NCBI RefSeq assembly: GCF_041146795.1 | Contig: NC_135184.1 | Coordinates: forward strand, 4,482,967-4,546,966 | Reading direction: 5' to 3' | From: Maylandia zebra | Taxonomy: Eukaryota > Chordata > Actinopteri > Cichliformes > Cichlidae | DNA: 64,000 nt | In this document: in pieces, positions 1 to 64,000 of the stretch | How the letters are laid out: each line of letters starts with the position of its first letter | Numbering within the stretch: the stretch's first letter is position 1 | The notes under the pieces: model-generated | The model's input: only the letters and a program-made list of their open reading frames with translations | What the model was told of the DNA's origin: nothing | Database searches by the model: none | Made by a program: the position numbers and the translations under genes

Positions 1-311
1 GTGCCAGAGTGAATCGAGCCCCCGCAAGGGGCCCGACCGAGCCACAGGCACCAGGCCCCACAGAGCAGCCGTACCAGCAGTGAGCTGGTACAGACCTGAG
101 CGCCCAACCCTGGACACCAAGTATGCACCGATGTCTGAGTTCATCAACCAGGGAGTGTGGTGAGGGGAAATAAGCCTCCATACCTTGGAGGGCCTGAGAT
201 GTTCCAAGGGGGTGGAGTCTAAGACTAGGCACACACAGACCCAAACATGCATTCCCACCCTCATGCACACATATACAAATACTCGGCGCTCATCCAACCT
301 GGATACAGACA
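1..311. repeat. GC-rich dispersed repeat, right end (unclassified)
   Basis: This stretch matches 30459-30801 with several small differences, including about 30 bases missing here. It is GC-rich on the left and ends in a CA-rich tail around 225-310. No open frame looks real and I cannot name the family. It forms the left edge of the A/C duplication as far as this window shows. The point where it meets the next block at about 312 is the empty site of the LINE that sits at the equivalent place in block C. Confidence 0.6.
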
Positions 312-527
312 CAAATGGACACTGTACATGTACTGTACAGCACGGCCCCTCCTGAGAACCCTCAATGTCTACATGCATTTAAAACTGAGAGGTGGGCACC
401 GGCGCCAGAGGTGAGGTTGAATACAAAGACTGTCCTCTGGACACCGTATAACATGCCCGATCCCAAGGCCCTATATGTATGTGTTATGAGAGTGTGAGTA
501 ATGTGGATGTCTAGGTTGTGGAATAAA

Positions 528-597
528 ATCAGTCTGCTGATAAAACAGTGAGCACAGTGAGAAGATCTTCACTGAGCTGATCCATCTCATCTCATAA
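528..597 (+). pseudogene. TRIM coiled-coil fragment upstream of TRIM gene A
   Basis: About 70 bases match the coiled-coil coding region of the TRIM gene itself (near 1758-1827), including the stretch around gagaagatcttcactgagct. No other part of a TRIM gene is visible next to it. It looks like the leftover of another TRIM copy lost by unequal exchange, or a small captured piece. The same fragment is present upstream of TRIM gene C at 51757-51826. Confidence 0.8.
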
Positions 598-964
598 AAT
601 TGAGGCACAGGTGACCAGGAGGGGACAGAGGGGGAACGACCTTTTATTGCTTTTTTCTACAACAATTTCTTAGTTCAGCTGCAGTATTTGATATCCTGTA
701 ATGACTAAAATGATAATTTAAACTAATTTACATAAAAAGATTGTCTTTTAAATGTTACGTTTATTTAACAACTTTAAAGGCTGAGCAGTGCTATTTTTAA
801 ATGAAAAACTCACAGGCTCACATGTTCCAGGATTGAATTAGTGTCTGATAACCCTCCCTCTTCCTGCTCTCTAACTCAGCACCTCCTCTCTGTCCACATG
901 TTCCCTTGTTCCCTCCCCTTCTGATCTGCAGTTTGAAGATGGGTGCAACCAACATGTGGTGACG
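598..964. other. Upstream region of TRIM gene A
   Basis: This AT-rich sequence holds no convincing open frame. It is nearly identical in block C (51827-52193). The last 130 bases are pyrimidine-rich and also recognisable, though clearly diverged, upstream of TRIM B (16290-16440). This suggests an old shared promoter region. Confidence 0.5.
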
Positions 965-1046
965 TATAAGAGCTGACAGATCCCATTCGCTACAGAAACC
1001 TATGTTGTTTAGATCAGAGCAGTTTCAGTTCTGAGGAAGTGAAACT
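965..1046 (+). promoter_or_regulatory. Putative TATA and paired IRF-type motifs of TRIM A
   Basis: A TATAAG lies at 965-970. Further down, AGTTTCAGTTC (1021-1031) reads GAACTGAAACT on the minus strand. GAGGAAGTGAAACT (1033-1046) matches the ISRE consensus at all but one fixed position, and contains a perfect Ets-IRF composite form GGAANNGAAA. The two GAAACT ends point outward in an inverted arrangement just upstream of the ATG at 1075. IRF control suits fish TRIM genes, many of which are virus- or interferon-induced. Binding itself is inference. Confidence 0.5.
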
Positions 1047-1074
1047 CACACAGTCACTGACACTGTTGGGTGAA

Positions 1075-2748
1075 ATGGCGCAGAAAAGTGTTCAGCTGGA
1101 TCGAGAAACCTTCTCTTGTTCGATCTGTTTGGATCTACTGAAGAATCCGGTGGCTATTCCCTGTGGACACAGCTACTGCATGAAGTGTATTGAAAGCTTC
1201 TGGGATGAAGAGGAAAAGAAGAAAATCTACAGCTGCCCTCAGTGCAGACAGACTTTCACAGCGAGGCCTGTCCTGGTGAAAAACACCATGTTAGCAGTTT
1301 TAGTGGACGAGCTGAAGAAGACTGGACTCCAAGCTGCTCCTGCTGATCACTGCTATGCTGGACCTGAAGATGTGGCCTGTGATGTCTGCACTGGAAGAAA
1401 AATCAAAGCAATGAAGTCCTGTTTGATGTGTTTGGTCTCTTACTGTGAGAAACACCTTCAGCCTCATTATGATGTGGTTCAATTAAAGAAACACAAGCTG
1501 GTGGAGCCCTCCAAGAAGCTCCAGGAGAAGATCTGCTCTCGTCATGATGAGGTGATGAAGATGTTCTGCCGTACTGATCAGCAGAGTATCTGTTATCTCT
1601 GCTCTGTGGATGAACATAAAGGCCACGACACAGTCTCAGCTGCAGCAGAAAGGACTGAGAGGCAGAGAGAGCTGGAGGTGAGTCGACAAAACATCCAGCA
1701 GAGAATCCAGGACAGAGAGAAAGATGTGAAGCTGCTTCAACAGGAGGTGGAGGCCATCAATCAGTCTGCTGATCAAACAGTGGAGCACAGTGAGAAGATC
1801 TTCACTGAGCTGATCCATCTCATCCAGAAAAGAAGCTCTGATGTGAAGCAGCAGATCAGATCCCAGCAGGAAACTGAAGTGAGTCGAGTCAAAGAGCTTC
1901 AGGAGAAGCTGGAGCAGGAGATCACTGAGCTGAAGAGGAAAGATGCTGAGCTGAAGCAGCTCTCACACACAGAGGATCACATCCAGTTTCTACACAACTA
2001 CCCCTCACTGTCAGCACTCAGTGAGTCTACAGACTCATCCAGCATCAATATCCGTCCTCTGAGCTACTTTGAGGATGTGACAGCAGCTGTGTCAGAGGTC
2101 AGAGATAAACTACAGGACATTCTGAGAGAGGAATGGACAAACATCTCACTGACAGTCACTGAAGTGGATGTTTTACTGTCACAACCAGAGCCAAAGACCA
2201 GAGCTGGATTCTTAAAATATTCATGTGAAATCACACTGGATCCAAACACAGCACACAAACAGCTGTTATTATCAGAGGGGAACAGAAAAGTAACATTTAT
2301 GGAACAACAACAGTCTTATTCTGATCATCCAGACAGATTCACTGTATGGTATCAGGTCCTGAGTAGAGAGAGTCTGACTGGACGTTGTTACTGGGAGGTG
2401 GAGTGGAGAGGGATAGGAGTTTATGTAGCAGTCGCATACAAGAATATCAGCAGAGAAGGAGGGAATGAATGTAGATTTGGACATAATGACAAATCTTGGT
2501 CATTATATTGTAACAACAACAGATATATATTTTGGTACAACAACATTGAAACTCGTGTCTCAGGTCCTCGTTCCTCCAGAGTAGGAGTGTACCTGGATCA
2601 CAGAGCAGGTATTTTGTCCTTCTACAGCGTCTCTGAAACCATGACTCTCCTCCACAGAGTCCAGACCACATTCACTCAGCCGCTCTATGCTGGACTCTGG
2701 TTTTACTATTATTATGGAACCACAGCTGAGTTGATTAAAGTGAAATAG
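1075..2748 (+). CDS. TRIM16-like/finTRIM E3 ubiquitin ligase, copy A
   Basis: A single uninterrupted frame of 557 residues with full TRIM architecture. The RING finger spans residues 15-57 (CSIC, CGH, CMKC, CPQC). A B-box 1 starts with CDVC at residue 102, and a B-box 2 runs about 154-185 with CSRH and ending HKGH. A long coiled coil covers about 190-310. A PRY-SPRY (B30.2) runs from about 361 to the end. The family acts as cytosolic RING E3 ligases, and in fish the group is expanded and linked to antiviral defence. I start at the ATG at 1075 (gtgaaATGg context); the upstream GTG in frame is not a start. Compared with copies B and C, the changes cluster in the B-box 1 region and in the B30.2 surface loops. 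Whether it belongs to the finTRIM set proper or to the related TRIM16-like set needs a tree. Confidence 0.92.
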   Translation: MAQKSVQLDRETFSCSICLDLLKNPVAIPCGHSYCMKCIESFWDEEEKKKIYSCPQCRQTFTARPVLVKNTMLAVLVDELKKTGLQAAPADHCYAGPEDVACDVCTGRKIKAMKSCLMCLVSYCEKHLQPHYDVVQLKKHKLVEPSKKLQEKICSRHDEVMKMFCRTDQQSICYLCSVDEHKGHDTVSAAAERTERQRELEVSRQNIQQRIQDREKDVKLLQQEVEAINQSADQTVEHSEKIFTELIHLIQKRSSDVKQQIRSQQETEVSRVKELQEKLEQEITELKRKDAELKQLSHTEDHIQFLHNYPSLSALSESTDSSSINIRPLSYFEDVTAAVSEVRDKLQDILREEWTNISLTVTEVDVLLSQPEPKTRAGFLKYSCEITLDPNTAHKQLLLSEGNRKVTFMEQQQSYSDHPDRFTVWYQVLSRESLTGRCYWEVEWRGIGVYVAVAYKNISREGGNECRFGHNDKSWSLYCNNNRYIFWYNNIETRVSGPRSSRVGVYLDHRAGILSFYSVSETMTLLHRVQTTFTQPLYAGLWFYYYYGTTAELIKVK

Positions 2749-4330
2749 ACTGAAGTCTTTCATATTGTTGTAAGTTTAAATCTGTATTTTAGTTCCCTTT
2801 TAGTTTCTCTCCATCATTATTGTGGTATTTATGTGCTGCACATAAATCAGATGTCAGTCAAACATTATGGGCAGTACCTCGACATCTTCAACATGTTGTC
2901 TTGATGTTTTTACGTTTTATAGGTGGAGCTCTTTCCTGTGTCTGTTCAGCCATGGAGACTATCAATGCTTATGGATATTTTTATTTGAAAAATTTCTCCA
3001 CATGACAACATAAACTTCTCTATCTTCTAAATGTTTACTGAATATTTTTCTTAGGTATTTGTATGTTGTTGTTTCTCTTCACTGATCTTAACAGAGAAGT
3101 CTACAGACCTTCCTTTATCACACAGATTTTATTCTCATTTGTACATTTATAAAGAAAACAATTAATTACAGAGCAATAAGAAATTTTAAGAAAGTGCACT
3201 ATATCATAATTTATAGTAAAGTGTATTAAAGCATCGTTAGTTAGTCACTTATTTAGTTTGGAGCTGTATCATCTGACACTGTAGAAACATTTCCTCCAGC
3301 TTCAGCACAGAATGTTAAAAACAGAACTATTAATGAGAACAAACAGTAGGAACACAGTATCAGCAAACATCATGGCTTAAAATGGAGAGTAAAAATCTAA
3401 AAAGAAATAAACAAATTAGTAAAAAGGATTTCCTGTTGACATGTTATTGGTCCTATCTTGTCTGCAGCACCTCCAGGATGCTTCTTATATGTTTCTGGTT
3501 ATTTTTGCACCAATTTTAGTTTTTGTCAGTAGGAAGTTCAAGTTCAACTCAGTGTGTTTGTTTGTTTTTTTCAAACTGATGCCTGACCTTGAACACCAAA
3601 CATCTGTCAATAAAGCAATGATATAAAATGCTTATATTAGTACTGAAAAACTGCATATCCACTTTACAAATATAAATAATGATATAAATCCACAGCTGAA
3701 CTGGAGGAGCAGCTGATCTAGTTCACTCATGTGTTTCTGGACTAAGAGTTGGAGCAAATACCTTATGATTCAGTGATGTTTGTTTTTGTTAAATATTTTG
3801 TAGATCCAAGAGTGAGTTTGACTCATGATGATGATGTTCCGAATTAAACAAAGTTGGTCACAAATTCTTCAAAGCTGTTTATTAAGAATATATTCACTTG
3901 GACTCATGAGACAGGCTTGTGATCCAAGGGAGCCATCAACTGGACAATTACTGACATGACAACAAAAAAGCTAAGTACAGAGGGGGGAACAGAGGTGAAA
4001 ATACTTGCTTTAAAGGATTGTAATGTTTCCTTTTAAAATAAGTCTCTAAGGTCAGACAAAGGGACAGAAACTCATAGCTTTCTACCAGCCCAATGACAAA
4101 ACTATAAGTTGTTTTTTAACATCTACTTTTTCATCTATTTGGCAGTCACAGTGAAAAGTATAAACATTGGCACGCTTTGTCTTGTGATTCTGCTGTTCGT
4201 AAAAAATGACCATGCGCAAAGTACCAGACTTTAAGGCTTTGACTTGATGCCAATGGCCTGAGGAGGACAGTATTACCCTTGGACATGTGTAGTCTGCCGT
4301 CTACTCAATAGAAGAAGAAGAAGCGCGGAA
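2749..4330. other. TRIM A 3' flank and intergenic region
   Basis: The first 430 bases are virtually identical after all three TRIM genes. An AATAAA at 3609-3614 is a plausible poly(A) signal, giving a 3' UTR of about 860 bases. From 3840 to 4330 I see no gene. A run of GAA triplets at about 4310-4324 precedes the zinc-finger exon 1. The small open frames here are not supported. Confidence 0.6.
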
Positions 4331-4342
4331 ATGGCACAACTG

Positions 4343-4501
4343 TCTTCAGTTTCTGGGAGAGTTTAACAATGAGAGACTGATGATGCAGAAGAAATCTCCG
4401 TGGTTAAAAACATTAAAAACAGTCGTCCAGGATGATGAGATCCGCCACTGGCTCAGACTGCTGTATATCAGCCGGAGACCCGAGATGAAGTCACGCAGCA
4501 G
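4343..4501 (+). pseudogene. Zinc-finger gene A, degenerate first exon
   Basis: One frame reads FLGEFNNERL at the left and RRPEMKSRSR at the right. This resembles the first exon of fish C2H2 genes that carries an E/NERL...RQRRLLDI.W.PE motif. A donor GTATGT follows at 4502. The usual ATG position is CTG, the left end is out of frame with the rest, and its end phase does not fit the next exon. It probably survives only as 5' UTR. The same exon is repeated in blocks B and C. Confidence 0.6.
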
Positions 4502-4649
4502 GTATGTAAAACTGTGATGTTCTCAATGAACTAACACAGGAACGATCTGAGCTCAGTCTGTAAGCTAACAGGCTAAAATCAGAGAGCAGCTAATCAAACA
4601 AGTGCGTCCGTTTTTTTTAAAGGTCAACTTTTAACAATAGACTTTCATG

Positions 4650-4875
4650 AGACACATCAAAACCAAACAGGGAGGGAAAGCTTCGGTTTTCTGCACTGTG
4701 CCACAGTTCGCTGTCTGCTTCGGTTCACGACGCCTCACTCCGGGGCTACAGACAGTTCTCTGCCGCCTGTGGTGCTCCTCACCTCCGTCTGCACCCACAG
4801 ACTTCCCGAGGTGGAGGCAGGCCGGCAGGGACTTTGAGAGATGGGCTTTACTTTTAAAAATACCCCTTAATCAGG
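4650..4875. other. Conserved intronic block of the zinc-finger genes
   Basis: About 220 bases inside intron 1 are repeated at 21036-21260, 23256-23455 and 55876-56100. The copy at 23256 belongs to a different, otherwise diverged zinc-finger gene, yet this block is strongly conserved there. Open frames on both strands overlap it, but none has a recognisable domain. A regulatory or promoter role, for example an intronic CpG-containing element, is possible but unproven. Confidence 0.5.
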
Positions 4876-5543
4876 GTCTAACTCACTAAAAGATGGCCAC
4901 ATGTCTCTCTCCAACTTAATCTCTTTCTTTTAAGTAATTGTTTTTCATTGAAATGAAATTAATTGTTCAATAAAATGATTACATTTATAATTGAATTAAA
5001 GTTAAATTAATCAAGGTGATTTTGACTTTGCTAGTTAACAGGAAGAAAAACAAACTTACACAGGATAAAATGAAATTTGGACCCAGCAGAAAAAGTCAGA
5101 TCACAGACAAACAGAAACATTCCTCTTTGGCTAAAATAAAATGCAGATTATTGCTCATCTGCAGTTTTAATCATGGTGAATAATTTATGATTCAGCCAAG
5201 TAAGATTCTTCTGTGTGGAGGTTTTTCCCCTGTCAAAAGGCATTGACCATTACCTTCATCTAAACATGGAATTTAAGTCATGTAGTTGCCGTTGTTTGTT
5301 TTTAAAGAGGTCATAATATTTTTGTGATGGTAGAAATTTATCTTCAAAGTAATAGTTATAAAGTGAATTAATAAGACTTTCCAACAAAGAGAGGGAGTCA
5401 CATGGTGCTTCTGAAACATTTGTACAAACCTCTCTCACATATGTGAGCAACATGCTCACAGTGTACAGCCCTGCTGACTGAGGCTGCACCTTTACCTGTC
5501 TAATCTTTTTCTTTTTACTTTGTTCCTCAAGTCCCACATCAAC

Positions 5544-7424
5544 ATGAAGTGTAAGGAGGAGGAAGATCTGGCTGGCCAGCAGGTCTGGAAGCAGGAGAGG
5601 AACTTCAATCTGGACCAGGAGGACACAGATCCCCCACAGATCAAAGAGGAACAGGAGGAACTCTGCATCAGTCAAGAGGGAGAACAGCTTGTAGTGAAAC
5701 ACGAGGATGAAGGCATCGTCGTCTGGAGCGGGGAAGAGCGGCTCAGACAGCTGCATAACATCTGGAAACCTGAGAAAGATTTACAGACCAGCGGTAAAAC
5801 TGTAATCGCTTTTCTGAAGTGTTAACATTAATATTAAACCTACAGTTTGTATCAGTCAGATCTATTTAATGTGTATTCGTGAAAACATGACAGGGAGTTT
5901 TAAATGGACTGGTTCTTATATAGCGCTTTTCTACTCAATCTTGAGCACTCAAAGCGCTTTACAAAACTTGTGCATTCACCCACTCACTCCCATTCGCACA
6001 AGCACATTTTTCTTAGTGCTTTCTACCAACATTCAGACACACATTCCACAGATCAAAGAGCAACTTGAGGCAACTTGGAGTTAGTATCTTGCCCAAGGAT
6101 ATTTGAAATGCAGACTAGGTGAAGCCGGGAATCGAACCGATCAGTAGATGATCTGCTCTACCGCCTGAGCTACAGCCACCCCCAATAGTGAAGATTATTT
6201 TGAAAAATATCAAGATGTAGATCAGTTTCGAGATCAACTCCAAAATAGATCATCAGTCAGTCAGTAATAAGTGAGTTCTTTTTTGTTTGAAAGGTTTTTT
6301 TTACTCTTAATGTTGCTGAAAAATGTCAGAACTCAAGTTCTCATTTGCATCAGAGTGCACAAATAACTTCATTTTTACACACTTTTAATTTCACCTGCAA
6401 ATGTGAGCAACATGCCCTCATTACAGACTTTAACTAAAACTTTATCTTCTCAGAAGTGTTTTTCTATAATTACATTTTTTTTATTGTTCGTTTAGACCTC
6501 CACCAGCAAACTGCCTGTAAGGAGGAGGAGTTTGTCGCCAATCAGCAGGAGAGGAACTCAAGTCTGGACCAGGAGGACCCAGATCCTCCACAGATTAAAG
6601 AGGAACAGGAGGAACTCTGCACCAGTCAGGAGCTGGAGGAGATTGTACTGAAGCAGGAGATCAATAGTTTTATGGTGACTTCTAGTTTTGAGGAAAGTGA
6701 CCTCAGTGAATCAGAACCAAACGATGACCAGCTCCTTGCTCTTAACTTTCCTGAACCAGAGCTTGAGGAACAGGAAGAAAACCAGCATGTGGACTCGGGA
6801 TCAACTAGAAATGCGGAGCTGAAGAAAAGGAGACGTCACAAAAACCGAACAGATAAGTCTCGGAGTGAAACTGATACAAGTAAAAAATCTGTAAGCTGTG
6901 ACACTTGTGGAAAAACTTTTCAGTGTAAATCCAACCTGACGAGACACATGAGAGTTCACACAAGTGAGAAGCCACATTCTTGTAGCACCTGTGGGAAAAG
7001 ATTCATTTGGAAATCAGGATTGGAAACTCACGTAAGGATCCACACAGGCGAGAAGCCATATTTTTGCATCACCTGTGGGAAAAGATTTAATAAGAAATCC
7101 GGATTTGAAAGTCACGTGAGAATCCACACAGGCGAGAAGCCGTATTTCTGTAGCACATGTGGGAAAAGATTTGGTAAGAAATCAGGACTAGAAACTCATT
7201 TGAGAATCCACACCGGTGAGAAAGCGTATTCTTGCAACGTCTGTAGGAAAGAGTTTAGAGACTTGTCGACTATGAAAAGTCACAGAAGGATCCACACAGG
7301 TGAGAAACCATATATTTGTAGCTCCTGTGGGGAAAGATTCAGTTGGAAATCAGGACTGAATTTTCATCTAAGGATCCACCTGAGTGACAAACCAAATCAC
7401 TGCAGCACCCGAGGTAGAAAATGA
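5544..7424 (+). CDS. C2H2 zinc-finger protein, copy A (two coding exons)
   Basis: Coding exons are 5544-5793 and 6496-7424, joined in phase (donor GTAAAA, acceptor tttag), giving 392 residues. Exon 2 carries KEEEDLAGQQ, then DPPQIKEEQEELC, and ends in a LRQLHNIWKPE motif. The large exon repeats the DQEDPDPPQIKEEQEELC module, then a basic linker, then six C2H2 fingers (first at about 6898, last ending about 7379) with TGEKP linkers, and a stub of a seventh cut by the stop. It is presumably a nuclear DNA-binding regulator. I start at the ATG of MKCKEEE, conserved in every paralogue here, because the older first exon is broken. Exon 2 could also start earlier in the same frame without an ATG. 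Copy C encodes the same protein. Confidence 0.85.
5913..6182 (-). repeat. tRNA-derived SINE, antisense, in zinc-finger intron (copy A)
   Basis: Read on the minus strand it starts with a tRNA-like head. A box A-like tagctcaggcgg and a perfect box B ggttcgattcc are followed by a unique body with the words cttgggcaag and caaagcgctt. The head is not a tRNA gene, since the body continues without a terminator. It lies in the intron between the two coding exons and recurs at the same place in blocks B and C, so it predates their duplication. Confidence 0.8.
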
Positions 7425-9734
7425 CCTCATGCTCCAAGTCACGGTACATTTCCTGTCCACAGCAGTGAAGGGCACTCTATGTTGTTTGTTCCAGCCCTGA
7501 CTTTATGTTTCTCTAAGTTTGATATTTTTTTTATTGGTCTTTAAAGGTGACACAAATATTTATTGAACATGGATGCTCTTTTAATATTTACCACAGAAAC
7601 TTGTATTTCTTCTTCAGTATAGAAGAAAACAAACATGAAAATGAGTTTTTCATCACTTGTTCCTTGTAACAACCATGATGTGATTCCTTTTTATCAGCCA
7701 ATAAATAAGTTTTGATACACAGGACTAAAGATTTAAAAAAGTTCAAGACAAGTATACAATTTTTATTTAAATATGTTTTCTTTGTGATTTATGTTAATGA
7801 AGGTTATACTTCAGTATGGCTTTGACCTGGTTGTCCTGGTTCTTCTTAGCAACATGTTGCAAGATTTGATTAAAAATGTTTGTGACTAATTTTGTGTATT
7901 GTGTAATCCCTGCTAAATAAAAGCAGTTAAATGTGCTATATTGGCTCATGATAAGTGTTTATATCATTTTGCCTAAATGCAAGTAAACTCAATGTTTGCC
8001 AACTCTGTGTGTGCAGTTTGCTTCATAAGTACAGTAACAGAACTTGAACTACATGGAGCCTATTTTGATTACATCATTACAGATGTAGATATTATTCATA
8101 GTTCATATTTCACAGTGTGCTGCAATCTTCTCCACAGACCTGCATTGCTCTCTGTTCAGACCCGTCATCTTCAAGATGTCCACTAGATGTCGTCAGAGTT
8201 CCCCCACTTTCCTCATCTATTGTGTTGCCATTACCTGAGCCTGCTTAAAACCTACAGTCCTTTACATATGGGTTCATTCAGGGTCATGTTTAGTGGGCAG
8301 GTTTAGTGCGATGAAGGAAACTCGTTTTCTTTAACTTTACCTCTCAGTAAGTAACTGGAGTAACAGACTCACTGATTCCTCCCCACCTGCTGGACATGAA
8401 CCAGCTGACTGACACTTGTTTTCATTTTCTCATTCATAAAGTTGCTACCAGTTCAATTCATTTATATTTATATATAGTGCCAAAAAACAACAGTTGCCTC
8501 AAGGTGCTTTATATTGTAAGGTAAAGAATGTAAAAACCTCCACAATTGAACAAGCTGAAAAGAGCAAATGCTTGGCAGCAGTGGCAGAAACAGGCTGTCT
8601 GTCGTAATCACTGTAAAACACTAATCACTGGTCAGTCATTTGTTGTGTTGCAATCGGTTACACTGAGGGAAAAAATTTCACAACTGGATCTCGGAGATAA
8701 TGTGAATATTTGTGAAAATATGTGAAGATGAGGCTGAAATAACTCTGAGACTCTAAAACATGATGAAATGCTTACATATTGAAATGTGTGTAGTAACATG
8801 ACCTACAGCTTGTTTAAGAACTCGTGATTTTTTTCCCCTGTTGGCATAAGGTGAAATCCTGCATAAAGGAGGTGACCTTTGCTCCCTGACTCAGACGTGA
8901 TAAACATGACCCAAATCATTCACGTTGGTGCCAAATAATGTTTTGTTAAAGTTTAACAAGCTTTCCCAGCCTGAAACTGCCAGACAAACAAATCACCTGT
9001 TGGAGATGCTGGTTTAGCTCCCTGGGTAAAGTGGGTGACCCAGATGCTAAAGCCCAGCTATGACTCCTGCCTGAGGACTTTTAGTCTTGGTTTGCATCCA
9101 ACTTTTCTGCCACAATAGTTCAATTTTCTTAATAAAACACCAAATTACAACAAGTTACCTCAAGGCAGTTTATATTGAAGGCACTTTATTTGAAGGTAAA
9201 GATCCGACAATAATACAGAGAAACAACAGGTAGAAGCAATGGAAGATTGAAAATAACGGTTGTCATTACTTTTCATTCAGTCATATATTAAGATACAGAA
9301 ACACCATCTGTTGTGTGTAAAGATGAACAGTAGGGGTAGGGTGATTTTCACCAGATCAAAGCCATGGATTCACAATTATGGTTTGGTGCTGTTGAGTACC
9401 TGGATAGAAAATGCACATGTGGAATGGTAGAAAGTGTTCAGCATGCTTTGATGATCTGCTTCAACTATGCTGGGGTGAGCATTACAGACTGCTTCTTAAA
9501 TTTAATAACCAAATTGCATCAATGGGGAACTATAAATTCTACATTTGGATTTCTGATTATTATTTCTGGCTGATTTTCATTAGATCGACCTGAGTAGGGC
9601 AGCGACAGATGTGTGCGGTCCAGAAGTAGAAGAAGAAGAAAGAGGAGAGCAGAAATGATGACATTCTAGGCTCGCTTTTCACCTTTGATGTACTCTTAGC
9701 AGGAAGACTTTGGTTTGGTGATGTGTTAGAGATA
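7425..9734. repeat. Zinc-finger A 3' flank with two dispersed repeat fragments
   Basis: AATAAA signals at 7700-7705 and 7916-7921 could end the zinc-finger transcript. Two fragments of one dispersed teleost repeat are present (about 8450-8530 and 9110-9230), recognisable by cctcaaggtgctttatattg-type sequence. A fuller copy of that repeat is at 25895-26165. No gene is evident, and the short frames in 7977-8186 and 9364-9593 have no domain. Confidence 0.5.
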
Positions 9735-9836
9735 ATTTAGTGGTTGAAGCTACTGTGGACTGACCAGATCTGCCATCAGCTCAGAGTGCTGGATATCACC
9801 GCAAACCTGAGACAAAGTCATACAGAACAGGTGTGT
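9735..9836 (+). pseudogene. Remnant of a zinc-finger first exon (copy A)
   Basis: The sequence ctgtggactgaccagatctg and what follows resembles the right half of the zinc-finger first exon at 4430-4501, including a GTGTGTAAAACTGTGATGGTC donor side. A GAA-rich leader at 9625-9645 matches the one before 4343. No further exons of this gene follow, because a hAT remnant begins at 9986. It looks like a third zinc-finger gene of the block, now lost. Confidence 0.55.
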
Positions 9837-9985
9837 AAAACTGTGATGGTCACTGTGATGGGTGCATGCAACCACACAACTGAGACACTTAGTAATATTC
9901 ATTTGGTCTTTTGTCTTATGTTTACGTTATGCTTTAAAGTTTCTGTGATCATAAGTTAACTAATTTGACGTTTTGAGGTTACCTG

Positions 9986-11245
9986 TAGTGATGGGACGTT
10001 CTGTATCGAGTCGGGTAATTGAGGGGGCGTTTCCGCGATGCGCGTATCGAGGCTTGCTTCATTTATGGGAGGAGCTGAAAATGATGACGTCCGAAGCCTC
10101 GCTGCCCGGCTGTACCACGTGACTGGTTCATGAAGTGGTTCGAACTTTGCCGCGAGATATGACAGCGATATAAACCCTCAGACTTCATTCAAAATGTAGG
10201 TGTTTGATGGAGAGTTGCGGTTAGTGAGAGTTTGGAGACAGTTTGGAGGTTTATGAGAGTGAGGAGAGAAAGTCAGGAGAGAATGGAGCCAGCTAAGAAG
10301 AGGAGGATGTCCTCCCCTGTGTGGGAACATTTTGATCTTATTCCTCCCAACAAGGTATTTCTACAGAAGATGTATTTTCATAATACTGATGCTGCAATAC
10401 AATTTATGTTAAGCTGTCTGTACTTTTGTACAAGGTGAAGTGTTTGCTATGTGCCAGGGAGCTGGGATATAACAGCAACACCTCATCCATGCTTAGGCAC
10501 TACAGAGCTTTGCATGAGAATAAGGGGGACACCGATTGTGGAGCAAGACCAGGTGAGCCATCAAATGCCATGATAATATAGGATGCAGTAATGTTACTAA
10601 ATGATATAACAATATTATACAACTGTAATAAGTTACATGTGTGATATTTATATTTGTGCTTTGTCTTTATTGTCTTTCCTCAGGAGAACAATCTCAAATA
10701 GATGAAGACCTGGTCAGCATGGTGATTGAGGACTCCCAGCCATTTAGCATTGTGGAGGACAAAGGATTCAAAAGATGTGTTAAATCATTAAATCCTAGCT
10801 ATGTTCTCCCCACTAAAAAGGTCATAAAAGCAGTGAAAATTTAGTTTTTACAGAATAAAATGTGAACAGGCAGGACTGTGTAGCTGTCCATACCTCAACG
10901 TTACAACCGCACAACCACTGTCCACACCCCAACCACACCTCACCTCACAGTAAATGATCATTTGCATTTTAAGCATTTCCAAATAATCATTTTCCATACT
11001 GCCAGTATAAATATACACAGTATACTGCCATCACTACAATATACATGTTTTACACACTCCTTTTGTTGTTGACATTTACAGGCTGTGTGCAAAAGGCCAC
11101 ACTCTTCAAATTCATGCCAGCTATTATTTTTACGTCCAGTAGGTGTCCTACTAGAGCAAATGAAGCTTCAAGAAGCTTTGCGCTGGGGTGAACCAATTGG
11201 ATGAAAAGCTTCAGTGCTTCACGAAGCTTCATCTGCCCATCACTA
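9986..11245 (+). mobile_element. hAT transposon remnant with BED-finger exons (copy A)
   Basis: The ends are TAGTGATGGGACG and, inverted, TAGTGATGGGCAG. No clear 8-base target duplication is left. Three exons of a hAT transposase are readable: 10283-10354 (MEPAKKRRMSSPVWEHF), 10435-10552 with a BED zinc finger (CLLC ... LRHYRALH), and 10684-10844 (SQIDEDLVSMVIEDSQPF). The catalytic core and C-terminal dimerisation region are absent, so it is an internally deleted copy. The same remnant sits at 61207-62486. Confidence 0.75.
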
Positions 11246-11287
11246 GCATAGACTTTGCTTTGCATTGTTTGTTATTTTATATAGGTA

Positions 11288-14200
11288 TGTTATATTGATT
11301 ATATTTCTGCTCTTTCTCAGTTACCTGACCTCCGCTCCAGTCCTTCCTGGTTTGGCTGAAAGAGGAGGCTGAGGGTGGAGCTGGTTTAAATGCAGAAGCC
11401 AATAAAGTGGACTGGACCATCTATTGTGATCATGCAGGGGGAATGGGGTTCTTCTTGAATGATGGTTATCTGTTATCCCTTTAGTTTTCACCTTTGGTTT
11501 ATATAATGGTTTATTCATTTGCTATATAACTGGAGCTGTTTCTCATTTGGGCAGGTCAGTTTGAGTTATGTTTTTGTTAAGTGATTTTTGAGTAGCGGTC
11601 TGTTAAGGTAACCTCTTTTATGGGCCCACTTGGTTCTTACAAACTTTATTTTTTGTTATTTTGAATTTTTGTAATCATTTTGTCCTTTTTGGGGTATAAT
11701 AAAACCCATTTTTTTGAAGATTACATTTGTGCCTGTGTGTTCCTGGCGGCTTGGATCATGACAATTGGTGGCAGCAGTGGGATTCAGCCAGTGTAAAAGA
11801 AAAAATACACACACAAAAAAGGCACAGGTTTTTTTTGTTTTTTTTCTCTTTCCCCCCCACTCCTTATCAAACCATGCAGAGGAGCACGGAGTGCGAGAGC
11901 AGTCCGAGGAGATGTACCAAGCCAGCAAATGGGCTCAGAAGGACAAGTCGATGGAGAACAGGAGGAGAATGGAACTTCTGGAGGGGTAGACAGCACTGAG
12001 GGCCGAGGTAGGGAACCAACGATATCGGATCTGATCTCTCTTCTCCGTTCACATATGGGGCAGCAGGAGGCCAGAGAGGTTAAACAGAAGGAGGAAAGTG
12101 CAAAGCAAGAAGAACATTTTAAAGCACTTCAACACCAGTTTCAGTTGTTACAGGTAGAAGTACAAGCCCGCACTTCTCCAGTGCCTGAAGGTCAGGCAGC
12201 TGAATCACCTGATCCAGAATCTCTAGATGACGACATTGTTCCTCAAGCTGGTCCTAGTATATCAGCTACTGGTTTATCAGGTCAGTCCCATTTTCTGGAG
12301 CCTAAGTTGCAAAAACTTACCAACGAGGATGATATTGAACATTTTTTGATTACCTTCGAATGCATTGCACTGGCCTGTCGGTGGCGGAGACATGATTGGG
12401 TTTTTCACCTTGTACCGCTGCTTACGGGCAAAGCAAGAGGTGCATATGTACATATGGATGTTGATGATTCTTTGGATTATGATAAGGTTAAGGCAGCTAT
12501 TCTTTATAAACATGATATCAATCCTGAGACCTATAGGCAGAGATTTCGATCTCTTGATGTAAACCCTGCAGAAAGCCCTAAAGAGTTGTATGCACGGCTG
12601 AAGGAGCTTTATGTAAAATGGGTCCACCCTGAAGATAAAACCGTTCAGGACATTGGGGAAATCATCATTCTTGAGCAATATTTACGAATGCTATCTCCTG
12701 AGTTGCAGGTGTGGATAAAAGAGCATAATCCACCCTCTGCTGCAGAGGCTGCAAAGCTGGCTGATGTTTTTGTGGCGGCACGGAAAAAGGGACAGCCTTG
12801 GAGCTTTATGACTTGGAAAACGAAGGACAGCCGGAAATCACTCCCGCAGAGACGAGCTGCCAATGTGAGTAGGGCTTCATATAGCCATTCACCCGATGGG
12901 TCTTTGAAGTCCCCGGCCAAAACCTTGGTATGCTATCTTTGTGGTATGGAAGGTCATACAAAGCCCATGTGCCCTGAAAACTCAGCTAAATTAACCCAAA
13001 TGTGCTTTGTGCCCCGAAGCCATGATAACTGAGATAAAATTAGACAGAGGGTTAAAGATGACATCAGTTGAGATTAATGGTGATACATTAAAGGCACTAA
13101 TTGATACAGGTAGTACACAGACTCTTGTACACAGACAGTTTGTCCCCTTAAATAGTATTAATATGACTGAAACGATTCCTGTTTGTTGTGTTCATGGAGA
13201 TGAAAAGCCTTATCCAACAGCGGATCTATACATCAAGGTGCAAGGACAGGTTTATCTCCTGAATATTGGGGTTGCGGATAATTTGCCATTCCCTGTTATA
13301 TTAGGCCGAGATCTACCTGTGCTGTTTGACCTTTTGGATTATAGCCACACATGCAATGTTGCAGTAACTAGGGCTCAAGCTAGGAAGCCAGCAGATGCCA
13401 CTCAGACCCTTAGTGCTCTGCCATTTTATGAGGCAGAATTAGAGACGGCACCTGGGAAATTGCGCAAGTCCCGCAGGGAGAGGAGGCGAGAGAAGTTTCA
13501 TCATACTATTGTGAAAGCATCTCCCGTCTGTGAACCTGAGATGCCTTTGGACTTTAAAGTCCCAGCTAATATCACTGAGATGCAACACAATGATCCAGTA
13601 TTAGCACCCTTTTTTCAGAAAGCCAAAAAACAAGGACATGAGATGGAACCAGATATTAACAGCAGTGAGGAATTTTTTCTGAAAGATGGCATTCTTTATC
13701 GCCGGCAAAGATCACAGGTACAGCTGATGGTTCCTAGTGGAGTCAGGGAGGTGGTACTGAATTTGGGGCACTCTGTGCCGTGGGCAGGACATTTAGGGAA
13801 GCATAAAACCATGGCTCGCATTAGGAAGTATTTCCACTGGCCGGGCCTGCGTGCTGACGTGGCCCAATTTTGTAAAAGCTGCCCTCAGTGCCAAAAGACT
13901 TCCATCAAAACCCCCTCCAGGGCTCCACTTCAGCCTTTGCCAGTTATTAGCACCCCATTTGAACGGTTGGGGATGGATGTTGTCGGACCTGTTGAGAAAA
14001 GCAGGGCAGGGAACCGTTACATGCTGGTAATAACTGATTATGCCACAAAGTACCCTGAAGTTTTTCCTCTGAAATCTGTAAAGGCCAAGTCTGTGGCTTT
14101 TTGTCTGGTGCAATTTTTCTCAAGGGTGGGATTCCCTCGTGAGATCCTGACAGACCGTGGGACTAATTTTATGTCAACTTTATTAAAGCAGGTCCACCAG

Positions 14201-15790
14201 CTTCTTGGCATCAAAGGGCTAAGGACTACTCCATACCATCCTCAAACGGATGGCCTGACGGAGCGCTTTAACCAGACCCTGAAGCAGATGTTGCGCAAGT
14301 TTGTGAATGACACTGGTACTGACTGGGATCAGTGGCTGCCTTATCTGCTCTTTGCGTATAGAGAAGTACCCCAAGCTTCTACTGGCTTCTCACCTTTTGA
14401 ACTGTTATATGGTCACGAAGTAAGGGGGCCCCTCTCTTTGCTGAAAGAAATGTGGGAGGGTGACCGAAGTGGGGCAGGGGCTACTAATGTCATCTCATAT
14501 GTTATACAGATGAGGGAGCGACTTGAGAAGATGACTGAGCTAGCCCAAGCTCATATGGGAGCTGCCCAGCAACATCAGAAGGTCTGGTATGATCGGTCAG
14601 CTCGGGAGAGGTCATTTGAACCTGGACAAAAGGTACTTGTACTCCTTCCGAGTGATGACCGTAAGCTGTTAGCTAAATGGCAGGGACCTTTTCAGATTCA
14701 GCAGAAACCACCTATCGGCTGGCAACTCCGGGTCACTCTCGCTCCAGTAGAGTTTTGCATGTAAATCTCCTGAAGGAGTGGGTGGCGAGGCCAAAGAGAG
14801 CAGAAGTTCTTTTGATAAGGGAGATTCATGAGGAGGAAGAGGTAGAGGAGCAGTATCTTCCTTCAGGGGTGCTCCAGCAGGTGGACCTTAATCACCTTTC
14901 AGAAGAAAAACAGCTTCAGGTGAAAGAGTTATGCAGCTCTGGGGTGTTTCAGGAGAATCCTGGGGGGACGGATGTTATTGAACATGACATTATATTAAAG
15001 GATGGAGCGTCTGTGAGACGTATGAGTTATAGGATTCCAGAGCGGCTGTTAACATCTTTGAGGAAGGAGGTGGATTTAATGTTGTCTCTAGGGATCATTG
15101 AACCATCTAAGAGCGAGTGGTGCAACCCAGTGGTTTTGGTCCCAAAGAAGGATAGTAGCCTGCGGTTTTGTATTGATTTCAAGTACTTGAATGCCATCTC
15201 AAAGTTCGATTCATACCCTACACCTAGGGTTGATGATCTGATTGAGCAACTTGGGAAAGCCCAGTACCTGACGACTCTAGATCTCTGCAAAGGCTATTGG
15301 CAGGTGCCACTTACTCAGCGCTCAAGGGAACTGACTGCCTTCCGGACACCATGGGGGCTATTCCAATTCACAGTCCTGCCTTTTGGTTTGCATGGAGCCC
15401 CTGCAACCTTTCAGAGGCTGATGGATCGGGTACTGTGTGGTTTGTCAGAGTTCGCGGCAGCATATCTGGACGATATTGTGATTTACAGCCAAACCTGGGA
15501 GGAGCACCTCAAACATCTAGAAAAGGTACTAGAGCGTCTCAGAGAAGCTGGGCTGACTGCTAATTCGGCAAAATGTGTTTTTGCCAAGGCTGAAACTGAA
15601 TACCTGGGATTTGTCATAGGTAATGGGGTGATAAAACCACAAGTGAGCAAAATCAGCGCCATTGAATCCTGCAGTTTGCCACAGACAAGGAAACAACTTA
15701 GATCATTTCTTGGCATGGCAGGGTTCTACCACAGATTTATCCCTCATTTCTCTGCCAGGGCGTCTCCCCTCACTGATCTAACAGGTTCTA
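11288..15790 (+). mobile_element. Gmr1-like Ty3/gypsy LTR retrotransposon, old incomplete copy A
   Basis: Parts in order: a probable 5' LTR (about 11288-11763, start uncertain, with a poly(A) signal in ataataaaaccc); a primer-binding site beginning tggtggcagcagtggga; gag (about 11930-13030) with a SCAN-like capsid end and a CCHC knuckle; protease with DTGS near 13100; integrase with an HHCC finger and DDE core (about 13740-14600); and reverse transcriptase with YLDD at 15463-15474. Integrase ahead of RT is the hallmark of the Gmr1 group. No RNase H or 3' LTR is recognised, so it is incomplete, with about two breaks overall. It is shared by blocks A and C, so it is older than their duplication. 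Confidence 0.85.
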
Positions 15791-16300
15791 GGTGCCCTAA
15801 CCCTCAGCACTATCAGCAGCAAGAGCAGAAGCAACCCCCCCAAACAGCAACATTGTACCCCATCAGGTAAAAAATGGGCTACGTTTGCTTTGCATTGTGC
15901 CCACCTGATGACAGTGATATAGTGTGATGCGATTCCATATTAGATTCTTGATGAATGTGGGTTGTTGTTCTTCAGCCTGCTTCTATGTGCCCTTTTTAAC
16001 TGTGAGCACCTGCCCCTTTAAACATCTCTGCACTGCCCTGACTAAATGTATATATAAACTGTCTCTATGGTTTACAGTCTGAGTCTGACAAGCTGTCAGC
16101 TGTTCATTTCTGCTATTTGAATTGTTAAAAGAAACAAACTATTCATTTAGCAGATTAACAAAAAGAATAGAGAGGCATCCAGTTATTGACATTTATATTA
16201 TTTAGTTAAAGGTTTGAACAAAAAACAATTAAACACAGAGCCTCTTCCTGCTTTCTGGAATGAATCACAGCATGAAAACCCTTCCTCTTCTTCCTGCTCT
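15791..16300. other. Spacer between block A and TRIM gene B
   Basis: No gene is seen. A stretch at about 16000-16110 has a short TATATAAA-type word with a downstream tctgagtctgac and could be promoter- or LTR-like. I find no partner for it in the window. The boundary with the Gmr1 element is taken as the point where RT-like sequence stops. Confidence 0.35.
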
Positions 16301-16449
16301 CTAGCTCAGCACCTGCTGTCTGTCCATATCTTTCTGTGTTCCCTCCCCTTTAGATCTACATTATGAAGATGGGTGTAACCAACATGTGTTAGAGCTGGCA
16401 GGCCCCATTCACAGCAGCAACACATGTTGTTCAGATCAGAGGTCAGACC

Positions 16450-16475
16450 AGTTTCTATAATAAGGAAGTGAAACT
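16450..16475 (+). promoter_or_regulatory. Paired IRF-type motifs upstream of TRIM B
   Basis: AGTTTC at 16450-16455 and AAGGAAGTGAAACT ending at 16475 keep the inverted GAAACT arrangement seen before TRIM A and C. The sequence between them has changed to include TATAATA, and the surrounding promoter is clearly diverged. The conservation against that background supports function. The TATAAG of A and C is not present. Confidence 0.5.
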
Positions 16476-16503
16476 CACACAGTCACTGACACTGAGAGGA
16501 GAA

Positions 16504-18177
16504 ATGGCGCAGAAAGGAGTTCAGCTAGACCGAGAAACCTTCTCTTGTTCGATCTGTTTGGATCTACTGAAGGATCCAGTGACTATTCCCTGTGGACACA
16601 GCTACTGCATGAAGTGTATTGAAAGCTTCTGGGATGAAGAGGAAAAGAAGAAAATCTACAGCTGCCCTCAGTGCAGACAGACTTTCACAGCGAGGCCTGT
16701 CCTGGTGAAAAGCACCATGTTAGCAGTTTTAGTGGAGGAGCTGAAGAAGACTGGACTCCAAGCTGCTCCTGCTGATCACTGCTATGCTGGACCTGAAGAT
16801 GTGGCCTGTGATGTCTGCACTGGAAGAAAAATAAAAGCCTTCAAGTCCTGTTTAGTCTGTCTGGCATCTTACTGTGAGAAACACCTTCAGCCTCATTATG
16901 ATGTGGCTCCATTAAAGAAACACAAGCTGGTGGAGCCCTCCAAGAAGCTCCAGGAGAACATCTGCTCTCGTCATGATGAGGTGATGAAGATGTTCTGCCG
17001 TACTGATCAGCAGAGTATCTGTTATCTCTGCCCTGTGGATGAACATAAAGGCCACGACACAGTCTCAGCTGCAGCAGAAAGGACTGAGAGGCAGAGAGAG
17101 CTGGAGGTGAGTCGACAAAACATCCAGCAGAGAATCCAGGACAGAGAGAAAGATGTGAAGCTGCTTCAACAGGAGGTGGAGGCCATCAATCAGTCTGCTG
17201 ATCAAACAGTGGAGCACAGTGAGAAGATCTTCACTGAGCTGATCCATCTCATCCAGAAAAGAAGCTCTGATGTGAAGCAGCAGATCAGATCCCAGCAGGA
17301 AACTGAAGTGAGTCGAGTCAAAGAGCTTCAGGAGAAGCTGGAGCAGGAGATCACTGAGCTGAAGAGGAAAGATGCTGAGCTGAAGCAGCTCTCACACACA
17401 GAGGATCACATCCAGTTTCTACACAACTACCCCTCACTGTCAGCACTCAGTGAGTCTACAGACTCATCCAGCATCAATATCCGTCCTCTGAGCTACTTTG
17501 AGGATGTGACAGCAGCTGTGTCAGAGGTCAGAGATAAACTACAGGACATTCTGAGAGAGGAACGGACAAACATCTCACTGACAGTCACTGAAGTGGATGT
17601 TTTACTGTCACAACCAGAGCCAAAGACCAGAGCTGGATTCTTAAAATATTCATGTGAAATCACACTGGATCCAAACACAGCAAACACATGGCTGTTATTA
17701 TCAGAGGGGAACAGAAAAGCAACATTTATGAATCAACAACAGTCTTATTCTGATCATCCAGACAGATTCACTAACAGGCGTCAGGTCCTGAGTAGAGAGA
17801 GTCTGACTGGACGTTGTTACTGGGAGGTGGAGTGGAGAGGGGGAGTTTATGTAGCAGTCGCATACAAGAATATCAGCAGAGAAGGATGGGGTAATGAATG
17901 TGTATTTGGACATAATGACAAATCTTGGTCATTAGATTGTTACAACAACAGATATATATTTTGGTACAACAACATTAAAACTCCTGTCTCAGGTCCTCGT
18001 TCCTCCAGAGTAGGAGTGTACCTGGATCACAGAGCAGGTATTTTGTCCTTCTACAGCGTCTCTGAAACCATGACTCTCCTCCACAGAGTCCAGACCACAT
18101 TCACTCAGCCGCTCTATGCTGGACTGAGTCTTTACTATGATTATGGAGACACTGCTGAGTTGATTAAAGTGAAATAG
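16504..18177 (+). CDS. TRIM16-like/finTRIM E3 ubiquitin ligase, copy B
   Basis: An intact single-exon frame of 557 residues with the same RING, two B-boxes, coiled coil and PRY-SPRY as copy A. The promoter is well diverged from A and C, but the segment from the end of B-box 1 through the coiled coil (about 16930-17620) shows only a few base differences from copy A. That mosaic suggests gene conversion. The B30.2 loops are its own: ANTWLL, RFTNRRQVL, REGWGNECVFGH, DCYNNRYIFW and SLYYDYGDTA. In A the matching positions read AHKQLL, RFTVWYQVL, REGGNECRFGH, YCNNNRYIFW and WFYYYYGTTA. The start is the ATG at 16504. Function as for copy A, with probably a different target specificity (inference). 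Confidence 0.92.
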   Translation: MAQKGVQLDRETFSCSICLDLLKDPVTIPCGHSYCMKCIESFWDEEEKKKIYSCPQCRQTFTARPVLVKSTMLAVLVEELKKTGLQAAPADHCYAGPEDVACDVCTGRKIKAFKSCLVCLASYCEKHLQPHYDVAPLKKHKLVEPSKKLQENICSRHDEVMKMFCRTDQQSICYLCPVDEHKGHDTVSAAAERTERQRELEVSRQNIQQRIQDREKDVKLLQQEVEAINQSADQTVEHSEKIFTELIHLIQKRSSDVKQQIRSQQETEVSRVKELQEKLEQEITELKRKDAELKQLSHTEDHIQFLHNYPSLSALSESTDSSSINIRPLSYFEDVTAAVSEVRDKLQDILREERTNISLTVTEVDVLLSQPEPKTRAGFLKYSCEITLDPNTANTWLLLSEGNRKATFMNQQQSYSDHPDRFTNRRQVLSRESLTGRCYWEVEWRGGVYVAVAYKNISREGWGNECVFGHNDKSWSLDCYNNRYIFWYNNIKTPVSGPRSSRVGVYLDHRAGILSFYSVSETMTLLHRVQTTFTQPLYAGLSLYYDYGDTAELIKVK

Positions 18178-18606
18178 ACTGAAGTCTTTCATATTGTTGT
18201 AAGTTTAAATCTGTATTTTAGTTCCCTTTTAGTTTCTCTCCATCATTATTGTGGTATTTATGTGCTGCACATAAATCAGATGTCAGTCAAACATTATGGG
18301 CAGTACCTCGACATCTTCAACATGTTGTCTTGATGTTTTTACGTTTTATAGGTGGAGCTCTTTCCTGTGTCTGTTCAGCCATGGAGACTATCAATGCTTA
18401 TGGATATTTTTATTTGAAAAATTTCTCCACATGACAACATAAACTTCTCTATCTTCTAAATGTTTACTGAATATTTTTCTTAGGTATTTGTATGTTGTTG
18501 TTTCTCTTCACTGATCTTAACAGAGAAGTCTACAGACCTTCCTTTATCACACAGATTTTATTCTCATTTGTACATTTATAAAGAAAACAATTAATTACAG
18601 AGCAAT
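18178..18606. other. Shared TRIM 3' flank, truncated in block B
   Basis: This is virtually identical to 2749-3177 and 53975-54403. Similarity stops abruptly at about 18606, so copy B lacks the AATAAA used as the likely poly(A) signal in A (3609) and C (54835). An alternative signal has not been identified. Confidence 0.7.
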
Positions 18607-18607
18607 T

Positions 18608-18700
18608 ATTTTAAGTCTGTGGAAAGATGTCATGGTTGGTTTGCAAGCTGTTTTGTAATTTCTTTATTTAGAATGACATCTTTCCACAGACTTAAAATAT
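18608..18700. repeat. Perfect inverted repeat at start of the block B insert
   Basis: The arms attttaagtctgtggaaaga-tgtcat (18608-18633) and its reverse complement (about 18673-18699) can form a 26-base-pair hairpin with a loop of about 40 bases. It lies right at the point where block B departs from A and C. It may be the end of the element that brought in the satellite array. Confidence 0.7.
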
Positions 18701-18739
18701 AAATGTACTATCAATTACAACCTAGTGGCAATTTCAGCT

Positions 18740-20430
18740 TCCTTTTACATCATCTTTATGATTCAATTCTGTCATAATCAATTGAGTCTGATTTTGCTTT
18801 TCAAAATGAAAACCCAATATGTGTTGAAACAGCAATTTTCATTTTTAAAACATTCTGAAATAATTGAAAGAGTATATCACATATGGACAAATTCGACGGG
18901 CCATTAATTTGAAAGGCGAAATCAGACCAACATGAAATTTACATGGTTTTACTGTCGGGTTGGATACTGTTGATCTAAAGTGGAATTATCCTGTGGAAAC
19001 AGCATCTTTCAATTTAAGAGCATTTTGAAATTGTTAAACGAGTAGGTCGTCTACGGGCAATTTGAAAATACTTTTATTTTGGAAGGCAAAATCAGAGTGA
19101 CTTGATCTTAACATCGTATCTCTGTGGGGTTGTATACTGTTGATTTAAAGTGAAATTATTCTGTGGAAACAGAAAATTTCCTTTTTAGAGCATTCCGAAA
19201 TCACTGAAAGTTAGGTAAGTTATTGGCATTTTCAACAGGCCATTATTTTGGAAGGCAAAATCAGAATGACTTGAAATTGAAGTAGTACCATGGTGTGGAT
19301 GTACACTTTTGATCTAACATGGATTCATCCTGTGGAAAGAGCAAGTTTCATTTTTAGAGCGTTCTGAATTCTTTAAAAGAGTAGGTCGTATATCGGCAAT
19401 TTGAAAAGTCTTTTATTTTGGAAGGCAACATCAGACTGACTTGATATTGATATGGTATCACTGTGGGGTTGGATACTATTGATCTAAAGTGGAATTATGC
19501 TGTGGAAACAGCAATTTTCCATCTTAGAGCATTTTGAATTCGCTCCAAGAGTAAGTCATATATGGGCATTTTGAAAATGCTTTTATTTTTGAAAGCAAAA
19601 TCAGACTGACTTGAAATTGACATGGTAACATCGTGAGGTTGTATACTGTTGATCTAAAGTGGAATTACCCTGTGGAAACAGGAAATTTCACTTTTAGAGC
19701 ATTTTGAAATCACTGAAAGTTAGGTCAATTGTGGACAATTTGAAAAGGCTTTTACTTTGGAAGGCAAAATCAGAATGACTTGATATTGATATGGTATCAC
19801 TGTGGGGCTGTATACTGTTGATCTAAAGTGGAATTACCCTGTGGAAACAGGAATGTGCCATTTTAGAGCATTTTGAAATTGTTCCAGGAGCAACTCAGAT
19901 ATGGGCAGTTTGAAAATGCTTTTATTTTTTAAAGCAATATCAGAATGTCTTGATATTGATATGGTAACATCGTGAGGTTGTATACTGTTGATCTGGAGTG
20001 GAATTACCCTGTGGAAACAGGAAATTTCCATTTTAAAACATTTTGAAATCACTGAAAGTTAGGTCAATTATGGACAATTTAAAAAGGCTTTTATTTTGGA
20101 AGGCATAATCAGAATGACTTGATATTGATATGGTATCACTGTGGGGCTGTATACTGTTGATCTAAGGTGGAATTACCCTGTGGAAACAAGAATTTTTCAT
20201 TTTAGAGCATTTTGAATCGTTAGAAGATTAAGTCAATTATGGACAATTTCAAAGGGCCATTACTATGAAAGGCAAAATCAGACTGACTTGATATTGATAT
20301 GGTATCACTGTAAAAAGACTGTGGTTGGAAAGTGTTGATATAAAGTTCAAATAGTATTTGGAAATACGACTTTTGCTTTTAAGAGCATTATTAAGTCATT
20401 GAAAGAGTAGTTCAAAAATGAAGATTCACA
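18740..20430. repeat. Satellite array, monomer about 169 bases
   Basis: About ten diverged monomers are recognised by the recurring word gttgatctaaagtggaatta, near 18970, 19140, 19310, 19475, 19645, 19815, 19985 and 20155, with weaker monomers at both ends. A second conserved word is tgtggaaacaggaa. The monomers are most alike in the centre. The array is AT-rich and non-coding, and it replaces about 1.2 kb of intergenic DNA found in blocks A and C. Confidence 0.8.
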
Positions 20431-20720
20431 GGGCTTTTACTTTGAAATCCAAAATAAGATGGCCTTGATAGTGACAGGGCACAATTAGGGTACAAGGCTG
20501 TGTCATATAGATCTAACATTAGAGTTTGTAAAAAAAAAAAAAAAAAAAAGCCTAAATTATATGTTATTATGTTCTTAACATATCTGTTAATTCACTCGAA
20601 GTTGGCTTTTATTTTGAAATCCGGTTTCCACATCCATTCCCGTAATACTTTGAATACACAGGGAACGTAAAACAAACTGGAGGCTGGCTTGACTGCAAGT
20701 CTCGAATTGGAGGCTGGCTT
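20431..20720. other. Satellite-to-block junction
   Basis: This contains a poly(A) run (about 20530-20549) and a short direct repeat gaggctggcttgac (about 20680 and 20711). Block B sequence resumes after it at cttcagtttctgggag. No gene is seen. Confidence 0.45.
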
Positions 20721-20724
20721 GACA

Positions 20725-22882
20725 CAAGTCTTCAGTTTCTGGGAGAGTTTAACAATGAGAGACTGATGATGCAGAAGAAATCTCCGTGGTTAAAAACATT
20801 AAAAACAGTCGTCCAGGATGATGAGATCCGCCACTGGCTCAGACTGCTGTATATCAGCCGGAGACCCGAGATGAAGTCACGCAGCAGGTATGTAAAACTG
20901 TGATGTTCTCAATGAACTAACACAGGAACGATCTGAGCTCAGTCTGTAAGCTAACAGGCTAAAATCAGAGAGCAGCTAATCAAACAAGTGCGTCCGTTTT
21001 TTTTAAAGGTAAACTTTTAACAATAGACTTTCATGAGACACATCAAAACCAAACAGGGAGGGAAAGCTTCGGTTTTCTGCACTGTGCCACAGTTCGCTGT
21101 CTGCTTCGGTTCACGACGCCTCACTCCGGGGCTACAGACAGTTCTCTGCCGCCTGTGGTGCTCCTCACCTCCGTCTGCACCCACAGACTTCCCGAGGTGG
21201 AGGCAGGCCGGCAGGGACTTTGAGAGATGGGCTTTACTTTTAAAAATAGCCCTTAATCAGGGTCTAACTCACTAAAAGATGGCCACATGTCTCTCTCCAA
21301 CTTAATCTCTTTCTTTTAAGTAATTGTTTTTCATTGAAATGAAATGAATTGTTCAATAAAATGATTACATTTATAATTGAATTAAAGTTAAATGAATCAA
21401 GGTGATTTTGACTTTGCTAGTTAACAGGAAGAGAAACAAACTTACACAGGATAAAATGAAATTTGGAGCCAGCAGAAAAAGTCAGATCACAGACAAACAG
21501 AAACATTCCTCTTTGGCTAAAATAAAATGCAGATTATTGCTCATCTGCAGTTTTAATCATGGTGAATAATTTATGATTCAGCCAAGTAAGATTCTTCTGT
21601 GTGGAGGTTTTTCCCCTGTCAAAAGGCATTGACCATTACCTTCATCTAAACATGGAATTTAAGTCATGTAGTTGCCGTTGTTTGTTTTTAAAGAGGTCAT
21701 AATATTTTTGTGATGGTAGAAATTTATCTTCAAAGTAATAGTTATAAAGTGAATTAATAAGACTTTCCAACAAAGAGAGGGAGTCACATGGTGCTTCTGA
21801 AACATTTGTACAAACCTCTCTCACATATGTGAGCAACATGCTCACAGTGTACAGCCCTGCTGACTGAGGCTGCACCTTTACCTGTCTAATCTTTTTCTTT
21901 TTACTTTGTTCCTCAAGTCCCACATCAACATGAAGTGTAAGGAGGAGGAAGATCTGGCTGGCCAGCAGGTCTGGAAGCAGGAGAGGAACTTCAATCTGGA
22001 CCAGGAGGACACAGATCCCCCACAGATCAAAGAGGAACAGGAGGAACTCTGCATCAGTCAAGAGGGAGAACAGCTTGTAGTGAAACACGAGGATGAAGGC
22101 ATCGTCGTCTGGAGCGGGGAAGAGCGGCTCAGACAGCTGCATAACATCTGGAAACCTGAGAAAGATTTACAGACCAGCGGTAAAACTGTAATCGCTTTTC
22201 TGAAGTGTTAACATTAATATTAAACCTACAGTTTGTATCAGTCAGATCTATTTAATGTGTATTCGTGAAAACATGACAGGGAGTTTTAAATGGACTGGTT
22301 CTTATATAGCGCTTTTCTACTCAATCTTGAGCACTCAAAGCGCTTTACAAAACTTGTGCATTCACCCACTCACTCCCATTCGCACAAGCACATTTTTCTT
22401 AGTGCTTTCTACCAACATTCAGACACACATTCCACAGATCAAAGAGCAACTTGAGGCAACTTGGAGTTAGTATCTTGCCCAAGGATATTTGAAATGCAGA
22501 CTAGGTGAAGCCGGGAATCGAACCGATCAGTAGATGATCTGCTCTACCGCCTGAGCTACAGCCACCCCCAATAGTGAAGATTATTTTGAAAAATATCAAG
22601 ATGTAGATCAGTTTCGAGATCAACTCCAAAATAGATCATCAGTCAGTCAGTAATAAGTGAGTTCTTTTTTGTTTGAAAGGTTTTTTTTACTCTTAATGTT
22701 GCTGAAAAATGTCAGAACTCAAGTTCTCATTTGCATCAGAGTGCACAAATAACTTCATTTTTACACACTTTTAATTTCACCTGCAAATGTGAGCAACATG
22801 CCCTCATTACAGACTTTAACTAAAACTTTATCTTCTCAGAAGTGTTTTTCTATAATTACATTTTTTTTTATTGTTCGTTTAG
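20725..22882 (+). pseudogene. Zinc-finger gene, 5' part only (copy B)
   Basis: This is nearly identical to 4340-6497: degenerate exon 1, the conserved intronic block, the KEEED exon (21930-22179) and the antisense SINE (22299-22568). The similarity ends at the acceptor tttag of the finger exon, and the six-finger exon itself is missing. The next sequence is the first exon of another zinc-finger gene. The KEEED exon could still be spliced to the downstream finger gene, giving a chimeric transcript, but nothing in the sequence proves this. Confidence 0.75.
22299..22568 (-). repeat. tRNA-derived SINE, antisense (copy B)
   Basis: The same insertion as at 5913-6182, with box A and box B readable on the minus strand, carried along in the block B duplication. 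Confidence 0.8.
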
Positions 22883-22889
22883 AAGCAAT

Positions 22890-23030
22890 AGTGGAGAGAC
22901 CGGCTGACTGCTGCAGAAGAAATCTGCTCTGAGGTTAACAGAACGTCTGATCGTCCAGTATGAGATCAACCTTCAGCAGAGACTGCTGGATATCAGCCGG
23001 AAACCCGAGATAAAGTTACGCATAACAGGT
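22890..23030 (+). pseudogene. First exon of the short zinc-finger gene
   Basis: The right half reads QRLLDISRKPEIKLRIT and the left half DRLTAAEEIC, as in the usual NERLTAAAEEI...RQRRLLDI.WKPEIKLHR exon of fish C2H2 genes. The two halves are in different frames and no in-frame ATG leads into the right half. A donor follows (acag|gtaaaac) whose phase does fit the next exon. It may act only as a 5' UTR exon. Confidence 0.6.
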
Positions 23031-24325
23031 AAAACTGCGATGGTCTCAGTGGACTAACACAAGAATACAACTCATGTAGGACCTGATCAGAGCTCAGCTT
23101 GTAGGCTAACATACTGAAATCAGGGAGCGGCTAATCACACAAGTGCGTCTCTTTTTTACGGTGAACTTTTAGCATTAAACAAACCTTGAGACCGAGAGAA
23201 AGTGCCTTTATAGAAGATTTATTTAGAAGATTAAGATAAAGGAGGCAGGGAGGGAAAGCTTCTGTTTTCTGCACTGTGCCACAGTTCGCTGTCTGCTTCG
23301 GCTCTCTGACCCTCACTCCGGGGCTACAGACAGTCCTCTGCCGCCTGTGGTGCTCCTCACCTCCGTCTGCACCCACAGACTTCCCGAGGTGGAGGCAGGC
23401 CGGCAGGGACTTTGAGAGATGGGCTTTACTTTCAAAAATACCCCTTAATCAGGGTCTAACCCTACAAGACCATCGTGCCTCCCCCACCATCCTCACCTCA
23501 TGTTAAAATGTATATTTTTCAACTGAATTATATTTGGGTTCAAGAAAATGATGAAGTTTTTAAAATAACTTTGTAATGTTCTAATAAACAGTCTTAACTC
23601 GAACTAAATCAGCTCAAATCTCACAGATGTCAGTGTTATTCACAAAGCATGGAAACATAGTTGTTAGTTTTGAATGCAGCCACAGCAGGCAAACTATGGC
23701 TGCATGCTCCAAAGAACAGGAGCACAGTAACTGAACACACTCTTAGCACACTTACATCTGATTTTGGGAACAGTTAACAGATCTGAACCTGATGACCTGA
23801 GAGGTTTAACTGGGTCAAAGGTCGAGAGCCAATTGAGAACTGTCCGGTTAAACCAACTAAATGATGAAACCTTTGATTTAAAATGTCATGATCAACAGTA
23901 TCAAAGGCAGCAATGAGATCAAATAGAACTAAGACTGAAACTCTGAGTCCCTAATAATCTTCAGATCACTGATGACTTTAGTTGGGTTGATTCTGTGCAA
24001 TGACTGGCTGTGAAACCTGACTGGTACTTATCTGCTATGGCACTGTGAGATTTTCAGTTTAATCTACAACAATGACAAACATTTACTTGCAGCGTGAAGC
24101 TGGCAGCAGCTACCTGAATGATTTGTACTCTGAACTTTCCTAATAAGAGTATCAGAGCTCGAGAGTAACTTACACTTTCATTTTTCACATTTGTACAGTT
24201 TAAATTTCACTCCCATATGAGGACATGCTCAGAGTGGACTATATTTGCTCAGATGTGTTTTCCTGTCATCACATTATTAACCTTTTTCCTCAGTGACCCT
24301 TTGTTCCTCAAGATCTCCCCCTAAC

Positions 24326-25603
<1,278 letters not shown>

Positions 25604-25894
25604 TTAAAAGTGGGAGAACTGTCAGATGAAGCAGTCCACTGAGAAGCCAGATCAGAGCAGATCAGATGACCTCCTTCCTTAAAAAACTCTCTGTATTGTT
25701 TATTGTATGTAGGGGTGGGAGATATAGCCTCAAAATAATATTTCAAGAAACTTACATTTAAAAAAAATAATGTACATTTTATCAGCTCGGCAGGCAGCAG
25801 CATTTATATGTGTAAGTAAATGATGGATTTTCCATCTTTCTCTTCCAGTGAGCTGCTGTCACTGATGACAGCTTAGCTAATTCAAAGTGTGAAA
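25604..25894. other. 3' flank of the short zinc-finger gene
   Basis: I see no gene here. Frames on the minus strand have no domain. The stretch leads into a dispersed repeat. Confidence 0.4.
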
Positions 25895-26165
25895 ATGTGG
25901 CCACCTCAAGGTGCTTGATATTGTAAGGTAAAGACCCAACAATAATACAATGAAAACAGAGAAAACCCAAACAGTCATATGACCCCCTATTAGCAAGCGT
26001 TTTGGCGACAGTGGGAAGGAAAAACTCCTTTTTAACAGGAAGAAACCTCCAGCAGAACCAGGCTCAGGGAGGGACCCCCATCTGCAACAAGGAAAGTTTT
26101 AAGTCTAATCTTAAAAGCTGAAGGCTCTGCCTCCCATTCTACCTTTAAATACTCTATGAACAACA
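25895..26165. repeat. Dispersed teleost repeat (class unassigned)
   Basis: Typical words are cacctcaaggtgcttgatatt, aggaaaaactcctttttaac, aacctccagcagaaccaggc and ggctctgcctcccattctac. I know this as a very common non-coding repeat of percomorph genomes but cannot assign its class. Shorter pieces of it occur at 8450-8530, 9110-9230 and the corresponding places of block C. Confidence 0.6.
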
Positions 26166-26334
26166 TTATAGTGCAATGTTAGTGACACGGCATACATGAA
26201 ATATGAGCACATAAGTATCCTCAGGGGTGTTTTTCCTGGAAGTTTTAAGAAAAGTGTATTACAAGTGCTTACACTCTAGCTTAATATCCAAAATAACCTT
26301 GTAATGCGGAGCCTGCACAATTCTGTCATATAAG

Positions 26335-28029
26335 CAGAGGTGGAAAGTAACGAATTACATTTACTTGCGTTACTGTAATTGAGTAGTTTTTTTGTGTATT
26401 TGTACTTTTTAAAGTCATTTTTCAAGTCTGTAATTTTACTTTTACTTAAGTATATTTTTTAAAAAGTATTGTAGTTCGCTACGTTTTCAATCACACCCGT
26501 TACTGAGTAAATTAAAAAAACCATTGCACTTCGGAAATACTGCAGGGAATGATGGGTAGTAGAACAAATTGGCGCTAAGGTCACGTTAAAGATGGAGTCT
26601 GACATCGGTGTTATGGATCCAGTGAAAAAAGAAGCCCCGTCGAATTCTGCTGACCCTGAACTCGAAGAAACGGATGTGAACCCCTGGCCGTATTTAAGGG
26701 ACCATTTCGGCTTCAAGTGCAAGAAAGGCAACAGCTTTATTATGCAGTGTAAGCTGTGTTTGCCCAGAGAGACCGAGTTAGCAGCTTTTAAAAATTCCAC
26801 ATCAAACCTGCGCAAGCATGTGGAGGTAAGTTAAATACAACTCGTACCGTTATGGTAGCAAAAAGGCTGTGTTCAAATTAATCACATTAAGTTAAGACAT
26901 CTGTGAAGAACACAGATAACGTTGGTTGGTACTAGCAACTTGCTGTAATCGGGCACGTTGTTGTCCACGCAACTTACATTTTTTTTACTGGGTTGGTAAA
27001 TTGCCAAAAGAAAATGTGTTTACCTACGTTTTTCCTGTTTGTTAATAATAAGAATTTATTTAAAAAAATAGTTAAATTAAAGACAGAAGCGGCTACTTTC
27101 TTACTTAACCCACATATGTTCACACTGCAGGCAAAAGAATAACAGAGCGCTCACTTACCTTAGATTAGTCAAAGACAGCTGACTTCTGTTACTTGTTAAT
27201 TAGCACTTGCAACCTCCCGTTAACTAGCCTGTTACTGTCCAATAAAAAAAACCCCACGAGGTATATTGGTATAATTTACCAGCGGTAGCTATGTAATGCA
27301 TTGATGTCTTATTAGGGACATCAAAAAACTTTCTCTCAAACTTAACACTGGCCTGCCTGCCTCAGCTGCCTTCGAGCGTCTCTTTAGCTGTGCTGGACTA
27401 CTGTTCACTGCAAAGTGAGCAAGGATGAACTCTACTAACTCTGAAAATCAACTGCTCCTCAAAATTAACAGGAAGTTCAGAGAGTAACACTCTAGGATGG
27501 ATACAAAGGAACTTTAATCTAGAGGTACAGTAGGGCAGGGCCAAGTTTAAAAAATTCAAAAACATTTTTAAAGCAGCTGCCGTTCAGTTCAGTACTTGTT
27601 CTCTTATTTGACAGTTTAGAACACATTCTCATGTGAAAGAATGATATGGTTTTGTATTGAAAACACTGTGATACCTGACGGTTTGGTTTGGTTGATTGGT
27701 TTGGTGACCATTATCCATTTTCATGTATAGACTTGCAGTTTAACTGCCACTGCACTTTAATTTGTAAAGTTTTTCTTTTCACTAAAAAAGAACTACTTTG
27801 AGATTTATATCCCACTGTCCTTTTTTGCACTACTCAGAAGCGGCTGTCCTCCTGCTGACAGAAAAGTAACTATGTAACTTTTACTCTGAGTACATTTTAA
27901 ATGAGCTACTTTTTACTTTTACTTGAGTACATTTTTAGACAGGTAATTTTACTTGTACTTGAGTAAAATTTCAGCAAAGTAATAGTACTTTTACTTGAGT
28001 AAAATATTTTAGTACTCTTTCCACCTCTG
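26335..28029 (+). mobile_element. hAT transposon, internally deleted, with intact ends
   Basis: The inverted ends are CAGAGGTGGAAAGTA and its near complement ctttccacctctg, flanked by a perfect 8-base duplication CATATAAG (26327-26334 and 28030-28037). Inside, an exon from ATG 26592 encodes a BED finger (CKLCLPRE ... LRKHVE) followed by donor gtaagt at 26826. Near 27340-27480 a hAT C-terminal dimerisation piece is readable (LPASAAFERLFSCAGLLF) with a stop inside. The catalytic middle is missing. Perfect target duplications suggest a fairly recent insertion of a non-autonomous copy. Confidence 0.88.
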
Positions 28030-28037
28030 CATATAAG

Positions 28038-29849
28038 GAAAAGAAATTCTACCTGGTTTGTTTCATCTTGGGTCGAGCTTTTTAACCTCCTGCTTTTCCA
28101 CCGTGTAGCACATCAGTAATTTCCATCCACTGACTGCTCTTGCTGTTATATGAAATGTAACTCGCGAGTGCTCCAGTGATGCATGGTTGAATCATTTGTT
28201 TACCTTTGGGTCGCACATCACTGCTGCTAGTATCTCCTGCTCACGTGCCTTCACAGCCCGGTTGTACTCAAGTGTGTTTTTGCTTAAAGTGTTGTAACAG
28301 GTTTGCTTTTTTCACTTTCAGTGGGAAAAGTTTTCTTGCATATTTTGCGAACATTCAGCTACCAAACTGTGACTGGAGCCCGACATATGGCTCTGGCTGT
28401 GAGACATGACTGGGGTTGACTCATTGGGGTGAATGCAAACACATGATGTTCCTCTAAACACACTTTTTTGTAAACATTTATACCAGTATTATTGCAGATC
28501 ATATGATATGTCACAGCCCTAATTCTGTTTGTTGCATATTCCATTAAAACCTGTAATGAAGATGAAACACGTATTTACATTCATTTGATGTGATATTTGT
28601 ATCGTGTTGAGCTGTGGAGGTGACAAAAAAGTTGCTGAGATGTTTTATTTTTTTGTTTAGTGGAGAGGTTTTACTCCACAGAGTCAAAGCTGGAAAGAAA
28701 CACACATGAGACCAAACATTTTGTGATTTAATCTTGATTTTCATGAAGACTGAATTTCAGCATGTGCTCATCCTGTTGATTCGTATGTTGGTGTTGGTTA
28801 TGTGTCTTAAAAGTGAAATAAAGATTTCTTTAAAACTTCTTGTGGCTATTTTTTTAAGGCACAATCTTTACAACATGAAACAACGTCTGTGAAGCACATT
28901 TTGTACAGTGGGCAGGGAGACTTGCCCATCACTGTGGTGGTGGGGTGGATGAGATTTGCCTGCGGTCACTTAAGGCTCTGTATGTTGTGGGTCTGTCCTG
29001 GTTGTCCTGCTCAAACATTGTATGGAAGTTGAGGTCAGTGCCTTCAGACCAGCCAACTATGGTGGTAATCATGGTCCCCTGTTTTATGAAGGGAGTGTAG
29101 AGGGTATGTTTGCACTTCAGGCCTCCCTAGGAAGGTCTATATCTGTAGTCACTTTCACTGTTTTCTTATTGCTGTTTCAAATTGTTGTTTCTGTTTGTAG
29201 CCTTTTTATTGAAGGATTTTGGTTTATATTATTAATATGTGCATTTGTTGTTATTAATAATATTTGCTTCACTCTCCATTTGATGTGTTTTTGGTATGTT
29301 ATACTTTTAATTGTTCTATGATTATGTTTATGTGTGGTTTATAATTATATTTAAGTTCTGGGTTTTTTTATGAATAAAAGTGACTTAACTTGTCAGAGAT
29401 ATGAGACTTTGGGCATTTCCCCTTCTGTCTTATTCTCAGTGTCTTGTCTCCATGTTTATTTACCTCTGTGTTGCTATCTTTGTGTCTCTGTCTCTTTCTC
29501 TTCCCCTGTTCAGTGGGATTTAAGACTTCCAACAAATAATTTCAAAGGGTCAATTAAATTTTAATAAAACCATTTTACTCAACACTGCACTCGAATTTTA
29601 GCATTTTTTTTTTACTCAGTCATAAAAAGATTCATCTTAAAATATGTTTTAGATACATTTTTATTACTTTTTTCTTTCTTTCTTTTCTTGTTGTTGTCCC
29701 GTTTCGTTTTTTAGCCATCAGAATTATTGTCTGAAGGCCAAAAAAGATGCCCAACTAACTTAATTTACCAAATGGACCATCACGGCCTTGCCATATTGGT
29801 CCATTTGATCAACCTTTGTTATTATTTATTTATTTTAATTTATTTTCAG
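28038..29849. other. Intergenic DNA without supported genes
   Basis: Small frames at 28206-28409 and 29022-29321 have no homologue I recognise and no compositional support. AATAAA words occur near 28815 and 29370. The stretch is mostly AT-rich. Confidence 0.4.
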
Positions 29850-30803
29850 TTGTTACAGATAGGACAGACATGACTGGGGGATAGGAAGGAAGGAAGGAAG
29901 GAAGGAAGAAAAGGGGAAGAGGGACAGTGAGAAAGGGCACTTAAAAAATATCTCCCAGGTCACCTGTTGAGAGAAGAAAATAAGAGAAAACAAGCAAAAA
30001 AGAGCAACATAATAACACAACACCATTGCAATAATCTAGCTAAGTGTAAATAACAGTAAATATTAAATACTGAATGTGATTGTGCAGCACGCAAGATTGA
30101 CATCGCATAATGTGGTTTGAGGTAGCAGCCAAGAAAGGTGTAGCTTGTGTGTGTGAACACCTGTGTGGATGAGTGCTCGTCTATTCAAAAGGCTTCTCCA
30201 TGTAGCGATCTGCTGTTGTGGGGAGCCACAGCCCCGTCCCCCAGGGCATGAAGCAGGCATGGAGGAGATCCAGGCCCCAGACATCCAGAGGCCCCCAGAG
30301 TGCGAGCGCCCAAAGAGGACCACCGGAGGGGCAACCGTGCCACCTTCCTGGGAAGAGCTGAGAGAACCCCAGATGAGGGGTCACCCAACAGCCACAGAGC
30401 AGAAGCCAGAGGGGGCGGCAGTGACGTACACGCGGGCTCTGCCGGCAGTCAGCTGTGCCAGAGTGAATCGAGCCCCCGCAAGGGGCCCGACCGAGCCACA
30501 GGCACCAGGCCCCACCAAGCAGCCGTACCGGGGAGTGAGCTGGTACAGACCTGAGCGTCCAGCCCTGGACACCAAGAACGCACCGATGTCTGAGGGCATC
30601 AGCCACCAGCAGGGAGTGTGGTGAGGGGAAATAAGCCTCCATACCTTGGAGGGCCTGAGATGTTCCAAGGGGGTGGAGTGTAAGACCCGAGCTGACATAT
30701 AGACACAGACGAATAGGCGCACACAGACCTAAACATGCATTCCCACCCTCATGCACACATATACAAATACTCGGCGCTCATCCAACCTGGATACAGACAC
30801 AAA
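29850..30803. repeat. GC-rich dispersed repeat with a GGAA microsatellite
   Basis: The segment begins with a (GGAA)n tract at about 29885-29908, then a GC-rich stretch rich in gcccc and ccagag, and ends in a CA-rich tail. Positions 30459-30801 match 1-311. Long frames on both strands (for example 30163-30624 and its antisense) are a by-product of GC-rich sequence and are not called as genes. The family is unassigned. Confidence 0.55.
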
Positions 30804-30884
30804 GAGTATTTTAAACTATTCTGTAAATTCTTGGAAAGTGGTCTTTTTTGGGGGGGACCTCTGCTACTACCAGAGGTTGTCTGC

Positions 30885-31450
30885 ACCACACCAGGGCCTG
30901 TGCTGCTAGCATAAACCAACTGAGCCTCAACCAGGGCCTGTGCTGTTTTATGAGGCCATCTCACTGCACCGGGGCCTGTGCTGCCAGCTGGATCCATCGG
31001 CACCATCCCAGGACCTGTGCTGCTGGCTGAGGCCATCTGCACCGCACCAGGGCCTAGCTGGACCCATAGGCACCACACCAGGGCCTGTTCTGCTAGCATA
31101 AACCAACTGAGCCTCACCAGGGCCTGCACTGCCGGCTGGACCCATAGGCACCACACCAGGGCCTGTTCTGCTAGCATAAACCAACTGAGCCTCACCAGGG
31201 CCTGCACTGCCGGCTGGACCCATAGGCACCACATCAGGGCCTGTGCTGCTAGCATAAACCAACTGAGCCTCACCAGGGCCTGTACTGCCGGCTGGACCCA
31301 TCTGCACCACCCCAGGGCCTGTACTGCTGGCTGGGGCCATCTGCAGCACACCAGGGCCTGTTCTGCCGTCTGGACCCATAGGCAACACCCCAGGGCCTGT
31401 GCTGCTGGCTGGGGCCGTCTGCAGCACACCAGGGCCTTTGCTGCCGGCTG
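30885..31450. repeat. 39/78-base VNTR in the 5' region of the LINE
   Basis: Units containing accagggcctg and ctgctagcataaacc recur. The simple unit is 39 bases (clear at 31305-31440), and a 78-base higher-order unit repeats near 31090, 31168 and 31246. Both strands have long open frames through it because the unit length is a multiple of three. No coding role is supported. Tandem monomers in a LINE 5' region can act as promoters (inference). Confidence 0.75.
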
Positions 31451-31810
31451 AACAAACTGCATCTGTGTTGCTAGTGCAAGACATCAGCACCACACCAAGG
31501 CCTGTGCTGCTCGAAAAGCTTATCTGCAATACATCGGGCGCTGTGCTGTTGATTGAAGCCTTCTACACCACATTGGTGAATGTGCTAGCAGAAGCCCTCT
31601 GCTAGCAAGCCACCAGGACCCGAACTTTTGGCTGGAGCCTTACTTGCCATCCTAGGTTTGTGCAGCCTATTTAATTCAGCATCAACAATCATTGTGTTTT
31701 GGATAATGGCTTTTTTAATAACTTTACTTTGCTTATTGGCCGTGGGGGACTTTTGGACTCTCAATTTTTCTAAGATGAGAACATTTAACAGTGACCCCAT
31801 TCTGTGAGAC

Positions 31811-34800
31811 ATGGTTCCCAGATCTACATGCGTCACTGCTGCTATACATCCTGTACAATTTCCAATGTATTTGGAACAGGACATTAATCATTTTGAACTA
31901 CAGAAAGATTTACCTCATCTTCAAAACCTTCTTGCTTTGTACAATTACAAAATTAGTTACGAAAAATCCTGCTTTGTGTCAACATTTCACACGTCAAAAT
32001 CAATAAGTACAAAGCAGAGACTTCTGATCGTCTTACTACTGCTCTTATCTGGTAATGTGCAACCTAACCCAGGCCCTGAGCTGCAATGTAGCCAGACACC
32101 ATCTGAATTTAAATCCTCACCTGGGCTGAAGATAGTTCATCTTAATGTGCGCAGTTTGTTACCCAAGATGGATATGATCAAGATCTGGGTTCAATCAACA
32201 GATGCAGATATTGTCCTCATTTCTGAAACTTGGTTGTCTAAATATATATCTGATGAACATGTTAGCATGGCTGGCTACAATATCTATCGCACCGATAGGT
32301 TTAAGAAAGGTGGTGGTGTTGCTGCTTATGTTAAGTCAAAATTTGATGCTACAATAGTTCTATCAGAATCAATTTGCAAACAATTGGAATTTTTGGCTCT
32401 GAATGTGAATGTTGCAAAGGGTCTTTGCATAACAGTTGCTTGTTGCTATCGACCCCCTTCTGCCTCCACAGAAGCTCTGCGTTCTTTAAACCTTTTGCTG
32501 TCCAGACTAAATTATGGGGAGCTTGTTCTAGCTGGTGACTTTAACTGGGATTGGCTCAAAACTGTTTCAGATGATTTTAAATCTTTCTGTGATTCTATCA
32601 GTCTTACCCAGCTGGTCAATTTACCCACTCGGCCGAATCTCAAAAGCCCCGAAAAGTCTACCTTGATTGACTTGATTTTGACAAATGTTCCTCATAAATT
32701 TTCATCTTTGGGTGTCTTTTGTAACGACTTAAGTGACCACTGTGTTGTTGCTGCTATTAGAAATACTAAAGTGGCCAAGTCACAACATGGTATTATTTTT
32801 AAAAGAACTCTTAAACATTTTAATGAGCAAGCATTTTATCATGATTTGTCAAATTATGACTGGAAGAAAATAGGATTGATCCCTGATGTAGAATTAGCGT
32901 GGGCATTCTTTAAGGATGGGTTTATGCAAATTGTGAATAAACATGCTCCATTAAGAAGATATAGGATAAAAGGTCGTGAAAACCCCTGGTTCTCCCAAGA
33001 GCTGGCAGATATCATTCATGAGCGTAATCTGGCTTGGGCCAAAGCGAGGAAAACAGGCTACCCCAGTGATTGGCTTCTTTTCAGACAACTAAGAAACAGA
33101 TGTACTTCCTCTATTAAGAAAGCTAAAACAGAATATTATCTGTCTGTCACCACTGAGAACCTAAATAATCCACAGAAGTTCTGGAAAATCATTAAGTCTC
33201 TTTCAGTGAGTAAAAGCTCCCACGCTCTACCCACCTATGTTTTTAAGGATTCTGTTCCTGTTTATGATAGGAAGGAGATTATGAATTGTTTTAACAAGCA
33301 CTTTATATCTTCTGGCTCTTTGTTTGACTCTCTGAACCCAGTCTCTGTAAAATCTGGCACAAACCTTCCGGTGTACACTGGTCAGCCATTTAACTTTGTT
33401 CCTTTCTCTGTGCAGGAGGTCTGTAAAGCTCTTAAACTGTTAGATCCTAGAAAATCTCCAGGGCCAGACTTACTAGATCCTTACTTCTTGAAACTGGCAG
33501 CTGATTTTGTAGCAGAGCCTCTCACAACACTTTTCAACCTCACACTGGATACGAATAAAATTCCCTCAGTATGGAAATCAGCTTTTGTTGTTCCTCTATT
33601 AAAAGGGGGCGACCCAGCAGTGTTAACTAATTACAGACCAATATCTAATCTATCTGTGCTGGCTAAAGTTCTTGAAGCTCTTGTGTGTGAGCAGTTAAAG
33701 GAGTTTTTGCACATCAATGCCATTTTATCTGAATATCAATCAGGCTTTAGGAAGAATCACAGTACTATCACAGCTGCAATTAGAGTGGTAAATGATATTA
33801 CTATTGCACTTGATAAAAAACAACACTGTGCATCCCTTTTTATTGATTTGTCAAAAGCATTTGACACTGTTGATCATTGTATTTTAAAACTTAGACTCTT
33901 CCAGTCAGGACTCTCTGAGAGAGCAGTGGCATGGTTCTCAAACTACCTCAGTAACAGGACTCAGTGCATTAAATCTGACGGTCTATGTTCTGACTTTGTT
34001 ACAGTGCACAACGGAGTGCCACAGGGTTCTGTATTAGGTCCCCTTCTATTTATCATTTACGTAAACAATCTTAGTCTACATGTGCCAGATGCAAACTTGC
34101 ACTTCTATGCTGATGATACAGTTATTTACAGCTGTGGTTCAACTCTTGTCCAAGCCATCGACTCCTTGCAGAAAGCCTTTTCTGCTGTCCAGCACTCATT
34201 ACATCAGCTTAAACTTGTTCTCAACGCAGACAAAACAAAGCTCATGTTGTTTTCTAAATCAAGGAGACGAGCCCAAACAATCCCATCAGTAACCACTCTT
34301 GAAGGTAATAAAATAGAGTTGGTTCACACCTATAAATATCTGGGAATCTTAATTGATGACTTGCTTACCTTCAAACCACATGTAGAGAATCTTGTGAAAA
34401 ACCTGAAGTTAAAACTGAGATTTTATTTTCAAAATAAGTTGTGTTTCTCTTTTAATACAAAGAAGCGGCTTGTTGCTGCAACATTCTTGCCTGTGCTGGA
34501 TTATGGTGATATTCTATATATGAATGCTTCTGCTCAATGTCTTCGAATGGTTGATTCTGTGTATCGTGCTTCTCTGAGGTTCATCACTAACCGTAAATTT
34601 CAGACTCACCACTGTGAGTTATACTCTCAGGTAGGATGGCCTGCTTTGGTAAGTCGGAGGAACTCTCATTTATACAGTTTTATATATAAGGCGATACTTG
34701 GGTTGCTGCCTTCTTATATATGTTCCCTGCTTGTAATGAAACATGCTGGTCGGTATTCTCTTCGTCCGCATGGTTACTTGTTGCTTTCTGTTCCATTTGC

Positions 34801-34912
34801 CCGAACTGAACTTGGTAAAAGAGCTTTTGTCCATTTAGCACCCTTGGCCTGGAACAAACTGCAGAAGGAATGGAAAATGACTGAATTCATTTCATTAAGT
34901 GATTTATTTTAA
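31811..34912 (+). CDS. LINE polyprotein: 2A-like motif, AP endonuclease, reverse transcriptase
   Basis: An intact frame of 1033 residues. After about 70 residues a hydrophobic run leads into LLLLLSGNVQPNPGP (about residues 76-90). This matches the 2A-like ribosome-skipping motifs known in CR1/L2-type elements. The apurinic endonuclease follows (LNVRSLLPK, ISETWL, AGDFNWDW, SDHCVV). The reverse transcriptase has NYRPISNLS, FIDLSKAFDTVDH, GVPQGSVLGPLLF and catalytic YADDT, followed by a CR1/L2-type C-terminal domain. No upstream ORF1 is seen. The product would nick DNA and prime reverse transcription from the 3' tail. All catalytic motifs look present, so it may still be active. Confidence 0.92.
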   Translation: MVPRSTCVTAAIHPVQFPMYLEQDINHFELQKDLPHLQNLLALYNYKISYEKSCFVSTFHTSKSISTKQRLLIVLLLLLSGNVQPNPGPELQCSQTPSEFKSSPGLKIVHLNVRSLLPKMDMIKIWVQSTDADIVLISETWLSKYISDEHVSMAGYNIYRTDRFKKGGGVAAYVKSKFDATIVLSESICKQLEFLALNVNVAKGLCITVACCYRPPSASTEALRSLNLLLSRLNYGELVLAGDFNWDWLKTVSDDFKSFCDSISLTQLVNLPTRPNLKSPEKSTLIDLILTNVPHKFSSLGVFCNDLSDHCVVAAIRNTKVAKSQHGIIFKRTLKHFNEQAFYHDLSNYDWKKIGLIPDVELAWAFFKDGFMQIVNKHAPLRRYRIKGRENPWFSQELADIIHERNLAWAKARKTGYPSDWLLFRQLRNRCTSSIKKAKTEYYLSVTTENLNNPQKFWKIIKSLSVSKSSHALPTYVFKDSVPVYDRKEIMNCFNKHFISSGSLFDSLNPVSVKSGTNLPVYTGQPFNFVPFSVQEVCKALKLLDPRKSPGPDLLDPYFLKLAADFVAEPLTTLFNLTLDTNKIPSVWKSAFVVPLLKGGDPAVLTNYRPISNLSVLAKVLEALVCEQLKEFLHINAILSEYQSGFRKNHSTITAAIRVVNDITIALDKKQHCASLFIDLSKAFDTVDHCILKLRLFQSGLSERAVAWFSNYLSNRTQCIKSDGLCSDFVTVHNGVPQGSVLGPLLFIIYVNNLSLHVPDANLHFYADDTVIYSCGSTLVQAIDSLQKAFSAVQHSLHQLKLVLNADKTKLMLFSKSRRRAQTIPSVTTLEGNKIELVHTYKYLGILIDDLLTFKPHVENLVKNLKLKLRFYFQNKLCFSFNTKKRLVAATFLPVLDYGDILYMNASAQCLRMVDSVYRASLRFITNRKFQTHHCELYSQVGWPALVSRRNSHLYSFIYKAILGLLPSYICSLLVMKHAGRYSLRPHGYLLLSVPFARTELGKRAFVHLAPLAWNKLQKEWKMTEFISLSDLF

Positions 34913-35299
34913 ATCTAAACTACGAATCCTTGAGGCCAAGTCCATAACATGCAACTGTTTCAATTAGATTGATTGTCATTTTAACTGACTTTTTATTTTA
35001 TTTGAATTTTATTGAATTTTATTTTTTATTTTATTTGTATTCTTTCACTTATTGTTGCATGTGTGTTGTTGCTGCCTGTGTTTGAGTAATTTCTGTAACT
35101 GTGAGACATCTGCTGCTGCCTATCTTGGCCAGGTCTCCCTTGAAAAAGAGGTTTTTAATCTCAATGGGATCTTCCTGGTTAAATAAAGGTTAATAAATAA
35201 ATAAATAAATAAAAAATGGACACTGTACATGTACTGTACAGCACGGCCCCTCCTGAGAACCCTCAATGTCTACATGCATTTAAAACTGGGTGGTGGGCA

Positions 35300-35636
35300 C
35301 TATGGAACGCCAGGACTGCCATAATGAATTAATTAAATACATCATTAAATAATTAATTAAATGTGGCAATAATTAATTAAAATTGGAATTAATTACTTAA
35401 ATAAATAGTTATGACACATGTAATTAATTAGTTATTGACACATTTAATTAATTATTTATGTATTTCACATTTTAATTAATTATTGACACATTTAATTAAT
35501 TATTGACACATTTAATTAATTATTTAATGCTATATTTATTTATTTCATTTTGGCAGTCCTGGCGTCTGGCTCTCATCTTGAAATAATTTTATCTGTCAGC
35601 CTCACCCATCAAACTCAGGGGGCGGGGTTAACGCTG
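35300..35636 (+). repeat. Left inverted repeat of the outer element
   Basis: This contains many ttaattaatt words and a nested palindromic unit (about 35308-35575). It ends with gggcggggttaacgctg, shared in reverse with 51158-51185. Confidence 0.8.
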
Positions 35637-36237
35637 CCCATGCAGCTTCTCTAACATTTGATTGGTTGCCGTGCAAAGTAAGTCAAAACAGGTCGATCCT
35701 AGATAATCGATTGCTTGTGTAGACTTGGGGCAGCCAGGTATCCCAGAATGCATTTCAAATCACAGGCAGCAATGGTGGTGGTGTAGTTTTAAAATATCCC
35801 GTTTTTCTGTCACCAACTACACTTTTAACAGTGTTTTAGCTGCCAATGTCGCGCCGTAATCTTCACATGTCTGGTCAGGTTGTCAACATAGAACATGTTT
35901 GCAAAAGTGCTCAGATGTTTTCAGAGATTTCACTAGCTCTGCTAACAGTTAGCATGCAGAGTGCACCGAGGGGGTTACGTTAACCGGTTTGTTTACATAT
36001 TCCACTCTCCGTGTTCCACATGTTGCATTCGCAGATTCTCATTTTCACCGAACGATCGTCTCTTTCCGCCTGGTCTTGTGTCTCTGTGCTTCTGTAACAT
36101 AAAGAACGAGCTGACATTTTTCTCACGAAACCAGCGATCAGCTCAACAGACCCTCAGTTTACCTGCATGCAGACGGAGGTCAGACAACAATTTTACATGT
36201 ATGATCTTAAAACAGGACACAGCCACTATACGTGCTG
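35637..36237. other. Left unique arm of the outer element
   Basis: About 600 bases with no supported gene. The frame at 35961-36245 has no domain. It ends at ctg before the CMC element terminus. Confidence 0.5.
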
Positions 36238-36447
36238 CACAGTAAAAAATGGAGTGTCAATATTTCAGTGTAAACCTATTTTAACCTAGAGAGAGTATAT
36301 ACAACTCTGTGAGGAGTAAACCAGCTCTAACGTCAGAGTTAAAAGTCAGTGTAAAGTTCTGTAGACACGGAGTGAAGACATAACTCCACACAGTGTTGAT
36401 TAGTACCAGTCCGCAGGCGTGTGCGGTCTGAGAGCTACCACAGTCAG

Positions 36448-37224
36448 GTAAGTTAAGTTAACATTCCCATACTGGTAACATTGTTTAGTAAGTATTTTTA
36501 AACTAAATAGCTCTTTATAGTTACACTGATGTCGAGTTAGCAGCATTTACCCATAGGTTTAATGATATTGTCGAGTAGCTACATGCTAACCATTGCTAAA
36601 AGTTCAAATGTTCGTTATATTCTCACTGAGTTAAGATTAACCTAAAACATGTTAACTATGTATTTCTTCTAAGTGCAGCTTAGATAATATTATTGTCACA
36701 TGTCTAATGGGATAGTTTTAGCAACTAAATTACCGTTTATTAGTAAGCTAATAATCGCTAATTAGCTTCGAAGGAACTATCAGAAAAAGTGGGTAACATT
36801 ACAATAAAGTTTACTCTACTGATTTATATTCTTTTAAGCAAATGCCAAAGGCTTACACTAATTTAGAATTAATTCAGATTCTTTTATATAAATTAATTGA
36901 CAGCAATGTTAATGATATGTTAATATACAGTAATTGTTCACAGAAATAAAGCGAATTGCAGTAAGAGTGACCAATACTTGATAAGTAGACTAAAGTTATT
37001 AAACAATATTAGATGTTAGTCACACTTGGTCCATTTGCAGTAACACTGGTTGATAAAGGATCTTTATTAGCAGTTAATCTGTTACTTATTTCTTCATGCT
37101 GTAGCTGTTAAGTAATATTGACTTTTAACTGCTTCTATTTTGTATAAAAACTAAAGCTCTAAAGTACATCCACAGTTTTAAACTCTTTCCTTTATTATTT
37201 TTTTCTCTTTTGTTTTGTGAACAG
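36448..37224. other. First intron of the CMC SAMD3-like gene
   Basis: Donor GTAAGT at 36448 and acceptor gtgaacag at 37224 bound about 780 bases with no gene. Confidence 0.5.
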
Positions 37225-37510
37225 AATATGTTGCTGCGTGTTTTGTTTGGTGGGGAGCAGAAGTATGTTAGGCTGTCTGACCTGGGCCCTATTTCAGAAA
37301 GCCGGTTTAGTGCAAACTCTGAGTAAGTATACCCTGAGTTAACGAAAACTCTGGGTTTTCGGTTTCACAAAGCGAGTTCAGATGAATCCTGAGTGAGTCA
37401 CTATGACGACACACTCCGTGAAGCTAACCTGCCCCCTAGCAGGTTTACCACAACTAACCCTGACTGTCTCCGCCTCTTTGTCGGAAACCTGACAGTAGGA
37501 AGTGTCGGAC

Positions 37511-38792
37511 ATGGCGTGCCCCTTCCTTGAAGAGCCAGTAGATGTTGAAGCCCAAATTCTCCGCAGAGCTCTCCGCCGGGAGAGAGTGATCAGAGCGCGT
37601 TTGGACATTTTATCATTTCCTGATGATTTTCTGTGTGAACGTCACCGTTTCTCAGCACAATCTATAATTTATTTGGATAACATCCTCAGGCCATATATTA
37701 CGCATGTGACACATCGCGGACATCCTCTCAGTTCTGTACATATTATTTGTATTGCACTTCGGTTTTTTGCAAACGGGAGCTTTCTGTATAATATTGGTGA
37801 CGCTGAGCACGTTTCCAAGGCTACCGTCTGTCGGGCAGTCAGGAATGTTACAGTTGCACTGAAACGTCTCCTGTACTCGTCTGTGGTGTTCCCCGGTCAT
37901 AGACCCACAAGATTTATCAAAGAGGGATGCCACAAAATTGCAGGTATCAGGATGACCAAAACTTAATTTATGATGTGGTGATACTTGAACTACTACTTAA
38001 ATTTTACATTTATTTTCAGGGTTCCCAGGCGTGATTGGCTGTATAGATGGCACTCACATTCCAATCATTGCTCCTTCAGTAAATGAAGGAGACTATGTGA
38101 ACAGGAAGTCTTTCCACAGCATTAATGTACAGGTACATAGTTCCCTGTAGCATGTCAAACTAACAAATTATTTCATTATAGTAATGGATGCTAATTTGTG
38201 TTCTCTGCACTGTGAAGATCATATGTGATGCTGCCAACATTATCACAAATGTGGAAGCCAAGTGGCCAGGCTCTGTCCATGACTCACAAATATTCCGTGA
38301 ATGTACACTGAGCACAAAATTTGGACATGGTGAGTTGAGAATACTGTAAAATATATAAAGACCAATTGCTACAGGGACATTTGAACTGAAGTGTATCCTT
38401 CTGTCTTAGGAGAGTTCACTGGCTACTTGCTTGGTGATAGGGGGTATCCATGTTTACCCTATTTGCTTACCCCTTACCCTGACCCTGAACCGGGCCCACA
38501 GCAGCGATATAATCTGGCTCATTGCAGGACAAGAGCCAGAATTGAAATGACTATCGGAATGCTTAAGGCCCGGTTCCAGTGCCTGCAAAGACTCAGGGTC
38601 ACCCCAGAAAGGGCATGTGACATTATTGTGGCATGTGTGATTCTTCACAACATTGCCACAATTAGAGGAGAACACTGTCCTTCTGAACCAAACATCAGCA
38701 GTGATCCAAACCATGAACATCCTGACCCTCCCACGGACATACAAGATGGAAGAGCAGTCAGAGACACCATATGTCACAATCATTTCCTTTGA
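37511..38792 (+). CDS. HARBI1-like DDE transposase, Harbinger copy 1
   Basis: Four exons (37511-37943, 38020-38132, 38218-38329, 38410-38792) join in phase to give 346 residues with no stop. The catalytic triad is visible: the first D in GCIDGTH, the second in [11 protein letters not shown], and the E in [16 protein letters not shown] helix-turn-helix-like region precedes it ([23 protein letters not shown]). The nuclease cuts at the element ends but in this family needs the Myb-like partner for nuclear import and DNA binding. The start is the ATG before [10 protein letters not shown]. It looks functional at the sequence level, while the partner gene of this copy is damaged. Confidence 0.9.
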
Positions 38793-39359
38793 CCCATCAT
38801 CTCAACATGTTGAAAGAAGAATAAACAGATTTTTTGTTCAACTGGCTTTATTGGTCGCCTGTATTTCCTGTACACAAAGTATTAAAAGATGTAAACCTCA
38901 TAAAGTGTCTCTGTTGCTTCCTCCTCTGTAACAGCTGTCAATGTTTCTTCATTATTTTCCTGTAGTAAAGAAATAAACAACATTGCTGTTCTACTGTAAA
39001 CTCATATAATCTGTGGAGTATTAAGAGTACTCATAACTGCATGTTGGTCTGGCTCAACAGGAGGCTGCACCAGATGCAGTACACCATCACCATCAACTGA
39101 TAGAATATGAGGTTTATACAGGTCACTTATAACTTACAAGGGACCAAATGGCAATTAACAAACATATACCAATCACCTTACACTTCATTGTCATTATGCT
39201 CTCAAAGACAACCAAGACTGAGGGAAGGCAAAATCAGTAGGAAAATAACTTCACTACAAAATAATCCATTATGGTAAAGAGTTTATCAAATGAATGAGTA
39301 GCACTGCAAAGGTGACTGTGAAGAAAGGATGTATGCACATCATGTATTATTTTGAATTT

Positions 39360-40062
39360 ACCCCCTATGTAGGCACTTGTGTCTTGCGGGGTTACTGACT
39401 CAGAGGATGTCCCCGCAGAGATGCCTTCAGCCACAGGGCGCCCACTGTTTTGGCTGAGGGCCAACTGCTCAGCCTCTGTGAGTGGTGGTGGTGGAGGACC
39501 CCCACCTGTTTTTCGGGCCTCCGCTTTTTTTCTGTTGGCTATAACGGGGTCACATTTGAGCATACAGAGTAAGCAAATATGTACTTGTAATGTGCTCAGA
39601 TAATTTCAATAAGTGCTTACAGAAAGAAAATTAATGTAGCCTCTAACTGCAATTGATTTACATGGGACAAACAGACCAAGCACTGTGGCTCATAATACAA
39701 TTACACCTCACCTGTTTGGACTATATTTTTATATTTCATTTTTACTTGCTGCCAGGAACGTTTGGGGCCTGTTGGGTTGCACCTGCGCTCACATCACGTC
39801 ACAAAATAAAATGTATAAAATAAAAAATAAAATAAAATAACGTGTTAAATGGGTGGAAATCCCTAGATCAATGTTTAAAGTAACACTCACGCATTGACTC
39901 TGTCGGCTATGTTTTGCCATGCATGCTCCCTTTGTTTTGCAGCTGTGGCTGTGTTACTTTTTTCCGCGGAATTTGCATGTTATCGGCATATGCTGCCATC
40001 AGAATTTCGGCCTCAAGCGCTGTAAAATACATTGACCGCGCCTTCTTTCCCTCCGTCTCCAT
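39360..40062 (-). pseudogene. Myb/SANT-like Harbinger partner protein, copy 1 (broken)
   Basis: Exon 1 starts at ATG 40062 with METEGKKARSMYFTALEAEI. Its second half, AKQREHAWQNIADRVNA, lies in another frame, because a T-run (39958-39963) is one base shorter than in copy 2. The following exons read PKRSWQQVKMKYKNI and RKTGGGPPPPPLTEAEQLAL and are open. The C-terminal coiled-coil exon present in copy 2 has been lost. The protein normally binds element ends and recruits the transposase. Confidence 0.75.
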
Positions 40063-40275
40063 GGTGACTCGCTTAATCTGTGCTCCGCTTATCAGGGCTT
40101 TATGTATCCTCGTCCGCGCGCTTCACTTGGGGTTAAAGCAACTCCGCGTTGACTGAACTAATTGTTATCAGCCTTTCTGAAACGGAATATTCCGAGTTGG
40201 ACAGTTCGGGGTTACTCAACCCTGAGTGTCGTTTTTCACTCTGAGTTTTCCAAACCGGCTTCCTGAAACAGGGCC

Positions 40276-40278
40276 CTG
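40276..40278. other. CTG shared between the two Harbinger copies
   Basis: The single CTG serves as right target duplication of copy 1 and left target duplication of copy 2. With CTG at 37282-37284 and 44445-44447 there are three in all, exactly as expected if one copy inserted into the flanking duplication of the other. Confidence 0.85.
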
Positions 40279-40507
40279 GGCCCTATTTCAGAAAGCCGGT
40301 TTAGTGCAAACTCTGAGTAAGTATACCCTGAGTTAACGAAAACTCTGGGTTTTCGGTTTCACAAAGCGAGTTCAGATGAAGCCTCAGTGAGTCACTATGA
40401 CGACACACTCCGTGAAGCTAACCTGCCCCCTAGCAGGTTTACCACAACTAACCCTGACTGTCTCCGCCTCTTTGTCGGAAACCTGACAGTAGGAAGTGTC
40501 GGACATG

Positions 40508-42546
40508 GCGTGCCCCTACCTCGAAGAGCCAGTAGATGTTGAAGCCCAAATTCTCCGCAGAGCTCTCCGCCGGGAGAGAGTGATTAGAGCGCGTTTGGAC
40601 ATTTGATCATTTCCTGATGATTTTCTGTGTGAACGTTACCGTTTTTCAGCACAATCTATAATTCATTTGAATAACATCCTCAGGCCTAATATTGCTCATG
40701 TGACACATCGCGGACATCCTCTCAGTTCTGTACATATTATTTGTATTGCACTTCGTTTTTTTGCAAACGGGAGCTTTCTGTATAATATTGGTGATGCTGA
40801 GCACGTTTCCAAGGCTACCGTCTGTCGGGCAGTCAGGAATGTTACAGTTGCACTGAAACGTCTCGTCAAAGTCAAAGTCAACTTTATTTGTCGATTCTGC
40901 CACATGTACAGGACATATAGAGAATAGAAATTGCGTTACTCTCAATCCCTAGATAAATAGCAAATGAACATTTAAATATATTTAAATATAAAAGTGATTA
41001 AAAATGCAAGTAAAATAATTAAAAAGTAAAAATTTAAATAAATACAATTTTACATATAACAAGAAAGCTATACAATATACAATATAATGGGTAAGTGACA
41101 TTGAGTGTAAACCAGGCAGAGTAGTGCAAATAGGCAAATAGTGCAAATGGAGATTTAGTAATGTACGGTAAGAGAAAGTGTAACAACAAAGTCTTATGAG
41201 GTAATGGCAGTCCAATGCTCCACAAAGTGACTGGTAACTGGTGCAGGCCAGTGAGTGAGTCAGAGAGTGTGTGTGTTTGTGTGTGTGTGACAGAGTTCAG
41301 TGAGACCGTGGAGGAGAGAGGGGGCAGAATCGGGAGGGAGTTAAGCTTCCTGACAGCCTGATGGATGAAGCTGTCCTTCAGCCTGCTGGTCCTGGCCTGG
41401 AGACTCCGCAGTCTCCTCCCCGACGGCAGCAGCTTGAAGAAGCTTTGCATTGGGTGCGTGGGATCAGCCGCTATGCAAAGGGCTTTTTTAGTGAGACGGG
41501 TGCTGTAAATGTCCTGGAGGGAGGGGAGAGAGACACCAATGATCCTCTCTGCAGCTCTCACTATGCGTTGGAGGGTTCTATGACAGGACGCATTGCAGGC
41601 TCCAAACCAGGCTCCTGTACTCGTCTGTACTCGTCTGTGGTGTTCCCCGGTCATAGACCCACAAGATTTATCAAAGAGGGATTCCACAAAATTGCAGGTA
41701 TCAGGATGAACAAAACTCAATTCATGATGTGGTGATACTTGAACTACTACTTAAATTTTACATTTATTTTCAGGGTTCCCAGGCGTGATTGGCTGTATAG
41801 ATGGCACTCACATTCCAATCATTGCTCCTTCAGTAAATGAAGGAGACTATGTGAACAGGAAGTCTTTCCACAGCATTAATGTACAGGTACATAGTTCCCT
41901 GTAGCATTTCAAACTAACAAATTATTTCATTATAGTAATGGATGCTAATTTGTGTTCTCTGCACTGTGAAGATCATATGTGATGCTGCCAACATTATGAC
42001 AAATGTGGAAGCCAAGTGGCCAGGCTCTGTTCATGACTCACGAATTTTTTGTGAATGTACACTGAGCACAAAATTTGGACATGGTGAGTTGAAAATACTT
42101 TAAAATATATAAAGACCAATTGCTACAGGGACATTTGAACTGAAGTGTATCCTTCTGTCTTAGGAGAGTTCACTGGCTACTTGCTTGGTGATAGGGGGTA
42201 TCCATGTTTACCCTATTTGCTTACCCCTTACCCTGACCCTGAACCGGGCCCACAGCAGCGATATAATCTGGCTCATTGCAGGACAAGAGCCAGAGTTGAA
42301 ATGACTATCGGAATGCTTAAGGCCCGGTTCCAGTGCCTTCAAAGACTCAGGGTCACCCCAGAAAGGGCATGTGACATTATTGTGGCATGTGTGATTCTTC
42401 ACAACATTGCCACAATTAGAGGAGAACACTGTCCTTCTGAACCAAACATCAGCAGTGATCCAAACCATGAACATCCTGACCCTCCCACGGACATACAAGA
42501 TGGAAGAGCAGTCAGAGACACCATATGTCACAATCATTTCCTTTGA
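40508..42546 (+). pseudogene. HARBI1-like transposase, copy 2 (broken)
   Basis: Four exons correspond to those of copy 1. Exon 1 begins MACPYLEEPVD, has a TGA at 40604-40606 where copy 1 has TTA, and is split at about 40864 by a LINE fragment. The later exons (about 41774-41886, 41972-42083 and 42164-42546) are open and keep CIDGTH and [15 protein letters not shown]. It cannot give a full protein. Confidence 0.85.
40865..41622 (-). mobile_element. 5'-truncated LINE fragment inside Harbinger copy 2
   Basis: On the minus strand about 110 codons match the C-terminal end of CR1/L2/Rex-type LINE proteins (AADPTHPMQSFFKLLPSGRR, DSFIHQAVRKLNSLP). They are followed by an AT-rich tail ending near gactttgacttt at 40865-40880. 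At the 5' end the host word tactcgtctg is doubled (about 41618-41637), probably an insertion scar. The exact LINE family is not certain. Confidence 0.75.
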
Positions 42547-42689
42547 CCCATCATCTCAACATGTTGAAAGAAGAATAAACAGATTTTTTGTTCAACTGGC
42601 TTTATTGGTCGCCTGTATTTCCTGTACACAAAGTATTAATAAGTATATTATTATGTATAAGTATATAACACTGAAATAATTCGTCCATC

Positions 42690-44231
42690 TCTGACCACTT
42701 CACCCACCCTTAACTGATGTTCTAGCAGTAAAATCTCAATCTTGGTCTTTTGGATCTGCTGCTTGAAGTGTTCCATTTCCAAGTCACATTTTTTTATTTT
42801 CTTGATCAAATGGGTCTTGTACAGCTGCTTTACAGGGAGCTATTGAAACACAGAAAATAGCATTGACATTCATAGTACATGCCTACTTAGGTTGGTTGTA
42901 AATCAGTGCTGAACATCTTACTGAGGAAAGGTTTGTTGGAGACGTGGCTGGACCCTCTTCCTCTTCATTTCCATCATCACTCTGTTAGAGACATAGAAAG
43001 TCCATGGTTTTATTATAGTACCACATTTTATTCAATTGTTATATTTTCCATTGTAAGATGTAAACCTCATAAAGTGTCTCTGTTGCTTCCTCCTCTGTAA
43101 CAGCTGTCAATGTTTCTTCATTATTTTCCTGTAGTAAAGAAATTAACAACATTGCTGTTCTACTGTAAACTCATATAATCTGTGGAGTATTAAGAGTACT
43201 CATAACTGCATGTTGGTCTGGCTCAACAGGAGGCTGCACCAGATGCAGTACACCATCACCATCAACTGATAGAATATGAGGTTTATACAGGTCACTTATA
43301 ACTTACAAGGGACCAAATGGCAATTAACAAACATATACCAATCACCTTACACTTCATTGTCATTATGCTCTCAAAGACAACTAAGACTGAGGGAAGGCAA
43401 AATCAGTAGGAAAATAACTTCACTACAAAATAATTCATTATGGTAAAGAGTTTATCAAATGAATGAGTAGCACTGCAAAGGTGACTGTGAAGAAAGGATG
43501 TATGCACATCATGTATTATTTTGAATTTACCTCTTATGTAGGCACTTGTGTCTTGCGGGGTTATTGACTCAGAGGATGTCCCCGCAGAGATGCCTTCAGC
43601 CACAGGGCGCCCACTGTTTTGGCTGAGGGCCAACTGCTCAGCCTCTGTGAGTGGTGGTGGTGGAGGACCCCCACCTGTTTTTCAGGCCTCTGCTTTTTTT
43701 CTGTTGGCTATAACGGGTCACATTTGAGCATACAGAGTAAGCAAATATGTACTTGTAATGTGCTCAGATAATTTCAATAAGTGCTTACAGAAGGAAAATT
43801 AATGTAGCCTCTAACTGCAATTGATTTACATGGGACAAACAGACCAAGCACTATGGCTCATAATACAATTACACCTTACCTGTTTGGACTATATTTTTAT
43901 ATTTCATTTTTACTTGCTGCCAGGAACGTTTGGGGCCTGTTGGGTTGCACCTGCGCTCACATCACGTCACAAAATAAAATGTATAAAATAAAAAATAAAA
44001 TAAAATAACGTGTTAAATGGGTGGAAATCCCTAGATCAATGTTTAAAGTAACACTCACGCATTGACTCTGTCGGCTATGTTTTGCCATGCATGCTCCCTT
44101 TGTTTTGCAGCTGAGGCTGTGTTACTTTTTTTCCGCAAAATTTGCATGTTATCGGCATATGCTGCCATCAGAATTTCGGCCTCAAGCGCTGTAAAATACA
44201 TTGACCGCGCCTTCTTTCCCTCCGTCTCCAT
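42690..44231 (-). pseudogene. Myb/SANT-like Harbinger partner protein, copy 2 (one nonsense codon)
   Basis: Exons on the minus strand are 44231-44059 (METEGKKARSMYFTALEAEI through AKQREHAWQNIADRVNA, open), 43950-43880 (PTGPKRSWQQVKMKYKNIVQ) and 43707-43531 (PPPPPLTEAEQLALSQNSGR). Then come less certain exons around 43290-43160 and 43130-43040, and a coiled-coil exon about 42830-42690 (EMEHFKQQIQKTKIEILLLE). One TGA replaces CGA in KKAEA-RKTGGG. The family protein is a trihelix-like DNA-binding partner of the transposase. Apart from that codon it looks complete. Confidence 0.7.
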
Positions 44232-47017
44232 GGTGACTCGCTTAATCTGTGCTCCACTAATCAGGGCTTTATGTATCCTCGTGCGCGCGCTTGACTTGGG
44301 GTTAAAGCAACTCCGCGTTGATTGAACTGATTGTTATCAGCCTTTCTGAAACCGAATATTCCGAGTTGGACAGTTCGGGGTTACTCAACCCTGAGTATCG
44401 TTTTTCACTCTGAGTTTTCTAAACCGGCTTCCTGAAATAGGGCCCTGACATTTGATGCTTTCATGAAAGAAGGTTAGAATATCAGGATAAAACAAGATAA
44501 CAACGTTTACCTGGTCAATAAACAAGCTTAATTATATTCTAAGTCAACTACCTAAGTTGATAATTGTTTCTACTTCAACAATGAATGAGAATTACCTATA
44601 TTCTTAAGCTTCATCTCATCAATATTTTGTGAAGACATAGCCTTACTCTACCATTTGATAAGAAAATGCATGGCCTTTTTTTTTTTTTAACAATTTCTGT
44701 AACATTTCTTTTCTCTTACCTTACTTCAGTGTGCCTAAAATTTAACATACCAGAAGGCAGACAGCTAGATATGAAGGTGTTTGACCAGTCTGACACAGAA
44801 GTAGACGCAGAGGTGTTTGAAGAAATAGTGAAGGGGTCACCTGTAACCTTCCGAGTCATGCTGAGCAATGAAGAACTTGGTAATCACTCACATACGTATA
44901 TGTTTATATGAAATTTAAAGGTTGAGATTGAAGCATTAACAGTTAAATTTAATGCTTCTGCTTTGGTCATGTTCCTTAATGCACAGGTGTATCTCTGTCA
45001 TCATCATCTTCTCCATCGGATGATACAATCATTCTAAACTTCACAATGTGTGAACCTCCTGAAGAAGCAGCAACCACTGAAGGAAGACAACCTAAAAGGC
45101 CATGCCATATAAACTATGAGGCAAAAGCTGTGGGTAGTGAACATTGTTAGTCTAATTTGCATGTTTGATGTGAAGTGTTTTTATGTAATCGTTTTCCAGT
45201 TTTTCTCAAGGTTTAAAAAATTTCTGACTTCATATTTTATGTCTATTTAAGTTGATTGAAAAAATCCTAACAACAAAGCCTGGTGGTGAACACATCATAC
45301 AAGAGTATGCAAAAACCAAATCTCTGACAGATGCAACTAGAAGACAGATGATAAACATACTTGCTGCTGAGATGACAGAAGCACATGGGTAAGAATCATA
45401 AATGTAGTCTATAAAGAAACATTTTTAGTATTGTATTATTTTTAATTGTGATGTTCAATGCCAATTGAGTGACGGTCATCACTGAATTTATACATTAGGA
45501 CATCTCCCCCTAAAAGTGTAAGAGTGATGTATGCGCAGGGGATTGTTGCTCTGTTTCCATATCTGGAAGACCCATATTCACAACATGGATATGTAAGTAA
45601 AGGGGACTTTGCAACATTAAACACATAGTTGCCCTCAGAAATGTTGATAACATTCTGCTTGTATTTAATTACATAAGAACATTACTATGATCCAGAGAGC
45701 GGTTCAGGATACCTTGCGTGGCGGTTGAAGACAATTCAAAGAAAAGCTGCAGAGGAAAGAAGTGTCTCACTTTCCAAATCTCCTAAAAGTAAGTTCACTT
45801 GTGATTTAAATGATTCTGATCTAATTTGTAGGCAGGAGTCAATCAAATTGTTTTTTCTTAAGTTGGCGGGCCAGGCCGTGGTCGATCCAGACCACTCACC
45901 ACTGAGACAGTGTTATCAGATGAGGATGTAAAAGCAGCTATTGCTCTTTTGAGACACTCTGCTGATGAAGACACTATCCGTGAAAAGATGAAAGCTACCT
46001 TCATTTATCGGCATTCAATGGTCAGCGATGATAAGAATGCAGCAGATGTCTTCATAGTCTTCCCGCGGTTTCTGGACACACCAGGACTGGTAAGACATCT
46101 TCATTTGTTGAATCACTGAAATATTCCATGCAGCTTGCAATTTCACTCATTACACCTCTTATCTTCTATTTTTGCATTATAGATAGAACAAGATTTCAGA
46201 CTCCTGTTTGATGAGGTCACTGCCAACAAATTCTTGGAGAGGTGGCCCATCGATCTCAAATCAAAGATTGTAAAGGAAAGTCATGGACTTGTACCCACCT
46301 CGGAGCTCTTGGAGTTGATGTGCAATGCTGAGTCAGCTACTGAAGTTGAGAATGGTATGACTGACTGTTTTTATTTGCCATTGTTGGTTATAGAGGCAAT
46401 TCTGTCTATCGAATGTATTTTTGGAGTAATTCTTTGTTTATTCGTCTGTAGGCTGGGACAGTGACATGTCTGCTATCTTGCTGCTGCTACATCTGCTACC
46501 GCCATCTGCACAAGGGTGAAAGAGACCAGGAAAGATGTCTGCATCTCAAGCTGTCGATAACCTCATCAAATTCCTAAAGGTATGTTATTTAAAATATATA
46601 TTCCATCACCGCCATTGTAATGTACAGTAAGGTGATCTAATCTAATGGGATAGTCACTAAATACTGCTGTTTAATGTGTTGTTGTAGGCTGGAACCAGTG
46701 TACAGCAGCATCTAGACAACATCACCCGAAGCAGTCAGCCCTACCTTCTTGCTCAGGGACCCACAAGAAGCAGCATCCACACCTTCTTCATTGTGATTGA
46801 CAAGCATGCACTTCCATGTAAAGCGACAGGTTCAGTAGGAGCCCTTGATGAACTCTTTAAGGCCCATTATGTCTTTGATACGTCATACAGTTCATCCCTG
46901 ACCAACTTTTTCACTTTTCTGCAAACAACCATTTACAACATTGATGTTGGGGAAACAAAGGAAACTCCCAGAGTTGCGAGCAAGAATGGTGCGTTAGTAT
47001 CCATTGAGATCAAAATA

Positions 47018-49838
47018 ATGAAGTGCTTTCTTTGCAAAAGTGATCATGGTAGACCAAACAGCCTTGTAAAACACCTTAAGGTAATTCATGGTCTCTGTAC
47101 TGGGAGGACACTATATCTCAAATGTGGCCAAGTGGGATGCTCACGTTCTTTTAGTAGTTTTTCTGGCTTTAGAAAGCACCTGAACAAATGCCACGTAAGC
47201 AGTTCATTTGATTCTGCAGAACTAGATTTTTCACCAGTTCAAAGTGTTACGGACACAAGTACTACTGCTAATGTTGATGTGGTGCCTGAACATTTAGAGC
47301 ATAGGTGTCAAACTCTGGCCCGCGGGCCAGATTTGGCCCGCAGCCTGATTACATTTGGCCCGCGAAGCCATACCAAATTACTATTAGAGCTGGCCTACTG
47401 GTATTATACAGCTAATATATATATTGTTTAGTATTAAGCTTTGCTTGTTCCATATTCAGGTTTTCAGCAAAACTTGTTTGAGTCCATAAAAAAAGATTCA
47501 TTCTTATATCTAGAGGAAGATTTTTTTTTTCAATAAATATTAATGTTAGCCCGCGACTTTGTTCCAGTTTTGAATTTTGGCCCACTGTGTATTTGAGTTT
47601 GACACCCCTGATTTAGAGGCTGAGTCGGAATTATCTTCAGCAGACCTTGTAAATAGTTGTGCAGCTGTTATTTCTGATCTAAAGGCAGCAGGTGTAGGCC
47701 AAAGTGTAGTGAATTCTGTAGTGAATTCCATGGAAGAGATTGTTCAAGATATCCAACAACATGCTAAAGAAACAGTCATTAAGCATGTATTTAGTAATGA
47801 AAGAGAAACAGAAATGTGCAAGAAAGTTGAAGCATGTTTTGATGAGTTAGAGAATCCTTTCTCAGTTCTTAATTCTGAGTACAAGAGGTCAAAATATTTA
47901 TCAGACAAGTGGGAAACTGTAGAACCAGTTGAATGTGTAATTGGCTCAAGATTTGACACAAGGCGAAATAAAAAGACTGGAACATATGATCAGGCAGTTG
48001 TTCAAGATAAATTCATGTATGTTCCAGTTTTATCAACATTGGAATCAATATTTAAGAGTCAGCATGTTGGAGAAATGTTGAAAAAATCAGACACTTGTGA
48101 TTCAAGACGCAGAGATATTTGTGATGGATCTCTATTGAAGACACGCCCTCTTTTTTTCAACAGAAAAGCACACAGTTCAGATCCAAATGTTCTATGATGA
48201 CTTTGAGGTTGCAAATCCTCTTGGTTCCAAGCGAGGTATTCACAAGTTGGGTGCAGTATATTTTACCTTAAGAAACTTCTCTCCCAAATGGAATTCTTTT
48301 TTGGCCAACATACACCTTTGTGCCTTATTTCATGCACAAGATCTGAAACGTTATGGTTTTAGTGAAATTCTTGTTCCTATTGTTCGAGACATTAAAGTGT
48401 TAGAGAGCGATGGTATTGAGATTCCACTATTCGGTGGTTATGTTCGTGGTAGTGTGGTACAGGTCACTGGTGATAATTTAGGCTTACATAGCTTGTTTGG
48501 TCTGGTGGAGTCTTTCAGTGCAAGGTACTGTTGCAGGTTTTGTTTAGCTGATAAAGATGACTTTCAAACAGAATTCTCTGAAGATTTCCCCCAAAATAGT
48601 GTTGCGCACCAAAGACAACCACACTGCTCACTGTCAGGAAATGTCTAATAATCCATTGCTTCCTTATGTTTTTGGTGTAAAGAGTTCATGCTTATTGAAT
48701 TCACTGACATATTTTCACACAACTGAGAACTTCTCAGTTGATGTGATGCATGATGTTTTGGAAGGAGTGGCCCAGTACAAACTGAAGTTATTGTTTTTGT
48801 ATTTAAAAGAACAACATCTTACATTGGGAGAAGTGAATTTGAGAATACAAAGTTTTGATTATGGATTCATGGAGAAAAACAATAGGCCAGTAGCTGTGAA
48901 TTTAGGTGGAGAGTCTAATGATCTGGGACTGAATGCTATTCAGACATGGTGCTTACTGAGGAATGTTCCCCTCATGTTTGGAGATTTGGTAACCTCTACT
49001 GACCAACATCGGGGCCTACTACTTTTATTACTACAGATAGTTAACATTGTATTTTCTCCTATGTTATCTCAAGGTATGTGTGTATATTTAAAACATTTGA
49101 TTGTGGAACACCACAAACTGTTCAAGATGTTGTATCCCCAGAAAAAACTTTTACCAAAGCACCATTTTCTTATCCATTATCCTCGCTGCATCCAAAAAAT
49201 AGGGCCTGTACTTCATAGTTGGTGCATGCGCTATGAAGGTAAGCACAATTTTTTCAAGAAACTGCTCAAATCATTCAAAAATATCACCAAAACGCTGGCC
49301 AAAAAAACACCAGAATTATATGGCATACATTTGGCAATCTTCAACAACCTTTAGTCGGTTAGACATTGGTCCAGGAAAAATGGTGTCTTTAGATATGGTA
49401 AAAGGAGGTTCTGGAATTGCAATAGCAATGCAACTGCCCAATAGAGTTCAAGTTATGAAAGTGAACTGGGCTAAACAGAATGGTATTGTTTACCGCCCGC
49501 ATTTGGTTATTTGTGGCAAAGTAGTGTCTGAAATGCCTGTGTTTTACCAGATTGAGTCAGTTCTGATAATACATGAGAAACTGGTACTTCTCATTTTGCC
49601 ATTATGTACAGTAGCCTTTCAAGAACATTTCCATGCTTATGAGTTGACCAGGACAAAGCAAGATTTAGTTGTCTTTCATGTTGACAGCCTGCATTATCCC
49701 AGGCCTTTTGACATACAATTGTCGTATGGAGTGAATGACAACTGTCATTACTTACTGTCATTTGTAAGAGTTTGTTATGCTAATAAATGCTGTTACTGTA
49801 ACCTGTATGTTTGTAGTTATTTTCATAATATAGGATAG
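47018..49838 (+). pseudogene. CMC/EnSpm-type zinc-finger DDE transposase (broken)
   Basis: It starts MKCFLCKSDHGRPNSLVKHL with C2H2 fingers (to about 47190), then a linker region. The catalytic part has YDDFEVANPLGSKRG (about 48190), TGDNLGLHSLFGLVESF (about 48466), the CxxC pair CRFC (48532-48543), SVDVMHDVLEGV, HHFLIHYP (about 49160) and RYEGKHNFFKK (about 49228). These suit the D, D, C(2)C, H(4)H and E pattern of the CMC superfamily. Three one-base frame slips all fall in homopolymers (T7 48151-48157, C5 48588-48592, A7 49301-49307), and a 311-base hAT element interrupts the linker. The frame is open upstream into the last SAMD3-like exon. Confidence 0.8.
47300..47610. mobile_element. Small non-autonomous hAT element (MITE)
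   Basis: The ends are CATAGGTGTCAAACTC and, inverted, CAGGGGTGTCAAACTC, with a perfect 8-base duplication ATTTAGAG (47292-47299 and 47611-47618). The inside is rich in ggcccgcg words and AT runs and codes for nothing. This is the common vertebrate CAGGGGTGTCAAACTC-type hAT family. It splits the CMC transposase. Confidence 0.9.
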
Positions 49839-50166
49839 ATCACAGCCATTTAGAAATATAGCATCATATGATAAATATGAAAAAATAATGAAAATGAAAT
49901 ATTATTACACATTAGAGTGAACTTGGACTAAAAATAACTCTATAAAGTGAAATCATATTACTCTAAACAGTGTGAATAACCCTCAGTGTTAAATATTTTT
50001 ACACATTTTGTTGTTAATTTTGACACTAAACTGAGTAGAATTAACACTAAAAAGTTAACACTGGCCATAGAGTAAATTTTACCCTAATTTTGAGTGGGAC
50101 CAAATGTTATCTGAAACAGAGTTAAAATCAACTCTCTAAGTGTAAAATTGACAGTTTTTTACTGTG
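49839..50166. repeat. Right terminal region of the CMC element
   Basis: AT-rich, with repeated motifs such as tagtgttaa, aacactaaaa and agtgtaaaattgac. Similar words in inverse orientation occupy 36240-36380 at the left end. The terminal word is ttttttactgtg. Confidence 0.7.
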
Positions 50167-51157
50167 TGGCCTCATATCAAATGTGAAGGCAGAATGAGTC
50201 TACGTTTGACGTTTGTTTATATCTAATCTTCCTTTTCAAACATTTAAACAGCAGCGAGTCTGCAGCTGAGGGAACACAAACTCAAATTGTCGGAACAGGT
50301 TTGCTCGTTTCTTGGATTCATTTGGTGATTTATTAAATGTATAACTGTTATTCTAATCTGCTGCTGGGTCTCTTACACTTTTCTTTATGCTGTATATTTT
50401 CACGTCTCTGGAATAGTTGGCAGTTAGTCAGCTGGGAAACTCTGCATATCGTGGATATGCTGACCTCGCTCCGTGGTGTACAGGGCCGTTTACCCTCATG
50501 ATTAATATTCACAATAAAAATATTAGCCGAACATCATGAAGTCTGTATGTGTTTCATAGTGTCGAACAACCTTTGTACAGTTAAAGCCAGCAGTTACTAC
50601 ATGACAGAAACACCAACGTTATCTCTTTTATGCGTTTATACACAGGTCACGCTGATTACTGAACAAAAACCCAAAGATCAGATGTTAAACAGATTTATTT
50701 GCTCTCTCTCCTCCTTAAACATGTTTTTAATGTTAGTTATAATTCAGAATTGGCGACTGAAACACGTAGGACACATAAGAACATCAGGAAATAAAACACC
50801 GATAAATATAACCTCAGTAAAAGAAGTCAGCGGGGGTTACTACAGCTGTGTACCGGGGCCTGCGCTTTGTCGGTGGGATTGCTTGCGAGGCGAGCGGGTC
50901 TATCCCACGCTTTGCCGTGAGACTGGGCAGACGTCTCCGAAATCATCGAAGCACTTTTGCAAAGAGGCTGTATCTTGACAAACCGACCAGACACATGAAG
51001 ATTAAACCACTACATTCTCGGCTAAAAAAATATTAAAACGGTATTTGGTGACACACAAACAGGGTTTTTCAAAGTTCAGTTCTGTTAGCTTCCACATGCC
51101 GGTTGTTGTGTGCTAGAAACAATGGCCACCAGGCCTAAGCAATGGTTTTGACTTGAT
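50167..51157. other. Right unique arm of the outer element
   Basis: About 990 bases. Frames at 50547-50978 and 50848-51036 overlap and show no known domain, so I do not call a gene. Confidence 0.45.
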
Positions 51158-51624
51158 CAGCGTTAACCCCGCCCCCTGAGTTTGATGGGTGAGGCTGACA
51201 GATAAAATTATTTCAAGATGAGAGCCAGGCGCCAGGACTGCCAAAATGAAATAAATAAATATATCATTAAATAATTAAATGTGTCAATAATTAATTAATT
51301 AAATGTGTGTTGGCCCTGCGACAGACTGGCGACCTGTCCAGGGTGTACCCCGCCTCTCGCCCTATGACAGCTGGGATAGGCTCCAGCGCCCCCCGCGACC
51401 CTGAAAAGGATAAGCGGAAGCGGATGGATGGATGGATGGAATAATTAATTAAAATGTGAAATACATAAATAATTAATTAAACGTGTCAATAATTAATTAA
51501 TTACATGTGTCATAACTATTTATTTAATTAATTAATTCCAATTTTAATTAATTATTGCCACATTTAATTCATTATTTAATGGTGTATTTAATTAATTCAT
51601 TATGGCAGTCCTGGCGCTCCATAG
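51158..51624 (-). repeat. Right inverted repeat of the outer element
   Basis: The reverse complement of 35300-35636 with scattered differences, split by the retroposon at 51309-51440. It ends ggcgctccatag. Confidence 0.8.
51309..51440 (+). mobile_element. Retroposon 3' fragment with a GGAT tail
   Basis: This contains gcgacagactggcgacctgt, gggataggctccagcgcccc and a (GGAT)n tail. It is the very common fish non-LTR 3' end, probably a 5'-truncated copy. It lies within the right inverted repeat, so it inserted after the outer element was complete. Confidence 0.8.
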
Positions 51625-51756
51625 GCACCAGCGCCAGAGGTGAGGTTGAATACAAAGACTGTCCTCTGGACACCGTATAACATGGCCGATCCCAAGGCCC
51701 TATATGTATGTGTTATGAGAGTGTGAGTAATGTGGATGTCTAGGTTGTGGAATAAA

Positions 51757-51826
51757 ATCAGTCTGCTGATAAAACAGTGAGCACAGTGAGAAGATCTTCA
51801 CTGAGCTGATCCATCTCATCTCATAA
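51757..51826 (+). pseudogene. TRIM coiled-coil fragment upstream of TRIM gene C
   Basis: The copy of the fragment at 528-597, in the same position relative to the TRIM gene. Confidence 0.8.
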
Positions 51827-52193
51827 AATTGAGGCACAGGTGACCAGGAGGGGACAGAGGGGGAACGACCTTTTATTGCTTTTTTCTACAACAATTTCTT
51901 AGTTCAGCTGCAGTATTTGATATCCTGTAATGACTAAAATGATAATTTAAACTAATTTACATAAAAAGATTGTCTTTTAAATGTTAAGGTTATTTAACAA
52001 CTTTAAAGGCTGAGCAGTGCTATTTTTAAATGAAAAACTCACAGGCTCACATGTTCCAGGATTGAATTAGTGTCTGATAACCCTCCCTCTTCCTGCTCTC
52101 TAACTCAGCACCTCCTCTCTGTCCACATGTTCCCTTGTTCCCTCCCCTTCTGATCTGCAGTTTGAAGATGGGTGCAACCAACATGTGGTGACG

Positions 52194-52275
52194 TATAAGA
52201 GCTGACAGATCCCATTCGCTACAGAAACCTATGTTGTTTAGATCAGAGCAGTTTCAGTTCTGAGGAAGTGAAACT
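52194..52275 (+). promoter_or_regulatory. Putative TATA and paired IRF-type motifs of TRIM C
   Basis: TATAAG at 52194-52199, AGTTTC at 52250-52255 and GGAAGTGAAACT at 52264-52275, as in TRIM A. Confidence 0.5.
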
Positions 52276-52303
52276 CACACAGTCACTGACACTGTTGGGT
52301 GAA

Positions 52304-53974
52304 ATGGCGCAGAAAAGTGTTCAGCTGGACCGAGAAACCTTCTCTTGTTCGATCTGTTTGGATCTACTGAAGAATCCGGTGGCTCTTCCCTGTGGACACA
52401 GCTACTGCATGAACTGTATTGAAAGCTTCTGGGATGAAGAGGAAAAGAAGAAAATCTACAGCTGCCCTCAGTGCCGGAGGACTTTCACAGCGAGGCCTGT
52501 CCTGGAGAAAAACACCATGTTAGCAGTTTTAGTGGAGGAGCTGAAGAAGACTGGACTCCAAGCTGCTCCTGCTGATCACTGCTATGCTGGACCTGAAGAT
52601 GTGGCCTGTGATGTCTGCACTGGAAGAAAAATGAAAGCCTTCAAGTCCTGTTTAGTCTGTCTGGCATCTTACTGTGAGAAACACCTTCAGACTCATAATA
52701 TTGTTGCAGTTTCATTCAAGAAACACAAGCTGGTGGAGCCCTCCAAGAAGCTCCAGGAGAAGATCTGCTCTCGTCATGATGAGGTGATGAAGATGTTCTG
52801 CCGTACTGATCAGCAGAGTATCTGTTATCTCTGCTCTGTGGATGAACATAAAGGCCACGACACAGTCTCAGCTGCAGCAGAAAGGACTGAGAGGCAGAGA
52901 GAGCTGGAGGTGAGTGGACAAAACATCCAGCAGAGAATCCAGGACAGAGAGAAAGATGTGAAGCTGCTTCAACAGGAGGTGGAGGCCATCAATCAGTCTG
53001 CTGATCAAACAGTGGAGCACAGTGAGAAGATCTTCACTGAGCTGATCCATCTCATCCAGAAAAGAAGCTCTGATGTGAAGCAGCAGATCAGATCCCAGCA
53101 GGAAACTGAAGTGAGTCGAGTCAAAGAGCTTCAGGAGAAGCTGGAGCAGGAGATCACTGAGCTGAAGAGGAAAGATGCTGAGCTGAAGCAGCTCTCACAC
53201 ACAGAGGATCACATCCAGTTTCTACACAACTACCCCTCACTGTCAGCACTCAGTGAGTCTACAGACTCATCCAGCATCAATATCCGTCCTCTGAGCTACT
53301 TTGAGGATGTGACAGCAGCTGTGTCAGAGGTCAGAGATAAACTACAGGACATTCTGAGAGAGGAACGGACAAACATCTCACTGACAGTCACTGAAGTGGA
53401 TGTTTCACTGTCACAACCAGAGCCAAAGACCAGAGCTGGATTCTTAAAATATTCATGTGAAATCACACTGGATCCAAACACAGCAAACACACAGCTGTTA
53501 TTATCAGAGGGGAACAGAAAAGCAACATTTATGGAACAACAACAGTCTTATTCTGATCATCCAGACAGATTCACTGTATGGTGGCAGGTCCTGAGTAGAG
53601 AGAGTCTGACTGGACGTTGTTACTGGGAGGTGGAGTGGAGAGGGGAAGGAGTTTATGTAGCAGTCGCATACAAGAATATCAGCAGAAAAGGAGATGATGA
53701 ATGTGGATTTGGATGTAATGACAAATCTTGGTCATTAGATTGTATCAACAACAGTTTTACATTTCGGTACAACAACATTGAAACTCGTGTCTCAGGTCCT
53801 CGTTCCTCCAGAGTAGGAGTGTACCTGGATCACAGAGCAGGTATTTTGTCCTTCTACAGCGTCTCTGAAACCATGACTCTCCTCCACAGAGTCCAGACCA
53901 CATTCACTCAGCCGCTCTATGCTGGACTGAGTCTTTATTATGGAGTCACTGCTGAGTTGATTAAAGTGAAATAG
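52304..53974 (+). CDS. TRIM16-like/finTRIM E3 ubiquitin ligase, copy C
   Basis: An intact single-exon frame of 556 residues: RING, two B-boxes, coiled coil and PRY-SPRY. It differs from copy A at scattered RING and B-box positions (PVALPCG, CRRTFTARPVLEK, LQTHNIVAVSFKKH). It differs more densely in the B30.2 loops: ANTQLL, RFTVWWQVL, RKGDDECGFGC, DCINNSFTFRY and SLYYGVTA, where a short deletion makes the last loop two residues shorter than in A. The coiled coil and the 3' flank are nearly identical to A and B. The start ATG at 52304 has the same context as in A. Likely a cytosolic ligase with its own target recognition. Confidence 0.92.
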   Translation: MAQKSVQLDRETFSCSICLDLLKNPVALPCGHSYCMNCIESFWDEEEKKKIYSCPQCRRTFTARPVLEKNTMLAVLVEELKKTGLQAAPADHCYAGPEDVACDVCTGRKMKAFKSCLVCLASYCEKHLQTHNIVAVSFKKHKLVEPSKKLQEKICSRHDEVMKMFCRTDQQSICYLCSVDEHKGHDTVSAAAERTERQRELEVSGQNIQQRIQDREKDVKLLQQEVEAINQSADQTVEHSEKIFTELIHLIQKRSSDVKQQIRSQQETEVSRVKELQEKLEQEITELKRKDAELKQLSHTEDHIQFLHNYPSLSALSESTDSSSINIRPLSYFEDVTAAVSEVRDKLQDILREERTNISLTVTEVDVSLSQPEPKTRAGFLKYSCEITLDPNTANTQLLLSEGNRKATFMEQQQSYSDHPDRFTVWWQVLSRESLTGRCYWEVEWRGEGVYVAVAYKNISRKGDDECGFGCNDKSWSLDCINNSFTFRYNNIETRVSGPRSSRVGVYLDHRAGILSFYSVSETMTLLHRVQTTFTQPLYAGLSLYYGVTAELIKVK

Positions 53975-55560
53975 ACTGAAGTCTTTCATATTGTTGTAAG
54001 TTTAAATCTGTATTTTAGTTCCCTTTTAGTTTCTCTCCATCATTATTGTGGTATTTATGTGCTGCACATAAATCAGATGTCAGCCAAACATTATGGGCAG
54101 TACCTCGACATCTTCAACATGTTGTCTTGATGTTTTTACGTTTTATAGGTGGAGCTCTTTCCTGTGTCTGTTCAGCCATGGAGACTATCAATGCTTATGG
54201 ATATTTTTATTTGAAAAATTTCTCCACATGACAACATAAACTTCTCTATCTTCTAAATGTTTACTGAATATTTTTCTTAGGTATTTGTATGTTGTTGTTT
54301 CTCTTCACTGATCTTAACAGAGAAGTCTACAGACCTTCCTTTATCACACAGATTTTATTCTCATTTGTACATTTATAAAGAAAACAATTAATTACAGAGC
54401 AATAAGAAATTTTAAGAAAGTGCACTATATCATAATTTATAGTAAAGTGTATTAAAGCATCGTTAGTTAGTCACTTATTTAGTTTGGAGCTGTATCATCT
54501 GACACTGTAGAAACATTTCCTCCAGCTTCAGCACAGAATGTTAAAAACAGAACTATTAATGAGAACAAACAGTAGGAACACAGTATCAGCAAACATCATG
54601 GCTTAAAATGGAGAGTAAAAATCTAAAAAGAAATAAACAAATTAGTAAAAAGGATTTCCTGTTGACATGTTATTGGTCCTATCTTGTCTGCAGCACCTCC
54701 AGGATGCTTCTTATATGTTTCTGGTTATTTTTGCACCAATTTTAGTTTTTGTCAATAGGAAGTTCAAGTTCAACTCAGTGTGTTTGTTTGTTTTTTTCAA
54801 ACTGATGCCTGACCTTGAACACCAAACATCTGTCAATAAAGCAATGATATAAAATGCTTATATTAGTACTGAAAAACTGCATATCCACTTTACAAATATA
54901 AATAATGATATAAATCCACAGCTGAACTGGAGGAGCAGCTGATCTAGTTCACTCATGTGTTTCTGGACTAAGAGTTGGAGCAAATACCTTATGATTCAGT
55001 GATGTTTGTTTTTGTTAAATATTTTGTAGATCCAAGAGTGAGTTTGACTCATGATGATGATGTTCCGAATTAAACAAAGTTGGTCACAAATTCTTCAAAG
55101 CTGTTTATTAAGAATATATTCACTTGGACTCATGAGACAGGCTTGTGATCCAAGGGAGCCATCAACTGGACAATTACTGACATGACAACAAAAAAGCTAA
55201 GTACAGAGGGGGGAACAGAGGTGAAAATACTTGCTTTAAAGGATTGTAATGTTTCCTTTTAAAATAAGTCTCTAAGGTCAGACAAAGGGACAGAAACTCA
55301 TAGCTTTCTACCAGCCCAATGACAAAACTATAAGTTGTTTTTTAACATCTACTTTTTCATCTATTTGGCAGTCACAGTGAAAAGTATAAACATTGGCACG
55401 CTTTGTCTTGTGATTCTGCTGTTCGTAAAAAATGACCATGCGCAAAGTACCAGACTTTAAGGCTTTGACTTGATGCCAATGGCCTGAGGAGGACAGTATT
55501 ACCCTTGGACATGTGTAGTCTGCCGTCTACTCAATAGAAGAAGAAGAAGCGCGGAAATGG
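53975..55560. other. TRIM C 3' flank and intergenic region
   Basis: Matches 2749-4340 with very few changes. The AATAAA at 54835-54840 corresponds to the poly(A) signal of copy A. No gene is seen. Confidence 0.6.
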
Positions 55561-55568
55561 CACAACTG

Positions 55569-55727
55569 TCTTCAGTTTCTGGGAGAGTTTAACAATGAGA
55601 GACTGATGATGCAGAAGAAATCTCCGTGGTTAAAAACATTAAAAACAGTCGTCCAGGATGATGAGATCCGCCACTGGCTCAGACTGCTGTATATCAGCCG
55701 GAGACCCGAGATGAAGTCACGCAGCAG
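55569..55727 (+). pseudogene. Zinc-finger gene C, degenerate first exon
   Basis: Same as 4343-4501, with the same lost start and phase mismatch. Confidence 0.6.
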
Positions 55728-56769
55728 GTATGTAAAACTGTGATGTTCTCAATGAACTAACACAGGAACGATCTGAGCTCAGTCTGTAAGCTAACAGGCT
55801 AAAATCAGAGAGCAGCTAATCAAACAAGTGCGTCCGTTTTTTTTAAAGGTCAACTTTTAACAATAGACTTTCATGAGACACATCAAAACCAAACAGGGAG
55901 GGAAAGCTTCGGTTTTCTGCACTGTGCCACAGTTCGCTGTCTGCTTCGGTTCACGACGCCTCACTCCGGGGCTACAGACAGTTCTCTGCCGCCTGTGGTG
56001 CTCCTCACCTCCGTCTGCACCCACAGACTTCCCGAGGTGGAGGCAGGCCGGCAGGGACTTTGAGAGATGGGCTTTACTTTTAAAAATACCCCTTAATCAG
56101 GGTCTAACTCACTAAAAGATGGCCACATGTCTCTCTCCAACTTAATCTCTTTCTTTTAAGTAATTGTTTTTCATTGAAATGAAATTAATTGTTCAATAAA
56201 ATGATTACATTTATAATTGAATTAAAGTTAAATGAATCAAGGTGATTTTGACTTTGCTAGTTAACAGGAAGAGAAACAAACTTACACAGGATAAAATGAA
56301 ATTTGGACCCAGCAGAAAAAGTCAGATCACAGACAAACAGAAACATTCCTCTTTGGCTAAAATAAAATGCAGATTATTGCTCATCTGCAGTTTTAATCAT
56401 GGTGAATAATTTATGATTCAGCCAAGTAAGATTCTTCTGTGTGGAGGTTTTTCCCCTGTCAAAAGGCATTGACCATTACCTTCATCTAAACATGGAATTT
56501 AAGTCATGTAGTTGCCGTTGTTTGTTTTTAAAGAGGTCATAATATTTTTGTGATGGTAGAAATTTATCTTCAAAGTAATAGTTATAAAGTGAATTAATAA
56601 GACTTTCCAACAAAGAGAGGGAGTCACATGGTGCTTCTGAAACATTTGTACAAACCTCTCTCACATATGTGAGCAACATGCTCACAGTGTACAGCCCTGC
56701 TGACTGAGGCTGCACCTTTACCTGTCTAATCTTTTTCTTTTTACTTTGTTCCTCAAGTCCCACATCAAC

Positions 56770-58650
56770 ATGAAGTGTAAGGAGGAGGAAGATCTGGCTG
56801 GCCAGCAGGTCTGGAAGCAGGAGAGGAACTTCAATCTGGACCAGGAGGACACAGATCCCCCACAGATCAAAGAGGAACAGGAGGAACTCTGCATCAGTCA
56901 AGAGGGAGAACAGCTTGTAGTGAAACACGAGGATGAAGGCATCGTCGTCTGGAGCGGGGAAGAGCGGCTCAGACAGCTGCATAACATCTGGAAACCTGAG
57001 AAAGATTTACAGACCAGCGGTAAAACTGTAATCGCTTTTCTGAAGTGTTAACATTAATATTAAACCTACAGTTTGTATCAGTCAGATCTATTTAATGTGT
57101 ATTCGTGAAAACATGACAGGGAGTTTTAAATGGACTGGTTCTTATATAGCGCTTTTCTACTCAATCTTGAGCACTCAAAGCGCTTTACAAAACTTGTGCA
57201 TTCACCCACTCACTCCCATTCGCACAAGCACATTTTTCTTAGTGCTTTCTACCAACATTCAGACACACATTCCACAGATCAAAGAGCAACTTGAGGCAAC
57301 TTGGAGTTAGTATCTTGCCCAAGGATATTTGAAATGCAGACTAGGTGAAGCCGGGAATCGAACCGATCAGTAGATGATCTGCTCTACCGCCTGAGCTACA
57401 GCCACCCCCAATAGTGAAGATTATTTTGAAAAATATCAAGATGTAGATCAGTTTCGAGATCAACTCCAAAATAGATCATCAGTCAGTCAGTAATAAGTGA
57501 GTTCTTTTTTGTTTGAAAGGTTTTTTTTACTCTTAATGTTGCTGAAAAATGTCAGAACTCAAGTTCTCATTTGCATCAGAGTGCACAAATAACTTCATTT
57601 TTACACACTTTTAATTTCACCTGCAAATGTGAGCAACATGCCCTCATTACAGACTTTAACTAAAACTTTATCTTCTCAGAAGTGTTTTTCTATAATTACA
57701 TTTTTTTTATTGTTCGTTTAGACCTCCACCAGCAAACTGCCTGTAAGGAGGAGGAGTTTGTCGCCAATCAGCAGGAGAGGAACTCAAGTCTGGACCAGGA
57801 GGACCCAGATCCTCCACAGATTAAAGAGGAACAGGAGGAACTCTGCACCAGTCAGGAGCTGGAGGAGATTGTACTGAAGCAGGAGATCAATAGTTTTATG
57901 GTGACTTCTAGTTTTGAGGAAAGTGACCTCAGTGAATCAGAACCAAACGATGACCAGCTCCTTGCTCTTAACTTTCCTGAACCAGAGCTTGAGGAACAGG
58001 AAGAAAACCAGCATGTGGACTCGGGATCAACTAGAAATGCGGAGCTGAAGAAAAGGAGACGTCACAAAAACCGAACAGATAAGTCTCGGAGTGAAACTGA
58101 TACAAGTAAAAAATCTGTAAGCTGTGACACTTGTGGAAAAACTTTTCAGTGTAAATCCAACCTGACGAGACACATGAGAGTTCACACAAGTGAGAAGCCA
58201 CATTCTTGTAGCACCTGTGGGAAAAGATTCATTTGGAAATCAGGATTGGAAACTCACGTAAGGATCCACACAGGCGAGAAGCCATATTTTTGCATCACCT
58301 GTGGGAAAAGATTTAATAAGAAATCCGGATTTGAAAGTCACGTGAGAATCCACACAGGCGAGAAGCCGTATTTCTGTAGCACATGTGGGAAAAGATTTGG
58401 TAAGAAATCAGGACTAGAAACTCATTTGAGAATCCACACCGGTGAGAAAGCGTATTCTTGCAACGTCTGTAGGAAAGAGTTTAGAGACTTGTCGACTATG
58501 AAAAGTCACAGAAGGATCCACACAGGTGAGAAACCATATATTTGTAGCTCCTGTGGGGAAAGATTCAGTTGGAAATCAGGACTGAATTTTCATCTAAGGA
58601 TCCACCTGAGTGACAAACCAAATCACTGCAGCACCCGAGGTAGAAAATGA
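56770..58650 (+). CDS. C2H2 zinc-finger protein, copy C (two coding exons)
   Basis: Exons 56770-57019 and 57722-58650 encode 392 residues, the same protein as copy A: two acidic DPPQIKEEQEELC modules, a basic linker and six C2H2 fingers with a cut seventh. In contrast to the TRIM genes of the same blocks, no residue change from copy A is seen in the long finger exon. This suggests very recent duplication, purifying selection or conversion. Confidence 0.85.
57139..57408 (-). repeat. tRNA-derived SINE, antisense (copy C)
   Basis: The same insertion as at 5913-6182 and 22299-22568. Confidence 0.8.
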
Positions 58651-60955
58651 CCTCATGCTCCAAGTCACGGTACATTTCCTGTCCACAGCAGTGAAGGGCA
58701 CTCTATGTTGTTTGTTCCAGCCCTGACTTTATGTTTCTCTAAGCTTGATATTTTTTTTATTGGTCTTTAAAGGTGACACAAATATTTATTGAACATGGAT
58801 GCTCTTTTAATATTTACCACAGAAACTTGTATTTCTTCTTCAGTATAGAAGAAAACAAACATGAAAATGAGTTTTTCATCACTTGTTCCTTGTAACAACC
58901 ATGATGTGATTCCTTTTTATCAGCCAATAAATAAGTTTTAATACACAGGACTAAAGATTTAAAAAAGTTCAAGACAAGTATACAATTTTTATTTAAATAT
59001 GTTTTCTTTGTGATTTATGTTAATGAAGGTTATACTTCAGCATGGCTTTGACCTGGTTGTCCTGGTTCTTCTTAGCAACATGTTGCAAGATTTGATTAAA
59101 AATGTTTGTGACTAATTTTGTGTATTGTGTAATCCCTGCTAAATAAAAGCAGTTAAATGTGCTATATTGGCTCATGATAAGTGTTTATATCATTTTGCCT
59201 AAATGCAAGTAAACTCAATGTTTGCCAACTCTGTGTGTGCAGTTTGCTTCATAAGTACAGTAACAGAACTTAAACTACATGGAGCCTATTTTGATTACAT
59301 CATTACAGATGTAGATATTATTCATAGTTCATATTTCACAGTGTGCTGCAATCTTCTCCACAGACCTGCATTGCTCTCTGTTCAGACCCGTCATCTTCAA
59401 GATGTCCACTAGATGTCGTCAGAGTTCCCCCACTTTCCTCATCTATTGTGTTGCCATTACGTGAGCCTGCTTAAAACCTACAGTCCTTTACATATGGGTT
59501 CATTCAGGGTCATGTTTAGTGGGCAGGTTTAGTGCGATGAAGGAAACTCGTTTTCTTTAACTTTACCTCTCAGTAAGTAACTGGAGTAACAAACTCACTG
59601 ATTCCTCCCCACCTGCTGGACATGAACCAGCTGACTGACACTTGTTTTCATTTTCTCATTCATAAAGTTGCTACCAGTTCAATTCATTTATATTTATATA
59701 TAGTGCCAAAAAACAACAGTTGCCTCAAGGTGCTTTATATTGTAAGGTAAAGAATGTAAAAACCTCCACAATTGAACAAGCTGAAAAGAGCAAATGCTTG
59801 GCAGCAGTGGCAGAAACAGGCTTTCTGTCGTAATCACTGTAAAACACTAATCACTGGTCAGTCATTTGTTGTGTTGCAATCGGTTACACTGAGGGAAAAA
59901 ATTTCACAACTGGATCTCGGAGATAATGTGAATATTTGTGAAAATATGTGAAGATGAGGCTGAAATAACTCTGAGACTCTAAAACACGATGAAATGCTTA
60001 CATATTGAAATGTGTGTAGTAACATGACCTACAGCTTGTTTAAGAACTCGTGATTTTTTTCCCCTGTTGGCATAAGGTGAAATCCTGCATAAAGGAGGTG
60101 ACCTTTGCTCCCTGACTCAGACGTGATAAACATGACCCAAATCATTCACGTTGGTGCCAAATAATGTTTTGTTAAAGTTTAACAAGCTTTCCCAGCCTGA
60201 AACTGCCAGACAAACAAATCACCTGTTGGAGATGCTGGTTTAGCTCCCTGGGTAAAGTGGGTGACCCAGATGCTAAAGCCCAGCTATGACTCCTGCCTGA
60301 GGACTTTTAGTCTTGGTTTGCATCCAACTTTTCTGCCACAATAGTTCAATTTTCTTAATAAAACACCAAATTACAACAAGTTACCTCGAGGCAGTTTATA
60401 TTGAAGGCACTTTATTTGAAGGTAAAGATCCGACAATAATACAGAGAAACAACAGGTAGAAGCAATGGAAGATTGAAAATAACGGTTGTCATTACTTTTC
60501 ATTCAGTCATAAGATACAGAAACACCATCTGTTGTGTGTAAAGATGAACAGTAGGGGTAGGGTGATTTTCACCAGATCAAAGCCATGGATTCACAATTAT
60601 GGTTTGGTGCTGTTGAGTACCTGGATAGAAAATGCACATGTGGAATGGTAGAAAGTGTTCAGCATGCTTTGATGATCTGCTTCAACTATGCTGGGGTGAG
60701 CATTACAGACTGCTTCTTAAATTTAATAACCAAATTGCATCAATGGGGAACTATAAATTCTACATTTGGATTTCTGATTATTATTTCTGGCTGATTTTCA
60801 TTAGATCGACCTGAGTAGGGCAGCGACAGATGTGTGCGGTCCAGAAGTAGAAGAAGAAGAAAGAGGAGAGCAGAAATGATGACATTCTAGGCTCGCTTTT
60901 CACCTTTGATGTACTCTTAGCAGGAAGACTTTGGTTTGGTGATGTGTTAGAGATA
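58651..60955. repeat. Zinc-finger C 3' flank with dispersed repeat fragments
   Basis: Matches 7425-9734, with the same two pieces of the dispersed repeat (about 59676-59756 and 60335-60450). A few small differences from copy A are visible, including a short deletion near 60510. No gene is supported. Confidence 0.5.
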
Positions 60956-61057
60956 ATTTAGTGGTTGAAGCTACTGTGGACTGACCAGATCTGCCATCAG
61001 CTCAGAGTGCTGGATATCACCGCAAACCTGAGACAAAGTCATACAGAACAGGTGTGT
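60956..61057 (+). pseudogene. Remnant of a zinc-finger first exon (copy C)
   Basis: Same as 9735-9836. Confidence 0.55.
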
Positions 61058-61206
61058 AAAACTGTGATGGTCACTGTGATGGGTGCATGCAACCACACAA
61101 CTGAGACACTTAGTAATATTCATTTGGTCTTTTGTCTTATGTTTACGTTATGCTTTAAAGTTTCTGTGATCATAAGTTAACTAATTTGACGTTTTGAGGT
61201 TACCTG

Positions 61207-62486
61207 TAGTGATGTGACGTTCTGTATCGAGGCTTCGGAGCGTGTGTCGGGTAATTGAGGGGGCGTTTCCACGATGCGCGTATCGAGGCTTGCTTCATTT
61301 ATGGGAGGAGCTGAAAATGATGACGTCCGAAGCCTCGCTGCCCGGCTGTACCACGTGACTGGTTCATGAAGTGGTTCGAACTTTGCCGCGAGATATGACA
61401 GCGATATAAACCCTCAGACTTCATTCAAAATGTGGGTGTTTGATGGAGAGTTGCGGTTAGTGAGAGTTTGGAGACAGTTTGGAGGTTTATGAGAGTGAGG
61501 AGAGAAAGTCAGGAGAGAATGGAGCCAGCTAAGAAGAGGAGGATGTCCTCCCCTGTGTGGGAACATTGTGATTTTATTCCTCCCAACAAGGTATGTAAAT
61601 TTCTACAGAAGATGTATTTTCATAATACTGATGCTGCAATACAATTTATGTTGAGCTGTCTTGACTTTTGTACAAGGTGAAGTGTTTGCTATGTGCCAGG
61701 GAGCTGGGATATAACAACAACACCTCATCCATGCTTAGGCACTACAGAGCTTTGCATGAGAATAAGGGGAACACCGATTGTGGAGCAAGACCAGGTGAGC
61801 CATCAAATGCCATGATAATATAGCATGCAGTAATGTTACTAAATGATATAACAATCTTATACAATGCAATAAGTTACGTGTGTGATATTTATATTTGTGC
61901 TTTGTCTTTATTGTCTTTCCTCAGGAGAACAATCTCAAATAGATGAAGACCTGGTTAGCATGGTGATTGAGGACTCCCAGCCATTTAGCATTGTGGAGGA
62001 CAAAGGATTCAAAAGATTTGTTAAATCATTAAATCCTAGCTATGTTCTCCCCACTAAAAAGGTCATAAAAGCAGTGAAAATTTAGTTTTTACAGAATAAA
62101 ATGTGAACAGGCAGGACTGTGTAGCTGTCCATACCTCAACGTTACAACCGCACAACCACTGTCCACACCCCAACCACACCTCACCTCACAGTAAATGATC
62201 ATTTCCATTTTAAGCATTTCCAAATAATCATTTTCCATACTGCCACTATAAATATACACAGTATACTGCCATCACTACAATATACATGTTTTACACACTC
62301 CTTTTGTTGTTGACATTTACAGGCTGTGTGCAAAAGGCCACACTCTTCAAATTCATGCCAGCTATTATTTTTACGTCCAGTAGGTGTCCTGCTAGAGCAA
62401 ATGAAGCTTCAAGAAGCTTTGCGCTGGGGTGAACCAATTGGATGAAAAGCTTCAGTGCTTCATGGGGCTTCATCTGCCCATCACTA
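61207..62486 (+). mobile_element. hAT transposon remnant with BED-finger exons (copy C)
   Basis: Counterpart of 9986-11245 with the same three exons: BED finger CLLC ... LRHYRALH, then SQIDEDLVSMVIEDSQPF. It keeps about 15 bases near 61230 that copy A has lost, so C is nearer the original here. Confidence 0.75.
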
Positions 62487-62528
62487 GCATAGACTTTGCT
62501 TTGCATTGTTTGTTATTTTATATAGGTA

Positions 62529-64000
62529 TGTTATATTGATTATATTTCTGCTCTTTCTCAGTTACCTGACCTCCGCTCCAGTCCTTCCTGGTTTGGCTGA
62601 AAGAGGAGGCTGAGGGTGGAGCTGGTTTAAATGCAGAAGCCAATAAAGTGGACTGGACCATCTATTGTGATCATGCAGGGGGAATGGGGTTCTTCTTGAA
62701 TGATGGTTATCTGTTATCCCTTTAGTTTTCACCTTTGGTTTATATAATGGTTTATTCATTTGCTATATAACTGGAGCTGTTTCTCATTTGGGCAGGTCAG
62801 TTTGAGTTATGGTTTTGTTAAGTGATTTTTGAGTAGCGGTCTGTTAAGGTAACCTCTTTTATGGGCCCACTTGGTTCTTACAAACTTTATTTTTTGTTAT
62901 TTTGAATTTTTGTAATCATTTTGTCCTTTTTGGGGTATAATAAAACCCTTTTTTTTTTGAAGATTACATTTGTGCCTGTGTGTTCCTGGCGGCTTGGATC
63001 ATGACAATTGGTGGCAGCAGTGGGATTCAGCCAGTGTAAAAGAAAAAATACACACAAAAAAGGCACAGGTTTTTTTTGTTTTTTTTTCTCTTTCCCCCCC
63101 ACTCCTTATCAAACCATGCAGAGGAGCACGGAGTGCGAGAGCAGTCCGAGGAGATGTACCAAGCCAGCAAATGGGCTCAGAAGGACAAGTCGATGGAGAA
63201 CAGGAGGAGAATGGAACTTCTGGAGGGGTAGACAGCACTGAGGGCCGAGGTAGGGAACCAACGATATCGGATCTGATCTCTCTTCTCCGTTCACATATGG
63301 GGCAGCAGGAGGCCAGAGAGGTTAAACAGAAGGAGGAAAGTGCAAAGCAAGAAGAACATTTTAAAGCACTTCAACACCAGTTTCAGTTGTTACAGGTAGA
63401 AGTACAAGCCCGCACTTCTCCAGTGCCTGAAGGTCAGGCAGCTGAATCACCTGATCCAGAATCTCTAGATGACGACATTGTTCCTCAAGCTGGTCCTAGT
63501 ATATCAGCTACTGGTTTATCAGGTCAGTCCCATTTTCTGGAGCCTAAGTTGCAAAAACTTACCAACGAGGATGATATTGAACATTTTTTGATTACCTTCG
63601 AACGCATTGCACTGGCCTGTCGGTGGCGGAGACATGATTGGGTTTTTCACCTTGTACCGCTGCTTACGGGCAAAGCAAGAGGTGCATATGTACATATGGA
63701 TGTTGATGATTCTTTGGATTATGATAAGGTTAAGGCAGCTATTCTTTATAAACATGATATCAATCCTGAGACCTATAGGCAGAGATTTCGATCTCTTGAT
63801 GTAAACCCTGCAGAAAGCCCTAAAGAGTTGTATGCACGGCTGAAGGAGCTTTATGTAAAATGGGTCCACCCTGAAGATAAAACCGTTCAGGACATTGGGG
63901 AAATCATCATTCTTGAGCAATATTTACGAATGCTATCTCCTGAGTTGCAGGTGTGGATAAAAGAGCATAATCCACCCTCTGCTGCAGAGGCTGCAAAGCT
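62529..64000 (+). mobile_element. Gmr1-like Ty3/gypsy LTR retrotransposon, old copy C (cut by window end)
   Basis: The probable 5' LTR, primer-binding site and most of gag are present and match copy A at the same flanks. It is therefore the duplicated descendant of one insertion, not a second one. The SCAN-like capsid region starts near 63520. The rest lies beyond the window, so completeness cannot be judged. Confidence 0.85.

Follow-up and report, generated by a model that had tools for sequence, protein, structure and literature searches.

Background

CACTA/EnSpm transposons (e.g., maize Spm, with its TNPD transposase and TNPA) have CAC..GTG ends and produce a transposase and a second protein from one transcription unit, an organization that the element described here would share, although its second protein is SAMD3-like, lies upstream, and is spread over many exons, and although neither a Transposase_21 profile match nor a 3-bp target duplication is visible. 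Plant CACTA elements carry subterminal repeats, and comparable repeats were found in the present element. For CMC/CMCT transposons, the expected target duplication is 2-5 bp (3 bp for EnSpm), and the termini follow the rule 5'-CA(C)..(G)TG-3', as given in the available text of PMC12730594. Two further described systems come close to our locus. In the available excerpts of PMC1636069, Spm TnpD is reported to have tandem frames, and CACTA elements of animals are described that combine tandem frames with 2-bp duplications. Among these, SmTRC1 and other animal TRC elements, with their 2-bp direct repeats (7/14 SmTRC1 copies), tandem frames, and several products of splicing, may resemble ours, but differ in that their ends begin with CCC and Transposase_21 is present; the same excerpts mention no SAMD3-like protein, whereas the present element would encode one. 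Fungal TET/JBP-carrying EnSpm transposons (available text of PMC12730594) likewise have an extra protein gene and, in the stretch from D2 to E, a C(2)C motif, but their extra gene is a dioxygenase, their hosts are fungi, and their duplications are 3 bp.

Here, we analyzed a 64-kb stretch of Maylandia zebra DNA (hereafter the window), following up a sequence-only reading that had proposed a CMC-type transposon carrying a SAMD3-like gene beside its transposase.

Results

The window holds exactly two copies of CACAGTAAAAAA (exact search), inverted with respect to each other and bounding the element (Table 1), against an expectation of 0.02 and with 0 of 100 shuffles reaching two copies, which bears out the single pair of inverted ends originally proposed. 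These termini agree with the CMC/CMCT rule. The similarity between the two ends is limited to 12 bases; together they span ~13.9 kb, of which ~7.2 kb is foreign (a nested Harbinger pair), and the interior contains no additional end repeat at 0 or 1 mismatch. Short repeats cluster at both ends: AGWGTNNA, a motif picked by eye from the ends, has an expectation of 0.35 per end on both strands (copies in Table 1), and ACACTG, a motif taken from the left end, is present three times on the right end versus a maximum of two in 2508 overlapping windows elsewhere, in a comparison where both ends had earlier been inspected together and the 2508 windows were not matched for composition. The flanks show no 3-bp target duplication (CTG vs TGG) and share 2 bp (TG/TG; chance ~1 in 16). 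Assignment to the KDZ/Zisupton transposases was dropped because the flanks lack an 8-bp duplication, Zisupton producing 8-bp target duplications (available text of PMC12730594). Nested transposons abound in the window, which also contains a 12.4-kb duplication; because the element falls outside it, this duplication supplies no empty site. Self-comparison found no second copy of the element within the 64 kb.

Table 1 Features of the element and its nested insertions (positions in the window)
Feature	Position	Strand	Basis or remark
Left terminal inverted repeat CACAGTAAAAAA	36238..36249	+	Exact match, 1 of 2 in window; ..GTGCTG just before
Left subterminal region, AGWGTNNA-type repeats; putative promoter and 5' UTR exon	36250..36460	+	6 AGWGTNNA copies
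Splice donor CAG/GTAAGT, putative non-coding first exon	36445..36453	+	Sole CAGGTAAGT of window, both strands
Gene 1 exon 1a, MLLRVLFGGEQKYVRLSDL	37228..37284	+	Sequence, ATG position; broken by nested Harbinger pair
Nested pair of Harbinger elements in tandem, with CTG at both flanks and at the junction	37285..44444	+	Self-comparison, flanks
Gene 1 exon 1b, TFDAFMKE	44448..44472	+	Resumes frame after insertion; donor GTTAG
Gene 1 exon 2, end of ubiquitin-like-looking region	44730..44879	+	AG/GT borders; structure model mean pLDDT 70
Gene 1 exon 3	44987..45129	+	AG/GT borders, frame kept
Gene 1 exon 4	45252..45388	+	AG/GT borders, frame kept
Gene 1 exon 5	45499..45596	+	AG/GT borders, frame kept
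Gene 1 exon 6	45678..45788	+	AG/GT borders, frame kept
Gene 1 exon 7	45863..46089	+	AG/GT borders, frame kept
Gene 1 exon 8	46183..46354	+	AG/GT borders, frame kept
Gene 1 exon 9, in-frame TGA 46517-46519	46452..46579	+	Sequence
Gene 1 part of exon 10	46688..46997	+	AG acceptor, frames
Transposase gene, broken	47018..49838	+	Zinc fingers at 47024, 47123; catalytic residues by eye
Nested element, ATTTAGAG on both sides (8-bp duplications)	47300..47610		Sequence
AATAAA	49782..49787	+	Sole AATAAA or ATTAAA in 49501-50166; in last 60 bases of broken final frame
Right subterminal region with repeats	49900..50154	-	ACACTG x3; AGWGTNNA x10
Right terminal inverted repeat	50155..50166	-	Exact match; TGGCC just after

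Between these ends, as the sequence-only reading had it, lie a gene that reads as multi-exon (gene 1) and a C2H2 zinc-finger, DDE-type transposase gene on the same (+) strand. Spliced at legal sites, as predicted from the DNA with exon borders picked to preserve the frame, gene 1 gives 487 codons with a single stop, while the other frames contain 33 and 39 stops and shuffled controls a mean of 27.9 (minimum 9; 2000 shuffles). Acceptors are AG in all nine of exons 2-10 and donors GT in all eight of exons 2-9; an exon 5 donor at 45593 was dropped in favor of the GT that follows it, which alone preserves the frame. Upstream, the donor CAGGTAAGT, found once in the window on either strand, lies ~200 bp inside the left end, and a candidate acceptor for a leader exon (..GTGAACAG) immediately precedes 37225. 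In exon 10, gene 1's own frame runs on into the transposase, leaving an open frame without a stop from exon 10 through both zinc fingers (46688-47431, 247 aa), and a neighboring frame ends in ..LPELRARMVR followed by TAG at 46995-46997. The transposase ATG at 47018 lies 20 bases past this TAG, within gene 1's last exon.

The SAMD3-like label given to gene 1 is tentative. It comes from comparison with a provisional human SAMD3 sequence, not one taken from a database, to which 357 residues of gene 1 align weakly and co-linearly (22% identity across 390 columns; blastp E 9e-6 with this single subject; local score 102, where the highest of 300 shuffles reached 68), the C-terminal 72 residues alone standing out in phmmer. 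Pfam gave no match for the whole of gene 1 at E up to 10 and only weak unrelated matches for its N-terminal pieces (best E 0.14), with no SAM domain model for either. Human SAMD3 has an N-terminal SAM domain, whereas none was found in gene 1, whose N-terminus instead looks ubiquitin-like by eye. The proposed ubiquitin-like appearance of DTEVDAEVFEEIV is compatible with the strand-helix-strand order predicted for exon 2 (mean pLDDT 70), in a model that omits the first part of the domain, but neither profile nor fold searches matched it: no CIDE-N or PB1 model was found by Pfam for the N-terminal pieces, the exon-2 model had no fold match, and a PDB sequence search of the N-terminal region returned weak, unrelated matches. 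No credible relative was found in IMG/VR or GTDB contigs, both viral or prokaryotic collections where fish genomes are not expected.

The transposase carries two C2H2 zinc fingers and a DDE-type region with the CMC-type C(2)C motif, on the same strand as gene 1. Catalytic D1 (48196), D2 (48472), and E (about 48761) were assigned by eye, and on this assignment CRFC (48532) falls between D2 and the last E, as in CMC/CMCT transposases; the histidine motif is HTAH, i.e., H(2)H versus the H(3-4)H expected for CMC/CMCT, and adjoins a frame change. The pieces scanned against Pfam are cut by frame changes: three had no match at E up to 10, a fourth had weak unrelated matches only (best E 0.008, short of the cut-off), and the models matched by the zinc-finger stretch were all zinc-finger ones and all sub-threshold. 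Transposase_21 (PF02992) was not listed for three pieces at E up to 10 or for five at E up to 1. The single-sequence structure model (mean pLDDT 42) was too weak for an RNase H-like fold search. Termini and C(2)C motif speak for the CMC assignment, which gained neither a Pfam match nor a 3-bp target duplication in its favor.

This transposon copy is dead, with a TGA in gene 1, at least three transposase frame changes, and a nested element within the transposase, which from its ends we take to be hAT-like. That both genes are broken, and that ~7.2 kb of the element consists of two nested Harbinger elements, had not featured in the sequence-only reading. The Harbinger pair sits inside coding exon 1 of gene 1; its two copies are 97.3-98.4% identical by self-comparison, and the first, the one copy scanned, matches DDE_Tnp_4 (E 1.6e-15). 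The second holds a 760-bp fragment (about 40865-41624) that by eye resembles a LINE, plus another 0.4 kb (about 42644-43054) that the first copy lacks.

Discussion

The locus, as one copy at one site, is probably a decayed CMC-like (CACTA/EnSpm-like) teleost transposon, with a single transcription unit for a SAMD3-like accessory protein and a zinc-finger DDE transposase, and is best called a CMC-like two-gene transposon, short of strict EnSpm membership. Judged from the DNA, gene 1 looks like a member of the transposon's own transcription unit, because the transposase starts in gene 1's last exon and a splice donor lies ~200 bp inside the left end; that gene 1 is part of the transposon, as first suggested, is further indicated by the lack of internal end repeats at 0 or 1 mismatch and by the short repeats clustered at both ends. 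Transposase expression would seem tied to the gene 1 transcript, given the shared last exon and the apparent leader exon in the left end.

Transcription would begin at the left end, and a short leader exon would be spliced onto gene 1, which may encode a SAMD3-like accessory protein over about ten coding exons, the transposase starting in the last. The transposase could come from the same pre-mRNA through a second reading frame or alternative splicing, as reported for Spm and SmTRC1 with their tandem frames, and would cut the CAC..GTG ends, while the gene 1 protein, perhaps multimerising via a putative ubiquitin-like N-terminus, may assist end assembly in place of plant TNPA. This putative role is suggested by the position of gene 1. 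The two products would be separate proteins, although gene 1 and the zinc fingers form one open frame in the present copy.

Alternatively, one transposon lineage may have taken up a host SAMD3-like gene as cargo with no part in transposition. The many introns of gene 1 are what a captured host gene would be expected to have, a single copy was observed, and Samd3-named genes are handled as host genes in the available parts of the carp association and parrotfish sex-marker papers; but the transposase starts in gene 1's last exon, the left end seems to contain the leader exon, and a Diodon listing (below) could be a second case, and we regard capture as unlikely. A variant of the two-gene reading, in which a polyprotein gene has the SAMD3-like part as its N-terminal region, draws on the frame left open from exon 10 through both zinc fingers, but a neighboring frame reaches ..LPELRARMVR and a stop 20 bases ahead of the zinc-finger ATG. 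Fish SAMD3-like proteins presumably end similarly, which would make fusion a small change in the present copy, and one fused protein seems to us unlikely. That a host gene merely neighbors a decayed transposon, with ends from different elements, would suit a window full of nested transposons and ends matching over just 12 bases, but is very hard to reconcile with an exact inverted pair of 12-mers (expected count 0.02), repeats common to both ends, no further end repeat (0 or 1 mismatch) inside, and a shared exon.

The sequence-only reading went further and proposed that, if the pairing recurs, many fish genes annotated SAMD3-like would belong to transposons. Outside this locus, the sole lead for a pairing of gene 1 and transposase is a Diodon BAC scaffold that lists together 'similar to sterile alpha motif domain containing 3; similar to zinc finger protein' (PMC2996927, available text of section 5). 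Fish Samd3/SAMD3-like genes are named, in the available portions, in a bone-trait association study of carp, in an expression table for a transparent mutant, and in a paper on parrotfish sex markers; the available parts of PMC3647546, PMC8389408, PMC10706053, and PMC11346364 concern other, similarly named genes, and that of PMC10298005 has SAMD3 only as a table entry. SAMD3 was not found joined with a transposon or EnSpm in the literature searched, mostly titles and abstract starts, which does not establish absence from print, and the literature on SAMD3 in fish and T cells yielded nothing on transposons.

Conclusions

If the two-gene element reading is true, some fish "SAMD3-like" genes are transposon parts. 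It is a tentative and rather doubtful extension that vertebrate SAMD3 descends from the accessory protein of a CMC-like transposon, its ubiquitin-like N-terminus swapped for a SAM domain, and that most fish genes labeled SAMD3-like belong to transposons, whether live or dead. Should the pairing recur, host genes would have to be told apart from transposon genes among those called Samd3 or SAMD3-like in fish, a second protein with a testable role would be defined for animal CMC transposons, and SAMD3 would become a candidate domesticated transposon gene.

Results

Ends of the element
The 64-kb window contains just two exact copies of the motif CACAGTAAAAAA, an inverted pair at 36238 (+) and 50155-50166 (-), where 0.02 would be expected and none of 100 shuffles gave two; because 39 matches appear in the window once up to two mismatches are allowed, weight is given to the exact pair alone. 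The ends agree over their first 12 bases and hardly any further in. Short repeats cluster at both: AGWGTNNA, picked by eye from both ends, has 6 and 10 copies (0.35 expected per end), and ACACTG, picked from the left end after joint viewing of both, has three copies within the 255 bases of the right end, compared with at most two in 2508 overlapping windows elsewhere, of composition unmatched to the ends. Of the sequence-only reading, in which one inverted pair encloses a gene and a transposase, the exact pair was confirmed. No 3-bp target duplication was found at the flanks (..GTGCTG before CACAG on the left, CTGTG then TGGCC on the right), whose 2-bp match, TG/TG, has a chance of ~1/16.

Gene 1
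Nine exons of gene 1, the SAMD3-like candidate (44730-46985), join into a single frame of 487 codons with one stop. The other two frames have 33 and 39 stops, and 2000 shuffles gave a mean of 27.9 (minimum 9). Borders were picked for frame-keeping, so the open frame is partly by construction; all nine acceptors (exons 2-10) are AG and all eight donors (exons 2-9) GT. A gene that reads as multi-exon lies on the transposase's strand, as previously proposed. The nested insertion interrupts exon 1, which resumes in frame at 44448. An acceptor candidate sits directly upstream of the ATG exon, and the splice donor CAGGTAAGT at 36445, its sole copy on either strand of the window, lies ~200 bases inside the left end; together they suggest a leader exon within that end.

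No credible relative of gene 1 was found in Pfam, PDB, IMG/VR or GTDB (the last two being viral and prokaryotic records), nor any SAM-domain profile match. Aligned with an approximate human SAMD3 sequence, gene 1 is co-linear across 357 residues of its own at 22% identity (390 columns; blastp E 9e-6, single subject), with a local score of 102 against a mean of 37.7 and maximum of 68 in 300 shuffles; in phmmer the C-terminal 72 residues alone stand out. This alignment makes SAMD3 identity no more than a lead. Judged by eye, the N-terminal elements follow the order of a ubiquitin-like fold, which the region may adopt. The model of exon 2, a fragment without the domain's first part, is strand, helix, strand (mean pLDDT 70); a fold search with this partial domain gave no match, and CIDE-N and PB1 profiles were absent among matches to the N-terminus.

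Transposase and decay
The transposase ATG lies 20 bases past a TAG in the frame neighbouring that of gene 1. CRFC fits the C(2)C motif; HTAH, adjoining a frame change, does not quite fit H(3-4)H. Three transposase pieces had no Pfam match at E up to 10, a fourth had weak unrelated models only (best E 0.008), and the zinc-finger stretch had sub-threshold zinc-finger models. The earlier assignment to a CMC-type zinc-finger DDE transposase keeps its two C2H2 fingers and by-eye C(2)C motif; given the imperfect second motif and lack of a credible Pfam match, we name the enzyme CMC-like and stop short of calling it a proven EnSpm member.

Features of the element
Feature	Position	Strand	Basis or context
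Gene 1 exon 1 start ATG	37228	+	frame reading
Two tandem Harbinger copies, 97.3-98.4% alike	37285-44444		self-comparison
In-frame stop TGA	46517	+	gene 1 spliced frame
Two C2H2 zinc fingers	47024, 47123	+	frame from ATG 47018
Nested element with ATTTAGAG at both sides	47300-47610		inside transposase
First D	48196	+	by eye
Second D, 92 residues after first D	48472	+	by eye
CRFC	48532	+	by eye
HTAH	48620	+	by eye
HDVLEG with E	~48761	+	by eye

The transposase carries at least three frame changes and, read from its sequence, the present copy cannot yield either protein intact. The first Harbinger copy, the one scanned, matches DDE_Tnp_4 (E 1.6e-15), and the second holds a 760-bp fragment, LINE-like by eye. 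CTG borders the pair on both sides and, as a single copy, joins them, as if one had entered the other's target duplication. The element nested in the transposase is presumably hAT-like, judged by its ends.

Surroundings
A 12.4-kb direct duplication (395-12758 and 51624-64000, 98.9% identity) flanks the region, and a third copy of a 2.2-kb part of it (4332-6496) lies at 20720-22883 (99.5%). Three TRIM-like genes of one family resemble teleost TRIM arrays: 970-2748, the one scanned (RING, B-box, TRIM coiled coil, PRY, SPRY); 16393-18177, ~95% like it in DNA; and 52199-53974, within the duplication. A 174-codon open frame (- strand) recurs in the duplicated units (5256-5780, 21642-22166, 56482-57006); its scanned copy, 5256-5780, had no Pfam match. 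In the retroelement at 11797-15870, integrase domains (12995-14764) lie upstream of a frame (14677-15870) resembling reverse transcriptase by eye, an unusual order that we take to be the Gmr1-type Ty3/gypsy order. A LINE frame (31808-34912; 1034 codons, no stop) has endonuclease and reverse transcriptase domains.

Discussion

The ends, end repeats, gene order and an exon common to gene 1 and the transposase mark a real two-gene CMC-like transposon copy, now dead, of which the accessory gene 1 is probably an integral part. Capture of gene 1 as a passenger is unlikely, the common exon and the splice donor in the left end weighing most against it. A single fused protein is unlikely too; in its favour, the frame of gene 1 passes the TAG position without a stop in the present copy and continues into the zinc fingers (46688-47431). 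That gene and transposon are chance neighbours is very improbable, again chiefly given the common exon and the donor in the left end.

For an integral gene 1, a single transcript would start from the left end, its spliced first frame giving the gene 1 protein and a second frame or alternative splice form the transposase, by likeness to what is described for Spm TnpD and SmTRC1 (PMC1636069). Modelled on TNPA, gene 1 may serve in end assembly, possibly through a self-associating N-terminus.

The sole outside pointer to a recurring gene pair, and a lead, is the pufferfish Diodon holocanthus BAC scaffold GU002139 (one of 49, its BAC one of ten randomly chosen), for which the table lists a SAMD3-like gene and then a zinc-finger protein of unstated type, in an order that may differ from the map (PMC2996927). 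A carp-goldfish expression table includes two SAMD3-like genes (PMC6771007). A parrotfish sex-marker study takes samd3, beside elf3, as an ordinary gene (PMC11258905), and a carp bone study has samd3 as a candidate (PMC8945855), so SAMD3 is regarded as a host gene in some fish cases at least. If the general claim of a recurring gene pair, based here on one copy, is true, fish genes would be reclassified and the origin of SAMD3 would become testable.
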